From positions 1-64,000 of the forward strand of contig NZ_JABEQH010000011.1 in the NCBI RefSeq assembly GCF_014174305.1: a stretch of DNA of 64,000 nt, in the 5' to 3' direction. Numbering within the stretch: the first letter of the stretch is position 1; each line of letters starts with the position of its first letter. This DNA comes from Gluconacetobacter johannae. GTDB lineage: Bacteria > Pseudomonadota > Alphaproteobacteria > Acetobacterales > Acetobacteraceae. The position numbers and the translations under genes were made by a program. Positions 1 through 64,000 of the stretch are shown here, piece by piece. The notes beneath the pieces are model-generated. The model was given only the letters and a program-made list of their open reading frames with translations. It searched no databases and was not told the origin of the DNA.

Positions 1-583
1 CCCGCGCGCGCCCGGCCTCGTCGGTCGCGGCGCGCAGCCACGCCAGCCCCAGCCCCAGGTGCCCCTGCGCGCAGCCCGCCGCCGCCGCGCGGGCGAACCA
101 GTCCTCGGCCGCCGCCACATCGCGCAGCTCGTCGGGGCCGTTGGCCAGGATGTAGCCGTACAAGGCCTGGGCGTCGGGCGACCCGGCCTCGGCCGCCAGC
201 CGCGCCCAGTGCGCGGCGGCGGTGGGGTCGGGCGTGCTGTCGCCCGGCGTTTCGGCCGTCAGGCGCAGGCCCTGCGCCGCGCCGGCCTCGTGCGGCAGGC
301 CGAACAGATACAGCGTGCCCAGCACCAGCCGCGCCTCGACCCATCCGGCCTCGGCCGCGCGGCGCATCCAGCGCGCGCCCTCGACCAGGCTGGGGGGCAC
401 GCCGGTCCCGTCCAGATAGGCGCGGCCGACGCGAAACTGCGCCTCGGGCATGCCGGCCCCGGCCAGGATGCTGAGATGGCCGAACCCCTCGACCGCCTCG
501 CCCTCGGCCAGCAGGGCCAGCGCATGGGCCAGCCGCGCCCGCTGCGAAAACCGCGCCCCGACACGGGAGAGGACGCGCTTCAT
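1..583 (-). CDS. Sel1-repeat (TPR-like) protein, 3' end outside window
   Basis: Reading the minus strand from the ATG at 583 gives an open frame of about 194 codons that runs off the left edge. It shows repeated Sel1-type motifs, for example AQFRVGRAYLDGTGV, then ARWMRRAAEAGWVEARLVLG and AAHWARLAAEAGSPDAQALYG. These are the alternating helix pairs of about 36 residues seen in SLR/TPR-like solenoids. Such proteins mediate protein-protein contacts and are common near secretion and envelope functions. No signal peptide is evident at the start. The gene lies just downstream of the type I secretion pair on the same strand, separated by a repeat and a MITE-like element, so any functional link is only suggested by position. 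Confidence 0.8.
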   Translation of the reverse strand, partial: MKRVLSRVGARFSQRARLAHALALLAEGEAVEGFGHLSILAGAGMPEAQFRVGRAYLDGTGVPPSLVEGARWMRRAAEAGWVEARLVLGTLYLFGLPHEAGAAQGLRLTAETPGDSTPDPTAAAHWARLAAEAGSPDAQALYGYILANGPDELRDVAAAEDWFARAAAAGCAQGHLGLGLAWLRAATDEAGRAR

Positions 584-596
584 GGGCTGGGGGTCC

Positions 597-650
597 TCAG
601 GGCTCTGCCCTGAACCCGCCAAAGGGCATCGCCCTTTGGAAACCCAGTCG
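597..650. repeat. structured intergenic repeat, copy A
   Basis: Two consecutive hairpins: TCAGGGCTCTGCCCTGA at 597-613 and CCAAAGGGC-ATC-GCCCTTTGG at 619-639, followed by the hallmark GGAAACCCAGTCG. This is one of six related copies in the window. It lies upstream of the Sel1 gene start and beyond the HlyD gene end. Confidence 0.8.
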
Positions 651-687
651 TTTGGAACTCAACCGTCTTGACCGTCGTGAGCCTCGT

Positions 688-851
688 AAAGGTTGGGCTG
701 ACATGTGGCCTGTTGAGCGAGAGTGCCGCGCAGCGGCACGCCCGACGTGATTTTTCGAGCATCGGAGCGGAGCGGCCTTGATGGCCGTGAGCACCGAAGC
801 ACAGAAAAAGCGCGTCGGATCGCCAACAGGGCGCATGCCAGCCCAACCTTT
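688..851. mobile_element. MITE-like 164-bp imperfect palindrome
   Basis: The left end reads AAAGGTTGGGCTGACATG (from 688) and the right end reads CATGCCAGCCCAACCTTT (to 851), an inverted repeat with one mismatch. The similarity carries on inward: CCTGTTG and GCGA pair with TCGCCAACAGG, and CCGACGTGATTTTTC pairs with the region around 802-818. Almost the whole element folds into one long hairpin, with an extra small hairpin (GTGCCGC-GCA-GCGGCAC) in the left arm. No ORF is carried. It ends at the HlyD stop codon. A non-autonomous MITE-like element is the best description, but no transposase family is assigned and no second copy is seen here. Confidence 0.6.
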
Positions 852-2296
852 CAAGGTTCGCGCATGCCGTCGGTGAGCGTGGGCACGAGGCGGTTGAGCA
901 GGTACTGCATCATGGTCCGCCGCCCGACATGGATGTCGGCCTCGACCGGCATGCCGGGCTGGGGGTGGAAGAAGGGCGGCACGTCGTGCAGCGTGTAGCG
1001 ATCGACCCGCACCCGCACGCGGTAGAACGCATCCATCCCGCCCGCATTGGCGTGCACCCCCTGCGCCCCGGCCCCGGCGCCGGTCTGCGCGCCGTCGGCG
1101 GGGGCGAAGGAATCGGCGCTGATGACGCGTACCGTGCCCTCGGCCCCGCCATACTGGGTGTAGGGGAAGGTCGCGAATTTCAGCAGCACATGGTCGCCGG
1201 GGCGGATGAAGCCGACATCGGAACCGCGCACCGCCGTATCGACCTCCAGCCCGCTGTCGGCCGGCACCAGCGTCATCAACTGGTTGCCCGACTGCATCAC
1301 CGAACCCACCGACAGGCCGGCGATGCTCAGCACCACCGCGTCGCGGTCGGCGCGCATGACCACCAGGCTGCGCCGCAGCCCGGCCTTGCGGGAATCGTCC
1401 TGGGCGTCGGCCAGGCGGTGCTGCGCGGTGCTGAGGTCCTGGTAGACCGTGGCCTTCCAGTTCTGGATGAAGCCGTCGCGCTCGGCCGTCGTGGCCTCCA
1501 GCCGGGCGCGGGCGCCGCCGGCGGCCTGCTGGGCGGCGATCTGGGCGCGTTCGACCTCCATCAGGTCGTTCTGCGCCGACAGGGTGGACAGGCGGCTGCC
1601 CACCTGGTCGCGTTGCAGGCGCAGGCGCATGGCGTGCACGTCGGACGCCACCCGCGCGCGGGCCGCATACATCGCCGCGTCGGCCAGATTGCCCTGCATC
1701 TCGGCCCGCGCGCCGGCCATCTGCTTGTCGTAATTCTCGAGCTTGGCGGTGAATTCGGCGCGCCGCCGCAGGAAGGCCGCCGCCTCCTGCACCGAGGCCG
1801 GGACCGTGGCGTCGGGGGTGTAGTCGCGGCCGTCGGCCTCGGCGGTCAGGCGATCGACCTGCGCGCCATAGGCCTGCACCTGGACGCGCATGTTTTGCAC
1901 ATCGGCGTCGGTGACGGTGGGGTCCAGATGCGCCAGCACCTGGCCCTTGCGGACGAAGTCGCCTTCATGCACGTCGATCGAGCGGATGATCGAGGTTTCC
2001 AGCGGCTGGACCACCAGGGTGGCGTCGGTCGAGGCCATGCGCCCCTGGGACGTCACGACCTGGTCCAGCGGAAAGACCGACATCACCACCAGGCTTGCGA
2101 TCATCAGGCCGGAAATCAGCCAGGTGATGTACCGGGCCGACGCCGTGGGCGGCAGGGTCGTCAGCGCCGCGCTGGGCGAATGGAATTCCAGCAGGGCGGC
2201 CGGCATGTCGGCGGGGGTGGCGGGGTCGTCCGCGTCGGGCAGCACGTAGCCGTCCATCGCGTCGTCACCGGCCGGGACCATCCTGCGCTCGGTCAT
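851..2296 (-). CDS. HlyD-family periplasmic adaptor of a type I secretion system
   Basis: This 481-residue protein should be the membrane fusion subunit linking the inner-membrane ABC exporter to an outer-membrane channel. It has a cytoplasmic N-terminus, one transmembrane helix (about residues 52-75), a lipoyl-like half motif (IDVHEGDFVRKGQVLAHLDP), a long central coiled coil rich in Ala, Arg and Gln, and the C-terminal HlyD segment with PGMPVEADIHVGRRT. The start is the ATG at 2296, which overlaps the exporter stop by four bases (ATGA), so the two are translationally coupled. No TolC-type partner lies beside it. The secreted substrate is unknown. Confidence 0.9.
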   Translation of the reverse strand: MTERRMVPAGDDAMDGYVLPDADDPATPADMPAALLEFHSPSAALTTLPPTASARYITWLISGLMIASLVVMSVFPLDQVVTSQGRMASTDATLVVQPLETSIIRSIDVHEGDFVRKGQVLAHLDPTVTDADVQNMRVQVQAYGAQVDRLTAEADGRDYTPDATVPASVQEAAAFLRRRAEFTAKLENYDKQMAGARAEMQGNLADAAMYAARARVASDVHAMRLRLQRDQVGSRLSTLSAQNDLMEVERAQIAAQQAAGGARARLEATTAERDGFIQNWKATVYQDLSTAQHRLADAQDDSRKAGLRRSLVVMRADRDAVVLSIAGLSVGSVMQSGNQLMTLVPADSGLEVDTAVRGSDVGFIRPGDHVLLKFATFPYTQYGGAEGTVRVISADSFAPADGAQTGAGAGAQGVHANAGGMDAFYRVRVRVDRYTLHDVPPFFHPQPGMPVEADIHVGRRTMMQYLLNRLVPTLTDGMREP

Positions 2297-4545
2297 GGCT
2301 CCATCCCCCCTTCGGCCAGCATCGCGGCGGGGCTGGCGCGCCCGGCCGGCGCGGCCTGGTGGCGGTTCTGCTGCAACCACAGGGTGCGATAGATGGCGCA
2401 GCGTTCCAGCAGCACCGCATGCGGGGCGATATCCACCACCCTGCCCTGGTCCATCACGCAGATCTGGTCGCAATCGACCAGCGACGACAGCCGGTGCGAC
2501 ACGATGACCATGGTGCGGCCCCGGCCGATCCGTTGCAGGTTGGCGTTCACCAGCGCCTCGCTCTCGGGGTCGAGGGCCGAGGTCGCCTCGTCCAGGATCA
2601 TCAGCCGGGGGTCGCAGATCAGGGCGCGGGCGATGGCCAGGCGCTGGCGCTGGCCGCCCGAAATGTTGGTCGAGCCTTCCTCGATCCAGGTTTCGTAGCC
2701 GGCGGGCATGCGTTCGATGAATTCCTCGGCGCCGGCCAGGCGGGCGGCGCGCACCACGTCGTCCAGCGTCAGGCCGGGGCGGCCGGCGGTGATGTTGTCG
2801 CGCACCGTCCCGCGAAAGAGGAAATTGTCCTGCAACACCACGCCCAGCGACCGGCGCAGATGCGTCAGGTTGATCTCGCGCAGGTCCACCCCGTCCAGCT
2901 TCAGATACCCGCTGTACGACCGGCTGACGCCCTGCAGCAGGCGGGTGATGGTGGATTTGCCCGACCCGCTGCGCCCGACCAGCCCCAGCATGGTGCCGGC
3001 CGGGATGTCGAAATTGACGTCGTCCAGCGCGCGCGTGGCCGCGCCGGGGTAGGTGAAGTTCACGTCGGTGAAGGACAGCGCGCCCCGGATGTCGGGCCGC
3101 AGGCCGCTGGTCAGCGCGCGGCTTTCGGTGGGCTGGTTCAGCACCAGCCCGGCTTCGCCCAGGGCGGTCCGGACCTCGTTCAGGTCGTCCAGCAGGCGCG
3201 CCAGGCCGATCAGCGGCGCGGCCACGCGGCCGCCCAGCATCATGAACGCCATCAGCGCGCCGCCGCCCATCTGGCCCCCGCCGGTCAGGATCAGGTACGC
3301 CCCCACCAGGATGATGCCGCGATTGATGAACAGTTCGAACGGCATCACCACGGTCGAGGCCACGTTGGTCATGCGCCCGACCGCCAGCGACCACAGCGCC
3401 GATTCGGCCGACCGTTCGTCCCACAACTGCCGGCGGGGGCGTTCCAGCGCCAGCGTCTTGATGGTGCGGATGCCGGCGACGGTTTCGTACATCACCGACC
3501 CGCGCGCCATGTCGGCATGGACCTTCCGGCCGATCAGCGCGCCCACCGGCCCCATGAAGACGACGACCACCAGCCCGATCGCCCCCGCCGCCGCGATGGT
3601 CATCCACGCCAGCGTGGCGCTGAGGTAGAACAGGAAGGGCAGGACGACGATCAGGGTGAACAGGTCCAGGAAGGTGTTCAGCAGCTTCCCGGTCATGAAA
3701 TCCTTGACCTTGTAGATCGCCGACACGCGCCCGATGACGTGCCCCGCCTGCTGGCGTTCGAAGAATTCCAGCGGCAGCGCCAGCAGCCGGTTGAAGACAT
3801 GCAGCGAAATCCGCGTGTCCAGCCGGGTGGTCAGCACCAGGGTCAGTTCCCGCCGCGCGTAGGTCAGCAGGATTTCATAGAAGCTGAGCACGCAGACGAT
3901 GGCGGTGATGGACACCAGCGTCGCCATCGACCGGAAATTCACCACCCGGTCGACCACCTGCATGACGATCAGCGGCGGGAAGATCGCCAGCACGCTCAGC
4001 ACCATCGACGCCAGCACGATGTCGCGCAGGGCGCGGCGTTCGCGCAGGACCGTCCGCGCCAGCCACGCGAAGTCGATCGGCGCGTCGGCCTCGGCCAGGT
4101 CGCGGCGGCGCTTCACCAGCAGCACGTCGCCGGTCCAGACCTGCGACAGCCGCAGTTCGTCCACCGCCACGGGCGTCGATCCCGCGTCGCCCAGCGGGTC
4201 GCGCAGCCAGACGATGCCGCGTTCGGCGTCGGCGGCGACCATCAGCCCCGCCGACCCGTCGCGGAACATCAGCACGACCGGCGGCGTGTTGTGCATCCGC
4301 ACCAGGTAGCGCCATTTCAGGCGCATCCCCTTCGCCACCGCCCCCTGGTCGTTCAGCCAGCGCGCCAGGGCGGCCGGCGACGGCGCGACCTCGCCCGGTT
4401 CGGCCACGAAATCGCGGATATCCACATCGACGCCGTGATGGCGCGCCGCCGCCGCCGTGGCATGCAGGCGGATCGTCGTCGGGGCCGGCCGCGCGTGCGC
4501 GGTGGCCGAATCGGCGGCACCTGGCGGGGGGTCTGACTGCGCCAC
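2293..4545 (-). CDS. type I secretion ABC exporter with C39-like N-domain
   Basis: A 750-residue HlyB/LapB-type exporter. Residues about 25-150 align with a C39 peptidase domain, but where the catalytic Cys should stand the sequence reads TAAAARHHG, so this is a non-cleaving C39-like domain as in RTX transporters. Transmembrane segments occupy about 165-450. The ATPase domain shows Walker A GRSGSGKS (524-531), signature ISGGQRQR (from 627), Walker B LMILDEATS (from 648) and a switch His in VSHRLS. It should export an unprocessed protein substrate, probably with a C-terminal signal. It is the first gene of a two-gene operon with the HlyD adaptor. Confidence 0.92.
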   Translation of the reverse strand: MAQSDPPPGAADSATAHARPAPTTIRLHATAAAARHHGVDVDIRDFVAEPGEVAPSPAALARWLNDQGAVAKGMRLKWRYLVRMHNTPPVVLMFRDGSAGLMVAADAERGIVWLRDPLGDAGSTPVAVDELRLSQVWTGDVLLVKRRRDLAEADAPIDFAWLARTVLRERRALRDIVLASMVLSVLAIFPPLIVMQVVDRVVNFRSMATLVSITAIVCVLSFYEILLTYARRELTLVLTTRLDTRISLHVFNRLLALPLEFFERQQAGHVIGRVSAIYKVKDFMTGKLLNTFLDLFTLIVVLPFLFYLSATLAWMTIAAAGAIGLVVVVFMGPVGALIGRKVHADMARGSVMYETVAGIRTIKTLALERPRRQLWDERSAESALWSLAVGRMTNVASTVVMPFELFINRGIILVGAYLILTGGGQMGGGALMAFMMLGGRVAAPLIGLARLLDDLNEVRTALGEAGLVLNQPTESRALTSGLRPDIRGALSFTDVNFTYPGAATRALDDVNFDIPAGTMLGLVGRSGSGKSTITRLLQGVSRSYSGYLKLDGVDLREINLTHLRRSLGVVLQDNFLFRGTVRDNITAGRPGLTLDDVVRAARLAGAEEFIERMPAGYETWIEEGSTNISGGQRQRLAIARALICDPRLMILDEATSALDPESEALVNANLQRIGRGRTMVIVSHRLSSLVDCDQICVMDQGRVVDIAPHAVLLERCAIYRTLWLQQNRHQAAPAGRASPAAMLAEGGMEP

Positions 4546-4643
4546 GGCTCATCCTTCGCTGGGTCCGGGCCAGCCTGGCCCCGAAAGACGAAGGGAGGGT
4601 TAATGCGGCGCGTCGGGGGGCCGCCCTTTGGACGCCCCGGACT

Positions 4644-5045
4644 TCAGGCCCCCAGGCCGGGCCGGTAGCGCGCCGCCACCATGCGGTGGCCCGTCACGTC
4701 GCGCCGCACATCGTCAAGCTGCCCGGCGGGCATGACGATCACCACGCGGTCGAACCACGGGCGCTGGCCGGTCACGCGGGCGCGGAACAGGTCCGACAGC
4801 GCCGAGGTAAACCCGCCGGACGGCACGCAGCACACGCAGGCCACCCCATGGCCGAACGGCGAGAGCGTGGCGCGCAGCGCGATCACGTCCTGCCACCCCA
4901 TGCGCGCCGGGTCGGCGACGGCGTCATCCAGCACGCCCTGGCCGGTCAGGACCAGCGCGCCGGCATCGCCCGCCATCCCGGCGAAGGCGGCGGCGTCCAC
5001 CAGATCCAGCACGATCCGCCCGTCATCGTCCCCGTTGCCTGCCAT
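4644..5045 (-). CDS. short CobW/G3E-like protein lacking the P-loop
   Basis: A 133-residue protein. Its middle (VACVCCVPSGGFTSALSDLF, then FDRVVIVM) resembles the conserved CxCC region of COG0523/CobW metallochaperone GTPases, where the Cys motif binds metal and FDRVVIE follows. The N-terminal Walker A of that family is absent: the start MAGNGDDDGRIVLDLVDAA has no GxxGxGKT. Either it is a stand-alone metal-motif domain or a decayed remnant under selection. It is divergent from metH, a cobalamin enzyme, with a repeat between them. The family assignment rests on motif similarity only. Confidence 0.55.
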   Translation of the reverse strand: MAGNGDDDGRIVLDLVDAAAFAGMAGDAGALVLTGQGVLDDAVADPARMGWQDVIALRATLSPFGHGVACVCCVPSGGFTSALSDLFRARVTGQRPWFDRVVIVMPAGQLDDVRRDVTGHRMVAARYRPGLGA

Positions 5046-5060
5046 CGGTCCCCCCTTGCC

Positions 5061-5139
5061 GCCCCCTGGAAACCCAGGACGTCATAAACGAACGGGATGC
5101 AAGGGCCGAGGCCCTTGCCGGGTTCGGGCAGCGCCCGAC
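5061..5139. repeat. structured intergenic repeat, copy B
   Basis: Contains the core CTGGAAACCCAGGAC, then GTCATAAACGAACGGGATG, a GCAAGGGCC-GA-GGCCCTTGC hairpin and GGGTTCGGGCAGCGCCCGAC. Near-identical in order to copies C and E. It occupies the divergent gap upstream of metH. Confidence 0.85.
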
Positions 5140-5270
5140 CGTCCTTCCGCTCTCGCCTCGCGGCGGGATGCACATTATACCCGAATGCGCGCGCGGGCCG
5201 CCGCGCTGGACAGCCGCCGCGCCTTGCGGGAATAACGATCGCGCCCCTTCCGTGGAAAACCAGGACCATC

Positions 5271-8200
5271 ATGACCACCCGACCCCATCTTCTCGACGCC
5301 CTTCGCGACCAGGTCCTGCTGTGTGACGGCGGCATGGGGTCGCGCGTGCAGGTGCTGGACCTCGATGTCGAGCGGGATTACTGGGGGCAGGAGAACTGCA
5401 CCGAGATCCTGAACCTGTCGCGCCCCGAGCTGGTGCGCGAGATCCATCGCGGCTATTTCGAGGCCGGGGCGGACATGGTGGAGACCAACAGCTTCGGCGG
5501 GTCGCCGATCACCCTGGGCGAATTCGGGCTGGCCGACCGCGCGCGCGAGATCAACCGCACCGCCGCCCATCTGGCGCGCGAGGCCGCCGAGAGCTTTTCC
5601 GACGGCCGCCACCGCTATGTCGTGGGCTCGGTCGGGCCGGGAACCAAGCTGCCGTCGCTGGGCAACATCGACTACGACACGCTGGAGGCCGGGCTGGCCG
5701 AGCAGTGCCGGGGGCTGATCGAAGGCGGGGTGGACGCCCTGCTGGTCGAAACCTGCCAGGACACGTTGCAGATCAAGGCCGCGGTGAACGGGGCGAAGAT
5801 CGCCCGGGCCGAACTGGGCGCCGACACGCCGATCTTCGTGCAGGTGACGGTGGAAACCACCGGCACGCTGCTGGTCGGCCCCGACATCGCCGCCGCCGCC
5901 ACGGCGATCCATGCGCTGGACGTGCCGCTGATGGGGCTGAACTGCGCCACCGGCCCGCAGGAAATGTCCGAACATGTCCGCTGGCTGGCCGAGAACTGGC
6001 CGGGGCTGATTTCGATCCAGCCCAATGCCGGCCTGCCGGAACTGGTGGACGGGCAGACCCATTACCCGCTGTCGCCGGCCGACATGGCCACCTGGGTGGA
6101 CCGCTTCGTGAGTGAGGACGGGCTGAACCTGGTGGGCGGGTGCTGCGGCACCTCTACCCCGCACATCGCAGCCCTGGACGCCATGCTGCGCCGCCGCGCC
6201 GAGGGCACCGGCCGCCACCGCCCCGCCCCTGTCGTGCGCCGTCCGGTCTGGGTGCCGTCGGTGTCCAGCCTGTACACGCAGGTGCCGCTGCGTCAGGAGA
6301 ACAGCTATTTCTCGATCGGCGAGCGCTGCAACGCCAACGGGTCGAAGAAATGGCGCGCCTTGCAGGAAGAAGGCGACTGGGACGGCTGCGTGGCCGTGGG
6401 GCGCGAGCAGGTGGGCGAAGGGTCGAACGCGCTGGACATCTGCACCGCCTTCGTCGGGCGGGACGAAATGCGTGAGATGAACGAGGTCGTCACCCGTTTC
6501 ACCGCCTCGGTCAACGCGCCGCTGGTCATCGATTCGACCGAGACGCCGGTGATCGAGGCCGCGCTGAAGCTGTATGGCGGCAAGGCGATCATCAACTCGA
6601 TCAATTTCGAGGACGGCGAGGGCCACGCCACCGACCGCATGCTGCTGGCCCGCAAGTTCGGCGCGGCCGTGGTGGCGCTGACGATCGACGAGGTCGGCAT
6701 GGCCAAGACGGCCGAGGACAAGCTGCGGATCGCGACAAGGCTGGTCGAATTCGCCTGCGACCGCCACGGCCTGCCGCAATCGGACCTGATGATCGACCCG
6801 CTGACCTTCACCATCGGCACGGGTGTCGAGGACGACCGCAAGCTGGGGGCGTGGACGCTGGAGGGCATCCGCCTGATCCGCGCGCGCTTCCCCGACATCC
6901 AGATCGTGCTGGGGCTGTCGAACATCTCGTTCGGGTTGAACCCGGCGGCGCGTGCGGTGCTGAATTCGGTTTTCCTGGACCATGCGGTGCGCGCGGGCAT
7001 GACGGCGGCGATCGTCCATGTGTCCAAGATCCGACCGCTGCACCTGATCCCCGAGGAGGAAGTCCGCGTCGCCGAGGACCTGATCTTCGACCGCCGGTCC
7101 GAGGGGTATGACCCGCTGCAGCGCCTGCTGGCGCTGTTCGCCGACCGCAAGGCCGCCGACGCGGTGAAGAAGACCCGCGCCGAGACGGTCGAGGGCCGCC
7201 TGAAGGACCGCATCGTCGATGGCGACCGCAAGGGGCTGGAAGCCGAGCTGGACGAGGCGATGCGGACCATCCCGCCGCTGGACATCATAAACACCATCCT
7301 GCTGGACGGCATGAAGGTGGTGGGCGAGCTGTTCGGCGCGGGCAAGATGCAACTGCCCTTCGTGCTGCAATCGGCCGAGACGATGAAGGCCGCCGTCGCC
7401 CATCTGGAACCGCACATGGAACGCGCCGAGGGCCAGGCGCGCGGCACCATCGTGCTGGCGACCGTCAAGGGCGACGTGCACGACATCGGCAAGAACCTGG
7501 TCGACATCATCCTGACCAACAACGGCTATCGCGTCGTCAACCTGGGCATCAAGGTGCCGGTGGCCGACATGATCGCCGCCACCCGCGAACATGACGCCGA
7601 CGCCGTGGGCATGTCCGGCCTGCTGGTGAAATCGACCGTCATCATGCGCGAGAACCTCGAGGAAATGGCGCGCCAGGGGCTGGACGTGCCCGTGCTGCTG
7701 GGCGGCGCCGCCCTGACCCGCAATTATGTCGAGGAAGACTGCACCGCCGCCTACGGCGCCGAGGGCCGCGTGGCCTATGCCCGCGACGCGTTCGACGGGC
7801 TGTCGCTGATGGACCAGGTGACGCGCGGCGAATTCGACGCATACCTGGCCGCCATCCGCGCGCGCCGCGCGGGCAAGGCCACGCGCGCCCGGCCCCGCGA
7901 CATGGAACAGGCGGAAAATCGCGGCTTCGGCCCCGTGGATGTCGCCGCCGCCCATGCCCGCCGCCTGCGCCTGACGCGCGACGAGCCGGTGACGCAGCCG
8001 CCGTTCTGGGGCGCGCGGGTGCTGGAGGCGACGCCCGACGCGGTGCTGCCGTTCCTGAACGAGCGGTCGCTGTACCAGTTCCAGTGGGGCTTCCGGAAGC
8101 AGGGGCGCTCGCTGGACGAATTCATGGGCTGGGCGCGGCAGGAACTGCGCCCCGTGCTGCGCCGGATGCTGGCGCTGACGGCGGCCGAGGACATCCTGCG

Positions 8201-8777
8201 GCCCCAGGCCGCCTATGGCTACTGGAAGGCCGCCGGCCAGGGCAACGACCTGATCCTGTTCGCCGAGGACGGCACGACCGAGGTCGCGCGCTTCACCCTG
8301 CCGCGCCAGCCGCGCGACGATGGCGAATGCATCGCCGATTTCGTGCGCGACGTCGATGACGCCCGGCGCGATGTCGTCGGGTTGCAGGTCGTCACCGTGG
8401 GGCAGAAGGCGTCGGACATCGCGCGCGCGTGGTTCGAGGGCAATCGCTACAAGGACTACCTGTATCTGCACGGCCTGTCGGTGGAGATGGCCGAGGCCAT
8501 GGCCGAATACACCCACAAGCGCATCCGCGCCGAACTGGGCTTCGCCGCCGACGACGACCGCGACATGGCGAAGATGCTGCAGCAGGGCTATCGGGGCTCG
8601 CGCTATTCGTTCGGCTACCCGGCCTGCCCGCGCCTGGAGGACCAGGAGCCGATCCTGCGCCTGCTGGACGCCGAACGCATCGGCGTGTCGCTGGCCGAGG
8701 GCTACCAGCTCCACCCCGAGCAATCGACCTCGGCGCTGGTGGTGCTGAACCCGCGGGCGAAATATTTCTCGGTGTGA
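5271..8777 (+). CDS. metH: cobalamin-dependent methionine synthase
   Basis: An 1168-residue protein that transfers a methyl group from 5-methyltetrahydrofolate to homocysteine through bound cobalamin. The N-terminal homocysteine module has the three zinc Cys: C225 (GLNCATGP) and C291/C292 (GGCCGTS). The pterin module begins at SIGERCNANGSKKW. The B12 module carries GDVHDIGKN with the cobalt-ligand His at about 737. The C-terminal SAM-binding activation module is complete, with KDYLYLHGLSVEMAEAMAEY and SFGYPACP. The length matches the full four-module enzyme. The ATG at 5271 is chosen because AGGA lies just upstream and the Hcy domain follows directly. I saw no convincing SAH or cobalamin riboswitch in the leader. 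Confidence 0.97.
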   Translation: MTTRPHLLDALRDQVLLCDGGMGSRVQVLDLDVERDYWGQENCTEILNLSRPELVREIHRGYFEAGADMVETNSFGGSPITLGEFGLADRAREINRTAAHLAREAAESFSDGRHRYVVGSVGPGTKLPSLGNIDYDTLEAGLAEQCRGLIEGGVDALLVETCQDTLQIKAAVNGAKIARAELGADTPIFVQVTVETTGTLLVGPDIAAAATAIHALDVPLMGLNCATGPQEMSEHVRWLAENWPGLISIQPNAGLPELVDGQTHYPLSPADMATWVDRFVSEDGLNLVGGCCGTSTPHIAALDAMLRRRAEGTGRHRPAPVVRRPVWVPSVSSLYTQVPLRQENSYFSIGERCNANGSKKWRALQEEGDWDGCVAVGREQVGEGSNALDICTAFVGRDEMREMNEVVTRFTASVNAPLVIDSTETPVIEAALKLYGGKAIINSINFEDGEGHATDRMLLARKFGAAVVALTIDEVGMAKTAEDKLRIATRLVEFACDRHGLPQSDLMIDPLTFTIGTGVEDDRKLGAWTLEGIRLIRARFPDIQIVLGLSNISFGLNPAARAVLNSVFLDHAVRAGMTAAIVHVSKIRPLHLIPEEEVRVAEDLIFDRRSEGYDPLQRLLALFADRKAADAVKKTRAETVEGRLKDRIVDGDRKGLEAELDEAMRTIPPLDIINTILLDGMKVVGELFGAGKMQLPFVLQSAETMKAAVAHLEPHMERAEGQARGTIVLATVKGDVHDIGKNLVDIILTNNGYRVVNLGIKVPVADMIAATREHDADAVGMSGLLVKSTVIMRENLEEMARQGLDVPVLLGGAALTRNYVEEDCTAAYGAEGRVAYARDAFDGLSLMDQVTRGEFDAYLAAIRARRAGKATRARPRDMEQAENRGFGPVDVAAAHARRLRLTRDEPVTQPPFWGARVLEATPDAVLPFLNERSLYQFQWGFRKQGRSLDEFMGWARQELRPVLRRMLALTAAEDILRPQAAYGYWKAAGQGNDLILFAEDGTTEVARFTLPRQPRDDGECIADFVRDVDDARRDVVGLQVVTVGQKASDIARAWFEGNRYKDYLYLHGLSVEMAEAMAEYTHKRIRAELGFAADDDRDMAKMLQQGYRGSRYSFGYPACPRLEDQEPILRLLDAERIGVSLAEGYQLHPEQSTSALVVLNPRAKYFSV

Positions 8778-8800
8778 GAGGCGGGCCTGAAGGCCGCCTC
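8778..8800 (+). terminator. hairpin after metH
   Basis: GAGGCGG and CCGCCTC form a 7-bp stem around a 9-base loop directly after the metH stop. There is no U-tract, so it is a weak or Rho-assisted terminator at best. Confidence 0.4.
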
Positions 8801-8894
8801 GCGCCAACGCCGGAAATGGACGCCCCTGTCAGGCGATGCGTCCTGCCCGGCGCAGACCTTCTGCTTTCACGAGAATTTCGCAAAGGTGCTTTTT

Positions 8895-9665
8895 ATGAAT
8901 AATGAAAAATATCTTCCATCCGGACACCTGAAAAAGAGATTTTGCATTTTCACAAGCGCGGGCGACAACAATAACATTGCAAAACTCATGGAAGACAAGG
9001 AAAGCAGAAACTGGGACCTTGTCGTTGCGTTTTATGGGAACTCCGAGATTGCTTATCGCAATATTGCGGAAAAATCTGATTTTACCTTTATTATCAAGGG
9101 CGCAAAATTCCAGAATCTGAAATCCATCGTCGTCTCGCAGCCGGCCATTCTTTCCGGATATGATTACATCTGGGTTGTGGATGACGACATAGAATTCACT
9201 CTTGGAAATGCCAGTATTCTTTTTGATGTCGCTTCTTTTTTTGACTTTGATGTATCTCAGCCTGCTTTCAGTTCAAATGGGAAAATTTCTCACGAAATAA
9301 CGCGAATGGTAGAAAAGGAAAAACTTGTTGCAAGAATAGTAAATTTCATCGAAGTCACATGCCCGCTGTTTAAAGCGGAAGCTCTATTTGATTTTCTTAA
9401 TATATATGATGGAAAAATGGCCGGTTGGGGGGTAGACTGGTGGTTCTGCAACTATCTGGGATCAAATAAAAAGGCAAAGTTTGCGATTTTTGACAAAATA
9501 GTCGTCAAAAATATGCACGATTCGGAAAAAACCCCGGATGGAAAAAGAGAAATTTCCCAATATATGAGCGATAACGATCGGATCATGCAGTGGGAAATAC
9601 TTAAAAACAACTTTCATTACAAAGAATTCGACCACACAGTTTTCTTCGAACTTTCCTTGCCTTAA
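8895..9665 (+). CDS. DUF707-like protein, probable glycan-related
   Basis: A 256-residue protein in strikingly A+T-rich DNA compared with its surroundings. Motifs VVDDDIEF, SQPAFS, NFIEVTCPLF and KMAGWGVDWWFC match my recollection of the DUF707 family, whose members sit in exopolysaccharide loci and show a glycosyltransferase-like acidic DDD motif. The ATG at 8895 is preferred over a GTG at 8886 because AAAGG lies eight bases before it. It sits at the outer edge of the polysaccharide locus, convergent with the split-transketolase operon. Composition suggests recent acquisition. Confidence 0.7.
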   Translation: MNNEKYLPSGHLKKRFCIFTSAGDNNNIAKLMEDKESRNWDLVVAFYGNSEIAYRNIAEKSDFTFIIKGAKFQNLKSIVVSQPAILSGYDYIWVVDDDIEFTLGNASILFDVASFFDFDVSQPAFSSNGKISHEITRMVEKEKLVARIVNFIEVTCPLFKAEALFDFLNIYDGKMAGWGVDWWFCNYLGSNKKAKFAIFDKIVVKNMHDSEKTPDGKREISQYMSDNDRIMQWEILKNNFHYKEFDHTVFFELSLP

Positions 9666-9692
9666 AGCGTGAATCCGAACGTATCGGTGACA

Positions 9693-9713
9693 GCCCCTGC
9701 TGGGGCCGTTTTC
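9693..9713 (+). terminator. rho-independent terminator between convergent genes
   Basis: GCCCC-TGCT-GGGGC followed by CGTTTTC. It lies 28 bases after the DUF707-like stop and before the convergent operon end. Confidence 0.6.
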
Positions 9714-9730
9714 AAAGACGCTCCGTCCAG

Positions 9731-10657
9731 CTACCTGTTTCGGGCAGAAAGAACGCGCTCGGCCAGTCCTGTAGAGTCCAGACGATAGGTTCGTCGCAGG
9801 TCCTCCTGTCCCCCGTTGCGCGACGGCTGGGCAGGATCCATTCCCGCCCTCAGGACCTGGGCGCGGGGACCGGGCAATTCGGCGACGGCTTCAGCAACGG
9901 CTCCGCCCAGGCCGCCTGAAAGGACATGTTCTTCCACAGTGACCAGAAGAGGCAGGTCTTTTGCCAGACGGGTCAGGGTTTCCCTGTCCAGGGGCTGGAT
10001 AACCGGTACGCTCCATACGCCCATATCAATACCCTGGCCGGCAAGGAGCGAGGCGGCGGCCAGCGCCTCACCCGTTACGGGGCCGGTTGCAAGAAACGCG
10101 CCGTCCCGGCCAGGGCGCAGGCAGAGCATGGGGCCGAAGGGAACAGCGTCCAGAGATGTTTCATGCAGGGTCGGTTCGCCACCCTTGTTGAGGCGCAGAT
10201 ATGCGGGCCCCCCTTGCCGTCCCAGGGCGGCCAGAACCCAGGCGGCCTCCGCAGGGTCGGCGGGAACGGCCACCGTGATGCCTGGCAGGACCCGGGTCAT
10301 GGCCAGATCTTCCACGCCGTGATGCGTGTAGCCATGGCTGCCATAGGCAAAACCACCGCCGATGCCGATAACGGTCACGTCGGCCCCGTGGGCGACGATA
10401 TCGTTGCGGATCTGCTCGAGGCAGCGGATAACCGCGAAGTTGACAATGGACCAGCAGAAGACCTTGCGCCCGGTCATGGCCAGGCCGGCGGCTATTCCGG
10501 CCATGTTCTGCTCGGCAATGCCCACGTTTATGAAACGGTCTGGGAAGCGGGCTGCGAAGGGCTCCATGACTGAAAAACCCAGGTCTCCGGTCAGCAGCCA
10601 GACCCGCTCGTCGGCTTCGGCCAGGGCGACCAGCCCTTCGGCGACAACACTTCTCAT
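9731..10657 (-). CDS. transketolase-like protein, C-terminal (pyrimidine-binding) subunit
   Basis: A 308-residue half-transketolase containing the pyrimidine-binding and C-terminal domains. It has GIAEQNMAGIAAGLA, with the conserved Glu that activates thiamine diphosphate, and TVEEHVLSGGLGGAVAE near the end. It starts with ATG overlapping the stop of the N-terminal subunit by four bases, so the two make a split enzyme. It is the last of seven overlapping genes for nucleotide-sugar synthesis. In this setting a role in two-carbon transfer to a keto-sugar is more likely than the pentose phosphate pathway, but that is inference. Confidence 0.88.
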   Translation of the reverse strand: MRSVVAEGLVALAEADERVWLLTGDLGFSVMEPFAARFPDRFINVGIAEQNMAGIAAGLAMTGRKVFCWSIVNFAVIRCLEQIRNDIVAHGADVTVIGIGGGFAYGSHGYTHHGVEDLAMTRVLPGITVAVPADPAEAAWVLAALGRQGGPAYLRLNKGGEPTLHETSLDAVPFGPMLCLRPGRDGAFLATGPVTGEALAAASLLAGQGIDMGVWSVPVIQPLDRETLTRLAKDLPLLVTVEEHVLSGGLGGAVAEAVAELPGPRAQVLRAGMDPAQPSRNGGQEDLRRTYRLDSTGLAERVLSARNR

Positions 10658-11472
10658 GCGCCCAGTTCCGCCAGGGCTTTGGCAAATTCGTCGTCCCGTG
10701 GCGAGCGATAGTGCCAGAGCAGGTCATTTTCCATGAAACTCACACCTTTGCCCTTCACCGTATGCGCGATGATGACGGTGGGGCGGTCGCCTTCCGGCGG
10801 AGCGAGGAGGGACCGGCTGATGGCGTCGTGGTCGTGGCCGTCGATGGCACGCACGGTCCAGCGGCATGCGGCCAGTTTGTCCCGCAGGGGTTCCAGATCC
10901 AGAACCTCCGACGTCCGTCCGAAGCTCTGGATCTTGTTGTAGTCGATGATGGCGGTCAGGCCCGAGAGCTTGTGATGCCCTGCAAAGAGAAAGGCTTCCC
11001 AGTTGGAGCCTTCGTCCAACTCTCCATCACTGAGCACGGCGATCACCCGCCTGGGATCGGGCCGGCCCTTGTCTTCGGCGCGCAGCCCCAGGGCCATGCC
11101 GCAGGCGATGGGAAGACCATGGCCCAGCGAGCCGGTGGACGCCTCCACCCCCGGCACGCCCTTGCTGGTCACATGCCCGGCCAGAACGGCGCCATCGCGG
11201 CAATAGCTTTCCAGCCAGTCCAGTGGAAAAAACCCTCTTTCCGCAAGGGCGGCGTAATAAATGGCGGCAGCGTGTCCCTTGCTCAGAAGAAACCGGTCCC
11301 GCCCGTTCCAGGCCGGATCGGCGGGATCGACCCGCAGCAGCCCGCCGTAGAGCACAGCCAGCAGATCCGCCATGCTGAGACAGCTTCCGATATGGGAGGC
11401 CTTGGCCCTATGGACCATCCGCAAGGCATGAATTCGCAGTTGTCGGGCGAAATTCACGGTATCCAGCGTCAT
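10654..11472 (-). CDS. transketolase-like protein, N-terminal (ThDP-binding) subunit
   Basis: A 272-residue protein equal to the first third of transketolase. It shows HIGSCLSMADLLAVLYGG, the GHGLPIACGMALG segment, and the thiamine diphosphate/Mg motif SDGELDEGSNWEA continuing to DYNKIQSFG. Split transketolases of this form occur in archaea, in some bacteria and in sugar biosynthesis clusters. Its start overlaps the epimerase-FkbM gene by four bases and its stop overlaps the C-terminal subunit gene by four bases, so equal expression is expected. Confidence 0.88.
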   Translation of the reverse strand: MTLDTVNFARQLRIHALRMVHRAKASHIGSCLSMADLLAVLYGGLLRVDPADPAWNGRDRFLLSKGHAAAIYYAALAERGFFPLDWLESYCRDGAVLAGHVTSKGVPGVEASTGSLGHGLPIACGMALGLRAEDKGRPDPRRVIAVLSDGELDEGSNWEAFLFAGHHKLSGLTAIIDYNKIQSFGRTSEVLDLEPLRDKLAACRWTVRAIDGHDHDAISRSLLAPPEGDRPTVIIAHTVKGKGVSFMENDLLWHYRSPRDDEFAKALAELGA

Positions 11473-13580
11473 GGACGGTTGTCTTCCGGCAGCGTACGCA
11501 ACGCGGTGCTGACCGCGGCGGCGACGGCACTGTGGCGGTCGGGCACGAGAAACAGGAAATTGGTCGCTACGGTCTCATCCGTAATTCTGGAAATCTCCTC
11601 CAGACCGTTCGCTGTCAGCGCGTGGGCCACATACCCCAGGGGGGCGAGCAGATCGAGAATATCGTTGGGATGATAGTCGTATACTGCCGCCCATTTGCGT
11701 AGCAGCTCCATCATCAGCACCGGCCGGTGGCGCTCCAGAGTGGCGCCAGCGCCGCGCAGCACGAAAATTTCCGCTCCCTCCACGTCGATCTTGACCAGGC
11801 CGACAGCGCTGCCATTCGTGCTCTCGGTCAGCAGGCTGTCCAGGGTGCGCTGCGGGACTGTGACGCGCCTGTTCGGCTGGTCCGGGAAAAGGGGACGCCG
11901 GGAAGCTGCGACGCTGCCCGTAAACTCGGGCACATGAAGGGTAATGGTGTCCGACGCCTCGCCCAGCGCACAACCCGCTACTTTTACCACCGTTTCCAGG
12001 CCGTTGCGCGCGAGATTGGCGCAGAGCAGCATACGCGTGTCCGGCACGGGCTCCACGGCCAGAATGCCCGCGGTGCGGGTTTCAGCGTGCAGACTGGCGT
12101 GCAGGCTGTACCAGCCCACATTGGCGCCGATGTCTACAAAGCGCCCCCGGGTCGTCGCCAGCGTGGCCTGAAATGCGGCCAGTTCGGTAGGTTCGTAGTG
12201 ACCGTGGTTCAGCACATGCGCGGCTGCTCCACGGATGTCGCCGGCATTCAACCCCAGCCTGAGGCCGTTGGTGAGGGTGATCGTGGCGCCCTCGCCGGTG
12301 ACCGTCATCCCGGCCACGGCGTCCCTCACCAGGATATGGGTGTCGTCCAGACCCTGGTGATGGCGGGCCATGCTTTTCCAGAAACTGTCGCGCGGCATAC
12401 GGCCATGCGCGTAGGCTTCCATCAGGTCGGGAATGGCGGGTACCGCCTGCGGAAGCGGAGGAATGCGTTGCCAGCGCTCCGGTCCATGGCCGACGGCCGG
12501 CGCCTCGGCGGCTACGGCCCGGTTCCAGGCGATGGTGCGGGCCAGCCCTTCAGACAGGCCGACTTCCGCGATGCAGCCCAGTTCCGTGCGTATCCGGTCA
12601 AGGTTCGGACGCACCCGCGATGGTGATCCCGCCTGCGGGCGTGCGGACGCTGTCCGGACAGGTTCGGTAACGCCGAATAACCGGGCGATCTCGGTCGCGA
12701 GGTCCAGAATGGATGTTTCCGGACCGTCAGCACCAATGCCGTAGAGTCCTCCGTCCGCACCCGAGAGCAGAATCTTCAGGAAGGCGGTGGTCGCGTCCGT
12801 GACGTAACCGTAGGTGCGTGTGGCCTGGCCGTCGCTTTCCAGAACGAAGGGCCTGCCGTCCAGACCCAGGCGCACCATGGCGCCGACGATGCGTCCGTCG
12901 TCGATATCCTGGCCGGGACCGTGAACGTGGAAGGGACGGACGATACGCACGGGCACGTTATGCTGGCGCCACCAGGCCAGGGAGATGGCTTCCCCCGCGC
13001 GTTTGGCCTCGGCGTAGGCTGTCCGCGCCTGACGCCAGTCCAGCAGACCTATGGCGTCCTCGGACGTGGGGAACTGCTCTGGTGGAAGGGTTCCGTAAAC
13101 CTCGCTTGAGGATACGTAGAGCAACGCTGCCGCCCGGTCCTGGCGGGCGCGGGCCAGCAGGTGCATGAGGCCGGTCGTATTGGCGGCCATCAGGCCGGCC
13201 GGGTCAGCCATAAAGCTGCGTGGGGCCGCCGGCGACGCGGCGTGGATGATGTAATCCACCGGAGCCAGGGGGGGAAGCGGGAGGCTGACATCCTGGATCA
13301 GGGCCGTAACGCCGGGGTCTTCCGCCGCCCAGGGATGACGGCGGCGCAACGCCTCGGCAGAGCGGCCCAGAAGGGTCAGGCGGACAGGCTTCTCCACCAG
13401 TCCATGGGTATTCAGATAGGCGATGGTATCGACGATGGCGCCGGGCAGGAAGCCCGCCGCGCCGGTAATCAGCACATGGCGGCCGGACAGACGGGCGAGC
13501 TGATCCGCTGTCAGGCGGGCGGCAACCCGGCCCGCGTCCTCATTCAGGATGTCCCGGGCCGAAGACGGAAGAGCGGTCAT
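11469..13580 (-). CDS. fusion of NAD-dependent epimerase/dehydratase and FkbM methyltransferase
   Basis: One 703-residue frame carries two enzymes. Residues 33-350 form an extended SDR with GAAGFLPG (40-47), YVSSSEVYG and the catalytic YAEAK (189-193), giving NAD(P)-dependent epimerase, dehydratase or reductase chemistry on a nucleotide sugar. After a linker, residues about 440-690 form an FkbM-type SAM-dependent O-methyltransferase, with [10 protein letters not shown] (482-491) as the SAM motif and KIDVEGAE (597-604). The frame is continuous with no stop at the junction. Overlaps of four bases on both sides place it inside the rfb operon. Substrate unknown; a CDP-linked branched or dideoxy sugar is the likely first guess. 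Confidence 0.88.
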
Positions 13581-14893
13581 TGCCGACAGAAATCCGTGAT
13601 GGTTTCCGCCATGAAATCGATCATGGGATCGGTAAGGGCCGGGTGAACGCCAATCCAGAAGACATTGTTCATGACAAAATCCGACATGTGCAGATCACCG
13701 ACCTGGCGTCTGGGAACGTCGCGGTAGGCCGGTTGGCGCAGCAGGTTGCCGCCAAACAGAAGGCGGGTGCCGATGCGCCGGTCTTCAAGATGGCGAACCA
13801 TGGCATTGCGGGTGAAAGGCGCGTCCTCGCGTACGGCAATGGGGAAGCCGAACCAGCTCGGATCCGAACCCGGCGTTGCCTCCGGCAGGATCAGCAGATG
13901 CTGGAGAGGAGCGAGCGCCTTCCACAGCCTGTCGAAATTGGCGCGGCGGGCAGCAATGAATCCCGGCAGTTTTGTCAGCTGGGATACGCCTACCGCGGCC
14001 TGCATGTCGGTCGCCTTCAGGTTGTAGCCGATGTGGGTATAGATGTATTTGTGATCGAACCCTTCCGGCAGATCGCCCAGTTTCCAGGAAAAGCGGCGGC
14101 CGCAGGAATTGTCCTGACCCGGCTCGCAGAAACAGTCCCGGCCCCAGTCACGAAACGACTCGGCCGCCCGCATGACCAGTGGCTTGTCCATGAGGACTGC
14201 ACCGCCTTCACCCATGGTAATGTGATGGGCGGGATAGAAGCTGACCGTGGCCGCGATCCCGAAGGTTCCGACCCCCTGCCCCCGCCAGCTCGCGCCCAGC
14301 GCGTCACAACAATCTTCGATGACCAGCAGATCGTGGGCGCGCGCCAGTTCCATGACCCGGTCAAGGTTGAAGGGATTGCCCAGCGTGTGGGCCAGCATGA
14401 TGGCCCGGGTACGGGGGCCTATGGCCTCGGCCAGGGCCTCGACATCGACGTTGTAGGTGGGGACCTCCACGTCGACAAAAACGGGGACCAGACCGAGTTG
14501 CAGGATTGGATTGACCGTCGTCGGGAAGCCCGAAGCAACTGTAATCACCTCGTCTCCGGGCAGCAGACGCTTCTCTTTCATCAGAGGCGAGGTCAGACTG
14601 GCCAGGGCGACCAGATTTGCCGAGGATCCGGAATTGACCAGTCGGGCGTAGCGCCGGCCGAAAACCGTGGCGAATTCGCTCTCGAAACGTCTGGCGTAGC
14701 GTCCGGCGGTGAGCCAGAAATCGAGAGAGGCATCAACCAGCGAAGCCACATCCTCGGCGTCCCACACCCGGCGGGTGACGGGTACCGGGGTTTCCCCGGG
14801 CACGAATGCAGTCTGAGCGTTGGCCGCAGCGTGATGGGCCCGGGTCAAGGCCAGGATCTGATCGCGCAGATCCCGCTCCGCCGAAGCGGTCAT
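13577..14893 (-). CDS. rfbH: CDP-4-keto-6-deoxyglucose 3-dehydrase (E1)
   Basis: A 438-residue DegT/AHBA-fold enzyme that removes the C3 hydroxyl of CDP-4-keto-6-deoxyglucose. Unlike related aminotransferases, the PLP-binding Lys is replaced by His in [14 protein letters not shown] (His 223/224), the hallmark of E1 dehydrases, which use PMP. The [2Fe-2S] ligands fit C-X57-C-X1-C-X7-C exactly at C196, C254, C256 and C264, as recalled for Yersinia E1. The cognate reductase (E3, RfbI/DdhD) is not in the window, so electrons must come from a gene elsewhere. Four-base overlaps with rfbG and the fusion gene. Confidence 0.93.
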
Positions 14894-15882
14894 GCATTAT
14901 ACTCCAGATGATTTTTGTACCAGGGAATGGTGAGCCCCAACCCTTCGTCCAACGTATAGAGAGGCTTCCAGTCCAGCTCGTTCCGGGCCCTGGCCGCGGA
15001 AAGATACTGCTGGCGGATCTCGCCGAAAGGCTTGTTGAGAATCCGGGGCTCCAGGTCGCTGTCCATGGCCGTGAGAATACGCTGTACCAGGTCGAGAACG
15101 GTCACCTGTATCTCGTTGGAGAAATTATAGGCATTTCCGGCGATTTCGGGGTGACGGGCCAGATGCGCGGCCAGGGTCATGTAAGCCGCAGCCCCGTCCT
15201 CCACGAAGAAATAGTCGCGGATGAAATGTCCGTCCGAACGGATCAGGGGACGTTCGCCACGAAGGACCGAGCGGATGGTGCCAGGTATGATGCGGTTCCA
15301 GTTCAGGTCCCCGGGGCCGTAGAAATTGCCGCAGCGCGTGACGACCACAGGCAGGCCGTAGGTATGGGCATAGGCCTGGGCGATGAGATCCGCGCAGGAT
15401 TTTGAGACATCGTACGGCTGGCGTCCGATGAGCGGCATCTGCTCGTCATAGGGGAGGATCGCCTGCTCCCCATAAGCCTTGTCGGAGGAGGCCAGAATGA
15501 TCTGCCGCACGGTCGGCGCGTGGCGGCAGGCTTCCAGCACATTCCATGTGCCCTTGATATTCGCCTCGAAGGTGGAAAGCGGGTTGCGATTGGCAATGCC
15601 GACGATCGTCTGCGCCGCGAGGTGAAAAACCACCTGGATCTCGTATTCCCCGAGTATCCGTTCCATCAGGGCATAGTCGCAGATATCCCCGCGCACGACC
15701 GTGACCCTGGAGAGCAGACCCTCCGTCATCAGTTCGCAGGACGGCACCCAGTCCCGCACCAAAGCGACCACATCGGCCCCTGCCTCAACCAGACGCCGGG
15801 TCAGCGCGCCGCCGACAAGACCACTGGCTCCGGTGACGAGAACCGGCCGGTCGCGCCATTCAAAACTGTCGGCGTTTGTCAC
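14890..15882 (-). CDS. rfbG: CDP-glucose 4,6-dehydratase
   Basis: An extended SDR of about 330 residues that makes CDP-4-keto-6-deoxyglucose. Motifs: GASGLVGG for NAD (18-25), [20 protein letters not shown] and [10 protein letters not shown] with catalytic Y157/K161; the last two are typical of CDP-glucose dehydratases. Start choice: GGAGG lies five bases before a GTG at 15882, and that start gives a GTGA overlap with the rfbF stop. An ATG at 15885 sits only two bases from GGAGG, and an ATG at 15915 has no ribosome-binding site. Confidence 0.92.
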
Positions 15883-16661
15883 CATATCCTCCAGGGAGCC
15901 TTGCCCGAGTGCCATAATTCATTCAGTACTAGAAATTCCCGATAGGTGTCCATGGCGAAGAAAAAGCCGTCGTGCCGGTAGGCCATGAGCTCGCCCGCCG
16001 CCGAAAGGCGCTCCAGCGGTTCCCGCTCCAGGATGCAGTCCGGCCTGACGGACAGCCAATCCAGAACCCGGCGGTCGAAAACAAAGAAGCCGGCGGAAGA
16101 CCAGCCGTCCAGACGCGGTTTTTCCACAAAAGCCTGTACCGCATCCCCTTCCAGGTTCAGGACACCGAAGCGGGATACAGGCTGTACTGTGGTGACTGTC
16201 GCCAGTCGCCCATGAGATCGGTGGAAGGCAATCAGCTTTGCGATATCCACATCGGCCAGGCCGTCGCCATACGTGACCAGAAACAGATCGTCCGTATCTG
16301 GAATATACCGCTCCACCCGCTTGATTCTGGCACCCGTCATGGAGTCATCGCCGGTGTCGGCCAGGGTGACCTCGAAGTCATCTTCATCGTCGGGGGACGT
16401 GGGGAAGGAAATACTCTCCCTTGAACCAAGGCGCATGGTAAAGTCATTCATCATGGCGCGGTAGTTCAGGAAATACTCCTTAATCATCGTGCCTTTGTAT
16501 CCCAGGCACAGGACGAAGGAATTCAGGTCGTAGGCCTGAAAGATCTTCATGATATGCCACAGGATCGGTCTTCCGCCGACTTCCACCAACGGTTTTGGCC
16601 GATGTTCCGTCTCTTCCCGCAGTCTGGTGCCCTGACCGCCGCAGAGGATAACAACTTTCAT
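15879..16661 (-). CDS. rfbF: glucose-1-phosphate cytidylyltransferase
   Basis: A 260-residue nucleotidyltransferase that makes CDP-glucose from CTP and glucose 1-phosphate. The N-terminal [20 protein letters not shown] is the nucleotide-binding signature, with the RxRETE/HRPKP pattern of RfbF rather than the TDP-glucose enzyme. Later motifs are [29 protein letters not shown] and [18 protein letters not shown]. Its ATG shares one base with the stop of the upstream glycosyltransferase (TGATG). It supplies the substrate for rfbG and rfbH. Confidence 0.95.
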
Positions 16662-17689
16662 CAGCCGATTCCCCGCGCAGCGTCAATAATGGCCTTCATT
16701 TCAAGGCGTGTCGCCATGTCATAGCATTCCAGGGCCATGGCCTGATTGCCCAACGCCTCGGGGAAGCCATTCATTGCTGCAAAGTCGGGAATATCCATCA
16801 GGGCTGCGATGTACCGTTTTACCGCGTCCGCGCTGCTGCGCGTGTCGGCCTCGCGCTCCTGAATGAAGTTCACCCGGTTGATCGCGCGCTGGGCCGTCAT
16901 GACGAGCATGGTCTGGATACTGGCCGGGTCGTCGGCAAGCAATTCCTTCAACATGGCGACAAGGCCACCGTGCATGTGATCGTCAGGGTATTCCCAGTAA
17001 ATCTTGTTCAAGATCCGGTGGATTGTGATGTACTGGTTGAGGAAAACCGTTTTCGCGGCCAGCATGGCCGTGCCGGTGATCCACATGGGTGAATAAAGAT
17101 GGCGCCCGATTTCGCGCTTGTAGCCTTCCAGGTCGACAATGTCCCTGCGGATGACCCAGCGCGTCAACACATGGCCATGCCAGAACAGATCAATGAAGGT
17201 CTGTTTTCCCGGCGGAAAGACCTTGATACTGGGCAGGTCGCTTCGCCGTTCGATGCCGTCGATCCATAGATGATCGCCCGCCAGGTTGCGTTGGCCGTCG
17301 ATCTGTCGCATGGGGGTGAAAATGAGGCCGGTATCGGGCTCCTGACGCAGAACCATGCGGATCATGGTAATGGCATAAGGCATCAGCAGGTCATCATCCG
17401 TCAGCATGATGATGTATTTGCCCCGCGCCTCCTGCAGGACAAAAGCGACATTCTGTTCCGGTCCGATGTTTTCTTTCTGGTGGAAGACACGCAGTCGGGG
17501 GTCGTCGAAGCGATCAAGGACATCACGCGTATGGTCGGGCGAGGCGTTATTGCTGACAATGACCTCATAGTCCTCCCAGTCCTGGGCCAACGCACTATGC
17601 AGGCAACGTTGCAAGTCATCCGCCCGGTTGTAGCTTGGAATAACAATGGAAAAGAGGGGCGAGCTACTATCCGGTTGAGCAAGAGTCAT
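16661..17689 (-). CDS. family 2 glycosyltransferase
   Basis: A 342-residue GT-A fold enzyme, the first gene of the seven-gene operon. FSIVIPSYNRADDLQRCL at the start and the metal/nucleotide motif TDDDLL (97-102) identify GT2. The C-terminal half is largely helical and not assigned. No transmembrane segments, so it is probably cytoplasmic and adds a sugar to a lipid-linked or LPS acceptor. The operon promoter must lie between this gene and the divergent methyltransferase gene at 17889. Confidence 0.87.
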   Translation of the reverse strand: MTLAQPDSSSPLFSIVIPSYNRADDLQRCLHSALAQDWEDYEVIVSNNASPDHTRDVLDRFDDPRLRVFHQKENIGPEQNVAFVLQEARGKYIIMLTDDDLLMPYAITMIRMVLRQEPDTGLIFTPMRQIDGQRNLAGDHLWIDGIERRSDLPSIKVFPPGKQTFIDLFWHGHVLTRWVIRRDIVDLEGYKREIGRHLYSPMWITGTAMLAAKTVFLNQYITIHRILNKIYWEYPDDHMHGGLVAMLKELLADDPASIQTMLVMTAQRAINRVNFIQEREADTRSSADAVKRYIAALMDIPDFAAMNGFPEALGNQAMALECYDMATRLEMKAIIDAARGIG

Positions 17690-17888
17690 GATTCAACGCC
17701 TGTCTTCTGCAATGGAAAGCCAATGTTGAGCGACTATATACACCGGTTGGACGGGGCCCGTAAGGCGCTTTGTGCGGCCCCGCAACGTGCTCGCCCTGCG
17801 AGATTTTCCAGGCGACAAAGCTTTCCAATCATGGAACAATATCTGGTCGATACGAGTATTTTTTGACCATATATACCCTGAGGAACAG

Positions 17889-18623
17889 ATGAATTTCTGC
17901 ACCATTTGCGCCACGGCAAATAAATTTCAGGAATTTCGTGGCAGGTCGGCCGAGCAGTGTACCCGCTGCGGCAGTCTTGAACGTCAGCGCGCGATTTTCC
18001 TCTTTCTGACCATGAAAAATTGCCTGAAAAATATTGGCACGGATGACTTTGACAAGCGGATTCTTCACTTCGCTCCGGAGCCAATGCTGTTCAACGCCTT
18101 TTCAAATAACGGAAAGAACAGGAATTATAGATGCTTCGATTATTCTCCAGGTTCATATGGTTTTACCGGAAATTTTATCGGACGGCATGATCTGGCCGAC
18201 ATGGAAGGCACAAAAAAATTGCCGCCTGCCGATATCATCATTCATAATCATGTGCTTGAGCATATTCCCGCGGATTTTGCCGAAACGATTCAGGCGCTGA
18301 ACTCCCTTCTCGTGCCCGGCGGCATCCAGGCTTTCACCATCCCGATCAGACCGGGCAAATTTGACGAGGATCTGTCCCCTTCACTGAGTGACGATGAGCG
18401 CAGGCAAAGATTTTATCAGGAAGATCATGTACGCATCTTCGGTACGGACGATGCGGTCCCGATGATGCAGTCGATCATGAAAACGGACAAGGTTGTCTTT
18501 CGCCTTAATGAGCATATCAGCCCCGAACTTGCGGCCGCATATGGGTTGACCACGACCTACAAGGCGGACCGCATTGATTCGGTTTGCAGCAATACCGTAT
18601 TTTACTATATCAAGCCCCTTTGA
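17889..18623 (+). CDS. SAM-dependent methyltransferase with N-terminal zinc knuckle
   Basis: A 244-residue protein. An N-terminal four-Cys knuckle (C4, C7, C24, C27; FCTIC and CTRCGSLERQRA) precedes a class I methyltransferase fold with ILHFAPEP as motif I and HNHVLEHIPAD further on. This architecture is common in bacterial cell-surface loci. The ATG at 17889 follows GAGGA and fits the domain start; a longer reading from 17772 adds only unrelated residues. DNA is visibly richer in A+T than the operon. Divergent from the glycosyltransferase gene. Confidence 0.8.
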   Translation: MNFCTICATANKFQEFRGRSAEQCTRCGSLERQRAIFLFLTMKNCLKNIGTDDFDKRILHFAPEPMLFNAFSNNGKNRNYRCFDYSPGSYGFTGNFIGRHDLADMEGTKKLPPADIIIHNHVLEHIPADFAETIQALNSLLVPGGIQAFTIPIRPGKFDEDLSPSLSDDERRQRFYQEDHVRIFGTDDAVPMMQSIMKTDKVVFRLNEHISPELAAAYGLTTTYKADRIDSVCSNTVFYYIKPL

Positions 18624-18658
18624 CAGGGGCGATGAGCGTTACGGAGCCTGTCATCGCC
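18622..18658. terminator. hairpin between convergent methyltransferase and GT25 genes
   Basis: GGCGATGA (18628-18635) pairs with TCATCGCC (18651-18658), and TGACAGG (18621-18627) can alternatively pair with CCTGTCA. Two competing stems lie directly after the methyltransferase stop, consistent with a bidirectional terminator. No strong U-tract. Confidence 0.4.
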
Positions 18659-18676
18659 GCAACCCCATCGGCAAAG

Positions 18677-19423
18677 TCAGCCTCCGGCGGTCTGCACGGT
18701 GCTATTCGGCAGATCGTGCTTTGAAACAACGATCGGCGGCACGCAGACGCAAGCCTTCACGCTGTCGTAGACCGACGCCATCATGTCGTCGATGCCGGTG
18801 TTGATCTTGTTGCGGTTCAACCCTGGATAAAACACGTCCATGGGGCGGAGAGGCACGACATGCGACAGGAGGCGCTCCGCCCCTAGCGGTGAAATCGAAT
18901 AACAGATCGTTCCGTGCGCGCGAACAAGCGGGAACAATTCGGACCTGTATTTCGCTTCCTTGAAAGAAGACAGGTTGCCCATGACGTCCGCATGATACAG
19001 ATGCCCCGTGAATTTCGAGACTCCGGGCATCAGATCGAAGGTGACGTAGGCATCGGTATTAAAGCCCCACAGAATGATGTCCCAGTCGTGGGGGGCCGCC
19101 GAAAGAAGACGCTCCTGCTCCGAGCGGAAATCCGCTCTCATGACCGCATCATCTTCGGCGACGGTCGCCGGCTCCCGACTGTTGATGACCTCGGTCCAGA
19201 TCGCCATATGCGACAAGGCACACCCGATGGCCCCGTCGGTGTACTCAAGACCGGGGTTCATCAGGTGTTTATCCGCGAGAATTTGCCTCTCGACCCCTTT
19301 TCCGTCGATGGCCTGCGTTTTTGTGAAATATGCACACTCCGGATTGTCGTTCCGGAAGGCGGCAAGTCGTTCAGGACAGCGCTCGAGATTCAGGAGATGA
19401 TATCGCATTTTTATGTGGCCCAT
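18677..19423 (-). CDS. family 25 glycosyltransferase (LPS biosynthesis)
   Basis: A 248-residue protein with the GT25 hallmarks: YHLLNLERCPERL at the N-terminus, GAIGCALSHMAIW in the middle and AEDDAVM as the acidic metal/nucleotide motif. GT25 enzymes add galactose or glucose to lipooligosaccharide cores. It starts at 19423 or at the second Met at 19408; neither has a clear ribosome-binding site. It closes the polysaccharide locus on the right, convergent with the methyltransferase gene. Confidence 0.85.
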   Translation of the reverse strand: MGHIKMRYHLLNLERCPERLAAFRNDNPECAYFTKTQAIDGKGVERQILADKHLMNPGLEYTDGAIGCALSHMAIWTEVINSREPATVAEDDAVMRADFRSEQERLLSAAPHDWDIILWGFNTDAYVTFDLMPGVSKFTGHLYHADVMGNLSSFKEAKYRSELFPLVRAHGTICYSISPLGAERLLSHVVPLRPMDVFYPGLNRNKINTGIDDMMASVYDSVKACVCVPPIVVSKHDLPNSTVQTAGG

Positions 19424-19444
19424 GACTTATACGAACGAATCGGC

Positions 19445-19465
19445 AAATCCAGCTTTTGTGGATTT
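19445..19465. promoter_or_regulatory. short inverted repeat upstream of the GT25 gene
   Basis: AAATCCA-GCTTTTG-TGGATTT, 22 bases upstream of the GT25 start in an A+T-rich stretch. It could be an operator or a hairpin in the leader; function unknown. Confidence 0.3.
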
Positions 19466-19633
19466 GATTGGCATCTGAACCCTGCGCCGACATGTCGGAT
19501 ACCAACTGTTATTGCATGCTCGGTACGTAATGCGCGTATCCCGTCCGGATGGCAACACCCCGACCCGGAAGGACGCCCACGCCAGGCCAAGTGCCGCGTT
19601 GACCGCGCGGCGGCCCACCCGCATCATGCACAA

Positions 19634-20068
19634 ATGCCCCAGTCCGCGCCCCCTTCGCAGACAGACCCGGACGACGCCGCGCGGGCCGGGGAACGCATGT
19701 CCGGCGCGGATGGCGCGGCCGACGTGCTGGGCCGGCTGTGGGCCGGGTTGGCTGTCGGGGCCGACCCCGAGGGCGCGTCCGACCTGCATATCCGCCGCAC
19801 CGCCCGGGCGTTCGGCGTGCATGCCGAACATTGCCTGGCGGCGCTGATCGTCGACGATCGGGCGACCCTGGTCCGCGAAAGCGCCGACGTCGTGCACATG
19901 CTGATGCGCCTGTGGGCGGCCCGGAACGTCGCGCCCGAGGCGGTGTGGACCGAACTGGACCGCCGGACGCAGGTCGGCAACCTGCTGCTGTCGCTGAACG
20001 CGCCGGCGCGCGGCACCGGCCGGGCCATCACCCGCCCGTGGCGAATCCGCTCGACCAAGCTGCCCTGA
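19634..20068 (+). CDS. HisE/MazG-fold-like protein, metal site incomplete
   Basis: A 144-residue protein whose segment DPEGASDLHIRRTARAFG to LWAARNVAPEAVWTELDRR follows phosphoribosyl-ATP pyrophosphohydrolase (HisE) in order and spacing. The second-helix motif is kept (LVRESADVVHML compared with LVEEAADLLYHL). The first metal motif, GEExxE in HisE, reads GVHAEH here, so two or more Mg ligands are lost. It is therefore probably not the histidine-pathway enzyme. The ATG at 19634 has no obvious ribosome-binding site; an ATG at 19697 is a possible alternative. It precedes cvpA-purF on the same strand. Confidence 0.6.
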   Translation: MPQSAPPSQTDPDDAARAGERMSGADGAADVLGRLWAGLAVGADPEGASDLHIRRTARAFGVHAEHCLAALIVDDRATLVRESADVVHMLMRLWAARNVAPEAVWTELDRRTQVGNLLLSLNAPARGTGRAITRPWRIRSTKLP

Positions 20069-20257
20069 CCCATGCGCCCCGGCGGGAGGGGAGGCCCGAT
20101 CTTTCCCCTGTCGTCGCCGCGCGGACAATGGCATAAGCTGCCCCTCCGGACGGCCGCCGCCGTCCGCGCACCGAAAACGGAAGGAACGCGACGGCCCCAT
20201 GCACCGGGTCCCTGCCCCCCTTGCGCCTCGTCCCGCGTCTGCCCGGGCGGGCGGGCG

Positions 20258-20788
20258 ATGACGTGGAACTGGGCCGACCTGCTGTGCGGCGGCGTCGTCC
20301 TGGTCTCGGCCCTGCTGGGCTGCGGACGCGGGCTGGTGCGTGAAACCCTGGGGCTGGGCGGCTGGGTCGGCGCGGTGGCGCTGGCCGCGCACTGGACCGG
20401 ATCGCTGCAGCCGGTCGCCGCGCGTTGGGTCGCCAATCCGCTGGCGGCCGACACCGCGGCCTTCGTCGTGCCGTTCGTCGGCCTGCTGGTCGTCTTCACC
20501 CTGGTGGCGCAGATCTGCGGCCGGCGCATCCGCGGGTCGGCGCTGGGCGGGCTGGACGGCACGCTGGGCCTGCTGTTCGGCGGGGTGCGCGGCTATGGCG
20601 TGCTGGTGGCGCTGTACCTGACCGCCGGGCTGGTCGCCCCGCCCGCATCGTGGCCGGACGAGGTGCGCGACGCCCAGGCCCTGCCGCTGGTGGCGCGAGG
20701 GGCCTTCTATCTGGCCCCCTTCCTTCCCATTTCCATGCAGCCACGCCTTGCACAACCGGGGCAGACGCGCCATGACGCCCCGATCTGA
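20258..20788 (+). CDS. cvpA: CvpA family inner-membrane protein
   Basis: A 176-residue protein with about four hydrophobic segments, the first starting at WADLLCGGVVLVSALLGCGR and followed by GLVRETLGLGGW. This is the CvpA pattern. In E. coli cvpA is required for colicin V production and lies upstream of purF; the same order is kept here, with 45 bases between the genes. The ATG at 20258 was chosen because the hydrophobic N-terminus begins there; the frame is open further upstream without relevant similarity. Confidence 0.88.
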   Translation: MTWNWADLLCGGVVLVSALLGCGRGLVRETLGLGGWVGAVALAAHWTGSLQPVAARWVANPLAADTAAFVVPFVGLLVVFTLVAQICGRRIRGSALGGLDGTLGLLFGGVRGYGVLVALYLTAGLVAPPASWPDEVRDAQALPLVARGAFYLAPFLPISMQPRLAQPGQTRHDAPI

Positions 20789-20833
20789 ACCCTTACGAGG
20801 CCGCCCCCCGGGCCTGTCGAGGAAAGACCGCTG

Positions 20834-22360
20834 ATGTCCACCCGTTCCCCCGCCCCCGACGGCCCCGTCTTCCTGCATGACCCTGCCTTTGTGCGGGACG
20901 TGGCGCCGCAATGGCAGCACGACGACAAGCCGCATGAGGAATGCGGGGTCTTCGGCGTCTGGAACGTCAAGGACGCATCGGCGCTGACGGCGCTGGGCCT
21001 GCACGCCCTGCAGCATCGCGGGCAGGAAGCGACGGGAATCGTTTCGTACGACGGCGCGCGGTTCCACACCCACAAGGGGCTGGGCCTGGTCGGCGACGTG
21101 TTCGGCGACGCGCGGGTGATGGCCACCCTGCCGGGCCATCGCGCGGTGGGCCACAACCGCTACGCCACCACCGGGGCGACGCTGATCCGCAACGTCCAGC
21201 CCCTGTTCGCCGATTTCGAATTCGGCGGCCTGGCGGTGGCGCACAACGGCAACCTGACCAACGCCGAGACCCTGAAGCGCGCGCTGGTGCGCCGGGGCTG
21301 CATCTTCCAGTCCACGACGGACAGCGAGGTGTTCATCCACCTGATCGCCATTTCGCTGTACGCCAATGTGGTGGACCGGCTGATCGACGCGCTGAAGCAG
21401 GTGCTGGGCGCCTATTCGCTGGTCGCGCTGTCGCGCGACGCGCTGATCGGCGTGCGCGACCCGCTGGGCGTGCGGCCGCTGATCCTGGGCCGCATCGACG
21501 ACGAGGACGGCGGCGCGCCGTCCTGGGTGCTGGCCAGCGAGACCTGCGCGCTGGATATCGTCGGCGCCGAATTCGTCCGCGATGTCGAACCGGGCGAAAT
21601 CGTCATCATCGACAACGACGGCGTGCGCTCGATCAAGCCGTTCGGCGAACAGAAGTCGCGCTTCTGCGTGTTCGAATACATCTATTTCGCCCGCCCCGAC
21701 TCGGTCCTCGACGGCCAGCCGGTCTATGAGGCGCGCAAGCGCATCGGCGTGGAGCTGGCGCGCGAAAGCGCGGTCGAGGCCGACGTCATCGTCCCGGTGC
21801 CCGATTCCGGCGTGCCCTCGGCCATGGGCTATGCGGCGGCCAGCGGCATTCCCTTCGAACTGGGGATCATCCGCAACCATTACGTCGGCCGGACCTTCAT
21901 CGAGCCCACCGACCAGATCCGCCATCTGGGCGTGAAGCTGAAACATTCGACCAACCGGCCGGTGCTGGACGGCAAGCGGGTGATCCTGGTCGATGATTCG
22001 ATCGTGCGCGGCACCACGTCGCGCAAGATCGTGGACATGGTCCGCGCCGCCGGCGCGCGCGAGGTGCATATGCGTATCTCCTCGCCGCCGACGACGCATT
22101 CGTGCTTCTACGGCATCGACACGCCCGAACGCGGCAAGCTGCTGGCGGCCCAGCACGACCTGAAGGAAATGGCCGAGCTGATCGGCGTCGACAGCCTGGC
22201 CTTCATCTCGTTCGACGGGCTGTACCGCGCGCTGGGCCATGCCGACCGGGCGGCGGCGCAGGGCCGGTATTGCGACGCCTGCTTCACCGGCGACTATCCG
22301 ATCCCGCTGGTCGATCACGAAGCCGAAGGCGGTGACACCGCATTCATCCCCGCCGCATGA
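20834..22360 (+). CDS. purF: amidophosphoribosyltransferase
   Basis: A 508-residue enzyme for the first committed step of purine synthesis, PRPP plus glutamine to phosphoribosylamine. The Ntn glutaminase domain has its catalytic Cys at position 37 (ECGVFGVWN), implying a 36-residue propeptide that is removed. RYATTGAT and AHNGNLTN line the glutamine site. The PRPP-binding loop is VILVDDSIVRGTT. Near the C-terminus CDACFTGDYP is the usual family ending. The stop overlaps the start of the next gene by four bases (ATGA). Confidence 0.97.
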   Translation: MSTRSPAPDGPVFLHDPAFVRDVAPQWQHDDKPHEECGVFGVWNVKDASALTALGLHALQHRGQEATGIVSYDGARFHTHKGLGLVGDVFGDARVMATLPGHRAVGHNRYATTGATLIRNVQPLFADFEFGGLAVAHNGNLTNAETLKRALVRRGCIFQSTTDSEVFIHLIAISLYANVVDRLIDALKQVLGAYSLVALSRDALIGVRDPLGVRPLILGRIDDEDGGAPSWVLASETCALDIVGAEFVRDVEPGEIVIIDNDGVRSIKPFGEQKSRFCVFEYIYFARPDSVLDGQPVYEARKRIGVELARESAVEADVIVPVPDSGVPSAMGYAAASGIPFELGIIRNHYVGRTFIEPTDQIRHLGVKLKHSTNRPVLDGKRVILVDDSIVRGTTSRKIVDMVRAAGAREVHMRISSPPTTHSCFYGIDTPERGKLLAAQHDLKEMAELIGVDSLAFISFDGLYRALGHADRAAAQGRYCDACFTGDYPIPLVDHEAEGGDTAFIPAA

Positions 22361-23103
22361 CCGCGGGACCCGACGGGGGGACGGACGGGCAGCAGCCGCT
22401 GGCCGGCCAGGTCGCGCTGGTCACCGGGGCCAGCCGGGGCATCGGCCGGGCCAGCGCGCGCGCCCTGGCGGCCGCCGGCGCGCATTGCATCCTGACCGCC
22501 CGCAGCCAGGGCGGGCTGGAGGAAACCGACGACCTGATCCGCCGCGCGACCGGGCGGGCCTCCACCCTGCTGCCGCTGGACCTGCTGGATGGCGCCGCGA
22601 TCGACGCGCTCGGCCCCTCGATCGCCGGCCGGTTCGGGGGGCTGGACGTGATGGTGCATTGCGCCGCCACGCTGGGGGTGCTGACCCCCGTCACCCACAT
22701 GCGCGACACCGACTGGACGGCCGCGCTGGCCGTCAACGCCACCGCCGCCTGGCGCCTGATCCGCACCGCCGCCCCGCTGCTGGACCGCGCGCCGGCCGGC
22801 CGGGTGGTGGTGCTGACCGACGGCCACGCCGCCCGCCCGGCCAGTTTCTGGGGCATGATGGCGGCGTCCAAGGCGGCGATGGAGGCCATGGTCCTGACCT
22901 GGGCCGAGGAAATCGCGCCCGGATCGGGCCTGCGGATCAATCTGTACGATCCCGGCCCCGTCGCCACGCGCCTGCGGGTGCAGGCCATGCCCGCCGCCGA
23001 CCTGTCGTCCCTGCCCGACCCCGAGGTGGCCGGGGCGGCCGTGGCGGCGCTGTGCCTGCCCACCGAAACCCGGCACGGGCAGCGGATCGCCGCCGCCGGC
23101 TGA
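22357..23103 (+). CDS. SDR-family protein lacking catalytic Ser and Tyr
   Basis: A 248-residue Rossmann protein with an intact cofactor motif (VTGASRGIGRASA) and the NATAAW position of NNAG-type SDRs. The catalytic Ser strand reads VVVLTDGHA where NxxS is expected, and the YxxxK motif reads MAASK, so both the Ser and the Tyr are replaced while Lys stays. Normal hydride-transfer chemistry is therefore doubtful. It is translationally coupled to purF by an ATGA overlap. It could bind NAD(P) as a sensor or catalyse an unusual reaction. Homologues coupled to purF may exist in related bacteria. Confidence 0.85.
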   Translation: MTAGPDGGTDGQQPLAGQVALVTGASRGIGRASARALAAAGAHCILTARSQGGLEETDDLIRRATGRASTLLPLDLLDGAAIDALGPSIAGRFGGLDVMVHCAATLGVLTPVTHMRDTDWTAALAVNATAAWRLIRTAAPLLDRAPAGRVVVLTDGHAARPASFWGMMAASKAAMEAMVLTWAEEIAPGSGLRINLYDPGPVATRLRVQAMPAADLSSLPDPEVAGAAVAALCLPTETRHGQRIAAAG

Positions 23104-23145
23104 ACCCGGCCTTGCCGGGGATGCGCCCGCTGCTATAACGGCGCG

Positions 23146-23619
23146 ATGGGCAAGAATACTCCGGCAACGGTGGCGCTGGGCCGGGCGGGAATCGCGTTTT
23201 CCCCGGTGGAATACAGCTACGACCCGTCGGCCGACCGGCTGGGCGTGCAGGCCGCCGAGGCGATCGGCGAGCCGCCGTCGCGCGTCTACAAGACCCTGAT
23301 GGCCGACATCGACGGCCGTCCGGTCTGCGTCGTCGTCCCGTCGGACCACGAGGTCAGCATGAAGAAGCTGGCCGCCGCCTTCGACGGCAAGTCGGCGAAG
23401 ATGATGAAACCCGCCGATGCCGAGCGGATCACCGGTTTCAGGGTCGGCGGCATCAGCCCCTTCGGGCAGAAGCGCAAGGTGCCCACGGCCTTCGCCCGGC
23501 AGGCGGCCGACCTGCCCTACCTTTATACCAACGGAGGGCAGCGGGGATTGCAGGTGCGCCTGACCCCCGACGACGCGTTGCGCGCCTGCGACGGCCGCCT
23601 GGCGGACCTGACCGCCTAG
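23146..23619 (+). CDS. ybaK: Cys-tRNA(Pro) deacylase YbaK
   Basis: A 157-residue protein of the YbaK/EbsC family, which hydrolyses Cys-tRNA(Pro) formed by prolyl-tRNA synthetase. Motifs: EAIGEPPSRVYKTLMADIDG, the KK in EVSMKKLAAAF, ITGFRVGGISPFGQ and LYTNGGQRGLQVRL. The length is typical. The ATG at 23146 follows the SDR gene by 42 bases on the same strand. The stop TAG runs straight into repeat copy C. Confidence 0.93.
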   Translation: MGKNTPATVALGRAGIAFSPVEYSYDPSADRLGVQAAEAIGEPPSRVYKTLMADIDGRPVCVVVPSDHEVSMKKLAAAFDGKSAKMMKPADAERITGFRVGGISPFGQKRKVPTAFARQAADLPYLYTNGGQRGLQVRLTPDDALRACDGRLADLTA

Positions 23620-23723
23620 GGGCTGGCCCCACCAGAGGGCCTAGCCCCTTGGAAACCCAGGACTTCATAAAACGAATGGGATGCAAGGGCCGAGGCCCTT
23701 GCCGGGTTCGGGCAGAGCCCGAC
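23619..23723. repeat. structured intergenic repeat, copy C
   Basis: Three hairpins: GGGGCTGGCCCC (23619-23630), GCAAGGGCC-GA-GGCCCTTGC and TCGGGCAGAGCCCGA, with the core TTGGAAACCCAGGACTTCAT between the first two. It lies between convergent ybaK and the OmpH-like gene, a natural terminator position. Confidence 0.88.
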
Positions 23724-23734
23724 CTTCCTGGCGA

Positions 23735-24520
23735 TCAGCCCTGCTGGTCCTGCGGGCCGGGCTCGGGCATCTGCACCGGGGCCGTGGGGAAGCGGCCCGA
23801 TTTCGCGATCACTTCCGGGTCCTCGTTCTCGGCCGGCAGGTAGACGTGCGGCAGCAGGGCGTTGAGGCGGGTGACGACCTGCTGGCTGATATCGACCTCC
23901 GGCCCATGCAGCACGGCCAGGCCCGACTGCACGACCATCGTCAGGCCACGCGACTTGCCGATGGAATTGACGACCTGGGCCACCTCGCGCTGGACCTGGT
24001 TCATCGCGACCTGGATATCTTCCTGCAGGATGCGGTTGCGTTCGCCGAATTTCTGCTGGTCGGACGCCACCCGCTGCTGCAGGGCCCGCTGCTGGATTTC
24101 GGCCTGGTCGCGCGGGGCGTTCAGCATCCGCTGGCGCAGGGCCTGGATCTGGGCTTCCTCGGCACGGACCTCGCGGATCAGCTTCTCGCGCCGGGCCCCC
24201 ATTTCCTGCTCCACCTGCTGGACGGCGACGGACTGGCGCATGATCTCGCCGGTATCGAACACGCCGATCACCGGCTGGGGCGGACGCACGCCGGCCGGCA
24301 GGGCGCCGAAGGTCGGCACGGCGGGTTCGGGCAGCACCGGCTGCGGGGGGGCGCCGTCCGGCCCGGCCGCCTCGGCCGCGGGGGCAGGCGCCGGGGCCGC
24401 GGCCCGCGGCGCGGCCATGGCGGGCGCGATGCCCGACATCGCGATCAGGCCGGCCAGGATCCACCGTCGCGCCGGGGGCGTCCCGGTCCGGCCGTGTCCG
24501 GCACTGAAGGCTTCCGTCAT
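23735..24520 (-). CDS. OmpH/Skp-like periplasmic chaperone
   Basis: A 261-residue exported protein. An N-terminal hydrophobic signal (WILAGLIAMSGIAPAMA) is followed by an Ala/Pro-rich linker of about 45 residues. A charged, Gln-rich helical region (QQVEQEMGARREKLIREVRA and onward) matches the coiled-coil tentacles of Skp/OmpH. It ends with GLTMVVQSGLAVLHGPEVDI, also typical of the family. It should hold outer-membrane proteins in transit. The Ala/Pro linker is longer than in E. coli Skp. It normally sits near bamA and lpxD, but here it stands alone. ATG at 24520 with AGGA upstream. Confidence 0.8.
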   Translation of the reverse strand: MTEAFSAGHGRTGTPPARRWILAGLIAMSGIAPAMAAPRAAAPAPAPAAEAAGPDGAPPQPVLPEPAVPTFGALPAGVRPPQPVIGVFDTGEIMRQSVAVQQVEQEMGARREKLIREVRAEEAQIQALRQRMLNAPRDQAEIQQRALQQRVASDQQKFGERNRILQEDIQVAMNQVQREVAQVVNSIGKSRGLTMVVQSGLAVLHGPEVDISQQVVTRLNALLPHVYLPAENEDPEVIAKSGRFPTAPVQMPEPGPQDQQG

Positions 24521-24716
24521 GATCCTGATCCGTGGCTGTTGCAGGCGATGCATGTTTCGTTGCCTAGCGGATCGGCGGGGACGTGACCAGTCCCGCGACC
24601 GCAAACAGGCAAGATCGCCGATGAACGGCGCGCCCGCCTGTGCCATACTCGCCCGCGCCCCGGCGGAGATGGAATCGGCCGGGTGACCCGGGACGCCCAT
24701 CCGGAAAGGCAGAACC

Positions 24717-25106
24717 ATGACACCAGAACACAGGATGACGGGGCGCGGGACGATGGTCCTGGCCCTTCTGGCCGCCCTGCCCCTGCTGGCCCACATTCCG
24801 CCGGCCTGCGCGCAGGCGCCGGCTCCGCCGCACTCGGCCTATCCCGACGGCACCGGCGATTCGCTGATCGACCGGCTGAACGCGGCGCAATTGTCGCCGA
24901 ACTATCGGGGGCAGGTCTATTATCCCGGCCAGCCGATCCCGCCGGCGCAGCCGCTGGACCTCGGGCACCTGCCGCCCGACGTGCCGCAGATCGTGCCGCC
25001 GCCCCCGGTGGGCGAACGCGCGCCCCAGCCGTCGATGCGCCCGCCCGGCGTTCCGTCCGCCCTGCCGCCGCCGGCGCCGGCCTGCGCCGCCACGTCCTCC
25101 TGCTGA
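24717..25106 (+). CDS. small proline-rich secreted protein
   Basis: A 129-residue protein with a signal peptide (MVLALLAALPLLAHIPPACAQA) and a mature part dominated by Pro, including PPPPVGERAPQPS, with a Tyr/Gly patch RGQVYYPGQP. It ends in Cys residues (CAATSSC). I do not recognise a family. The start could be at 24717, 24735 or 24753. It is divergent from the OmpH-like gene across 196 bases. Confidence 0.6.
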   Translation: MTPEHRMTGRGTMVLALLAALPLLAHIPPACAQAPAPPHSAYPDGTGDSLIDRLNAAQLSPNYRGQVYYPGQPIPPAQPLDLGHLPPDVPQIVPPPPVGERAPQPSMRPPGVPSALPPPAPACAATSSC

Positions 25107-25236
25107 AAATCTGTCCGGGCACGCGGTTTTCCGGCGGTTCGTCATAGTTTGGTTACATTTCAAACCTATGGTCGCGATGTGGCGTCGGTGCGTGATGCAA
25201 ACTGTTCCCGGCGTCACGCCTCCTTGCCTGTCGCCC

Positions 25237-25707
25237 CTACAGCCGCCACAGCAGCGGCGTGTGCGACAGGAAGATCAGCCCCAGCCCTGACACAAACAGC
25301 ATTTTCAGCGCCAGCGGCCCCCCGGCCGACACCAGCGCGTCCAGCGTCAGCATCTGCATGCACGGATCGACCGGCCCCTGTCGTCCGCCCGTGGCGGCCG
25401 CCCCCGGTGCTGCGATGCGCGTGCGCCAGTCCTGGCGTTGCCGCGTCTGTTCGCCCAGTGAAATCCTGGCCCGGCTGTAGAGAAGGCCGACAAAGCGATC
25501 CAGGTCCTCGACCCGGTACATCAGGTCGCGCCCATGCCGCACCGCCGGGCGAGGGCCGGCGCCCAGCAGGCCCAGCACCCGCAGCCGCCTGGCCGGCACA
25601 CCCAGATAAGCCGCGGCCTCGCGCAGAGGCAGCATGCGCCGCAAGGGGAAAGCATGGACAGTCGCCGCACTGTCGCTGGCGCCGTCCAGGGGCGACCGGC
25701 CGTTCAT
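25237..25707 (-). CDS. helix-turn-helix protein with C-terminal membrane segment
   Basis: A 156-residue protein. Residues about 25-75 (LPLREAAAYLGVPARRLRVL, then YRVEDLDRFV) form a MerR/excisionase-type winged helix-turn-helix. A poorly conserved middle follows, and the last 30 residues are hydrophobic (LKMLFVSGLGLIFLSHTPLL), a likely membrane anchor. A DNA-binding domain tethered to the membrane is unusual but known. Target unknown; no neighbouring operon is an obvious candidate. Confidence 0.6.
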   Translation of the reverse strand: MNGRSPLDGASDSAATVHAFPLRRMLPLREAAAYLGVPARRLRVLGLLGAGPRPAVRHGRDLMYRVEDLDRFVGLLYSRARISLGEQTRQRQDWRTRIAAPGAAATGGRQGPVDPCMQMLTLDALVSAGGPLALKMLFVSGLGLIFLSHTPLLWRL

Positions 25708-25813
25708 TTCCCGAATGGTGTTGTGGATGGGCTTTTGCTGTCAATCACAACCTGCACCCCTCGCCCCGAGGATTTTCCATACCCCCTATGTGGGCGTCCG
25801 GGGGGCGGCAGGT

Positions 25814-26194
25814 TCAGCGGCAGACGTGGCGATGGCCGTCGGCGCCGATATAGGTGCCGGTCAACGGATCGAAGCACGCACCGGCGACGCAGCTGTTCCC
25901 CGACGTCAGCGGGGCGGGGTTCAGCCTGGCCCCGGCGGCGACGGCCTCGCGCGCCGCGGCGCCGCAGAGCGGGGTGTTCAGCGGGGCGGACGGATCGTTG
26001 ACCAGTTGCGCCTCGTTCGCCGGGGGCGGCGCCTCGACCACCGTTCCGGGCGCGAATTGCAGCGGCGGGCGACGGGCGGCGGGGGCCTGGGCCACCGGCC
26101 GCGTCGCCGGTTGCGGCGCGCAGGCCGCCAGCCCCGAAAGCATCATCGCCGCGACCGCGAGGCGCGCGACGGAGGGCCGGGGACGATCGTTCAT
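25814..26194 (-). CDS. small lipoprotein, family not recognised
   Basis: A 126-residue protein with a lipoprotein signal (VAAMMLSGLAACAP; lipobox LAAC) and an Ala/Pro-rich linker. The C-terminal domain carries four further Cys (PLCGAAAREAV, SGNSCVAGACFDPLTG and the terminal HRHVCR), which may form two disulfides in the periplasm. ATG at 26194. It stands alone between the helix-turn-helix gene and the orphan glycosyltransferase gene, all on the minus strand. Confidence 0.65.
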   Translation of the reverse strand: MNDRPRPSVARLAVAAMMLSGLAACAPQPATRPVAQAPAARRPPLQFAPGTVVEAPPPANEAQLVNDPSAPLNTPLCGAAAREAVAAGARLNPAPLTSGNSCVAGACFDPLTGTYIGADGHRHVCR

Positions 26195-26340
26195 GACATC
26201 TTCCTGTCAAAGCTGTGCACAAGACATGTCCGCCGGCACCCCGACGCGACGATGCCGCATCCCTGCACTGTCGCCCGACATTCCGCATTTGCAAACAGCC
26301 CTTTCGCGTCGCCCCGCACACGGCCCCGGCATGGGGGGTA

Positions 26341-27237
26341 TCAGATGGGCTTCGGATAATAGTTTCTGTAGGTGCGTCCTATGCTGGGAATAGCCTCCTT
26401 GACGATGCTCCCGATCCCCAGGGCCTTGCCGTTCCGGCGGAAGTTGAAATTCTCGATCAGGCGCCGCATGACATCGTCCGGATAGGTCGCCGCGAAATAC
26501 CCCAGCGCATCGCACGCGGCGATGCGTTCGTGAAGGAACGACCCCTTCGGGGGCGCCACGTTCTTCCAGTACCCCATCCGGACCAGGATATTATTGATGA
26601 GATGAAGCGTGATGGCGTTCGTGCATGTTTCCGCACATTCATCCCGGAATTCGGGCAGCAGCAGCTTATGGATATCGCCATGCGAAATCGGGCAGAACAT
26701 CCCCCGCGGTGAAAGGCGCGACCGGTTTTTTCCGTCACCCAGCAACCGCGTCAGCAGCAATGGGCCGGTTTCCCCCCATTTCAGATTCTTCCCGATGCGC
26801 CGCACCGCTTCGTCCGTCAGGCATTTCAGCAATGCTGCGTCGTCGGTGTAGAAAACGGCGCCGTTGACGCCGGATTCGTCGAGGGGAAAAATCTCATGCT
26901 TCCGCAATGGCGTGCTGTCCGACAGCAGCAGAACATCCAGATCGATCCAGACCAGATCGCGCATCGCAACCATGCGATAGCGAAAGAGATCCGAAAAGCG
27001 GCCGAGATCGGGCTTGCCGTTGTACAGAAAGCGGGATTCCAGGTCGCGCGAAACGATGGCGTGCGCGTCGTCCACCCGCACGCCGTTGGGAACCTTTGAA
27101 ATCTTTTCAAAGGAGAAAAGTGTTATGTCATATCCCCTGGAAGAAAACGACGCGAGGCAGGCCTGTTCCATGGCCGAAAGCGTCGCACCATGCCAGAACG
27201 CTCCAAAGCCGCGCCCTGGAAAGCGAGTTCGATCCAT
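26341..27237 (-). CDS. DXD-motif glycosyltransferase, orphan
   Basis: A 298-residue protein resembling the sugar-binding DXD-region glycosyltransferases (GT32-like/capsular polysaccharide type). It shows FWHGATLSAMEQACLASFSS at the N-terminus, FSDLFRYRMVAM, and the metal motif WIDLDVLLL at about 110. GETGPLLLTRLL is also typical of this group. The start is the ATG at 27237, with AGAGG seven bases upstream. It lies apart from the main polysaccharide locus, downstream of xseA and repeat copy D. Acceptor and donor unknown. Confidence 0.75.
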   Translation of the reverse strand: MDRTRFPGRGFGAFWHGATLSAMEQACLASFSSRGYDITLFSFEKISKVPNGVRVDDAHAIVSRDLESRFLYNGKPDLGRFSDLFRYRMVAMRDLVWIDLDVLLLSDSTPLRKHEIFPLDESGVNGAVFYTDDAALLKCLTDEAVRRIGKNLKWGETGPLLLTRLLGDGKNRSRLSPRGMFCPISHGDIHKLLLPEFRDECAETCTNAITLHLINNILVRMGYWKNVAPPKGSFLHERIAACDALGYFAATYPDDVMRRLIENFNFRRNGKALGIGSIVKEAIPSIGRTYRNYYPKPI

Positions 27238-27311
27238 TCCAGAGCCTCTTTGCGTTTCCCCGCGATAGAACGTTCTCCCGTCAAGGCGGTTCCCCGGAGG
27301 TGGCATGACGG

Positions 27312-27436
27312 ACGGGCACTGCCCGAACCCGCCCGTTATCCAGGCTCGGGGGCCTGAGGCCCTGGACCCCGATCGGGGATGAAGCGACTGGGTTTTCAAA
27401 GGGCGATGCCCTTTGGTTTCAGGGCAGCGCCCTGAA
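27312..27436. repeat. structured intergenic repeat, copy D (inverted)
   Basis: On the minus strand this reads CAGGGCGCTGCCCTG, then AAAGGGCATCGCCCTTTG, AAAACCCAGTCGCTTCAT, a GGGCCTCAGGCCC hairpin and GGGTTCGGGCAGTGCCCG: the same order of parts as copies A and C. It starts directly after the xseA stop. Confidence 0.8.
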
Positions 27437-27437
27437 G

Positions 27438-28898
27438 TCAGATATCCAGCAGCCCCTGGGCGGCCTCGGCCGGCTTTTCGATCTTCGCCATCGCCTCGCC
27501 GTCGGCGAAGGTCAGCACGACGCGGTTGCCGGGCCGCAGATCGGCCGCCCGCGTCACCGGCACGCCCGCCGGATTGCGTACCAGGACGTAGCCGCGTTCC
27601 AGCACCGCCATCGGCGACAGCGAGTCCATATGGCCCGACAGCCCGGCCAGGCGGGTGGCGCGTTCGCGCAGCAGGGCGGCCAGCGGCGCGGGGGACAGGC
27701 GGGCGCGATCGGCCCGCGCGCGCCCGTCGCGCAGCACATGCCGCAACCCGGACTGCAGATGGCTGGCGGCCAGCATCAGCCGCGTCCGCCGCCCGCCGAT
27801 CAACTCCGCCGGGGGGGGCATGCGGCGTTCCACCGCCACCAGCGCCGCCCGCCGGCGATCGACCAGCGCCGGCAGCGCCAGGTCCAGCCGGTAGCCCCGG
27901 TCGTCCAGCCGCATCCGTGCGGTGCCCAGCAGCGACGGCAGGTCCGGCAGCCGGCCCGCCGCGCGGTCCAGCCGCAGGCGCAGCATCTGCGTGCAGCGCG
28001 CCAGCCCGCTGGTCAGCCGCGCGGCGCGATGCGCCAGGTCGGCCACCAGTTCGGTCCGGGCCGGCGCGGCCAGTTCCGCCGCCGCCGTGGGCGTGGGGGC
28101 GCGCCGGTCGGACACGAAGTCGATCAGCGTGGTGTCGGTCTCGTGCCCCACGGCGGAAATCAGCGGGATGGTGCAGGCCGCTGCCGCGCGCAGCACGGCC
28201 TCGTCGTTGAAGGCCATCAGGTCTTCCAGCGACCCGCCGCCGCGCGCCACGATCAGCACGTCGGGGCGGGGGATGCCGCCACGCCCGTCGATGGCGTCGA
28301 ACCCCGCGATCGCCGCCGCGACCTGCGCCGCCGCCGCCTCGCCCTGCACTGCCACCGGCCAGACCAGCAGCCGGCGCGGAAAGCGCCGCGCGATGGTGGT
28401 GCGGATGTCGTGCAGCACCGCCCCCTGGGCCGAGGTCACGACACCGATGACATCGGGCAGGAACGGCAGCGGCCGCTTGCGCGCGGCGTCGAACAGCCCT
28501 TCCTCGGCCAGCTTCAGGCGCAGCCGTTCGATCCGCGCCAGCAGCGCGCCCTCGCCCGCGTACTCCAGCCGGTCGATGATGAGCTGGTAGGACGAGCGCT
28601 CGCCGTACGATGAGATCTTGCCGGTGGCGATGACCTCGACCCCGTTTTCCGGCTTCAGCCCCAGGCGCGACACCGACCCGCGCCAGACGACGGACGAGAT
28701 CTTCCCGCCCTCGTCCTTCAGCGAGAAATAGAGATGCCCGGACGGGTAGCGCTTGAATTCCGTGATTTCGCCCCGCACGCGGATGCGGCCGAACGCGCCT
28801 TCCAGCGTGCGGCGGATGGCCCCCGAAATCTCGGAGACCGAATATTCGGGCACGTTGCCCGCCCCGGCGCTGCCGGAATCGCGAAGTGGTTCGTCCAT
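27438..28898 (-). CDS. xseA: exodeoxyribonuclease VII large subunit
   Basis: A 486-residue nuclease subunit that degrades single-stranded DNA with XseB. The N-terminal OB-fold has VRGEITEFKRYPSGHLYFSL. The catalytic core has IGVVTSAQGAVLHDI, DVLIVARGGGSLEDL and SAVGHETDTTLIDFVSDRRAPTPTAAAE, all diagnostic. The C-terminal coiled coil ends with LERGYVLVRN. The ATG at 28898 was chosen because the OB domain begins there; the frame extends upstream over the divergent purD gene as a shadow. xseB is not adjacent. Confidence 0.95.
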   Translation of the reverse strand: MDEPLRDSGSAGAGNVPEYSVSEISGAIRRTLEGAFGRIRVRGEITEFKRYPSGHLYFSLKDEGGKISSVVWRGSVSRLGLKPENGVEVIATGKISSYGERSSYQLIIDRLEYAGEGALLARIERLRLKLAEEGLFDAARKRPLPFLPDVIGVVTSAQGAVLHDIRTTIARRFPRRLLVWPVAVQGEAAAAQVAAAIAGFDAIDGRGGIPRPDVLIVARGGGSLEDLMAFNDEAVLRAAAACTIPLISAVGHETDTTLIDFVSDRRAPTPTAAAELAAPARTELVADLAHRAARLTSGLARCTQMLRLRLDRAAGRLPDLPSLLGTARMRLDDRGYRLDLALPALVDRRRAALVAVERRMPPPAELIGGRRTRLMLAASHLQSGLRHVLRDGRARADRARLSPAPLAALLRERATRLAGLSGHMDSLSPMAVLERGYVLVRNPAGVPVTRAADLRPGNRVVLTFADGEAMAKIEKPAEAAQGLLDI

Positions 28899-28968
28899 CG
28901 CCGCAGGGTATGATAGAGACGGCCCGCCCGGAAGGCCGGGCGTGCAGATGGAACAGGGAAACGGATTG

Positions 28969-30258
28969 ATGCGGGTGCTGCTGGTCGGATCGGGTGGACG
29001 GGAACATGCGATGGCGGCCGCGATCGCGCGCTCACCGCTGCTGGAGGCCCTGTTCATCGCCCCCGGCAACCCCGGCACGGCGGCCCTGGGCACCAACGTC
29101 GCCATTGCCGCCGACGACGTCGCCGGGCTGGTCGCCCTGGCGCAGGCCGAGCGCATCGACCTGGTGGTGCCCGGCCCCGAGGCCCCGCTGGTCGCCGGCC
29201 TGGCCGACGCCTGCGACGCAGCCGGTATCGCCTGCGCCGGCCCGACCCGCGCCGCGGCCGAGCTGGAAGGCAGCAAGAGCTTCACCAAGGAAGTCTGCGA
29301 CGCCGCGCGCATCCCCACCGCGCGGTGGGAGCGGTTCGACAGCGTGGCCCCGGCGCTGGAGTTCGTGCGCCGGCGCGGCGCGCCGATCGTCATCAAGGCC
29401 GATGGGCTGGCCGCCGGCAAGGGCGTGGTCGTCGCCATGACCGAGGCCGAGGCCGAGGACGCGATCCGCGCGATGATGGACGACGCCAGCCTGGGCGACG
29501 CCGGCCGGTCGGTGGTGATCGAGGAACGCCTGGTGGGCGACGAGGTGTCGCTGTTCGCGTTCTGCGCCGGGGAAACCGCCGTGCTGATCGGCGCGGCACA
29601 GGACCACAAGCGCATCGGCGAGGGCGACACCGGCCCCAACACCGGCGGCATGGGCGCGGTCTCGCCCCCCACCGGCTTCGACCGCGCGCGGCAGGAAGCG
29701 GCGCTGGATGTGCTGGTCCGCCCCATGCTGGACGAGATGGTCCGGCGCGGCACCCCCTTTCGCGGCGTGATCTTCGCCGGCCTGATGCTGACCGACGAGG
29801 GGCCGAAGCTGATCGAATATAACGTGCGTTTCGGCGACCCCGAGGCCCAGGCCCTGCTGATCCGCCTGCAATCCGACCTGCTGCCCGCCCTGGCCTCGGT
29901 CGCCGATGGCACGCTGGATACGACGGACATCCGCTTTTCCGACGACCATTCCATCAGCATCGTGCTGGCCGCGCGCGGCTACCCCGGCAAGCCCGTCGCC
30001 GGCGGCGTCATCGACGGCATCGCCGAGGCCGGCCACCTGCCCGGCGTTCACGTCTTCCACGCCGGCACCCGGCAGGACGCCGAAGGCCGCATCGTCGCCG
30101 CCGGCGGCCGGGTGCTGACGGTCTGCGCCACCGGCGCCACGCTGGCCGAGGCCCGCAGCCGGGCCTACCACGGCGTGGCCGCCATCCGCTGGGACGACGC
30201 GACCTGGCGCCGCGACATCGGCGAGCGGGCGCTGCGGGCTGAAGGCCAGGCCGGTTGA
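28969..30258 (+). CDS. purD: phosphoribosylamine-glycine ligase (GAR synthetase)
   Basis: A 429-residue ATP-grasp enzyme for the second step of purine synthesis, joining glycine to phosphoribosylamine. It has the N-terminal MRVLLVGSGGREHA, ATP-grasp segments VIKADGLAAGKGVVVA and GPNTGGMGAVSPP, and EYNVRFGDPEAQ. Length and start fit the family, with AGGGA upstream. It is divergent from xseA with 70 bases between starts. It acts directly after PurF, whose gene lies 8 kb away. Confidence 0.96.
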   Translation: MRVLLVGSGGREHAMAAAIARSPLLEALFIAPGNPGTAALGTNVAIAADDVAGLVALAQAERIDLVVPGPEAPLVAGLADACDAAGIACAGPTRAAAELEGSKSFTKEVCDAARIPTARWERFDSVAPALEFVRRRGAPIVIKADGLAAGKGVVVAMTEAEAEDAIRAMMDDASLGDAGRSVVIEERLVGDEVSLFAFCAGETAVLIGAAQDHKRIGEGDTGPNTGGMGAVSPPTGFDRARQEAALDVLVRPMLDEMVRRGTPFRGVIFAGLMLTDEGPKLIEYNVRFGDPEAQALLIRLQSDLLPALASVADGTLDTTDIRFSDDHSISIVLAARGYPGKPVAGGVIDGIAEAGHLPGVHVFHAGTRQDAEGRIVAAGGRVLTVCATGATLAEARSRAYHGVAAIRWDDATWRRDIGERALRAEGQAG

Positions 30259-30264
30259 TGCGAC

Positions 30265-30370
30265 GGCAAGGGCGTTGCCCTTGACCCACCAAAGGTCCTA
30301 GCCCTTTGGAAACCCAGGACTTTATGAAACGAATGGAATGCAAGGGCCTCGGCCCTTGCCGGGTTCGGGC
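30265..30370. repeat. structured intergenic repeat, copy E
   Basis: CAAGGGCGTTGCCCTTG (30267-30283), then the core TTTGGAAACCCAGGACTTTAT, AACGAATGGAATG, GCAAGGGCC-TC-GGCCCTTGC and GGGTTCGGGC. It directly follows the purD stop and precedes the arsR operator. Confidence 0.88.
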
Positions 30371-30385
30371 GGTGGCTGGTTTACC

Positions 30386-30423
30386 GGTGTCCATATATCG
30401 ACTAACGTCGATATATGGACACC
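30386..30423 (+). promoter_or_regulatory. palindromic operator overlapping the arsR start codon
   Basis: A perfect 17-bp inverted repeat: GGTGTCCATATATCGAC, spacer TAAC, then its reverse complement. The arsR ATG at 30415 lies inside the right arm. ArsR-family repressors bind such A+T-centred dyads. No Shine-Dalgarno sequence precedes the ATG, so the transcript may be leaderless or nearly so. Confidence 0.75.
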
Positions 30424-30768
30424 GAATCGGCCTTGCTTGCTCTCAGCGCCCTGTCCCAGTCCACGCGGCTGGACATCTTCCGTCTGCTGGTACGCCATGA
30501 ACCGGAAGGGCTTGCGGCTGGGGATGTCGCGCGCAGGCTCGACGTTCCACAGAATACGATCTCGGTTCATCTCGCGACGCTGACGCGGGCAGGCCTGCTG
30601 ACTTCGAAACGTCACAGCCGTCTCATCATCTATCGTGCCAACCTGTCGCGGCTGCGGGATCTGATGCTGTTTCTCGTCAGGGACTGCTGTGCGGGCAGCC
30701 CTGACCTCTGCGCCCCGCTGGTCGCGGCACTGTCTTCCTGCTGCCCTGCATCGGAATGCTGCTCATGA
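30415..30768 (+). CDS. arsR: ArsR-family arsenic-responsive repressor
   Basis: A 117-residue winged-helix repressor: STRLDIFRLLVRHEPEG, recognition helix region RRLDVPQNTISVHLATLTRAG, and the wing RLIIYRAN. Arsenite-binding Cys lie at the C-terminus (RDCCAGSPDLC, then [11 protein letters not shown]) rather than in the DNA-binding helix, recalling the Acidithiobacillus-type ArsR; spacing is not identical. It should repress arsRCBH until As(III) binds. The stop overlaps arsC by four bases. Confidence 0.9.
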   Translation: MDTESALLALSALSQSTRLDIFRLLVRHEPEGLAAGDVARRLDVPQNTISVHLATLTRAGLLTSKRHSRLIIYRANLSRLRDLMLFLVRDCCAGSPDLCAPLVAALSSCCPASECCS

Positions 30769-31187
30769 CCGTCACGATCTATCATAATCCCGCGTGCGGA
30801 ACCTCGCGCAACACGCTGGGCCTGATCCGAAATGCCGGGATCGAACCCACGATCATCGCGTATCTCGAAACGCCGCCGGACCGGAAGACGCTGGTCGAAC
30901 TGATCGCGCGCATGGGCATTCCCGTGCGTGACCTGCTGCGGCGCAAGGGCACGCCCTATGATGAACTCGGCCTCGATAATCCGGCGCTGAGCGACGACGA
31001 GCTGATCGACGCCATGCTGGCGCATCCGATCCTGATGAACCGGCCGATCGTCGTGACGCCGCTGGGCGTGAAACTCTGCCGCCCGTCCGAACAAGTGCTG
31101 GATCTTCTTCCCGCGCCGCAGAAGGGGGCTTTCACAAAGGAAGACGGGGAGAAGATTGTCGATGAGACCGGGAAACCGATCGTCTGA
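30765..31187 (+). CDS. arsC: glutaredoxin-dependent arsenate reductase
   Basis: A 140-residue plasmid R773-type ArsC reducing arsenate to arsenite with glutathione and glutaredoxin. The catalytic Cys sits in [12 protein letters not shown] near residue 12; the Arg in [17 protein letters not shown] completes the oxyanion site. ATG at 30765 overlaps the arsR stop (ATGA), and its stop overlaps arsB by one base (TGATG). It supplies arsenite for export by ArsB. Confidence 0.93.
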
Positions 31188-32482
31188 TGCTGGCGCTTGT
31201 CATCTTCGTCGCCACGCTGGTCTTCGTCATCTGGCAGCCCAGGGGGCTGGGTATCGGCTGGAGCGCACTGGCGGGGGCCGCCGCGGCAGGCATGACGGGC
31301 GTCATCCACTGGCATGACATTCCCGTGGTCTGGCATATCGTCTGGGACGCCACCTTTACCTTTATCGCCCTGATCGTCATCTCGCTTCTGCTTGACGAGG
31401 CCGGGTTCTTCCTGTGGGCGGCGCTGCATGTCGCGCGATGGGGCAAGGGCAAGGGGCGGACACTGTTTCCGCTGATCGTGGTGCTGGGCGCCGCGATCGC
31501 GGCCATCTTCGCCAATGATGGCGCAGCCCTGCTGCTGACCCCCATCGTCATCGCCATCCTGGCGCAGCTTCGCCTGAACAATGCCCCGGCGCTGGCATTC
31601 ATCATCGCGACCGGTTTCGTCGCGGACACCACCAGCCTGCCACTGGTGATTTCCAATCTGGTGAATATCGTCAGCGCCAATTTCTTCGGTATCCCGTTCG
31701 ACCGCTATGCCGCCGTCATGATCCCGGTCGATCTCGTGGCGCTGGGGGCGACGCTTGCTGTCCTGTGGGCCTGTTTCCGACGGCAGTTACCCGAGACCTA
31801 TCCGGTCGCAACCCTGCCGCAGCCCGTCACCGCCATTCGCGACAGGCACGTCTTCCGGGCCGCGTTTCCTCTGCTGGCGGCCATTCTGGCGGCCTATTTC
31901 CTGACGGCGCCGTTCCATATCCCGGTCTGTGTCGTGGCCTGCCTGGCGGCGTGTGCGCTTCTGAGCGTTGCCACGCGCGGCCGTGTGATCCCCATTCGCA
32001 AGGTGCTTCGCGGCGCACCGTGGCAGATCGTGATCTTCTCGCTCGGCATGTATCTGGTGGTCTACGGGCTGCGGAACGCCGGACTGACCGACCACCTCGC
32101 CGCGGCGCTGGTCTGGCTGGGGCATCAGGGACCGTTTACGGCCACCATCGGCGCCGGCTTTCTGGCCGCCCTGCTGTCGTCGGTCATGAACAACATGCCC
32201 AGCGTGCTGGTTGGTGCGCTGGCTATCCAGCAGGCCCATGACATCACGCCGATGACGCGTGACCTCATGGTCTATGCCAATGTGATCGGCTGCGACCTCG
32301 GGCCGAAATTCACCCCCATCGGCAGCCTCGCCACCCTGCTCTGGCTGCATGTGCTGGCCTCGAAAAATCACCGGATCACATGGGGCCAATACATGAAGGT
32401 CGGGCTGGTCCTCACCCCGCCCGTCCTGCTGGTCACGCTCGCGGCGCTGGCCGTCTGGCTCCCCCGGATCAGCACCCCCTGA
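31187..32482 (+). CDS. arsB: arsenite efflux permease
   Basis: A 431-residue membrane protein of the ArsB/NhaD ion-transporter superfamily with about 11-12 hydrophobic segments. Diagnostic stretches are [16 protein letters not shown] and [20 protein letters not shown] in the first half and [18 protein letters not shown] and [20 protein letters not shown] in the second. It exports arsenite or antimonite across the inner membrane. No arsA ATPase is present, so it works as a secondary transporter. Coupled to arsC by TGATG. Confidence 0.94.
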
Positions 32483-32508
32483 GTCCTCCGAAAGGAACCA
32501 TCGCCGCA

Positions 32509-33207
32509 ATGCCCGATCCGCAGATGCCCGCTTTGCACACCGAATATCTGGAACGGGTCGATCCTGCCCGGCTGGAACCCCATCCGCGTGTCGGGCACCC
32601 GCCGCGTATCCTCCTGCTCTACGGCTCGCTGCGACCGCGCTCTTTCAGTCGCCTTCTGGTCCTGGAGGCCGAACGTATTCTGAAAGCACTTGGGGCGGAA
32701 ACACGGGTATTCGATCCGGTTGGCCTGCCGGTCGCGGATTCCGTGCCGGTCACGCACCCGAACGTGCGGGAATTGCGCGAATTGTCGATCTGGTCCGAAG
32801 GGCAGGTCTGGTGCAGCCCCGAACGACACGGCAACATCACGGCCGTATTCAAGAACCAGATCGATTGGCTGCCGCTCTCGGAAGGGTCGATCCGTCCGAC
32901 ACAGGGCCGCACGCTGGCCGTGATGCAGGTCTCGGGCGGGTCGCAGAGCTTCAACTCGGTCAATGCATTGCGGGTTCTGGGGCGATGGATGCGGATGTTC
33001 ACCATCCCCAACCAGTCCAGCGTGCCGATGGCCTACACGCAGTTCGGGGATGACGACCGGATGAAGCCGTCGCCGCTCTATGACCGGGTCGTGGACGTCA
33101 TGGAGGAGTTGATGAAATTCACCTGGCTGCTGCGGGATCGGGCCGATTACCTCGTGGATCGCTACAGCGAACGCAAGGCCGAGCTGCGACTTCCCGAAAA
33201 CATGTGA
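32509..33207 (+). CDS. arsH: ArsH NADPH-dependent FMN reductase
   Basis: A 232-residue flavodoxin-like protein that oxidises trivalent organoarsenicals. It has [20 protein letters not shown] as the FMN phosphate loop, [20 protein letters not shown], and [20 protein letters not shown], all conserved in ArsH. The ATG at 32509 has AAAGGA upstream and lies 26 bases after arsB. It is the last gene of the operon. Base composition of arsRCBH is somewhat less G+C-rich than its flanks, compatible with transfer. Confidence 0.93.
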
Positions 33208-33271
33208 GGCGGCGGAGCGCCCCGTCAGGGCGCGGCGGACAGGCTGGGGTTGAACGAACGCCCCGGGCCGG

Positions 33272-34252
33272 TCAGGCGCTGGACTCCAGCGGGAAATGGC
33301 ATGCCACCTGCCGCCCGTCGCCCGGATCGCGCAGCACCGGCGGGTCGGTGCGGCAGCGGTCCTGTGCGATGGGGCAACGGGTGTGGAAGCGGCATCCCGG
33401 CGGGGGGGCGATGGGGCTGGGCACGTCGCCGCGCAGCGGGGGGGCGCGGTCGCCGTCGGGCGACACCACCGGTTCGGGCACGGCGGCGATCAGGGCCGCC
33501 GTATAGGGGTGGGCCGGGCTGTGCAGCACGGTATCGGCGTCGCCCAGTTCGACGATGGCCCCCAGATACATCACCGCGACGCGGGTCGAGATCTGGCGCA
33601 CCACCGCCAGGTCGTGGGCGACGAACACATAGGTCAGGCCCAGCCGGTCGCGCAGGTCCATGAACAGGTTGACGATCTGCGCCTGGATCGACACGTCCAG
33701 CGCCGAGACCGGTTCGTCCGCCACCACCAGCCGGGGCGACAGCGCCAGGGCGCGGGCGATGTTGATCCGCTGCCGCTGGCCGCCGGAAAATTCGTGGGGG
33801 TAGCGCGCCAGCGCCGCCTGCGGCAGGCCGACCAGATCCAGCAGTTCGGCCAGCCGCGCCGCGATATCGCCCGCCGTCCGCCGCCGCCCCTGCCCGTCGC
33901 GATGCACGCGCAGCGGCTCGGCGATCAGCTCGCCGATGCGCCGGCGCGGGTTCAGCGAGGCGTAGGAATCCTGGAACACCATCTGCATCCCCTGCCGCAG
34001 CGGGCGCAGGGTGCGCTCCGGCAGGGCGGTGATGTCGGTGCCGTCGAAGATCACGCGGCCCGCCGTGGGCCGGGCCAGGCGCAGCAGGCAGCGCCCCAGC
34101 GTCGATTTGCCGCAGCCGGATTCGCCCACCAGACCCAGCACCTCGCCCGGCCGGACGGCCAGCGACACCCCGTCCAGCGCGCGCAGCACCTGCCCCCGGC
34201 CGACGCGATATTCCATGCGCAGGGACTGGGCCTCGATCAGCGGCGCGGTCAT
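33272..34252 (-). CDS. dppF: peptide/nickel ABC importer, ATPase (DppF/OppF type)
   Basis: A 326-residue ATPase with Walker A GESGCGKS, signature FSGGQRQR, Walker B LVVADEPVSALD and switch His in VAHDLAVV. The C-terminal oligopeptide-type extension with Cys (CRFHTRCPIAQDRC) is typical of DppF/OppF and may hold a cluster. The start is the ATG at 34252, with AAGGAG six bases upstream. That Shine-Dalgarno is abutted by the hairpin of repeat copy F. Last gene of the importer operon. Confidence 0.92.
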   Translation of the reverse strand: MTAPLIEAQSLRMEYRVGRGQVLRALDGVSLAVRPGEVLGLVGESGCGKSTLGRCLLRLARPTAGRVIFDGTDITALPERTLRPLRQGMQMVFQDSYASLNPRRRIGELIAEPLRVHRDGQGRRRTAGDIAARLAELLDLVGLPQAALARYPHEFSGGQRQRINIARALALSPRLVVADEPVSALDVSIQAQIVNLFMDLRDRLGLTYVFVAHDLAVVRQISTRVAVMYLGAIVELGDADTVLHSPAHPYTAALIAAVPEPVVSPDGDRAPPLRGDVPSPIAPPPGCRFHTRCPIAQDRCRTDPPVLRDPGDGRQVACHFPLESSA

Positions 34253-34261
34253 CGCGTTCTC

Positions 34262-34354
34262 CTTGGGGCGCTGCCCCAAACCCCGCCAAAGGCAGTCGCC
34301 TTTGGAAACCAGTTGTTTAGCGAATCGGGGTCAAGGGGCCTGGGCAGAGCCCGC
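34262..34354. repeat. structured intergenic repeat, copy F, inside an operon
   Basis: TTGGGGC-GCT-GCCCCAA (34263-34279) and CAAAGGC-AGTC-GCCTTTG, the core GGAAACCAGTTG, then TCGGG and GGGCAGAGCCC. It fills the gap between the two ATPase genes, and its edge touches the dppF ribosome-binding site (34259-34264). Confidence 0.8.
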
Positions 34355-34367
34355 GTTCTTCTTCCAC

Positions 34368-35375
34368 TCATGCGCTCACGCACCGCGCCGGCAGGTCGCG
34401 CCCTTCGGCCGGCAGCACGCAGGCGATGTCCTGCACCCCGCGCGGCAGCAGCGGCGGGCGCACGGCGCAGGCGTCGTGCGCGTAGCCGCAGCGCGGGGCG
34501 AAGGGGCAGCCCGCCGGGCGGTCGGCGGGGGCCGGGGGGCTGCCGGGGATGGAGGGCAGGCGCGCCGGCCGCGCGCCATGCAGCGGCGGGATCGAATCCA
34601 GCAGGGCGGCGGTGTAGGGATGGCCCGGCCGGGCGAACACCGCCCCGGTCGGCCCGCGTTCGGCGATGGTGCCGGAATACAGCACCATGGTGCGGTCGCA
34701 GGTTTCGGCCACCACCCCCATGTCGTGGGTAATCAGCAGCACGGACGAGCCGTATTCCCGCCGCAGGCGGCGCAGCAGGTCGAGGATCTGCGCCTGCACG
34801 GTCACGTCCAGCGCCGTCGTCGGTTCGTCGGCGATCAGCAGCGACGGGTTGCACGACAGCGCCATGGCGATCATCGCGCGCTGGCGCAGGCCGCCGGAGA
34901 GCTGGTGCGGGTAGCGGTCGGCGACGCGCGCGGGGTCCGGCACGCCCATGTCGCCCAGCAGGCGGATGGTGCGGACGCGGGCGTCCTTGCGGGTGACCCG
35001 GCCGTGGGCGCGGATCTGTTCGTCGATCTGCCAGCCCACCGTGTAGACCGGGGTGAAGGCGGTCATCGGGTCCTGGAAAATCATCGCGATCTCGCGCCCG
35101 CGCAGGGTGCGGAAGGCGCGCTGCGGCAGGCCGACCAGCTCGCGGCCCTTGAAGCGCGCCGAGCCGGTGATGCGCGCGCCCGGCGCGTCGATCAGGCCCA
35201 TCAGCGCCAGCGCCGTCATGCTCTTGCCCGACCCGGACTCGCCGACGATGCCCAGGATTTCCCGCGCGCCCAGCGTGAACGAGACGGAATCGACGATGGT
35301 CACCATCCGCCCGCCGACCGGCAGCGCGATCGTCAGGTCCCGGACCGCCAGCAGCGGGGGTGCGTCAGCGTCCAT
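34368..35375 (-). CDS. dppD: peptide/nickel ABC importer, ATPase (DppD/OppD type)
   Basis: A 335-residue ATPase pairing with DppF. It has Walker [25 protein letters not shown], signature LSGGLRQR, Walker [14 protein letters not shown] and [11 protein letters not shown]. The C-terminal extension contains [14 protein letters not shown], again the oligopeptide-type Cys motif. ATG at 35375 shares a base with the upstream permease stop (TGATG). The substrate could be di- or oligopeptides or a metal chelate; sequence alone does not decide. Confidence 0.92.
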
Positions 35376-36352
35376 CACGCACGTCCATCCCGCACCCTGG
35401 GGTCGAGCAGCAGGTAGAGCATGTCGACCACGGCGTTGGCGATGACGACGAACACCGCCGAATACATCACCGTCGCCATAATCAGCGGCAGGTCCAGGTT
35501 GCCCAGCGCCTGGTAGGTCAGGCGCCCCACGCCCTGCAGGCCGAACACGACCTCGGTCAGCAGCGCGCCGCCACCGACAAGCTGCGCGAAATCCAGCCCG
35601 AACAGGGACACGAAGGTCATCATCGAGGTCCGCAGCCCATGGAACAGCAGCACCCGCGCCGGCGACAGGCCCTTGGCGCGGGCGGTCCGCATGAAATCCT
35701 CGCCCCGGACGGCCACCAGGTCGGCGCGCAGCACGCGGCTGTAGATGCCCACGAACAGCACCGCCAGCGTGACCCACGGGATGACCAGTGCGCGGAACCA
35801 GCCCAGCGGGTCCTGCGTGAAGGGCACATAGCCCAGCCCCGGCACCCAACTGAACAGCCAGCTGTCGTGATAGCGGCTCTGCGTCAGCAGGTTGGCGACC
35901 TGGCCCAGCCAGAAGACGGGGATGGAAATGCCCACCAGCCCCAGCATCATCAGCCCCCGGTCCACCCACGTGCCGCGCAGCGCCGCCGCCAGCGTGCCCA
36001 TCGCGACCGAGGCCAGCACCCAGATCAAGGCCGCCCCGGTGACCAGCGACACCGTGACCGGGGCCGCCTGGAAGACCTCGGGCACCACCAGTTCCCCGCG
36101 ATTGACGTAGGACGTCAGGTCCCGCGTCACGAACAGCTTTTCCATCATCCGGACGTACTGCACCGGCAGCGGCCGGTCGAAGCCGTATTCGACCCGCACC
36201 CGCGCGATGGTCTGGGGCGAGGCGTTGCGCCCGGCGATGCGCGCCGTGGGGTCGGCGCCCGGTGTGGCGAAGAACACCAGGAACACCAGCACCGAAATGC
36301 CGAAAAGCACGAACAGCGTCTGCCCCAGCCGCCGCAGGACCGCCATCGCCAT
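35375..36352 (-). CDS. dppB: peptide/nickel ABC importer, permease (DppB type)
   Basis: A 325-residue permease with about six membrane segments. The N-terminal LRRLGQTLFVLFGISVLVFL and later PLPVQY are typical of DppB/OppB, and the ATPase-contact loop is DFMRTARAKGLSPARVLLFH. It starts at the ATG at 36352, which shares one base with the stop of the upstream permease gene. The usual order is B before C; here C comes first. Confidence 0.92.
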   Translation of the reverse strand: MAMAVLRRLGQTLFVLFGISVLVFLVFFATPGADPTARIAGRNASPQTIARVRVEYGFDRPLPVQYVRMMEKLFVTRDLTSYVNRGELVVPEVFQAAPVTVSLVTGAALIWVLASVAMGTLAAALRGTWVDRGLMMLGLVGISIPVFWLGQVANLLTQSRYHDSWLFSWVPGLGYVPFTQDPLGWFRALVIPWVTLAVLFVGIYSRVLRADLVAVRGEDFMRTARAKGLSPARVLLFHGLRTSMMTFVSLFGLDFAQLVGGGALLTEVVFGLQGVGRLTYQALGNLDLPLIMATVMYSAVFVVIANAVVDMLYLLLDPRVRDGRA

Positions 36353-37377
36353 CAGCCGCGCCCCCGGTCGCCGTCGCGCACGTCCAGCGCGTCGCGCAGG
36401 CCGTCGCCCAGGATGTTCAGCGCCAGCACCACGACGATGATGGCAAGACCCGGCGCCACCGCCACCATCGGGCGGGTGTAGATCAGCCCCTCGCCGTCCT
36501 GGATGATGGTGCCCCACGACGCCGCGGGGGCCTGCACGCCGATCGACAGGAACGACAGCGCCGATTCCGCCATCAGCGCCAGCGCCGTCATCAGCGGCGC
36601 CAGCACCACCAGCGTGCCGGTGACGTTGGGCAGGATGTCGCGCAGCACGATGCGATGGCCCGGCACCCCCAGCCCGCGCGCGGCGGTGACGAATTCCGAC
36701 CGGCGCAGCGCCATCACCCGCCCGCGCACCGGCCGCGCCGCATAGGGGACATAGACCAGCGCGATGATGCAGATGGGAATCAGCAGATTGTCGCTGGCCA
36801 CCGTGAACGGCCCGATCCGCAGCCCCTGGGTGACGGTGACGATCGAGAGCGAGATGGCGAACAGATAGACCGGCACCGCCCACATGATGTCCATCATCCG
36901 CGACAGCACGGCGTCCACCACGCCCCCGGCATAGCCGGCCACGATGCCCACGCCCGCCGCCAGCAGGATGCACAGCGCCGCCGCGCTGAAGGCGATCAGC
37001 AGCGAATTGCGCCCGCCATACAGCAGCCGCGCCGCCACGTCGCGCCCCTGGCTGTCGGCCCCCAGCGGATAGGCCGCCATGCGCCAGGTCGGCCCGATGG
37101 GCGACAGGCCCAGGTGCAGCGGGTTGTCGTTGGGCTGCATGATGTCGAGCTGCCGCCCGTCCAGCATCACCGTCCCCGCGACGTTCGAGGTGAAGGGGTC
37201 GGTCTGCGCCACATCGCGGGCATAGACCGGCGCCAGCAGGCACGCCACGCCGACCAGCACCAGGACCGCCAGCGACGCCATCGCGCCACGGTTGCGCCCC
37301 AGCACGCGGGCCGCCGTCCGCCACGGGCCGGCGGAAGCGCGCCCGGCGGCGGGCGCGGAAGGGAACGCCGTCGTCAT
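36352..37377 (-). CDS. dppC: peptide/nickel ABC importer, permease (DppC type)
   Basis: A 341-residue permease. PLGADSQGRDVAARLLYGGR is the DppC/OppC hallmark, and SEFVTAARGLGVPGHRIVLR is the ATPase-contact EAA loop. About six membrane segments. It has a longer periplasmic loop after the first helix (about 75 residues) than the second permease. ATG at 37377 with AAGGAGG five bases upstream; an upstream in-frame ATG at 37401 is less likely. Confidence 0.92.
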   Translation of the reverse strand: MTTAFPSAPAAGRASAGPWRTAARVLGRNRGAMASLAVLVLVGVACLLAPVYARDVAQTDPFTSNVAGTVMLDGRQLDIMQPNDNPLHLGLSPIGPTWRMAAYPLGADSQGRDVAARLLYGGRNSLLIAFSAAALCILLAAGVGIVAGYAGGVVDAVLSRMMDIMWAVPVYLFAISLSIVTVTQGLRIGPFTVASDNLLIPICIIALVYVPYAARPVRGRVMALRRSEFVTAARGLGVPGHRIVLRDILPNVTGTLVVLAPLMTALALMAESALSFLSIGVQAPAASWGTIIQDGEGLIYTRPMVAVAPGLAIIVVVLALNILGDGLRDALDVRDGDRGRG

Positions 37378-37423
37378 CGCGCCTCCTTGGCGAGCCGCCA
37401 TGCGGCCCCGTATCCCGCCCCGG

Positions 37424-39172
37424 TCACTGCACCCATACGCGCGAAAAAGTCATGTGATAGAGGTTGGTATAGAAATAATGCCCCAGCCGGCGCGACACCA
37501 GGTCGATGTAATTCATGCGGATCATCGGCACGGCGGGGCTGTCGCGGTCGATCGCGCGGTTGGCCTGCGCCCACAGGTCGGCCGCCTGCGCGGGGTCGGT
37601 CGCGGCCTTCGCGCGGTCCATCAGCGCCTGCGTCGCGCGGTCGCAATAGCCGGCGATATTGATGGAACTGTCCGAACCGGGATGGAAATTCTCGCACCCC
37701 AGCAGGTCGTCGAGGAAATTCGACGCCGAGGGATAGTCCGCGTACCAGTTCGTGATGCTGATCTGGACCCTGTTGGCGGTGTTCTGGATGTAGCCAAGCT
37801 GCACCGAATGGGCCAGCGGCTTGACGCTGGCGTCATAGCCGATGGCCTGCAGCATGTTGCGGAGATACACACCCATGCTCATGTCCACGGCGGTGTTCTG
37901 CACCAGCAGGGTCACATGCTGCCCGCGCGTGCCGCTCTGCGCCACCAGGGCGCGGGCGCGGTCCAGGTCCGGCGCCTGCCAGGACGCGGCCCGGTGGTCG
38001 GGGTCGGCCCCGCGCGTGTAGGAACAGCCGTCGATCGCCCCCGCGATGCCGTCCGGCACCATGGTGCACAGGGGGGCCGCCACGCCCGCGCCGCCGTACA
38101 GGATGACCATCGCCCGCCGGTCCATCGCGTAGTTCACCGCCTGCCGCGCCAGCCGGTTGTCGAAGGGCGGGATGTTGACGTTCATCGGGACATAATACAT
38201 GCCGAACAGCGGGCGGAGATGGACCTGCGCGGTGTAATGCGACCCCAGTTCGCCCAGCCGGTCCAGCGGCTTGTTGTCGAACATCCAGTCGTACTGGCCG
38301 TTTTCGACCGCCGTCACCTCGGCCTCGTCCGGCAGGCCGAAATCGTAGACGATATGGTCCACGTAGCCGTCGGGCTGGGCGTCGGCGTTCCAGACCCGGA
38401 AATACGGATTGCGCTCCAGCTTCGCACCCTGGTCGGGGTCGTAGGAGACGAAGCGGTACGGCCCGGTCGTGGGGGCGGGCGCGTTGCCCAGATCGTGGTC
38501 CGGCAGGTCGGCCGGCAGGATCGACGCATGCGGGAAGGCCAGCTTGGGCAGGAATTCGGCGTCCGGGTCGTGCAGGTGGAATACGATGGCGCGGGTCGCC
38601 GGATCGACCTCCAGCCCGCCTTGCAGGGTGCAGTGCGCCGGGTCGCGCAGGCAGGCGTCCGCGCCGACGATATTGCCGTAGAACGACCCCGCCGTGGGAC
38701 TGCCGACGCGGAAGATGCGGCGTATCGACGCCGCCACGTCCGCCACCGTGACCTCCCGCCCATCGGAAAAGCGCAGGCCGCGCCGCAGGACGAAGCGCCA
38801 GGTCCGCCCCCCGTCCACGGGCTGCGGCACCGCTTCCGCCAGGTCGGCGACGATGTCGTTGCTGGCCGGCCCGTCCGCCTTGCGGAACGTCACCAGCCCG
38901 TCGTACAGCACCGCGAACAACTGCGCGTATTGCGAGGTGTAATTCAGGTTTGGGTCGAGCGTCCCGCCCGACGAGGACGCCGTCAGCCGCAGGGTGCCGC
39001 CTCGGTGCGGGCTGCCCAGAGTTTGCCCGTCACTGGTTTGCGCGTCACCGGTCTGCCCGGCATCGGTAGTCGCGCCGCCGCGATCCTGCGCCCCGGCCGG
39101 CCCCGCGCATCCGGCCGCCGCCGCCAGAAGCAGCCCGGCGGCCAGCAGGGTGTGCGACGGCCGGGCCACCAT
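37424..39172 (-). CDS. peptide-type substrate-binding lipoprotein (SBP family 5)
   Basis: A 582-residue periplasmic binding protein that starts the importer operon. The signal ends in a lipobox (LLAAAAGC). A Gln/Thr/Asp-rich linker follows, then family-5 motifs: GGTLRLTASSSGGTLDPNLN, WRFVLRRGLRFSDGREVTVADV and ARQAVNYAMDRRAM. ADYPSASNFLDDLLGCENFH near the C-terminus resembles peptide-binding members. It delivers the ligand to the DppBC-like channel. It lies next to and in the same direction as the Sco1-like gene, with no gap. Confidence 0.92.
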   Translation of the reverse strand: MVARPSHTLLAAGLLLAAAAGCAGPAGAQDRGGATTDAGQTGDAQTSDGQTLGSPHRGGTLRLTASSSGGTLDPNLNYTSQYAQLFAVLYDGLVTFRKADGPASNDIVADLAEAVPQPVDGGRTWRFVLRRGLRFSDGREVTVADVAASIRRIFRVGSPTAGSFYGNIVGADACLRDPAHCTLQGGLEVDPATRAIVFHLHDPDAEFLPKLAFPHASILPADLPDHDLGNAPAPTTGPYRFVSYDPDQGAKLERNPYFRVWNADAQPDGYVDHIVYDFGLPDEAEVTAVENGQYDWMFDNKPLDRLGELGSHYTAQVHLRPLFGMYYVPMNVNIPPFDNRLARQAVNYAMDRRAMVILYGGAGVAAPLCTMVPDGIAGAIDGCSYTRGADPDHRAASWQAPDLDRARALVAQSGTRGQHVTLLVQNTAVDMSMGVYLRNMLQAIGYDASVKPLAHSVQLGYIQNTANRVQISITNWYADYPSASNFLDDLLGCENFHPGSDSSINIAGYCDRATQALMDRAKAATDPAQAADLWAQANRAIDRDSPAVPMIRMNYIDLVSRRLGHYFYTNLYHMTFSRVWVQ

Positions 39173-39787
39173 TCAGTGCGCCGCCATCAGGCCGTTCAGG
39201 CGGGCCGCGATGTCGTCGGCCGACGCGGTGGAGTCGATGGTGCCGGCATAGCGGCCTTCGGGCGACATGATGACGATGCGGGGCGACGGTTCCATGCTGT
39301 AGTCGCCGTCCTTGCCCTCATGCCGGACATAGGGCGCATGATATTCGCGCGTCACCGCCTGGATCATGTTGGGCGCGCCGGTCAGCGCGAAGATGCGCGG
39401 GCCGAAGCGCAGGGTATAGGCCCGCAGAAGCTCGGCCGTGTCGCGCATCGGGTCCAGCGTGATGAACAGCGGCGCCACCATGCGCGCGCGCGGGCCCAGC
39501 CGGTCCATCGCCCCGGCCATCGCCGTCAGCGTGGCGCCGCATTGCGTGTCGGGGCAGCGGGTGTAGCCGAAATAGACCAGCATCCACCGGCCCTGGAAAT
39601 CGGTGTCCGACACCGCGCCGTCGGCGGCGCTGACCAGGCGGAACGACCCGCCGACCTCGTTGCCGTTGCTGGACAGGACCGGGCCGATCCGGTCCGCGAC
39701 CCGGTAGGCGCCATACGTCGCGGCCATGATCGCCGCCACGATGACCAGAATGGCCGTCAGCCTGCGTTTGTCCTGTTGCTGCATCAA
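39173..39787 (-). CDS. Sco1/SenC-like thioredoxin-fold protein with altered copper site
   Basis: A 204-residue protein with an N-terminal membrane anchor and the Sco fold (GRWMLVYFGYTRCPD). Sco copper chaperones use CPDVC (CxxxC) and a His in YxVDHS. Here the pair is spaced CPDTQC (four residues between) and the His position reads SMEPSP, so the His ligand is absent. Copper delivery to cytochrome oxidase is therefore doubtful; a thiol role is an alternative. The start overlaps the polA stop by four bases. Confidence 0.85.
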   Translation of the reverse strand: MMQQQDKRRLTAILVIVAAIMAATYGAYRVADRIGPVLSSNGNEVGGSFRLVSAADGAVSDTDFQGRWMLVYFGYTRCPDTQCGATLTAMAGAMDRLGPRARMVAPLFITLDPMRDTAELLRAYTLRFGPRIFALTGAPNMIQAVTREYHAPYVRHEGKDGDYSMEPSPRIVIMSPEGRYAGTIDSTASADDIAARLNGLMAAH

Positions 39788-42615
39788 TGCGCGTCCGCCC
39801 AGTTCGATCCGGTCCCGGTTTCCACCACCAGCGGCACCGAAAGGGACGCGGCGGATTCCATGACCTGTTTCACGAGGGCCGACAGCGCGCCTGCGTCGCG
39901 CGCCTGCACCTCGAACAGAAGTTCGTCATGGACCTGAAGCAATAGCGATCCGTCAAGCCCGGCATCGGCCAGCGCGGCGGGCAGGCGCACCATCGCGCGC
40001 TTGATGATGTCCGCCGCCCCGCCCTGCAGCGGCGCGTTGATGGCCTGCCGTTCGGCATAGGCGCGGCGCGCGGCGTTGCGGTCGTCGATCCCCGGCACCC
40101 AGCAGCGCCGGCCGAACGGGGTGGTGACGTAGCCCTGCGCCTTCGCCTCGGCGCGCATGCGGTCCATGTAGTCGCGGATGCCGGGATAGCGGGCGAAATA
40201 GGCGTCGATGTACGACCGCGCCTCGCCCGGCGAAATGCCGAGCTGCCGCCCCAGCCCGAAGGCGCTGATGCCGTAGATGATGCCGAAATTGATCGCCTTC
40301 GCCCGGCGGCGGGTCAGCGGGTCCATGCCTTCGATGGGAATGCCGAAGACCTCGGACGCGGTGCGGGCGTGGATGTCCTGGCCCAGCGCGAAGGCCTCGC
40401 GCAACGGCGCGATGTCCGCGACATGCGCCAGCAGCCGCAGTTCGATCTGCGAATAATCGGCCGACAGCAGCACATGGCCGGGCGCCGCGACGAAGGCCCG
40501 GCGGATGCGCCCGCCTTCCTCGGTGCGGATGGGGATGTTCTGCAGGTTCGGCTCGTTGGACGACAGGCGGCCGGTCGAGGTGATGGCCATCTGGAACGAG
40601 GTATGCACCCGCCCGCTGCGCGGGTCCGCCTGGCCGACCAGCGCGTCGGCATAGGTCGATTTCAGCTTGGCCAGCTGCCGCCACGCCAGGATGCGGCCCG
40701 GCAGGTCGTGCCCCTTGTCCGACAGGTCCTGCAACACCGACGAATCGGTGCCCCATGCGCCGGATTTCATCCGCTTGCCGCCGGGCAGGCCCATCTCGTC
40801 GAACAGGATCTCGCCAAGCTGCTTGGGCGAGCCGACGTTGAACGTGCGGCCCGCCAGCCCATGGATCTCGGCCTCCATGCCCGCCATGCGGTCGGCGAAA
40901 TCGGCCGACATGCGGCGCAGTTCGGCGACGTCCACGGCGATTCCCGCCCGTTCCATGTCCGCCAGCACCGGCACCAGCGGCCGTTCCAGCTCCTCATACA
41001 GCGCCAGCGCGCGATGGATACGCAGCAGGGGCCGCAGGGTCAGCCACAGCCGCAGGGTCACGTCCGCGTCCTCGGCGGCGTATTCGGTGGCGCGCCGGAC
41101 ATCGACCCGCGCGAAGGGGATGCGGTTGCGGCCGGTGCCCGTCACCTCGTCATAGGAAATCGGGGTGTGGCCCAGGTACAGGCGCGACAGCTCGTCCATC
41201 CCCTGGCCGTGGCGGCCGGCGAACTGCGCGTAGGAAATCAGCATCGTGTCGTCGATCGGCGCGGGCTGCGGCGCGCCCGCCCGCGTCAGCACCAGCAGGT
41301 CGAACTTCGCGTTCTGGAAGATTTTCAGCACCGCCGGGTCGGCCAGCAGCGGCCCCATGACCGCCAGCACCAGCCCGATGTCCAGTTGCGGGCCGACCGG
41401 GTCGGCCTGCGGACCGGGCTCCGCCTCGCCCTCCAGGGGCAGAAGCTGCGGTTCGGCCACGGGCTCGGCCTCGTGGCGCAGGGGGATGTAGCATGCCCGG
41501 CCCGGCCCGACGGCCAGCGACAGGCCGACCAGCCCCGCATGCAGCGGGTCCAGCCCGTCGGTTTCGGTATCCACGGCGCAGACCCCGGCGCGCCGTGCCT
41601 CGGCCACCCAGGCTTCCAGCGCCTCGGCGGTGGTCACCGTCGCATAGGGGCCGTAGGGCACCTGGTCGGGCGCCACCGGCGCGACGTCCGGCGCAGCACC
41701 CGGGGCCGGCGGCGTGACCGACGGGGCGACGCCGATGGCGGCGGCCGAGCCCTTGAGGCCCATCCGGTGCAGCAGCGAGCGGAAGCCCATCACGGCCAGC
41801 CATTCGCCCAGCTTTTCCTCGTCGGGCTCGCGGCAGATCAGCTCGTCCAGCGGCATGGGGCACGGCGCGTCCTCGCGCAGCGTCACCAGCGTGCGCGACA
41901 GGCGGGCCTTGTCGGCGTATTCGATCAGATTGTCGCGCCGCTTGGACGCCTTCATGGCCGGCGCGGCCGCCAGGATGTCGTCCAGCGAGCCGTATTCGGC
42001 GATCAGCGCCGAGGCCGTCTTCGGCCCGATGCCCGGCACGCCGGGCACGTTGTCCACCGAATCGCCGATCAGCGCCTGCACGTCGATCACCTTGTCGGGG
42101 GTGACGCCGAACTTGGCCTCGACCTCGCGCGGGCCGATGGGCTTCTGGCGAATCGGGTCCATCATGTCCACGCCGGGGCGGATGAGCTGCATCAGGTCCT
42201 TGTCGGACGACACGATGGTGCAGGTGCCCCCGGCCTCGGTCACGCGGCGGGCGTAGGCAGCGATCAGGTCGTCGGCCTCCCATCCCGCCTGTTCGATCCC
42301 TGGCACGCCGAAGGCCGCCGTGGCGTCGCGCACCAGGGCGAACTGCGGCCGCAGCTCCTCGGGCGGTTCGGGCCGGTGGGCCTTGTACTGGTCGTAGATC
42401 TCGTTGCGGAAGGTCAGCCGCCCAGCGTCGAAGATCACCGCCAGATGGGTGCCCACATGGTCGCGCAGCAGGCGCGCCAGCATGTTGGTGAAGCCGAACA
42501 CCGCATTGACCGGCGTGCCGTCGGGGGCGGACATCGGCGGCAGGGCATGGAAGGCGCGAAAGATGAACCCCGATCCATCGACCAGGATCAGGTGAATCGG
42601 GGCGTCGCTGGACAT
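39784..42615 (-). CDS. polA: DNA polymerase I
   Basis: A 943-residue three-domain enzyme for Okazaki-fragment maturation and repair. The 5'-3' exonuclease has LVDGSGFIFRAFHAL, AGWEADDLIAAYAR and GDSVDNVPGVPGIGPKTA. The 3'-5' proofreading domain keeps its acidic motif (CAVDTETDGLDPL). The polymerase has SADYSQIELRLLAH (motif A), RRRAKAINFGIIYG (motif B) and LQVHDELLFEV (motif C). All catalytic motifs are present. It probably shares a transcript with the downstream Sco1-like gene and the upstream zinc-finger gene (10-base gap). Confidence 0.97.
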   Translation of the reverse strand: MSSDAPIHLILVDGSGFIFRAFHALPPMSAPDGTPVNAVFGFTNMLARLLRDHVGTHLAVIFDAGRLTFRNEIYDQYKAHRPEPPEELRPQFALVRDATAAFGVPGIEQAGWEADDLIAAYARRVTEAGGTCTIVSSDKDLMQLIRPGVDMMDPIRQKPIGPREVEAKFGVTPDKVIDVQALIGDSVDNVPGVPGIGPKTASALIAEYGSLDDILAAAPAMKASKRRDNLIEYADKARLSRTLVTLREDAPCPMPLDELICREPDEEKLGEWLAVMGFRSLLHRMGLKGSAAAIGVAPSVTPPAPGAAPDVAPVAPDQVPYGPYATVTTAEALEAWVAEARRAGVCAVDTETDGLDPLHAGLVGLSLAVGPGRACYIPLRHEAEPVAEPQLLPLEGEAEPGPQADPVGPQLDIGLVLAVMGPLLADPAVLKIFQNAKFDLLVLTRAGAPQPAPIDDTMLISYAQFAGRHGQGMDELSRLYLGHTPISYDEVTGTGRNRIPFARVDVRRATEYAAEDADVTLRLWLTLRPLLRIHRALALYEELERPLVPVLADMERAGIAVDVAELRRMSADFADRMAGMEAEIHGLAGRTFNVGSPKQLGEILFDEMGLPGGKRMKSGAWGTDSSVLQDLSDKGHDLPGRILAWRQLAKLKSTYADALVGQADPRSGRVHTSFQMAITSTGRLSSNEPNLQNIPIRTEEGGRIRRAFVAAPGHVLLSADYSQIELRLLAHVADIAPLREAFALGQDIHARTASEVFGIPIEGMDPLTRRRAKAINFGIIYGISAFGLGRQLGISPGEARSYIDAYFARYPGIRDYMDRMRAEAKAQGYVTTPFGRRCWVPGIDDRNAARRAYAERQAINAPLQGGAADIIKRAMVRLPAALADAGLDGSLLLQVHDELLFEVQARDAGALSALVKQVMESAASLSVPLVVETGTGSNWADAH

Positions 42616-42625
42616 GGTATCGCGA

Positions 42626-42871
42626 TCAGTGCGCGCTCTCGCCCCCCGCGTCGGGGTTCAGCACGAACAGGCGCGAGCAGTAGGGGCAGAACGTCTGGTG
42701 GTCGGCGATACGCAGCCATACGCGCGGATGGCCCAGCGCGCCCATCCCGCCGTCGCAGGACAGGGTGCGGGACTGGACGATGATCGTCTCGACATGCCCC
42801 AGGCGGGGTCGCGGCGTCGGATAGAGCGTCTGGGCCTGCATGATGTTCGTTCCGCCTTGGTCTGTGGTCAT
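42626..42871 (-). CDS. CHCC-type zinc-finger protein
   Basis: An 81-residue protein with the zf-CHCC pattern of mitochondrial complex I subunit NDUFS6 relatives: CDGGMGALGHPRVWL followed by CPYCSRLFVLN, which provides Cys, His, Cys, Cys for one zinc ion. Small alphaproteobacterial members are widespread and uncharacterised. The start may be 42871 or the second Met at 42841. It is divergent from the hydrolase gene with only 27 bases between. Confidence 0.82.
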   Translation of the reverse strand: MTTDQGGTNIMQAQTLYPTPRPRLGHVETIIVQSRTLSCDGGMGALGHPRVWLRIADHQTFCPYCSRLFVLNPDAGGESAH

Positions 42872-42898
42872 GGGGTCTGTGGTCAGGGGTGACGGGGG

Positions 42899-43984
42899 AT
42901 GATACGCAGGATTGCCGTGCTTTCAAACCTCCGCCTCTCACGCCTGCTTTATCTGGCCCTGCTGGCCCCGCTGGCCGGCGGGTGCGCCCTGCGCGACCTG
43001 CCGGTCCCACGCCCGCCGCCGGCCCATGCGGCGGACGGGGCGCTGGTGCCGCCCGACGGGAGCATGACCCTGTCCGACGGCGTGCGGGTGCCCTATCGCG
43101 TCTGGCCGGCCCGTGGGACGGAGCGCGCGGTGATCCTGGCCCTGCACGGTTTCGACGACAGCCGCGACGCCTGGGAATTTCCCGCCCCCGTGCTGGCGGG
43201 GCGCGGGATGACGCTGTACGCGCCCGACCTGCGGGGGTTCGGCGGCATGCCCGACCGGGGTGGCTGGGCCGGCGCCGACCGGCTGGTGCGCGACGTGGCG
43301 GACGAGGCCAGGGCCATCGCCCGCCGCCATCCCGGCGTGCCGCTGTACCTGATGGGCGAGAGCATGGGCGGCGCGGTGCTGACCTGCCTGATGGCCGGGC
43401 CGGACGCGCCGCCGGTCGCCGGCACCATCCTGCTGGCCCCGGCGGTCTGGAAACTGGGTCCGGGGGCCGAGGTGCTGCTGCGCCTGATGGCGGCGGGCGC
43501 GCCGGGCTGGCGGCTGACGGGGCACGAACTGCCGGTGCATGTGGTGGCCGGCGACGATCTGGCGGCGATGCGGCGGCTGTATTACGACCCGCTGACCCTG
43601 CGCGCGACGCGCATGCAGGCCCTGTCCGGCCTGGCGGCGCTGATGCACCGGGCGGCGGACGATGCGCCGCACATGCGCGGGCCGGTGCTGGTGGTCTATG
43701 GCGGGCGGGACCAGTTGATCCCGCCGTCGGCCATGGCCGACCTGTGGCGACGCCTGCCCGCATCCGCCCGCCGGGACTATATCCCCGGCGGCTACCACCT
43801 GCTGATGCGCGGCCGCACGCGGCAGGCGGTGATGAACGATGTGACGCAGTGGATCGCCGCCCCCGACCGCTTCCTGCCCTCGGGCGGCGACGCCGCCGCC
43901 GCCGCCTGGTCCGCGCTGCCGCATGACGGCAGCGACACCCCCCCGCCGCTGCCCGCGGCGCTGGACGGGCTGGCGGCCAAATAA
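42899..43984 (+). CDS. alpha/beta-hydrolase lipoprotein (lysophospholipase-like)
   Basis: A 361-residue protein. The N-terminal signal ends in a lipobox (LLAPLAGGC), so it is likely membrane-anchored. The hydrolase core has LALHGFDDSRDAWEF for the oxyanion hole, the nucleophile elbow MGESMGGAVL, Asp in YGGRDQLIPP and His in GGYHLLMRG. This matches the monoacylglycerol lipase/lysophospholipase group. Substrate unknown. It directly precedes tRNA-Arg. Confidence 0.85.
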   Translation: MIRRIAVLSNLRLSRLLYLALLAPLAGGCALRDLPVPRPPPAHAADGALVPPDGSMTLSDGVRVPYRVWPARGTERAVILALHGFDDSRDAWEFPAPVLAGRGMTLYAPDLRGFGGMPDRGGWAGADRLVRDVADEARAIARRHPGVPLYLMGESMGGAVLTCLMAGPDAPPVAGTILLAPAVWKLGPGAEVLLRLMAAGAPGWRLTGHELPVHVVAGDDLAAMRRLYYDPLTLRATRMQALSGLAALMHRAADDAPHMRGPVLVVYGGRDQLIPPSAMADLWRRLPASARRDYIPGGYHLLMRGRTRQAVMNDVTQWIAAPDRFLPSGGDAAAAAWSALPHDGSDTPPPLPAALDGLAAK

Positions 43985-44037
43985 ATGCATGATCGGGACT
44001 GGCGCGCCCGGCAGGTTCGGGCTATGGAGGCGTCACT

Positions 44038-44114
44038 GGACTCGTAGCTCAGCTGGATAGAGCGTCGCCCTCCGAAGGCGAAGGTCGAAGGTTCGAATCC
44101 TTTCGAGTCCGCCA
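44038..44114 (+). tRNA. tRNA-Arg (anticodon CCG)
   Basis: A full cloverleaf with encoded CCA: acceptor GGACTCG pairs with CGAGTCC, D arm GCTC..GAGC, anticodon loop CTCCGAA (CCG), T loop GGTTCGAATCC. It reads CGG codons. Its 3' end is immediately followed by an integrase remnant, so it appears to have served as an attachment site. Confidence 0.96.
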
Positions 44115-44168
44115 TTTCAAAAATATTCTGCATTAATATCAGGCACTTACCTGATTATTTGCCAATTC

Positions 44169-44396
44169 CTACAAACGATCCATCGTATCGCCCGCGACTC
44201 TTGCCTGCGCGACAGCGCGCGTATAGCGTTCCGCCTCGGAGCGCAGCCCGTGAGGGCCCAGGCCGTCAGGAAGCTGGGCCTCCTTCACCCAATCGACGAA
44301 ATTATTATAGAAGCCGTTGACAGAAAACGGGCGGCCGCGATCGGTCGATAGGAATGTCCCTGCCCCATTGTCCGTCCATTGCGCCAGAGATGCCCC
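44169..44396 (-). pseudogene. decayed tyrosine recombinase (integrase), C-terminal remnant
   Basis: Minus strand, 75 codons to a TAG. The product contains GTFLSTDRGRPFSVNGF, NNFVDWVKEAQLP, then GPHGLR joined directly to SEAERYTRAVAQARVAG. In intact family members about 25-30 residues, including the GH motif, lie between HGLR and the Tyr-bearing (V)ERYTR segment. They are missing here without loss of frame. An in-frame TGA at 44397-44399 ends similarity upstream. It lies 55 bases from the tRNA-Arg 3' end, the usual place for a tRNA-targeted integrase. Confidence 0.75.
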
Positions 44397-44431
44397 TCAA
44401 GGTTTCCAATGGTAGATCACGTGAGAATGTG

Positions 44432-46045
44432 TCACCAGTTAGGCTGACGCAAAATCGGCGCGGAGCCGGCAGGGGTCGGCAGATGGATTTTGTCGGTCGT
44501 CTGCGGAGACCGGACCGGTATCAAAGTGCCCCAATTGGTACGTCTCGCCATCTCTTCTTGCATGGCCGCCGGTATGATAGGTTTACCCTCGCGCACCTCC
44601 CAGCCTCCACCCAGAGCCTTATAAAGAGCGACCAGGTAAGTAGCGACAGAGGCCCTCGCATCCGCCAGCTTGTTTTGCGCTTGCAACAAGACGCGTTGAG
44701 AATCAATGACGCGCTGAAAACTATCAGAACCTTCCCGATAACGAATCAATGCCAGGTCCACCGAGCCTTGAGCGGCGTCGACGGACCTCTGCGAACTTCT
44801 TGTACTGTCCTGTGCCTTAAGAAAACCGACAAGTGCGTCTTCTGCCTCCCGCGCTGCTCTGATTACGGTGTCCTGGTAGGTGACAATGGCGCGCTGAAGA
44901 CGTGCATCCTGTGCACGAACGTCATTTGCGATACGGCCGTAGTTCAGAATCGACCATCTGAATCCTGGCCCTGCAGTAAAGAACAGGCTGTGAGGGGCGA
45001 AGAAGTTGGCCATATCGCTGCTTTGCACCCCAACTTCCCCGAAGAGAAAGAATCTGGGATAGAGATCCGCCTTGGACACTCCGATACGCGCGCTCTCCGC
45101 GGCAGCGTTCAGTTCAGCCGCGCGGATATCCGGACGTCGTCGTAGCAGTTCCGCCGGTATGCCGATCGCCACTTGCGTGGACGCGACCGGGATTTGTTGG
45201 GGGCCGTAAAGTAGGGAGTCAACGCCGCCCGGCGGCTTCCCGAGCAAGGCGCTCAGAGCATTTTTGGTCTGCTGGAGACTGGACTGGAACCGAGGAATGT
45301 CAGCAAGGGTGCTTTCCAGCAGGGTTCGTGCCTGATCGACGTCGAGTTCCGAGGTGGCGCCGTTACGGAAACGAGACCGCGCGATCTCCAGTCCCTCCCC
45401 TTGGACCCTGGCGTTTTCGCGAGCTATACGAATGTACACCTCAAAGGTCCGCATGGCAGTGTAGGTGCGGGCCACTTCAGCAGTAAGTGAAACAAGAGCG
45501 TCATCATAGTCGGCTTCCGTTGCGAGCATGTGCGCGCTGGCGGCCTCGACGTTGCGTCGGAAGCGACCCCAGAAATCCAGTTCCCAAGCGGCATCAAAGC
45601 CCAGATTGAAATTTGCATAGGAATGTCTGAGATTTTCCTGGTTGGCGAACTGAGAGCTGAGTAGGTTCTGCTGTGCAGTGCCGAAGCCCTCTTGCGTCTG
45701 CGGATATTGATATCCTATCGCGACGCCCAATTGCGCCCGGGCCTCCATAATTCTCAGACCGGCAATTTGTACCGGGAGGTTCTGTTCCGACGCGATCTGA
45801 ACCAGCCGATCGAGCACCGGATCGTCGAACGCCCTCCACCAGTGACTCATGACCTCATTCGTGGCCATGACCCGTGGATCGTTGCCCTCGATCCATTGAT
45901 CCTGAACTTTTGCCTTTGGCTGAACGAAGTCGGGGCCGACCGCACATCCGCTCAATATCAGCACCATGGATATGGTTGGAGACCAACCCATGATCGCTAA
46001 AGATCTGTAGCGGAAAAAGCGCTGTGCGTTTCGATGATTGCCCAT
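44432..46045 (-). CDS. NodT-family outer-membrane efflux lipoprotein
   Basis: A 537-residue TolC-like channel subunit. Lipobox LILSGC, then the RND-type OMF pattern: WWRAFDDPVLDRLVQIA, FNLGFDAAWELDFWGRFRR, IGIPAELLRRRPDIRAAE and YREGSDSFQRVIDSQR. It should form the outer-membrane exit for the ABC/HlyD genes upstream on the same strand. The ATG at 46045 follows GAGG at seven bases; upstream Met codons at 46087 and 46117 lack ribosome-binding sites. DNA is less G+C-rich than the flanking chromosome. Confidence 0.9.
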   Translation of the reverse strand: MGNHRNAQRFFRYRSLAIMGWSPTISMVLILSGCAVGPDFVQPKAKVQDQWIEGNDPRVMATNEVMSHWWRAFDDPVLDRLVQIASEQNLPVQIAGLRIMEARAQLGVAIGYQYPQTQEGFGTAQQNLLSSQFANQENLRHSYANFNLGFDAAWELDFWGRFRRNVEAASAHMLATEADYDDALVSLTAEVARTYTAMRTFEVYIRIARENARVQGEGLEIARSRFRNGATSELDVDQARTLLESTLADIPRFQSSLQQTKNALSALLGKPPGGVDSLLYGPQQIPVASTQVAIGIPAELLRRRPDIRAAELNAAAESARIGVSKADLYPRFFLFGEVGVQSSDMANFFAPHSLFFTAGPGFRWSILNYGRIANDVRAQDARLQRAIVTYQDTVIRAAREAEDALVGFLKAQDSTRSSQRSVDAAQGSVDLALIRYREGSDSFQRVIDSQRVLLQAQNKLADARASVATYLVALYKALGGGWEVREGKPIIPAAMQEEMARRTNWGTLIPVRSPQTTDKIHLPTPAGSAPILRQPNW

Positions 46046-46100
46046 TGCCGCGCCTCGTTGTCCGTTGTTTGGCACTGACCTGCTCATCGGCTGCGCGGCC

Positions 46101-47225
46101 CTACTTCGTGACCGCAATTGATTTGCGGAAAAGCGCCAAGCTGTAAATGAAAAAAGCCAGACCGACTACACTCACCATTGCAAATTGGGGCCAAACGGCG
46201 TCGAGCCCGCCACCGCGATAGATGATCTTCTGGGAAAAGCTGACGAAATGGCGCGAGGGCAGGAAGAAGGTCATGTACTGGAGCCAGACCGGCTGACTCT
46301 CAACGGGAGTCGATCCGCCCGAGAGGAGTTGCAGCATGACGTTCACAAAAATGATCAAGAGTGCAAACTGCGCCATCGAACGCGAGATAGTGCCGAGGAA
46401 TATGCCCAGCGCAGTGGCGAAAAAGAGGTAGAGCAAGACGCCGAAAAACCACAGCGACACCGACCCGGAAAATGGTACGTGCAGCACTTTCATGACGATA
46501 AAATAGAGAGAGAGAGCGGTCGCGACGAGAATGACGCAACTGTTGGCCCATACCTTTGCCATTGCGATTTCGAAAGCGGTCAGCGGCATTACGAGCAAGT
46601 GCTCCAGAGTTCCATGTTCACGTTCGCGGATCACTGCGGCCCCCGTCAAAACGACCGTGAGCAGAGTGACTTGATTGATAATTCCGACGACGCTCGCAAA
46701 CCACGAGGTCTCTCCGTTTGGGTTGAACAGCCTACGAATAATCAGATTTATGGATGGTTGCGCCGAGGCATCGGTGCGTCTGAAAAAACTCGAAATGCGC
46801 TCGCTAATGATATTCTTGATGTAGCCGCCGCCGATAGCGGCCTGCTGCATGGCGGTTGCGTCGATGTTGAGCTGGATGTCGGGATGGCGACCCGCGCGCA
46901 GATCGGCTTCGAACTGCGGCGGGATCACGACCACGAACATGAAACGGCCTTCATCCATTGCGGTTTCGACATCCGTCACGGCGATTGGCTCCGGCGTCTG
47001 GAAGCGGGGCAGATAGAAGGCTTCCTCCAGTTGCCTGGACAAAGCGGAATTATCTTCGTCAGCGAAGGCGATCGACGCGTTATTGACCTCGCTGGACGAG
47101 CCAGTGGCCTGAGCGTAGATCGCGCCGGTAAACGAATAGACGACGAAAATGAGCATGACCAGGTCACTGCTGACGCTGCGCAGTTCTTTAAGGCCGAGCC
47201 AGAAAATATTGAGGAGCGAGGTCAC
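46101..47225 (-). CDS. ABC-2 type permease (YhhJ-like)
   Basis: A 374-residue permease with one N-terminal membrane helix (ELRSVSSDLVMLIFVVYSFT), a large periplasmic domain (about residues 35-170) and five or so C-terminal helices around REREHGTLEHLLVMPLTAFE, the ABC-2 signature. The GTG at 47225 is preferred: AGGAG lies eight bases upstream and the downstream sequence matches family starts; the frame upstream overlaps the preceding gene. It probably works with the RbbA-like protein as a drug or lipid exporter. Confidence 0.88.
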   Translation of the reverse strand: MTSLLNIFWLGLKELRSVSSDLVMLIFVVYSFTGAIYAQATGSSSEVNNASIAFADEDNSALSRQLEEAFYLPRFQTPEPIAVTDVETAMDEGRFMFVVVIPPQFEADLRAGRHPDIQLNIDATAMQQAAIGGGYIKNIISERISSFFRRTDASAQPSINLIIRRLFNPNGETSWFASVVGIINQVTLLTVVLTGAAVIREREHGTLEHLLVMPLTAFEIAMAKVWANSCVILVATALSLYFIVMKVLHVPFSGSVSLWFFGVLLYLFFATALGIFLGTISRSMAQFALLIIFVNVMLQLLSGGSTPVESQPVWLQYMTFFLPSRHFVSFSQKIIYRGGGLDAVWPQFAMVSVVGLAFFIYSLALFRKSIAVTK

Positions 47226-47227
47226 CT

Positions 47228-50008
47228 CTATCTCTCCTGCTTGCTTAGAGCGAGGGCGCTCACGGTCCAAAGAATGGGAATGCTGCAAGCGAGGAACGTC
47301 AGGTCCGGCGCCAGGAGATTCGCGTGAAGTCCCTTGGTGAAGACGCCTTTGCTCGCGTGCATGTAATAGGTGGTGGGCCAGATCGAACCCACGAATCTTG
47401 CCCGACCTGCAAGCGTTGAGACCGGCTGCAGAAAGCCGGAGAACTGGATGGTCGGTAAAAGCGTAATAATTGTCGTTACGAAGACGGCGGCAACCTGACT
47501 GCTCGTGAAGGTCGAAATTACCATGCCGATGCCCGTTGTCACGGTGACGTAAAGGAGCGTGCAGAGCGTCAGCATCAGGAAGCTGCCCTTTAGCGGGACG
47601 TCAAAAACCAAGATCGCCATCGTCACGAGAACGAAATAGTTCATCATGCCGATCGCGATATAAGGCAGCTGCTTGCCTATCAGATATTCCAGCCGGCCTG
47701 TCGGCGTGACGTAGAAGTTGATGATGGAACCAAGCTCCTTCTCGCGCACGATACTGACCGCCATGAGAATTGCCGGAAGGAGGATCAGCAGGATGGGGGG
47801 GATGCTCGGAACCATCGCGTAGACACTTTCGAACGTCGGATTATACATGTAGCGATCTTGAAAATTGGCGGTGTATTTCGGTGGTTTGATCCCAATCCCG
47901 TTGTTGGGATCAAGAAGCATCGCGTCCTGGACACTTTGAACATATTGCGCGACCGTCTCGCCACGGAACGTATCGGCGCCGTCCACCTCTGCCAGAATTT
48001 CCGGCTTCGATCCCTTCCTGATATCGCGACCGAAATTCGGAGGCACCTCCAGGACCAGAGAGATCTTGTCCGACTGCATTCTCGAAAGTGCATCTTCGAC
48101 GGAGCGAACGTGTGCCTGCTGCGCGAAGTACCGCGGTGCGCCCGCGAATTGTTCCAGATAGGAGCGGCTCTCCATCGTCTGGTCGAGGTCGAAGGTCGCG
48201 TAGCGCACATGTTCCACGTCAGTCGTGATGCCGAATCCGAAGACAAGCATCAGCAAGGCTGAACCGACGAAGGCGAAGGCAAGCCGAACCGGATCGCGCA
48301 GGATCTGCATGGTTTCATTGATGGTGTAAGCCAGAAGTCGGCTAAGACGCAGTGAAAGACCGGAACGCACTGCGTGTTGCGGGGCGTCCGTGCCTGCGTG
48401 CAGGTCCGCGTGCTCTTTTGTCTGGCCCTCGGTCGTGGCCTCTCCGATCGCGTCTTCCATGTAGCCGATGAAGGCTTCCTCCAGCGTGGCGGCGCCGCGT
48501 GCTTCGATCAACTTCTTCGGAACATCGGCGGCGAGCACCTTGCCGGCATGCATCAGCGAGATTCTGTCGCAGCGCATAGCTTCATTCATAAAATGAGTCG
48601 TTACGAAGATCGTAACGCCTTGGTTGCGCGAAAGGTCAATCAGCAACTCCCAGAAGTTGTCGCGCGCAACTGGATCGACCCCTGAGGTCGGTTCGTCCAG
48701 GATCAGCAACTCTGGACCGTGCAACACCGCGACGGCCAGAGACAGGCGCTGACGCAGGCCCATCGGCAGGTCGCTGGCCAACGCGTCGAGATAGGGGCCA
48801 AGCCCGAATTTTTCGACAAGCTCCTTGATGCGTGTCTCCGCCTTGTTCGGCGGAATATGATAGAGGCGCGCATCAAGAACGAGGTTTTGCCGGACAGTGA
48901 GCTCACCATAGAGTGAGAAGGCCTGCGTCATGTAGCCGATGTTCTTGCGTACCTCGATGCTGCCGGCGTCGACAGGCTGACCGAATAGCTTCGCGCTTCC
49001 TTCGGTTGGCGGCAGCAGTCCCGTCAGCATTTTCATGGTGGTGGACTTGCCACACCCGTTGGAGCCAAGAAAACCGAAGATTTCTCCCCGCTCGATCGTC
49101 AGGGAGACGTGGTCGACGGCAACGAAGTTACCGAAGCGGCACGTGAGCCCCTTTGCATCGATGGCGACCTCGGATTTGCCGGTCGGGCGCGGTGGAATGG
49201 TCAGGTCGACGTGACCCGTGCGCTTTTCCTCCGGGAGTAGGGCGATGAAACACCTCTCGAGATCAGAGGTTCCGGTCCGTTCCATTAGCGCTGCGGGTGT
49301 TCCCGTCGCAAGAACCCGCCCGGCATCCATGGCGACGATCCAATCCCATTGTTGGGCCTCATCCATATAGGCGGTGGAGATAATGACGCTCATGCTGGGC
49401 CGTCCGGAACGAATTTCCTCAATAAGCGCCCAGAATTGTCGACGCGAGAGTGGATCGACGCCGGTGGTCGGTTCATCAAGAATGAGGAGGTCGGGCTCGT
49501 GAACCAGGGCGCCGCAGAGGCCGACTTTCTGTTTCATGCCCCCCGACAATTTGCCTGCTGGACGGTCGGGAAAGGGCGAGAGCCCCGTTGCACGCAGCAG
49601 CTCCCCGATACGGGAAAGGCGCTCCCCGGCGGTCAGGCCGAAGAGCCGCGCCATGAAGTCGACGTTCTCCTGCACGCTCAATTCAAAGTAGAGATTTTTT
49701 CCCAAGCCCTGAGGCATATAGGCGATCCGGGGACAGGTCTCGCGACGATGCCTCGCGTCGGCGATGTCGCCACCCAGGACGATCACTTTCCCCTGCTGGA
49801 TCTTTTTGGCGCCTGCGATCAGACCCAAAAGCGTCGATTTTCCGACGCCGTCCGGACCGATGACGCCGACCATGCGCCCGCTTGGAATGTCGAGGGAGAG
49901 TCCGTCGAGGCCTATTGTCGTGCCGTAGCGGTGAGTCACGCCATGTATCGACGCCACCGCAGCACGACCGTCTATGTCCATAGACACATGAGACTCGGGA
50001 ATTGGCAT
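47228..50008 (-). CDS. RbbA-like ABC protein: two ATPase domains fused to a permease
   Basis: A protein of about 926 residues. First ATPase: Walker A GPDGVGKS (51-58), signature LSGGMKQ (154-160), Walker B LLILDEPTTG. Second ATPase: Walker A GSNGCGKS (315-322), a degenerate signature LPMGLRQ, Walker B LLILDEPTSG. From about 580 an ABC-2 permease follows, with a long periplasmic loop and REKELGSIINFYVTP. This matches E. coli RbbA/YhiH, found with YhiI (HlyD) and YhhJ. The ATG at 50008 is a best guess; 49981 is an alternative. Confidence 0.88.
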   Translation of the reverse strand: MPIPESHVSMDIDGRAAVASIHGVTHRYGTTIGLDGLSLDIPSGRMVGVIGPDGVGKSTLLGLIAGAKKIQQGKVIVLGGDIADARHRRETCPRIAYMPQGLGKNLYFELSVQENVDFMARLFGLTAGERLSRIGELLRATGLSPFPDRPAGKLSGGMKQKVGLCGALVHEPDLLILDEPTTGVDPLSRRQFWALIEEIRSGRPSMSVIISTAYMDEAQQWDWIVAMDAGRVLATGTPAALMERTGTSDLERCFIALLPEEKRTGHVDLTIPPRPTGKSEVAIDAKGLTCRFGNFVAVDHVSLTIERGEIFGFLGSNGCGKSTTMKMLTGLLPPTEGSAKLFGQPVDAGSIEVRKNIGYMTQAFSLYGELTVRQNLVLDARLYHIPPNKAETRIKELVEKFGLGPYLDALASDLPMGLRQRLSLAVAVLHGPELLILDEPTSGVDPVARDNFWELLIDLSRNQGVTIFVTTHFMNEAMRCDRISLMHAGKVLAADVPKKLIEARGAATLEEAFIGYMEDAIGEATTEGQTKEHADLHAGTDAPQHAVRSGLSLRLSRLLAYTINETMQILRDPVRLAFAFVGSALLMLVFGFGITTDVEHVRYATFDLDQTMESRSYLEQFAGAPRYFAQQAHVRSVEDALSRMQSDKISLVLEVPPNFGRDIRKGSKPEILAEVDGADTFRGETVAQYVQSVQDAMLLDPNNGIGIKPPKYTANFQDRYMYNPTFESVYAMVPSIPPILLILLPAILMAVSIVREKELGSIINFYVTPTGRLEYLIGKQLPYIAIGMMNYFVLVTMAILVFDVPLKGSFLMLTLCTLLYVTVTTGIGMVISTFTSSQVAAVFVTTIITLLPTIQFSGFLQPVSTLAGRARFVGSIWPTTYYMHASKGVFTKGLHANLLAPDLTFLACSIPILWTVSALALSKQER

Positions 50009-50160
50009 GGGTACGTTCTCTGGCGTGTTGGGACAGGCGTTTCGCTGGCGCGCCGGCTCATTGATATTCTTCCTCCAGGCTGTGCAGGCCATGGAGTCAT
50101 TTTGCGGCATGCTCCGCATCCGGCGGTTCGGGGTTCGCCCTATTCTGCGCTTCGTCCTGG

Positions 50161-51138
50161 TTACAGGGCGTTTTGCATTGAAGCCGGCCAGGACGCGGCG
50201 TCCTCCGCCTTCACGTAACCAACGCCTCGAACGCCGGTTTTAATGATATCTATGTAGGTCTCGACTGTCTTTTCAGGGACGCGAAGCTTCACGCGAAACA
50301 TGAGTTTTTCTCGCTCACTTCGTGTCTCGACCTGTTTGGGCGTAAACTCCGCCTCCGGCGACACGAAACTGACATACCCTTTTATTGGGCGGTCGGGTCG
50401 AGCGTCGAGGAGAATACGTGCCTCCGCTCCGATTTTTAGCCGTGCAGCCTGCTCGGCAGGAAGAAATATCTCCATGTAGACGTCATTCAGGTTCACCAAC
50501 GTCAGTGCCTTTCCGCCCGGCCCCAAAACCTCGCCGACTTCGACCAGTCGATAGAGCACCCGTCCCAGAATAGGAGACTTCAGGGTCGCATCGTCGATTC
50601 GGGTCTGGACCGTCGCCACTTTTGCCTCGGCGACCCTTACCTCCTGCTCAAGCGTGCGGAGCGTGGCCTGGTTTTCCTGAAGGCCGGCTGAGGTTGTTTG
50701 TAGCGCCGCGTTACGGACATCGAGTTCGCGCTGCGAGCCAGCGCGTTCGGCGACGAGGGCGCTGCTGCGTCTGACCTCGATCTTGGCGAGCCTGATTTCA
50801 CTTTGCGTTTTAACGATAGAAGCCTGTGCGACGGCCACTTTTTCCTGCGTAGCAGCGACGTTTAGTTTCGCCTCTTCCAGTTCTGCCTGCAACGTGGCGG
50901 TATCCAGCAGAACCAGTACCTCTCCAGGTTTGACAAGATCCCCCTCATCAACACGGAGTTCCTGCACCCGGAGCGGTTCCTTGGCGACGACATCGACGAG
51001 CTTCGCCTCGATGCGCCCGTTACCTGATGCGATCCCCTTCGGCAGGGCGGATTGCAACTGCTGCCAATATTGGTAGCCGAAGTAGCTTGCGCCCAAAACG
51101 ACGGCCACCAGGATCCACGCGATTGTTTTCTTTGACAT
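50161..51138 (-). CDS. HlyD-family periplasmic adaptor (YhiI-like)
   Basis: A 325-residue adaptor with one N-terminal membrane helix (TIAWILVAVVLGASYFGYQY). The biotinyl-lipoyl half motifs are VDEGDLVKPGEVLVLLDTA and LKSPILGRVLYRLVEVGEVL, with a coiled coil of about 90 residues between them. The ATG at 51138 has GGAGAA about eight bases upstream. First gene of the minus-strand efflux set, divergent from ppk2. It should connect the ABC proteins to the NodT channel. Confidence 0.9.
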   Translation of the reverse strand: MSKKTIAWILVAVVLGASYFGYQYWQQLQSALPKGIASGNGRIEAKLVDVVAKEPLRVQELRVDEGDLVKPGEVLVLLDTATLQAELEEAKLNVAATQEKVAVAQASIVKTQSEIRLAKIEVRRSSALVAERAGSQRELDVRNAALQTTSAGLQENQATLRTLEQEVRVAEAKVATVQTRIDDATLKSPILGRVLYRLVEVGEVLGPGGKALTLVNLNDVYMEIFLPAEQAARLKIGAEARILLDARPDRPIKGYVSFVSPEAEFTPKQVETRSEREKLMFRVKLRVPEKTVETYIDIIKTGVRGVGYVKAEDAASWPASMQNAL

Positions 51139-51432
51139 CAGCGCCGTTCTCCCAGGAACGATCTTCTCGGCATGAGAGGCTGGATGCCGTAAGCCGTGTC
51201 GCCACATGTACGACCGCACCAGGCTCCGGCTTCGCGGTGTAAAGCTCATATCCGCCGGCAAGTTTCCAATGACCGGTCACAATCTTGCGTACATCATATC
51301 TGTGCGAGTCATGACGGCTTCGTGTTCCTGCCATGAGGTGTCCCGGTCGGGATTGCGTTTGGTCTCGGCTCTACCGCCACGGTAAACTGCCCCGTCACCA
51401 TCAGATTGAAATCCTCTCAGGAGGAGGAGAAA
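51139..51432. other. 294-base divergent intergenic region
   Basis: The gap between the HlyD adaptor and ppk2 starts. It must hold promoters for both directions. I see no clear palindrome; the only firm signal is the AGGAGGAG ribosome-binding site at its right end for ppk2. Confidence 0.4.
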
Positions 51433-52278
51433 ATGGGAAAATCCAGTTCGAGGAAGGAGTCGGCATCGAAAAACGCAAATGAGCCGATCGCCTCTCCTGG
51501 CACCGAGAAGCTGCCGCGGAAGGAATACGAACGGGAGTTGGAGCGGCTCCAAGTCGAACTCGTGCAGCTTCAGGATTGGGTCCGTCGTGAAAAGAAAAAG
51601 ATTTGCATCGTCTTCGAAGGTCGCGACGGAGCTGGCAAAGGTGGCGTAATCAAAGCAATCACGGAGCGGGTGAGTCCGCGCACGTTCCGCGTTGTCGCGC
51701 TACCCGCGCCAACTGAACGAGAAAAATCCCAGATGTATGTGCAAAGGTATTTGCCCCATTTTCCCGCCGCATCGGAGATCGTTATTTTTGACCGCAGCTG
51801 GTATAATAGAGCGGGTGTCGAGCGCGTCATGGGTTTTTGCACCGAGAGGGAACTGGAGGTCTTTTTTTCCGGCGCGCCGTGGGTCGAGAAGGCGATGGTC
51901 GATTCCGGGATTATTGTTCTGAAATACTGGCTTGAGGTCAGTCCGGAAGAACAGACCAGGCGTCTCGAGTCCCGAATTACCGATGGTCGCAAGCTCTGGA
52001 AGCTATCTGAAATGGACCTCAAATCCTATGCGCGTTGGGACGAGTATTCGCGAGCCCGAGATGACATGTTTCTAAAGACAGATACGTCCTGGGCACCTTG
52101 GTACGTCGCAAGATCCGACGACAAGAAGCGTGCGCGCCTCAATATAATCACCCACATGTTGGGAAAGATACCCTACGAAAAAATGCCTGCCCGGAAGATA
52201 GAACTCCCAAAGCGTCGCGAGACGAACGATTATGTGGCGGCTGATTACACATCCAAGTTGATTCCTCAACTGTTTTAG
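51433..52278 (+). CDS. ppk2: polyphosphate kinase 2 family protein
   Basis: A 281-residue PPK2 enzyme transferring phosphate between polyphosphate and nucleoside mono/diphosphates. Walker A FEGRDGAGKGG (61-71), then the Walker B region EIVIFDRSWYNRAGVERVMG (115-134), both diagnostic. The charged N-terminus of about 45 residues is variable in the family. The ATG at 51433 follows a strong AGGAGGAG. It is cargo of the putative island and lies divergent from the efflux genes. NDP- versus NMP-type cannot be told by eye. Confidence 0.92.
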   Translation: MGKSSSRKESASKNANEPIASPGTEKLPRKEYERELERLQVELVQLQDWVRREKKKICIVFEGRDGAGKGGVIKAITERVSPRTFRVVALPAPTEREKSQMYVQRYLPHFPAASEIVIFDRSWYNRAGVERVMGFCTERELEVFFSGAPWVEKAMVDSGIIVLKYWLEVSPEEQTRRLESRITDGRKLWKLSEMDLKSYARWDEYSRARDDMFLKTDTSWAPWYVARSDDKKRARLNIITHMLGKIPYEKMPARKIELPKRRETNDYVAADYTSKLIPQLF

Positions 52279-52351
52279 CCCCTCGGGGCCGGACGAAAAC
52301 GTGCCATGGTCCTATGGCCGGTTTGACGCCAGCGGGATCGGGACAGATGAC

Positions 52352-52837
52352 ATGCCGAGCGTAAACCGGAGCCTTGTCGCGCTGCTCGGCGGATTGACGA
52401 TCGGCCTGTGCGGCTGCGCCGGCCCCGCGGGGCCGGTGTTCGGCGACTGGTACGGCTACCTGCCGCTGCCCGCGCCACAGGCCCGGGTGGCCGTCGAACT
52501 GGTGCTGGACGGGCCGCCCACTGCCCGTCAGGGTGGGTTCCGCCTGCACATGCAGACGATGTGGATGGTCGGCGCGGCGGACAATGTGTCGGACTATCTG
52601 ACCGGCACCTGGTCGGCGCACCCCGTGACGATCGACGGCGTGGCCTGCCGGCGCATCGACCTGTCGGGTCTGGACAGCAGCCCGCATCATGCGATGCTGG
52701 TGTCCCACTACATCGAACTTCCCAACGGCGTGCTTGTCCCCGCCACGGCCGACGGCCGGCCGGACCTTACCCCCGGCGGCCTCGACTATCGCCTGGCGCC
52801 GCGCCCGCGCGGCAGCTTCGGCTACGGCCGCGCCTGA
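52352..52837 (+). CDS. lipoprotein of the PVFGDWYGY family, paralogue 1
   Basis: A 161-residue probable lipoprotein (SLVALLGGLTIGLCGCAG). The mature part contains PVFGDWYGY, ELVLDGPPTARQG, and near the end ATADGRPDLTPGGLDYRL with PRPRGSFGYGR. The same three blocks recur in the protein at 55633-56103, so the two are divergent paralogues. I do not recognise a described family. Start at the ATG at 52352, where the signal begins. It is the first gene to the right of the lower-G+C island cargo. Confidence 0.75.
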   Translation: MPSVNRSLVALLGGLTIGLCGCAGPAGPVFGDWYGYLPLPAPQARVAVELVLDGPPTARQGGFRLHMQTMWMVGAADNVSDYLTGTWSAHPVTIDGVACRRIDLSGLDSSPHHAMLVSHYIELPNGVLVPATADGRPDLTPGGLDYRLAPRPRGSFGYGRA

Positions 52838-52849
52838 TCCGGCCCGGGG

Positions 52850-53101
52850 TCAATGCCGGTGGTCGTGCCAGTGCCGATCATGCCAGCCGCGCCCGCCCTC
52901 GTCATGCCAGCCGGCGTGATTATGCCACCCTCGCCACATCCCGCGATCATCATACCAGCCGCGATGACCGCCGTAGCTGCCGGAGTACCAGCCCGCGTTC
53001 CAGCCGACGGGCCGGTAGTCGTAGTCGCCGTCGTATCCCTCGGCGCATCCGCTCGCCCCCAGCAGGGCCGTGACGACCAGGGCGTGTCGTAGACGCAGCA
53101 T
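52850..53101 (-). CDS. small His/Trp/Gly-rich lipoprotein
   Basis: An 83-residue protein with a lipoprotein signal (ALVVTALLGASGCAEG). The whole mature part is Gly, Trp, Tyr, Asp and His, ending with about ten His in the last 30 residues (GWHDRHWHDHRH). Such tails can bind metal ions in the periplasm, but this is inference. It is convergent with paralogue 1, 12 bases apart. Low complexity prevents family assignment. Confidence 0.6.
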   Translation of the reverse strand: MLRLRHALVVTALLGASGCAEGYDGDYDYRPVGWNAGWYSGSYGGHRGWYDDRGMWRGWHNHAGWHDEGGRGWHDRHWHDHRH

Positions 53102-53459
53102 GGCACTATCCCCCCCTGAAGGGTGAACGCCGGCCGGTGCATGGGGTTCGCCTTCCGGCGGCCGTTTGGCGCCATTCCGTGATTTTAAAAAGCATTCTCA
53201 ACAAAAGAACCTGTACAGATGGTTCATCCGGTCAGGAACCATGACCATGATCGTTCGTTAAGGCGATGTCCATCTGTTATGACATCACAATCATAATCAT
53301 TCATCTCATAACACCGATGCCAGACCCGCTCGTTTCGCCCCCGTGACCTGATGATGTGCCCATATGGAAGGATACGGTCCACACGCGATGGACCGTCGAT
53401 GATTATATACTGATTGCCATTCCCTTTTTATACGCGGTTGTCTGTGCGGCCCTAAGAAT
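53102..53459. other. A+T-rich intergenic region upstream of GMC oxidoreductase
   Basis: 358 bases with no convincing gene. The left half is rich in A+T runs with short repeats (TTATGACATCACAATCATAATCATTC). The right half holds an inverted repeat (separate entry) and TATACT at 53406-53411, a possible -10 box. It probably contains promoters for the divergent small lipoprotein and the oxidoreductase. Confidence 0.5.
53374..53396. promoter_or_regulatory. inverted repeat, candidate operator
   Basis: ACGGTCCA-CACGCGA-TGGACCGT, perfect 8-bp arms, ten bases before a TATACT box and about 80 bases upstream of the GMC oxidoreductase start. Dyads like this are often repressor sites. Binding protein unknown. 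Confidence 0.45.
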
Positions 53460-55124
53460 ATGGAGCGCGGAAGTCAGATGCCAGTTATCGAATTGAAAAA
53501 CAGCAGCAATGATGAGTCCGTTGCCCTTATGGGGTGCGACCTGTGCATCATTGGTTCGGGGCCCGCGGGAAGCACGATTGCCCGCGAACTGTCCAATACC
53601 GGTCTGAGCATTACTTTACTTGAGAGCGGCAATTTTGTGCGGAGTCCCGAGGCTGACATCCTGAACGAGGTCGAGAATGTCGGGCGCCCGCGTATCGTGG
53701 ACCAGTGGGGCGTGCGTAACCGGATCGTTGGCGGGACCTCGCACACATGGACGGGCCGCTGCGGCCCCTTCGATGCCATTGACCTTGAAAAGCGTTCCTG
53801 GGTGCCTGCCTCCGGCTGGCCGTTCGACATCGGGCAACTCTCGCCCTACTTCGATCGAAGCGCGCCTTATCTCGGCCTCGCGACCGGCAGTGGATTCAGC
53901 GACGATCGCTTCTGGCATCTTGCGGGGCGCAAACGGCCCAGATCGCGACCCGACCCCGCCATGCTGCTGCCGTTCTTCTGGCAATATAGCCGTGACGATA
54001 CGAACCCTTTTGAATACATGCGGGTCGGCCGCCGCCTCGCCAGCCGGATTGGCCCGAACGTCACACTTGTCACCGGCGCGACCGTGCTGCGTATCGACCC
54101 GGTCGAATCCGGCCGGGCGGTGCGGTCTGTCGCGTTCGCGTCTCCGGACGGGCGTGAGCGAACCCTGTTCACCCGGAACGTGGTCCTGTGCTGCGGCGGG
54201 ATCGAGAGCGCCCGCCTGCTGCTGTCGTCCAATACGGTGACGCCCAACGGCCTTGGCAACGATCACGATCTCGTTGGTCGCTACCTCATGGACCACCCGC
54301 GTGGGCCCATAGGCGCGTTCGACGTGTCGGATTCGGAAACGCTGCGGAAGTGGATCGGGATTTACAAATTTCGCGGCAACCTGTTCCGCTCGGGCCTGCG
54401 GCTGAGCCCGGAGGTCCAGAAAGCCGAAGGCCTGCTCAACTGTTCAGCGTGGCTTGGCGAGTCCGTCAAGCCGGATGATCCGTGGAATGCCCTCAAGCGC
54501 ATTCTTCGTGGCAAGCCGCAGTTTCCGGGGGATGCGTTGGCCATTGCGGCGAACGCGGGGCTGTTTGTCCGTGGCCTCAAGGATTATTTCATCGACCGCA
54601 ATGGCCTGCCGCGCAAGCTGGACAGCCTGAACCTCGACTGCATGTGCGAGCAGCGGCCGGATCCCGACAGTCGCGTGACGCTGTCCGAGCGGCTGGACCG
54701 CTTTGGCCGCCGGCTGCCGCGCATCGACTGGCGGATTCATGAGGACGAACCGCGCACCATGCGGACGATGGCGGAAATCGTGGCGCGGCAGTTCGTCCAG
54801 ATGGGGCTGCCCGCGTTGAAACTCGCCCCCTGGGTTCGCGATGGGGCAGGCTTCCCCCCGGCCTTTGTGGACGTCGCGCACCCCACGGGCACAACCCGGA
54901 TGTCGGATGACCGGACGAAAGGCGTCGTCGATGCACAGTGCCGTGTTCATGGCGTCGAGGGGCTGTACGTCGCCGGCAGTTCGGTCTTCCCGACAGCGGG
55001 TCATTGCAACCCGACGCAGATGATCGTGGCGCTGGCGCTTCGTCTTGCGGATCACCTGAAGGCCGGAGCGGAGAAAACCCTGACGCCAGGCGTGCAGGCG
55101 GGTTCGGCGATAGAGGCGGCGTGA
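53460..55124 (+). CDS. GMC-family FAD-dependent oxidoreductase
   Basis: A 554-residue protein. N-terminal dinucleotide motif CIIGSGPAGSTIARELS with LLESG; RIVGGTSHTWTGRCGPF near the flavin; and the C-terminal GMC block AHPTGTTRM to GLYVAGSSVFPTAGHCNPT containing the active-site His and Asn. No signal peptide, so cytoplasmic or exported by a partner. It likely oxidises an alcohol or sugar; acetic acid bacteria have many such enzymes. It starts at 53460, or at 53478 where GGAAG precedes the ATG. Its stop overlaps a GTG that opens an epimerase stub. Confidence 0.88.
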   Translation: MERGSQMPVIELKNSSNDESVALMGCDLCIIGSGPAGSTIARELSNTGLSITLLESGNFVRSPEADILNEVENVGRPRIVDQWGVRNRIVGGTSHTWTGRCGPFDAIDLEKRSWVPASGWPFDIGQLSPYFDRSAPYLGLATGSGFSDDRFWHLAGRKRPRSRPDPAMLLPFFWQYSRDDTNPFEYMRVGRRLASRIGPNVTLVTGATVLRIDPVESGRAVRSVAFASPDGRERTLFTRNVVLCCGGIESARLLLSSNTVTPNGLGNDHDLVGRYLMDHPRGPIGAFDVSDSETLRKWIGIYKFRGNLFRSGLRLSPEVQKAEGLLNCSAWLGESVKPDDPWNALKRILRGKPQFPGDALAIAANAGLFVRGLKDYFIDRNGLPRKLDSLNLDCMCEQRPDPDSRVTLSERLDRFGRRLPRIDWRIHEDEPRTMRTMAEIVARQFVQMGLPALKLAPWVRDGAGFPPAFVDVAHPTGTTRMSDDRTKGVVDAQCRVHGVEGLYVAGSSVFPTAGHCNPTQMIVALALRLADHLKAGAEKTLTPGVQAGSAIEAA

Positions 55125-55174
55125 CGACAGTCCTGGTGACGGGTGCGACGGGCGACATGGGCCGCAGGATGAAA
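55121..55174 (+). pseudogene. 5' stub of a deleted NAD(P)-dependent epimerase gene
   Basis: From the GTG at 55121, overlapping the GMC stop as GTGA, the reading is (M)TTVLVTGATGDMGRRMK. This is a textbook Rossmann start (VTGATGDMG) of an epimerase or SDR, but similarity ends after about 17 codons and the next gene starts at 55176. The rest of the gene seems to have been deleted. Confidence 0.5.
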
Positions 55175-55175
55175 A

Positions 55176-55574
55176 ATGATGCGCTATCCTTTATTGGCAA
55201 TATTTCCCGCAATGGCCCTGGCAATGACCCTCATGGCGGCGTCGGTCATGGCACGGGACAGAGCCTCGCCGGCCCTGCTTTCGGCGCAGGCCGCGATCGA
55301 CGGCGCCCCCGATGCGCGGCTGGCCGGCTATCTTAATTTCTGCATCACCAACGCGCTTGCCGCACATGAGACCGCGACGCCGTTGCTGGACGGCCTGATC
55401 CGGAAGACGGGCGCGGTGCGTAGGGACCATTCGGGGAATGTGGACTATGCGTACGGAACGGCGGGGGTTCTCCATTCGGAAACCGCGAGCGTCATGAGGC
55501 TCACGGATTTCGACATCCCGGAGCGGCGCGCCCTCTGCGACCGGGCCACGAAGAAAGCCGGCGCGCCCTCCTGA
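55176..55574 (+). CDS. small exported protein, family not recognised
   Basis: A 132-residue protein with a signal peptide (MMRYPLLAIFPAMALAMTLMAASVMA). The mature part has two Cys (NFCITNALAAHE and RALCDRATKKA), suggesting one disulfide, and mostly helical sequence. Double ATG at 55176, with AGGA upstream. It lies after the GMC gene and the epimerase stub in the same direction. No function can be assigned. Confidence 0.6.
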   Translation: MMRYPLLAIFPAMALAMTLMAASVMARDRASPALLSAQAAIDGAPDARLAGYLNFCITNALAAHETATPLLDGLIRKTGAVRRDHSGNVDYAYGTAGVLHSETASVMRLTDFDIPERRALCDRATKKAGAPS

Positions 55575-55632
55575 CGGAACATCGCCCCGCGCGGCGCGTT
55601 TGACTGCCGGCAACCTGTTCGGTGGAACGCAG

Positions 55633-56103
55633 ATGCGTGGCAAATTGTGGCTGCTGGCGGCGGCGCTGCCCCTTGTGGGATGCATGAACCACCCACGGCC
55701 GGTTTTCGGGGATTGGTACGGCTACCAGAACGGAAATTCCGATGGCTGGGACAGATCCGTGGCGCTGGTCCTGGACGGACCGCCCGATGCCCGTCAGGGC
55801 ATCTACCATCTTCGCGTCCTGCGGCGTCCATCCACCCAGTCCTCGCCCAGTGTCGGCGCATCCCACGATGTCCGCTGGCGGGACATCTGGGTTGAACGCA
55901 CCGTCACGACCGGCGGCAAGAGCTGGACGATCATCGAGCTGCAATCGGCGCCGACCTCGGAACGCTCCAGCTATGTCCTGACGCCGGAGCGCACGCTCGT
56001 GCCGCTGGCCCCTGACGGCCGGACGCCGGACCTGTCGGACGCCGGGCAGAAGGCGCGCCTGACGCCGCGCCCGGTCACGGCCCACGGCTATGGCCGGATC
56101 TGA
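55633..56103 (+). CDS. lipoprotein of the PVFGDWYGY family, paralogue 2
   Basis: A 156-residue lipoprotein (LWLLAAALPLVGC). It shares PVFGDWYGY, LVLDGPPDARQG, and a C-terminal block PDGRTPDLSDAGQKARL with PRPVTAHGYGR with the protein at 52352-52837. The middle differs. ATG at 55633 is used because it opens the signal. Shared beginnings and ends with divergent centres suggest a common beta-rich fold with variable loops, but that is inference. It is convergent with gspK, 11 bases apart. Confidence 0.75.
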   Translation: MRGKLWLLAAALPLVGCMNHPRPVFGDWYGYQNGNSDGWDRSVALVLDGPPDARQGIYHLRVLRRPSTQSSPSVGASHDVRWRDIWVERTVTTGGKSWTIIELQSAPTSERSSYVLTPERTLVPLAPDGRTPDLSDAGQKARLTPRPVTAHGYGRI

Positions 56104-56114
56104 CGCGCGGCCGG

Positions 56115-56951
56115 TCAGGCCCCCAGGGCCAGGATACGGACCCTGCCGGCCGGATCCTCGCCCGCCCGCGCGCCCGGCGACAGCAGGACCGTGGCCCGGC
56201 GTGACACATGCCCCCCCTGGCCGTCATCCATCGCGACGGTGACAAGGATGGTCACGGGCCTTCCGCTGTCGGGCGACGTGCGCGCATGGGGCGCCCCGGC
56301 CATCTCCAGCGCCCGGCGGACGGCCGGGTCGGCCAGCGCGATGTCCGGATCGTTCTGCTGCGTCACCGACAGGTACGGCCGCACCGCGCGCAGAAGCGCC
56401 GGCGTCATGCCCAGCACAAGGCCGATTTCATCGACGCTGCGGAACATGTCGCCCGGCGGGGCATAAGGGCGTCCGGCGGCAAGATAGAGCGCCTTCGTCC
56501 GGGCGGCGTTCCCCTGCCCGGCGGTGCTGCGCCATTCGGCCATGTTGGCGGCGATGGCGTCCGCCTGAATTTTCTGCGCCCCGCATACCTGCAACAGCGC
56601 GGCCAGAAGCGCCCGCGAGGCGATGTTGGGATTGACCAGCCCGGCCTCGCTGGCCAGGCGTATGCGCGATGTCAGGCCCCCCGCGGCCTGCACATGTTCG
56701 CGCCCGTCGGCGTTCCAGTGCCCGGGCGAGCGGTCGAGGACATGGAAGATCCCCAGCCAGATTTCCCCATCCGCCGCCGCCCGCATCTGCGCCGCGCGGC
56801 GCATGGCATGGACGGTACGCAACTGCCGGTCGGCCGACGTCACGACGACGGACACCAGGAACGACAGCAGGACCAGCGTCCACAGCACGATCAACAGGGC
56901 GAAGCCCCCGTCGCGTTCTCCGTCGCCCTTCCTGGTACGGGCGCCCGTCAC
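56115..56951 (-). CDS. gspK: type II secretion minor pseudopilin GspK
   Basis: A 278-residue protein, the large minor pseudopilin at the tip of the pseudopilus. N-terminal GGFALLIVLWTLVLLSFLVS is the class III signal and hydrophobic helix of GspK, with Ala in place of the usual Thr in GFTL. NPNIASRALLAALLQ and FRSVDEIGLVLGM are typical. It starts with GTG, overlapping the gspD stop by four bases (GTGA). Last gene of the operon. Confidence 0.88.
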   Translation of the reverse strand: MTGARTRKGDGERDGGFALLIVLWTLVLLSFLVSVVVTSADRQLRTVHAMRRAAQMRAAADGEIWLGIFHVLDRSPGHWNADGREHVQAAGGLTSRIRLASEAGLVNPNIASRALLAALLQVCGAQKIQADAIAANMAEWRSTAGQGNAARTKALYLAAGRPYAPPGDMFRSVDEIGLVLGMTPALLRAVRPYLSVTQQNDPDIALADPAVRRALEMAGAPHARTSPDSGRPVTILVTVAMDDGQGGHVSRRATVLLSPGARAGEDPAGRVRILALGA

Positions 56952-59305
56952 GGCGACAGGCCGACCCTGTGCCGCAGGTGCTGCTGGGGATCGGCGTTGC
57001 CGGTCGCGCCCATCGTGGTCAATTCGTCCGGGACGACCGCGGCGTTGGGGTGGCTGTCGCGCAGGTCTTCCATCAACGCCACGGCGTCATGCTGGTCGTG
57101 CATGACATGCGGGGTAATGAGGATCAGCAATTCCGTCCGCTGGCGATTGTTGTTCTGGTTTCCCGCCAGGACACCCAGCACCGGGATGTTCTTGAGCCAG
57201 GGGATGCCGCTGTTGGTGCGGGTGGAGGTATCGGTAATCAGGCCCGCCAGCCCCACCGTCTGCCCGTCCTGCACCACCACGCGCGAGGACACCGAGCGGT
57301 CGTTGAAAGTGGGGTTGGCGATCGCGCTGCTGGTGGTGGAATTTGCCGAGGTCACGGAACTGACCTCCTGGACGATGTCCAGCGTGACCAGCCCGGCGTC
57401 GCTGACATGCGGCGTCACCTGCATGATGACGCCCGTCGGCTGGTAGGTGAACTGGTTGTAGATCGACGTGCCGATGGTGCTGGATTGCGAGCCGATCTGG
57501 ATCGGCACCAACTGCCCGACCTGCAGGCGGGCGGCCTTGTTGTCCTGGACCATGAGCTGCGGCGACGACAGGACATGCACCGTGGTCACGTTCTGCAGCG
57601 CGTCGATGGCGAACGGCGCGCCGCCGCCGCTGGCGCCGCCGATGATGAAGCCGGGCAGCGTATGGCTGAAGGCCGCCGTCGCCAGGGTGCCGGCAGTGAT
57701 GGTCTGGCTGTTGCTGCTGAGAACCCCGTTGATGCCGCCGGATTTGAAGAAGAACTGCGTGCCGTACTGCAACGCGTCGTTGAGCTGGACTTCGGCGATG
57801 ACGGCGTCGATGCGGACCTGCAGGGGCATGACGTCGATTTTTCGCATCATCTGCTCGACCGTGTCGCTTTCCTGCTCGGTCGCGTAGATCAGGATGGCGT
57901 TGTGCTGGGCGTTGGAGATGATCCGCATCCCCTGGCTTCGGCCGTCGTTGCCGGCCGTGCTGTCCAGCCCGCCCAGCAGCGGATTGCTGGACGCCCCCGG
58001 CTGGGCTGCCGTCTGTCCCCCGCCCCCCTGCTGGCCGGCGGCCGGCGTCGCGGCACCCTGCTGCCCCCCGCCGAACAGGGAACCGGCGTTTCCCAACCCG
58101 CCCGTCATGGCATTATTGCCGCCCAGTCCGCCGCCGGCCAGACCGCCACCACCCAGGCCGCCGCCCATGACATTGGCGCCGATGCCCCCCTGGCCGGCCT
58201 GGGTGGCGGCGGCTTCGGGCGGCAGCGCCGTCACGTCGCCCGGCGTGAACGCCTGCTGCAACGTATAGGCCACGTCGTTCACGCTGGAATTCTGCACATA
58301 GAACACGTGCCACGACCGCATGGTCGCGCGGCGGTTGCGTTCGATCAGCGCGAACAGCCGTCGCGCGTCATCGACATAGCGCGCGGCCCGGGCCACGACC
58401 AGGACGGCATTGACCCGCGCCAGCGGCAGGACCTGGACGACCTGCGCCAGCGCCCCGCCGCTGCCGTGCAGGGCGGTTTGCAGGGCCGTCGCCATGTCGC
58501 GGGCGTTTCCCGAATCCACGGGCAGCAGGGCGTAGGACTGGCTGGCCAGCCAGTCCACGTCGAAGGCGCGGATGACCTCGACCAGCGTGTTGCGCGCCGA
58601 GGGCTCGCCGCTGACCATCACGGCATTCGCGCTGTCCACCGGCGTGACGTGCGCCCCAGCCTGCACGAACGGCTGAAGCGCCTTGGCCAGGTTTCCGGCG
58701 GCGGCGTAGCGCAGCGGCACCATGACGCTGCCGCCCAGGGCCTCGCCCTCGGCCAGGCCCGGCGTGCCCGCCCCCTGCGACGCGCCCCCCTCGGCCTGCG
58801 CGGGCACGATGCGGTACAGGCCGTTGCTGCGGACGAGGGTGGCGTGCACCTGGGACAGGATGAGTTGCAGGGCCGGCATGACCTGCGCCGACGTCAGGGG
58901 CGCAGCAGTATGCAGCGTCACCTGGCCCCTGACCGCCGGGTCGATCGCGTAATTCACATGCAGGATGTCCGTCAGGATCTGCGATACCGCGTCGCGTATG
59001 TCGGTATCGGCGAAATTCAGCACGATCGTGCCGACACCGCCCGCCTGCCCCGACGCGGGAATATACGGCACCGCATCGCGCCCGTAGCTGTACTGGACCG
59101 GGCCGACCGGGTTCACCGCCCCGATCCGGCCGCCGGTCATGTCGGGTTCGGCGCGGCCCAGCGACAGCGGGCCGGGCAGCGGCCGCACCTGCGGCGCATG
59201 CGCGGGGGCGCATCCCGTGACGGCCAGGCACAGCATCACCCCTACCCGGCCCGCATGTCGGCGGCGGCAGGTCGTGCGGGGAAACGAATCATCGCGAAAA
59301 ATCAT
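56948..59305 (-). CDS. gspD: type II secretion outer-membrane secretin GspD
   Basis: A 785-residue secretin, with a lipobox (MLCLAVTGC), so it may be lipidated. N0-N3 domains follow (IVLNFADTDIRDAVSQILTD is N0). Between N2 and N3 is a Gly/Gln/Asn-rich insert (about residues 340-420, e.g. GGGLGGGGLAGGGLGGNNA). The C-terminal secretin has VPIQIGSQSS, VTLDIVQEVSSV and GQTVGLAGLITDTSTRTNSG, ending with LLILITPHVM. It forms the outer-membrane channel for folded exoproteins. ATG at 59305. Confidence 0.93.
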   Translation of the reverse strand: MIFRDDSFPRTTCRRRHAGRVGVMLCLAVTGCAPAHAPQVRPLPGPLSLGRAEPDMTGGRIGAVNPVGPVQYSYGRDAVPYIPASGQAGGVGTIVLNFADTDIRDAVSQILTDILHVNYAIDPAVRGQVTLHTAAPLTSAQVMPALQLILSQVHATLVRSNGLYRIVPAQAEGGASQGAGTPGLAEGEALGGSVMVPLRYAAAGNLAKALQPFVQAGAHVTPVDSANAVMVSGEPSARNTLVEVIRAFDVDWLASQSYALLPVDSGNARDMATALQTALHGSGGALAQVVQVLPLARVNAVLVVARAARYVDDARRLFALIERNRRATMRSWHVFYVQNSSVNDVAYTLQQAFTPGDVTALPPEAAATQAGQGGIGANVMGGGLGGGGLAGGGLGGNNAMTGGLGNAGSLFGGGQQGAATPAAGQQGGGGQTAAQPGASSNPLLGGLDSTAGNDGRSQGMRIISNAQHNAILIYATEQESDTVEQMMRKIDVMPLQVRIDAVIAEVQLNDALQYGTQFFFKSGGINGVLSSNSQTITAGTLATAAFSHTLPGFIIGGASGGGAPFAIDALQNVTTVHVLSSPQLMVQDNKAARLQVGQLVPIQIGSQSSTIGTSIYNQFTYQPTGVIMQVTPHVSDAGLVTLDIVQEVSSVTSANSTTSSAIANPTFNDRSVSSRVVVQDGQTVGLAGLITDTSTRTNSGIPWLKNIPVLGVLAGNQNNNRQRTELLILITPHVMHDQHDAVALMEDLRDSHPNAAVVPDELTTMGATGNADPQQHLRHRVGLSP

Positions 59306-59811
59306 TGTGTGCCGCCTGGTATCTGGTCTTCGGGCTTCTGGTCGCCGGGTTGGGAAAGGCCGGGAGGTGGGGCGCCGGCCTTGCCGTCGGCGCTGCGGTC
59401 GCGGTCCGGCCGCAGGGTCTGCGCGCCGCCCGCGCCGGTCACGCGCACGGAATCGACCCCGATGGCGAGGACCCGCCACGGGCCGACCGTCGCGCCGGCA
59501 TCGACGACCTGTCCTCGCCCCGCGCCCGGCGTCATGAAGATGGCGCGGCGTCGCCCCAGGCTGACGACGATGCCGGCCAGCCGCGGCACGGATGCGGACA
59601 CATCCGGCGCGGCCTCGGGGCGGCGGGTGCGGCTGAACAGCGGACGCGCCAGGATGACCGCCTGCCAGTCCGCGATCCGTGCGGCGTTGGCCATGCCCGG
59701 CGCGGCCGGCGCGGCGGCGTGGGCGGAAAAGGGAGGAAAGAGGACGGCCCATACGATACCGCAGGCCATGGCGCGGCCCCGGCGCGACGGGCGGACTGTC
59801 GTGCGGATCAT
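59302..59811 (-). CDS. gspC: type II secretion GspC-like protein
   Basis: A 169-residue protein between gspM and gspD. An N-terminal hydrophobic segment is followed by WQAVILARPLFSRTRRP (resembling the LF.R region of GspC homology domains) and an SH3-like strand set GRRRAIFMTPGAGRGQVVDAG to WRVLAIGVDSVRV, as in GspC/PilP. It would link the inner-membrane platform to the secretin. It is shorter than enteric GspC, with no PDZ domain. ATG overlaps gspM by four bases. Assignment is mainly positional. Confidence 0.65.
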   Translation of the reverse strand: MIRTTVRPSRRGRAMACGIVWAVLFPPFSAHAAAPAAPGMANAARIADWQAVILARPLFSRTRRPEAAPDVSASVPRLAGIVVSLGRRRAIFMTPGAGRGQVVDAGATVGPWRVLAIGVDSVRVTGAGGAQTLRPDRDRSADGKAGAPPPGLSQPGDQKPEDQIPGGTQ

Positions 59812-60437
59812 GGCGCGGGGGCGGCCGGCGGGGGCGCGCTGCTGTCGGTCCGGCGGAACGCGTACACGGACATGTCGCATTCCATCATCGTGGCCGGCGC
59901 GTCCTCGTCTTCGGATTTGTGAATATGCAGCCCGTCGATAACGACGGCGGGCGCGGAACGTTCCAGGGTGGCGATCAATCGGACCAGGGTGGGAAACGAC
60001 GCGCCGACCACGATGTGCAGCCCGATCCGCTGGTACGGGCCGATCATGGCGGCGGGCACATTCTCGGCGCTGGAGATGCTGGCCCCCATCGACGAGGCCG
60101 TCTGTTGCAGCATCTCCTCGAGATTGGCGCTGGCGATGGCGTCCGTCGCGCCGCCGATCAGCAGCGCCGGCCCCGGCGCGGACGTGGCGGCGGCGCGGCG
60201 CAGGCCCGGCAGGGCCGCCGACAGGGCCTGCATCCGTTCCACCGTGTCGCGCTGGAGGGCGAGGGTTTCGGCGCGCCGCCCGTACCAGCCCCACAGCGGC
60301 CCCACGACCAGCAGCCAGCCCAGCATCACGACGAGCGCCGACAGGCCCAGGGCGGCCACGTGGCCCGCCCGCCCTTCGGGCAGGGCGCGGACCAGGGCAT
60401 GGCGCGACGGGAGAGTGTGTTTCGAGATCGGCGACAT
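59808..60437 (-). CDS. gspM: type II secretion GspM-like assembly protein
   Basis: A 209-residue protein with a single N-terminal membrane helix (LGLSALVVMLGWLLVVGPLW), a short coiled coil and a ferredoxin-like periplasmic domain with PYQRIGLHIVVGASFPTLVR. This is the GspM/PilO plan. It pairs with GspL in the inner-membrane platform. ATG at 60437 shares a base with the gspL stop (TGATG). Confidence 0.78.
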   Translation of the reverse strand: MSPISKHTLPSRHALVRALPEGRAGHVAALGLSALVVMLGWLLVVGPLWGWYGRRAETLALQRDTVERMQALSAALPGLRRAAATSAPGPALLIGGATDAIASANLEEMLQQTASSMGASISSAENVPAAMIGPYQRIGLHIVVGASFPTLVRLIATLERSAPAVVIDGLHIHKSEDEDAPATMMECDMSVYAFRRTDSSAPPPAAPAP

Positions 60438-61483
60438 CACTGCCCGACGCCCGCATGAATCGAAAAGAGGCTGGCATTCTGCCCCTCCACCCGCGTCACC
60501 GGGGCGACGAAGGCGGGGGTCCGGAACAGGGGATCGGTGCTGAGGGCCTGGATCAGCCCCGTCGCGGCGGCGGCCTGGCCGCTGACGATCAATTGCCCCT
60601 GTCGCAGGATCAGGTCGGTCAGGAAGCTGTCGTCGGGCAGGATGCGGGTGACGGCGGCCAGCACCTCCATCGGGTCGCCCAGCCGCCTGCGTTCGCGCGC
60701 GATCAGTCCCGCCCCGGCCGAACGGTCCTCGGCCTGCCGGCGCAGCACGCGGGCCTGCTCGGCCTCGGGGCGCAGCAGCGCGATCCGCGCCGCCAGATGC
60801 CCCTGTTCGACCGACTGCCGCCAGAACGCCGCCGCCCCCGCGACGACGGGCAGCAGCGCCGCCGCGACGATCATCGCCATGCGGGCGCGACGCGGCCGCC
60901 CGTACCGGGTCGCGGCGTCGCGCATCGGGATAGCCGCCCGGCTTGCCGCGTCTTCCAGCACGTCCGGCCGAAGCCCGACCCGCGCGAGGGCGGCCAGCGC
61001 CGGGGCGACCGCCGCGCGGGGCACGATCGACAGCCGCACATGCAACTGCTTGTGGTCGGGGTCGCGGCGCAGGATGTCGTAGGCGTACCAGATCCGGTCG
61101 GCGGGAAAGGGCGTCAGCCGGTCCATCTCGTAGCCCAGGACCGTATCGAGGCTGCCGCCCGTGGCCGACGGCAGCACGACATCGCGCTGCATCAGCAGGC
61201 CGGGCGGCAGGCGCAGCACGGTCGAGGCCGGCGCGCCGCCCCCCAACGCATCGGACAGGGCCTGGCGGCAGGCCGTGGCCTCGCCGTCGTCCGCCCCGTC
61301 GGACAGGCCGCAGCCGCCGACCGGCGTGGACGTGCCCTGCCGGACCAGCGACACGGCCAGCCGCGCGTCCGCCAGCGCCGCGACGATCACCGGCCGGGCC
61401 GAAAAGCGTGACAGGCGCCATCGCTCGGGGATCATCTCCCCGATCTGTCGCCGCCACCAGATGAACAGGTCGCCGAGGATCAT
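60437..61483 (-). CDS. gspL: type II secretion GspL-like protein
   Basis: A 348-residue protein. The cytoplasmic N-terminal part has LPPGLLMQRDVVLPSATGG and YEMDRLTPFPADRIWYAYDI, typical of GspL/PilM-like actin folds. A membrane helix follows near residue 210 (MAMIVAAALLPVVAGAAAFW), then a PilN-type periplasmic domain (LDSFLTDLILRQGQL-like strand and VEGQNASLFSI). It recruits the ATPase GspE, which is not in the window. First gene after a 116-base gap in the operon. Confidence 0.85.
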   Translation of the reverse strand: MILGDLFIWWRRQIGEMIPERWRLSRFSARPVIVAALADARLAVSLVRQGTSTPVGGCGLSDGADDGEATACRQALSDALGGGAPASTVLRLPPGLLMQRDVVLPSATGGSLDTVLGYEMDRLTPFPADRIWYAYDILRRDPDHKQLHVRLSIVPRAAVAPALAALARVGLRPDVLEDAASRAAIPMRDAATRYGRPRRARMAMIVAAALLPVVAGAAAFWRQSVEQGHLAARIALLRPEAEQARVLRRQAEDRSAGAGLIARERRRLGDPMEVLAAVTRILPDDSFLTDLILRQGQLIVSGQAAAATGLIQALSTDPLFRTPAFVAPVTRVEGQNASLFSIHAGVGQ

Positions 61484-61549
61484 GAAGCGTGTGTCAGGGA
61501 CGTGACGGGCAAGGACAGGGTTCCGACCGGTGGCAAGGGAGTATTTTGC

Positions 61550-61566
61550 TTCTTTTGAAAAAAGAA
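61550..61566. terminator. A+T-rich hairpin between gspJ and gspL
   Basis: TTCTTTT-GAA-AAAAGAA in the only A+T-rich patch of the secretion operon, 34 bases after the gspJ stop. On the minus strand it reads as a hairpin with a T run (CTTTTTTC). It could attenuate or end transcription from gspFHIJ. Confidence 0.4.
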
Positions 61567-61599
61567 TCAGAAAACTTTTATTCGTTCAGGGTTCTTTTA

Positions 61600-62190
61600 C
61601 TAGCCGGGCATGGGTTCCGTCATGGGCGCCGCGACGATATCGGGCCAGTGGCGCCGATCGTCATCGGGAAAGAGGATCCGGATCCGCACGAGTTCCGGCA
61701 AACCGTTTCCATACCATCCATTGTCCCACTTTCCGCCCGAAAAATAATCACAGTCGATCCCCCGCACGCCGTCCAGCAGGATGTCCTGCCGCGTGGGGGG
61801 CGCGGGTTCGACCACATGCCGGTAGGGCGCCCAGACGACGGTCAGCCGGTGACGGTCGTCCACCGACAGGCGGATATCGGCCAATGGCGTATCGGCCCCC
61901 AGCGCCAGCGGCAGGCGGCCGCGCAGGGCGAAGCCGTGGGCGCGCCCGACGAAGACCGGCCCGTCCCGCGCGCCGCCGTTGTTGGCGTCCTCGACCAGAT
62001 GGCGCAGGAACCGGTCGACCGCGCCCAGTTCGGCCTGCGCCGCCAGCATGCCGCGCTGGCGCTCGAAGACCATCGTCGCCGCCTGGAACCCCCGTTCCAG
62101 CGCCAGCAGCACCAGCGAGAAGACCACCAGGGAAATCAGGATTTCGACCAGCGTGAAGCCCTGCTGCCCGCTGTCGCGGCCGGCCCTCAT
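61600..62190 (-). CDS. gspJ: type II secretion minor pseudopilin GspJ
   Basis: A 196-residue pseudopilin. QQGFTLVEILISLVVFSLVL gives the prepilin peptidase site (G/FTLVE with Glu at +5). It continues with ERQRGMLAAQAELGAVDRFL and a C-terminal domain ending RIRILFPDDDRR, as in GspJ. ATG at 62190 overlaps the gspI stop by four bases. It forms the tip complex with GspI and GspK. Confidence 0.88.
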   Translation of the reverse strand: MRAGRDSGQQGFTLVEILISLVVFSLVLLALERGFQAATMVFERQRGMLAAQAELGAVDRFLRHLVEDANNGGARDGPVFVGRAHGFALRGRLPLALGADTPLADIRLSVDDRHRLTVVWAPYRHVVEPAPPTRQDILLDGVRGIDCDYFSGGKWDNGWYGNGLPELVRIRILFPDDDRRHWPDIVAAPMTEPMPG

Positions 62191-62603
62191 GGCGCGCCCA
62201 CCCGCGCGCCCAGCCGCCGGGTGTGCAGCACCACCGCCCGACGCCCCCCCGACGGGGTCGCGTCGGGCCATGATTCGGTGACGTCCACCCGGTACAGCAC
62301 CATGGCGGAGCCATGGTCCGCCGTGCCCGACTGGTCGGGGACGATGCGGATCTGCCAGGTGAAGCCGCTGCCGTCGTCCCCGCCCTGCACCAGCGGGGCG
62401 ATCCGCAGGCCGTGACCCACCGCCGCCAGGTGCGACTGCGCGCGCGAGATCGCTTCCTCGGTGCGGTTGGACAGTTGCGTGGCCGCGATGCCGCCGATCA
62501 TCCCTTCGTAGACCACGCCCAGCGCCAGCATGGCGATGACGAAGGCGATCAGGACCTCGATCAGGGTGAAGCCGGCGTCGCGGTCGCGCATGACGGGGCT
62601 CAT
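62187..62603 (-). CDS. gspI: type II secretion minor pseudopilin GspI
   Basis: A 138-residue pseudopilin with DAGFTLIEVLIAFVIAMLAL, the class III signal, followed by QLSNRTEEAISRAQSHLAAV, the family helix. Length is typical for GspI. Four-base overlaps on both sides (gspH before, gspJ after) point to strict co-translation. Confidence 0.86.
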   Translation of the reverse strand: MSPVMRDRDAGFTLIEVLIAFVIAMLALGVVYEGMIGGIAATQLSNRTEEAISRAQSHLAAVGHGLRIAPLVQGGDDGSGFTWQIRIVPDQSGTADHGSAMVLYRVDVTESWPDATPSGGRRAVVLHTRRLGARVGAP

Positions 62604-63022
62604 GGCCCGTCCACGGTGACGGCGCCGGTCAGCCAGTTGGTGCGGAGGGTGACCTGCCGCCCCTGCTCGACCAGCCCCAGCCGGGCGCCGGAGGCGCTGC
62701 CGTCGGGGTAGAAGGTGACGCCCGTGGCGCTGCCGGCGGCCAGCGCCACGCCGCGCGGCAGGGCCTGGCGGGCGCCGCGCCCTGCCCCATAGTCCAAATG
62801 CACCGGGTCGATCGTGACCGTGGTGGCGGCGCCCGAGACGATCGCCTGCATCCGCGCCTGGCGCAGGGCCAGGGCCAGCGACTGCGCCGCGCCGCGCAGG
62901 TCCATCGTCGTGGAATGCAGCGGCCCGCGCGCGATCAGCATCGTGCCCACCAGGCCCAGGACCAGCACGACCACGATCATCTCGATGAGGGTGAACCCCG
63001 CGTCCCGCGCGCTATTTCGCAA
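62600..63022 (-). CDS. gspH: type II secretion minor pseudopilin GspH
   Basis: A 140-residue pseudopilin: DAGFTLIEMIVVVLVLGLVG, then LRGAAQSLALALRQARMQAI as in GspH, with GVTFYPDGSASGARLGL near the C-terminus. It appears to start with TTG at 63022, inside the end of gspF (overlap 11 bases); no upstream ATG or GTG is in frame before the signal. The major pseudopilin gspG is not between gspF and gspH, where it often lies. Confidence 0.85.
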   Translation of the reverse strand: MRNSARDAGFTLIEMIVVVLVLGLVGTMLIARGPLHSTTMDLRGAAQSLALALRQARMQAIVSGAATTVTIDPVHLDYGAGRGARQALPRGVALAAGSATGVTFYPDGSASGARLGLVEQGRQVTLRTNWLTGAVTVDGP

Positions 63023-64000
63023 GGTCGTTCAAGCTCAGCATGGCCAGCAGCAGCGACGACACGATGCCCGCGACCAGCAGGCCCATGACGATGGTGATGG
63101 CGGGCACCAGCAGGGCGACCAGGCGCTGGGTGACGATACGCACCTGGTCTTCGTGAATGTCGGCGGCCCGCAGCGCCATCGGCCCCAGCCGGGCGGTTTC
63201 CTCGCCCAGCCGCAGCAGATGGACGGTGCGGCGAGGAAACAGCGCAGCCGCTTCCAGCGCGCCGGACAGGCCGCGCCCGCCCTTGGCGCTCTGCGTCGCC
63301 GCGTCGATGGCCCGCACGGCCGCCAGGTTGGTGATGGCCCCCCGCACGATCGACAGCGCCGCCAGGATGGGCACCCCGTTTTCCAGCAGCGTGCCCAGGA
63401 TGCGGGCGAAGCGGGCGGCCAGGATTTCGCGCAGCAGCGCGCCGAGGCCCGGCAGCGTCAGCAGCCAGCCGTCCACCCGCAGCTTCGCCGCCGGACGCCG
63501 CAGGATGGCCCGGCCCGCCACGACCAGCGCCAGCAGGACCAGCGGGATCAGGATGCCGTAGCGGCCCAGCACGTCGCCGGCCCCGATCATCAGGCGCGTC
63601 GAGGCCGGCAGCACCGCCCCGTTCTGCGCGAACAGGGGGGTGAACTGCGGCAGCACGTCGGTCAGCAGCAGGTAGATCGAGCCGCAGGCCGCCAGCGTCA
63701 GGATGGCGGGATAGATCAGGGCGGACTGTACGGTGGCGGCCAGGGCGCGCTCGCGCTCCTGCAAGGCCGCCAGCCTGTCCATGGTGGGGGCCAGGTCGCC
63801 CCCGGCCTCGGCCGCGCGGACCATGCCGACATACAGCGGCGGAAAGCTGCCGGGATAGCGCCCCAGGGCGACATGCAGCGCCTGGCCGTCGCGCACCATG
63901 GCGCGGACCCCGTCGCACACCGCGCGCACCCGCGCGCTGGGCGCGGTTTCCACCAGGAAGCGCAAGGCCCGGTCGATATCCTGCCCCGCGCCCAGCATGA
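63012..64000 (-). CDS. gspF: type II secretion inner-membrane protein GspF, 5' end outside window
   Basis: At least 328 residues of a GspF/PilC protein, cut by the right edge; the family is about 400 residues, so roughly 70 N-terminal ones are missing. Two T2SF repeats are visible, with helices such as SALIYPAILTLAACGSIYLL and LVALLVPAITIVMGLLVAGI and the platform motif RFARILGTLLENGVPILAAL. It is the polytopic platform protein driven by GspE. It opens the visible part of the secretion operon. Confidence 0.92.
   Translation of the reverse strand, partial: MLGAGQDIDRALRFLVETAPSARVRAVCDGVRAMVRDGQALHVALGRYPGSFPPLYVGMVRAAEAGGDLAPTMDRLAALQERERALAATVQSALIYPAILTLAACGSIYLLLTDVLPQFTPLFAQNGAVLPASTRLMIGAGDVLGRYGILIPLVLLALVVAGRAILRRPAAKLRVDGWLLTLPGLGALLREILAARFARILGTLLENGVPILAALSIVRGAITNLAAVRAIDAATQSAKGGRGLSGALEAAALFPRRTVHLLRLGEETARLGPMALRAADIHEDQVRIVTQRLVALLVPAITIVMGLLVAGIVSSLLLAMLSLNDLAK

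Follow-up and report, generated by a model that had tools for sequence, protein, structure and literature searches.

A split transketolase encoded with CDP-keto-sugar genes in Gluconacetobacter johannae: a candidate route to branched-chain sugars

Introduction

Why is a transketolase in two chains encoded together with the enzymes of a CDP-activated keto sugar? The question is raised by an operon of Gluconacetobacter johannae in the stretch of 64,000 nucleotides analysed here (contig NZ_JABEQH010000011.1, positions 1 to 64,000), called the window below. RfbF, RfbG and RfbH, together with a short-chain dehydrogenase/reductase (SDR), are the standard gene set for CDP-dideoxyhexoses, the classical CDP-3,6-dideoxyhexoses being abequose, paratose, tyvelose and ascarylose, and the CDP-4-keto-3,6-dideoxyglucose of the yersiniose pathway also has an RfbFGH-type origin. 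A transketolase does not belong to that set, and we have examined its relatives, its active site and its recurrence beside CDP-sugar genes.

Results

The preliminary description of this DNA had proposed a seven-gene operon with named families; all seven ORFs were found on the minus strand, and the profile matches agree with those families, albeit below the cut-off for rfbG. In operon order, they are:

16661..17689, minus strand: GT2 glycosyltransferase, gene 1 of the operon (PF00535, 2e-29)
15879..16661, minus strand: rfbF, glucose-1-phosphate cytidylyltransferase (TIGR02623, 318.0 bits; cut-off 300.25)
14890..15882, minus strand: rfbG, CDP-glucose 4,6-dehydratase-like SDR (PF01370, 5.8e-52; GTG start at 15882 preferred)
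13577..14893, minus strand: rfbH, E1 3-dehydrase of CDP-4-keto-6-deoxyglucose (NF011936, 685.5 bits; cut-off 423)
11469..13580, minus strand: SDR::FkbM fusion (PF01370, 8.1e-33, residues 36-283; PF05050, 2.5e-20, residues 483-650)
10654..11472, minus strand: tktN, ThDP-binding half of a split transketolase (PF00456, 1.5e-42)
9731..10657, minus strand: tktC, pyrimidine-binding and C-terminal half of a split transketolase (PF02779, 3.6e-33; PF02780, 1.1e-20)

Overlaps of 1 to 4 bases had been claimed for all junctions, and this is correct at five of them: GT2/rfbF (TGATG, 1 nt) and the ATGA overlaps (4 nt each) of rfbG/rfbH, rfbH/SDR, SDR/tktN and tktN/tktC. At rfbF/rfbG, the claim holds (GTGA, 4 nt) only when rfbG starts from the GTG at 15882, which has GGAGG five bases upstream; the longest rfbG ORF, from the ATG at 15915, overlaps rfbF by 37 nt. 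The G+C content is 0.56-0.66 in the operon genes, 0.69 in metH, and 0.39 and 0.49 in two genes adjacent to the operon. No RNA elements were detected by Rfam in 8700-20900.

The operon rfbF is the one match above the TIGR02623 cut-off in the whole genome, and the earlier naming of both rfbF and rfbH is well supported. In the window RfbH, a His replaces the PLP lysine (SFYPAHHIT) and the CxC...C cysteines are kept, as in 15/15 different RfbH aligned; we take the former to be the mark of an E1 3-dehydrase and the latter to be iron-sulfur ligands. The naming of rfbG is weaker: TIGR02622 (CDP-glucose 4,6-dehydratase) is its best NCBIfam match but scores 190.6 bits against a cut-off of 278.45, close to the 186.6 bits of the dTDP-glucose 4,6-dehydratase model, so that the name is owed to gene position and to motifs ([15 protein letters not shown] and YDVSK, with SDK and YxxxK motifs seen). 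With the same TIGR02622 model, the window-type dehydratase of locus L013 scored 210.1 bits and the canonical type of L018 508.3 bits; in L013 and L022, the window-type dehydratase lies between rfbF and rfbH. From the ORF list and Pfam, no gene for an E3 reductase was found in the operon. An E3-like query from L010, named by PF00175 and position only, matched the genome only weakly, at 34.9 and 26.6 bits, and L010 is the only one of the 133 loci compared that has an E3-like protein at E 1e-10.

The SDR::FkbM fusion is a single ORF of 703 aa with an N-terminal extended SDR (Epimerase) and a C-terminal FkbM methyltransferase. The nearest solved relative of the SDR domain by sequence is UDP-glucuronate decarboxylase 1, and with its YAEAK motif the domain is a candidate reductase/epimerase.

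As for the transketolase, the best solved relatives of both halves come from the two-chain enzyme of Carboxydothermus hydrogenoformans: 6YAK, the N-terminal split transketolase, for tktN (263.1 bits) and 6YAJ for tktC (164.6 bits). 6YAJ is also the top Foldseek match of the tktC AlphaFold model (pLDDT 88.3), which is unsure (pLDDT < 50) at residues 104-111, the loop bearing the equivalent of residue 469. TktN scores 252.7 bits with the transketolase model and 23.2 with DXS; for TktC, the figures are 166.6 (best transketolase model) and 123.1 bits, and its predicted fold is also DXS-like. Pfam assigned only transketolase domains to the two halves, along with Transketolase_C_1 in TktC and, in TktN, a weak overlap with DXP_synthase_N, and detected in neither the decarboxylase-type ThDP domains of YerE-like lyases.

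Judged from sequence and model, the pair has the ThDP-binding and catalytic residues and the fold of a transketolase. In the numbering of E. coli transketolase, TktN keeps H26, H66, H100, G114, D155, E160, N185 and H261, and TktC keeps E411, F437 and H473 but has H461 changed to G, D469 to H and R520 to K. The residues for a hydroxylated donor are invariant among the aligned relatives (H26, H66 and H100 in 31/31 covering rows, H261 in 32/32 and H473 in 33/33), whereas those for the acceptor are altered in 33/33 aligned rows, H461 to G and D469 to H, Q, A or L. According to PMC3657141, H461 of the E. coli enzyme is linked to the phosphate of the substrate, and the gain in activity from D469T/A is confined to propionaldehyde. 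In one alignment, the counterparts of R358 and S385 seem to be retained, and part of the phosphate site may remain in TktN/TktC; we do not rely on these residues because the S385 column differs between two alignments.

Loss of both H461 and D469 was considered as a signature specific to CDP loci and rejected. Indeed, while both are lost in all 29 CDP-linked loci described below (with K in 24 and R in five at position 520), H461 is G in 89/133 TktC, only 29 of which are CDP-linked, and just 6/104 non-CDP rows retain D469. The loss is thus common to a wider family of split transketolases, and an altered acceptor site alone does not name a CDP-sugar as the acceptor. In the alignment, Q or H at 469 appears more telling than such loss: this residue together with G461 occurs in 28/133 rows, 19 of them CDP-linked, with L or A in the other 10/29 CDP-linked loci. 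The nine non-linked rows are all scan loci (L015, L017, L019, L021, L025, L032, L034, L037 and L039); L025 and L037 were too short for the tree below, and the remaining seven all fall inside its 41-row clade.

The genome search for a split tkt near CDP-sugar genes, suggested in the preliminary description, gave a positive answer. A related split transketolase has CDP-keto-sugar genes within 9 kb in 20/32 scan loci and 8/100 class-sample loci, which with the window makes 29; the 9 kb is an upper limit for the part of the flanks that spans about 7 kb, or less at contig ends. One scan locus of 33, L041, was dropped (27% identity, lacking TktN and not a split transketolase), and of 103 class-sample matches, G227:C2 and G036:C60 were left out and the window's own was counted separately. 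By a hand estimate, linkage would be expected in about 0.2 loci of the class sample, against the eight observed. In 21/29 linked loci, a same-strand gene chain connects the split tkt with the CDP genes under a lenient rule that counts any same-strand ORF of at least 200 aa as a link; the other eight fail. The cassette recurs in distant genomes of several phyla, although the linked loci are partly non-independent (L077, L078 and L125 are from one genus). The pairing is therefore no local accident.

On a tree of the split transketolases, 27/29 linked loci fall in one 41-row clade (SH-aLRT 99), and the linkage label changes 11 times as compared with a mean of 26.4 in shuffles, none of 500 being as low; the tree search was a quick one, long branches were flagged and the deep order is unsure, and the tree leaves out six loci that are too short or lack TktN (L025, L037, L106, L107, L119 and L153). 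Fourteen rows of the clade have no CDP genes within 9 kb, five of them being on contigs shorter than 8 kb (L015, L017, L019, L021 and L066). The genomes of three such loci, L032, L034 and L039, all have rfbF elsewhere; at E 1e-40, rfbF was not found in G027 (L065), G224 (L066) or the genome of L038.

The partner genes bear on the acceptor. A 4,6-dehydratase is present in 28/29 linked loci and rfbH in only 15/29, and the shared acceptor is hence probably the C-4 ketone. The preliminary description had put forward the yersiniose intermediate, CDP-4-keto-3,6-dideoxyglucose; this is only one case, since 14/29 loci have no rfbH within 9 kb, and the acceptor class is better put as CDP-4-keto-6-deoxy sugars with optional 3-deoxygenation. 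An SDR is near the transketolase in 24/29 linked loci, and three of the other five (L013, L022 and L023) have an aminotransferase with the PLP lysine, which is expected if a leftover ketone gets reduced or aminated. FkbM, a partner in a few loci, is fused to the SDR in the window and to TktN in L012.

Discussion

We consider it somewhat probable (roughly 0.6) that the product of the operon is a CDP-sugar branched at C-4 through glycolaldehyde transfer by TktN/TktC, followed by reduction and O-methylation. From the genes and residues above, we infer the donor and the acceptor, the regiochemistry, the sequence of late steps and where the sugar ends up as follows. RfbF and RfbG would convert glucose-1-phosphate to CDP-4-keto-6-deoxyglucose, from which RfbH would remove the C-3 oxygen with electrons from a donor whose gene lies outside the operon. 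TktN and TktC, acting as one transketolase, would draw two carbons, a glycolaldehyde unit, from hydroxypyruvate or a ketose phosphate and attach them at the C-4 ketone, which would become a tertiary alcohol bearing a hydroxyacetyl branch. The ketone of this branch would then be reduced by the SDR domain, leaving a 1,2-dihydroxyethyl group; the FkbM domain of the fusion protein would O-methylate one hydroxyl, and GT2, which likely transfers the finished CDP-sugar, would place it onto a surface glycan.

A less probable alternative is that the operon serves two products of the same glycan: an ordinary CDP-3,6-dideoxyhexose, with the SDR reducing the 4-ketone, and a separate sugar or precursor made by TktN/TktC such as a chain-extended ketose. 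RfbFGH with an SDR is the standard set for the former, the SDR family is compatible with a 4-ketoreductase, and the likeness of this SDR to UDP-glucuronate decarboxylase leaves room for an ordinary dideoxyhexose beside a separate transketolase product. Furthermore, some sister split transketolases adjoin aminotransferases and lack CDP genes within 9 kb, implying that this enzyme type has other substrates. Two products would, however, sit poorly with the chaining of split tkt to rfbF/rfbG in several phyla and with the aminotransferase where the SDR is missing; also, no constant second gene for nucleotide-sugar activation was noticed among the loci read, in a non-systematic reading.

It is very improbable that the donor of TktN/TktC is instead pyruvate or another oxo-acid, with an acetyl group transferred in the manner of YerE and a yersiniose-like sugar as the product. 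The CDP-4-keto-3,6-dideoxyglucose is also the YerE intermediate (PMC12247030), and TktC has the DXS-like features noted above. Pyruvate-accepting variants of E. coli transketolase carried D469T, and D469 is lost in the window family; those variants nonetheless also carried H100L or H473N, the wild-type enzyme not accepting pyruvate (PMC10787763, in part), whereas H26, H66, H100, H261 and H473 are all kept here and TktN is far from DXS in score. About as improbable is a transketolase of carbon metabolism that provides pentose or heptose phosphates or has come to lie here by chance: the family membership and the nearest fold, that of the Carboxydothermus enzyme, would suit it, but the genome encodes a full-length transketolase on contig C3 (641.6 bits to E. 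coli TktA) and a second transketolase-like protein, the linkage repeats across phyla, and the window family lacks H461 and D469, which are both present in 6YAJ. The pair is accordingly not the cell's only transketolase, a possibility that the preliminary description had itself named as fatal to its reading.

Among known systems, YerE of Yersinia pseudotuberculosis is the closest in chemistry, being a ThDP enzyme through which CDP-4-keto-3,6-dideoxyglucose gains two carbons in yersiniose A formation; for erwiniose, ErwE joins a hydroxy-oxo-acid to this sugar, and MMAR_2332 of caryophyllose formation is YerE-like with similar donors, ketone acceptors being described as untested for it (all in PMC12247030). 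Unlike the two-chain transketolase with its hydroxyl-donor residues kept, YerE is of the decarboxylase class with pyruvate as donor, and ErwE and MMAR_2332 are YerE-like single-chain enzymes. The classical CDP-3,6-dideoxyhexose pathway shares RfbF, an RfbG-like protein and RfbH with the window, but the operon has no E3 gene and adds the split transketolase and SDR::FkbM.

The route had been thought undescribed, which is only partly so. For miharamycin and amipurimycin, a split transketolase has been proposed to move a hydroxyacetyl group to a keto sugar, and ketone branching by such enzymes is hence already in print; according to section 2.3 of PMC12247030, none of the candidate enzymes has been characterised in vitro, and the 13 sequences on the list of Krug et al. 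2024 are all from Streptomycetes. The two named cases belong to Streptomyces nucleoside antibiotics. In full-text literature searches, judged mostly by titles and abstracts and with subscription papers including Krug 2024 largely outside, no report of a transketolase in a CDP-sugar locus was found.

In a broader sense, we regard the chances as evenly balanced that two-chain transketolases acting on CDP-6-deoxy sugars at the C-4 ketone, their natural acceptor, are a widespread, unrecognised branching class, with records in ten phyla, whose 4-C-hydroxyacetyl sugars are then reduced, aminated, methylated or sulfated. Enzymes that turn a ketone into a chiral tertiary alcohol are wanted, and the operon and its relatives are a further set of candidates beyond Streptomycetes with a predicted nucleotide-sugar acceptor; as this acceptor can be made enzymatically, the open question becomes testable. 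If true, this would give the first proven physiological ketone-acceptor transketolase. Recurrence of the pairing in unrelated microbes suggests a little-noticed way to build branched surface sugars, and would point to such sugars in environmental bacteria where they have perhaps never been sought.

An overlapping operon of CDP-sugar and transketolase genes

The genes discussed here occupy the following regions of the window.

17689 to 9731, minus strand: seven ORFs encoding GT2, RfbF, RfbG, RfbH, an SDR-FkbM fusion and the split transketolase (TK) halves TktN and TktC
8886-9665 and 17772-18623: flanking genes of low G+C (0.39 and 0.49; whole window 0.66), encoding a DUF707 protein and a methyltransferase, in that order
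19705-19798: tRNA-His called by ARAGORN
44432-51261: in a row near tRNA-Arg, an outer-membrane efflux protein, an ABC-2 permease, a protein with two ABC-ATPase domains and an ABC-2 permease, and a HlyD-type protein

Each of the seven ORFs overlaps the next start by 1 to 4 bases, so that the operon described from the sequence alone is borne out. The rfbF/rfbG junction depends on the start codon: GTG 15882, with GGAGG five bases upstream, gives a 4-base GTGA overlap, the alternative being ATG 15915, the start of the longest rfbG ORF. The gene names are backed by domain searches, with one caution; namely, RfbG scores 190.6 bits with the curated model of CDP-glucose 4,6-dehydratase and so falls short of its cut-off of 278.45. 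Because an RfbG-type protein also sits between rfbF and rfbH in two other split-TK loci (L013 and L022) and is likewise under the cut-off in L013 (210.1), the window RfbG is likely to be this dehydratase by context. In RfbH, His stands in place of Lys and the cysteines characteristic of E1 3-dehydrases are present, as this replacement is in those enzymes. No E3 reductase was found beside RfbH, and one E3-like query against the genome gave weak candidates only; E1 enzymes can borrow cellular reductases.

The low G+C of the flanks suggests that a glycan island gained by horizontal transfer lies between metH and purF. The tRNA-His is probably a false call, and Rfam reported no tRNA in 8700-20900 at the gathering score. 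The genes at 44432-51261 are an exporter set.

The preliminary description had held that its proposal would fail if the split pair were the cell's only TK, serving central metabolism. When the organism's own genome (3.63 Mb, 99.99% complete) was searched with the pyrimidine-binding domain, eight matches were obtained, the window's own counted in; one is a full-length TK (641.6 bits to E. coli TktA), so the split pair is not the cell's only TK, and another is a second TK-like protein.

Recurrence of the pairing

Genome contigs, one genome per species, were scanned with TktC as the query, linkage being fixed at rfbF of at least 220, rfbG of at least 270 and rfbH of at least 400 bits within 9 kb. 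Of the 33 loci obtained, 32 were split TKs, and CDP-sugar genes lay within 9 kb in 20 of the 32 (rfbF and rfbG both in 15). Six of the 12 unlinked loci were on short contigs or contig ends (L015, L017, L019, L021, L025 and L037), and the other six were not (L031, L032, L034, L038, L039 and L040). Linked scan loci were assigned to Chloroflexota, Thermodesulfobacteriota, Planctomycetota, Myxococcota, Cyanobacteriota, Acidobacteriota, Armatimonadota, Actinomycetota, Pseudomonadota and one thermoplasmatal archaeon. Most of these records are metagenome-assembled, so that an individual placement could reflect faulty binning.

A second, independent sample was taken from the class to which the window belongs and comprised 385 genomes. 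A TktC search at E 1e-60 gave 103 matches in 85 of these, and 100 were examined (two were left out, and one was the window itself). Both rfbF and rfbG lay within 9 kb in eight of the 100, three of which (L077, L078 and L125) share one genus. With rfbF in 111 of the 385 genomes, about 0.2 coincidences would be expected by chance, a hand estimate (roughly 47 matches in rfbF-bearing genomes x 18 kb / about 4 Mb) that ignores the clustering of polysaccharide genes. Together with the window, 29 loci are thus CDP-linked, and in 21 of them the rfb and tkt genes form a single same-strand chain under a lenient rule. In 15 of the 29, rfbH is within 9 kb of the split TK; it is absent from that range in 14, some at contig ends (e.g., L011). 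The operon is real, and the pairing of CDP-sugar genes with a split TK recurs.

A quick-search tree with several long branches was built from 127 TktN+TktC loci plus three full-length TKs, 130 sequences in all; 27 of the 29 CDP-linked rows fell within one 41-row clade (SH-aLRT 99). The CDP label required 11 changes against a shuffle mean of 26.4, a value as low being reached in 0 of 500 shuffles. Fourteen rows of the clade had no nearby CDP genes. Three of them, L032, L034 and L039, retain the TK-SDR pair, and all three genomes carry rfbF at another site; none was found in the genomes of L065, L066 and L038. The actinobacterial rows of this clade, L031, L038 and L040, have no CDP genes within 9 kb, and in L031 an enoyl-CoA hydratase follows tktC.

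Part of the neighbouring clades adjoins one or two DegT aminotransferases, and a DegT match of at least 74 bits was near 17 of 55 TktC matches scoring 265-340 bits. Five class-sample loci of the sister clade (L075, L081, L082, L085 and L106) have two DegT matches just downstream of tktC and lack rfbF over the same 9 kb range; L075 and L082, the two checked for the PLP lysine, both keep it. These split TKs probably serve a different sugar pathway in which a TK acts.

Active site, acceptor and later steps

The window pair and 32 relatives were compared with E. coli TktA, whose numbering is used. D155, E160, N185, E411, F437 and H473, and also the donor-side histidines H26, H66, H100 and H261, are kept wherever the rows cover them. 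Wild-type TK does not accept pyruvate, and pyruvate-accepting E. coli variants have been described that bear H100L or H473N together with D469T (PMC10787763). H461 of E. coli TK has been connected with phosphate binding, and replacing D469 by T or A raised activity on propionaldehyde only (PMC3657141). The kept histidines would be consistent with a hydroxylated two-carbon donor. In all 33, H461 is replaced by G and D469 by H, Q, A or L, which would fit an unusual acceptor. Many split TKs that are not in CDP loci have these losses too (of 133 TktC sequences, 89 have G461, and 29 of the 89 are CDP-linked), which are therefore a mark of the wider family. Among solved structures, the Carboxydothermus split TK is closest in sequence as well as in predicted fold; it retains H461 and D469 in the alignment, whereas the window family lacks them. 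The predicted loop bearing the 469 equivalent is of low confidence, and the model is hence uninformative on the acceptor site.

All of the 29 linked loci but L028, which lies at a contig end, have a 4,6-dehydratase, and about half have rfbH; the common intermediate is then probably a CDP-4-keto-6-deoxy sugar with optional 3-deoxygenation. To its C-4 ketone the split TK would move a glycolaldehyde unit, before reduction and O-methylation. The ketone remaining after branching could be reduced where an SDR is present (near TK in 24 of 29) and aminated where an aminotransferase is; L013, L022 and L023, with no SDR, have an aminotransferase with its PLP lysine. In L013 (6538-8358), a GNAT acetyltransferase domain is fused to this DegT aminotransferase inside the rfbFGH-tkt operon, and L022 and L023 have similar ORFs, which may share the acetyltransferase part. 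Methyltransferases recur in six linked loci: in the window FkbM and the SDR make up a single protein, in a Sorangium MAG FkbM runs into TktN with no stop (L012:4296-6194, a natural fusion), L070 and L080 carry FkbM and the SDR separately, and L013 and L014 have a TylF type. Sulfotransferases occur in L011, L016 and L024; at L016:6125-8255 and L024:2018-4050, a sulfotransferase and, after it, an APH-type kinase stand between rfbG and the block of SDR and tkt genes.

Reduction of the branch by the SDR is a guess, because its closest solved structure by sequence is UDP-glucuronate decarboxylase. A possible but less likely alternative is that the operon yields an ordinary dideoxyhexose and a separate TK product.

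Relation to earlier proposals

According to a 2025 review on the formation of tertiary alcohols by ThDP enzymes (PMC12247030), split-gene TKs had been put forward as the enzymes that transfer hydroxyacetyl in miharamycin and amipurimycin, Krug et al. found 13 candidates, all from Streptomycetes, and none had been characterised in vitro. The review also describes the action of YerE and ErwE on CDP-4-keto-3,6-dideoxyglucose. The literature searched at title and abstract level, a search outside which Krug et al. 2024 fell, gave no report of a TK in a CDP-sugar locus. Branching of keto sugars by split TKs is an idea already proposed, of which the CDP-linked operon would be a variant, and glycolaldehyde transfer to the CDP-keto sugar is plausible and testable chemistry.
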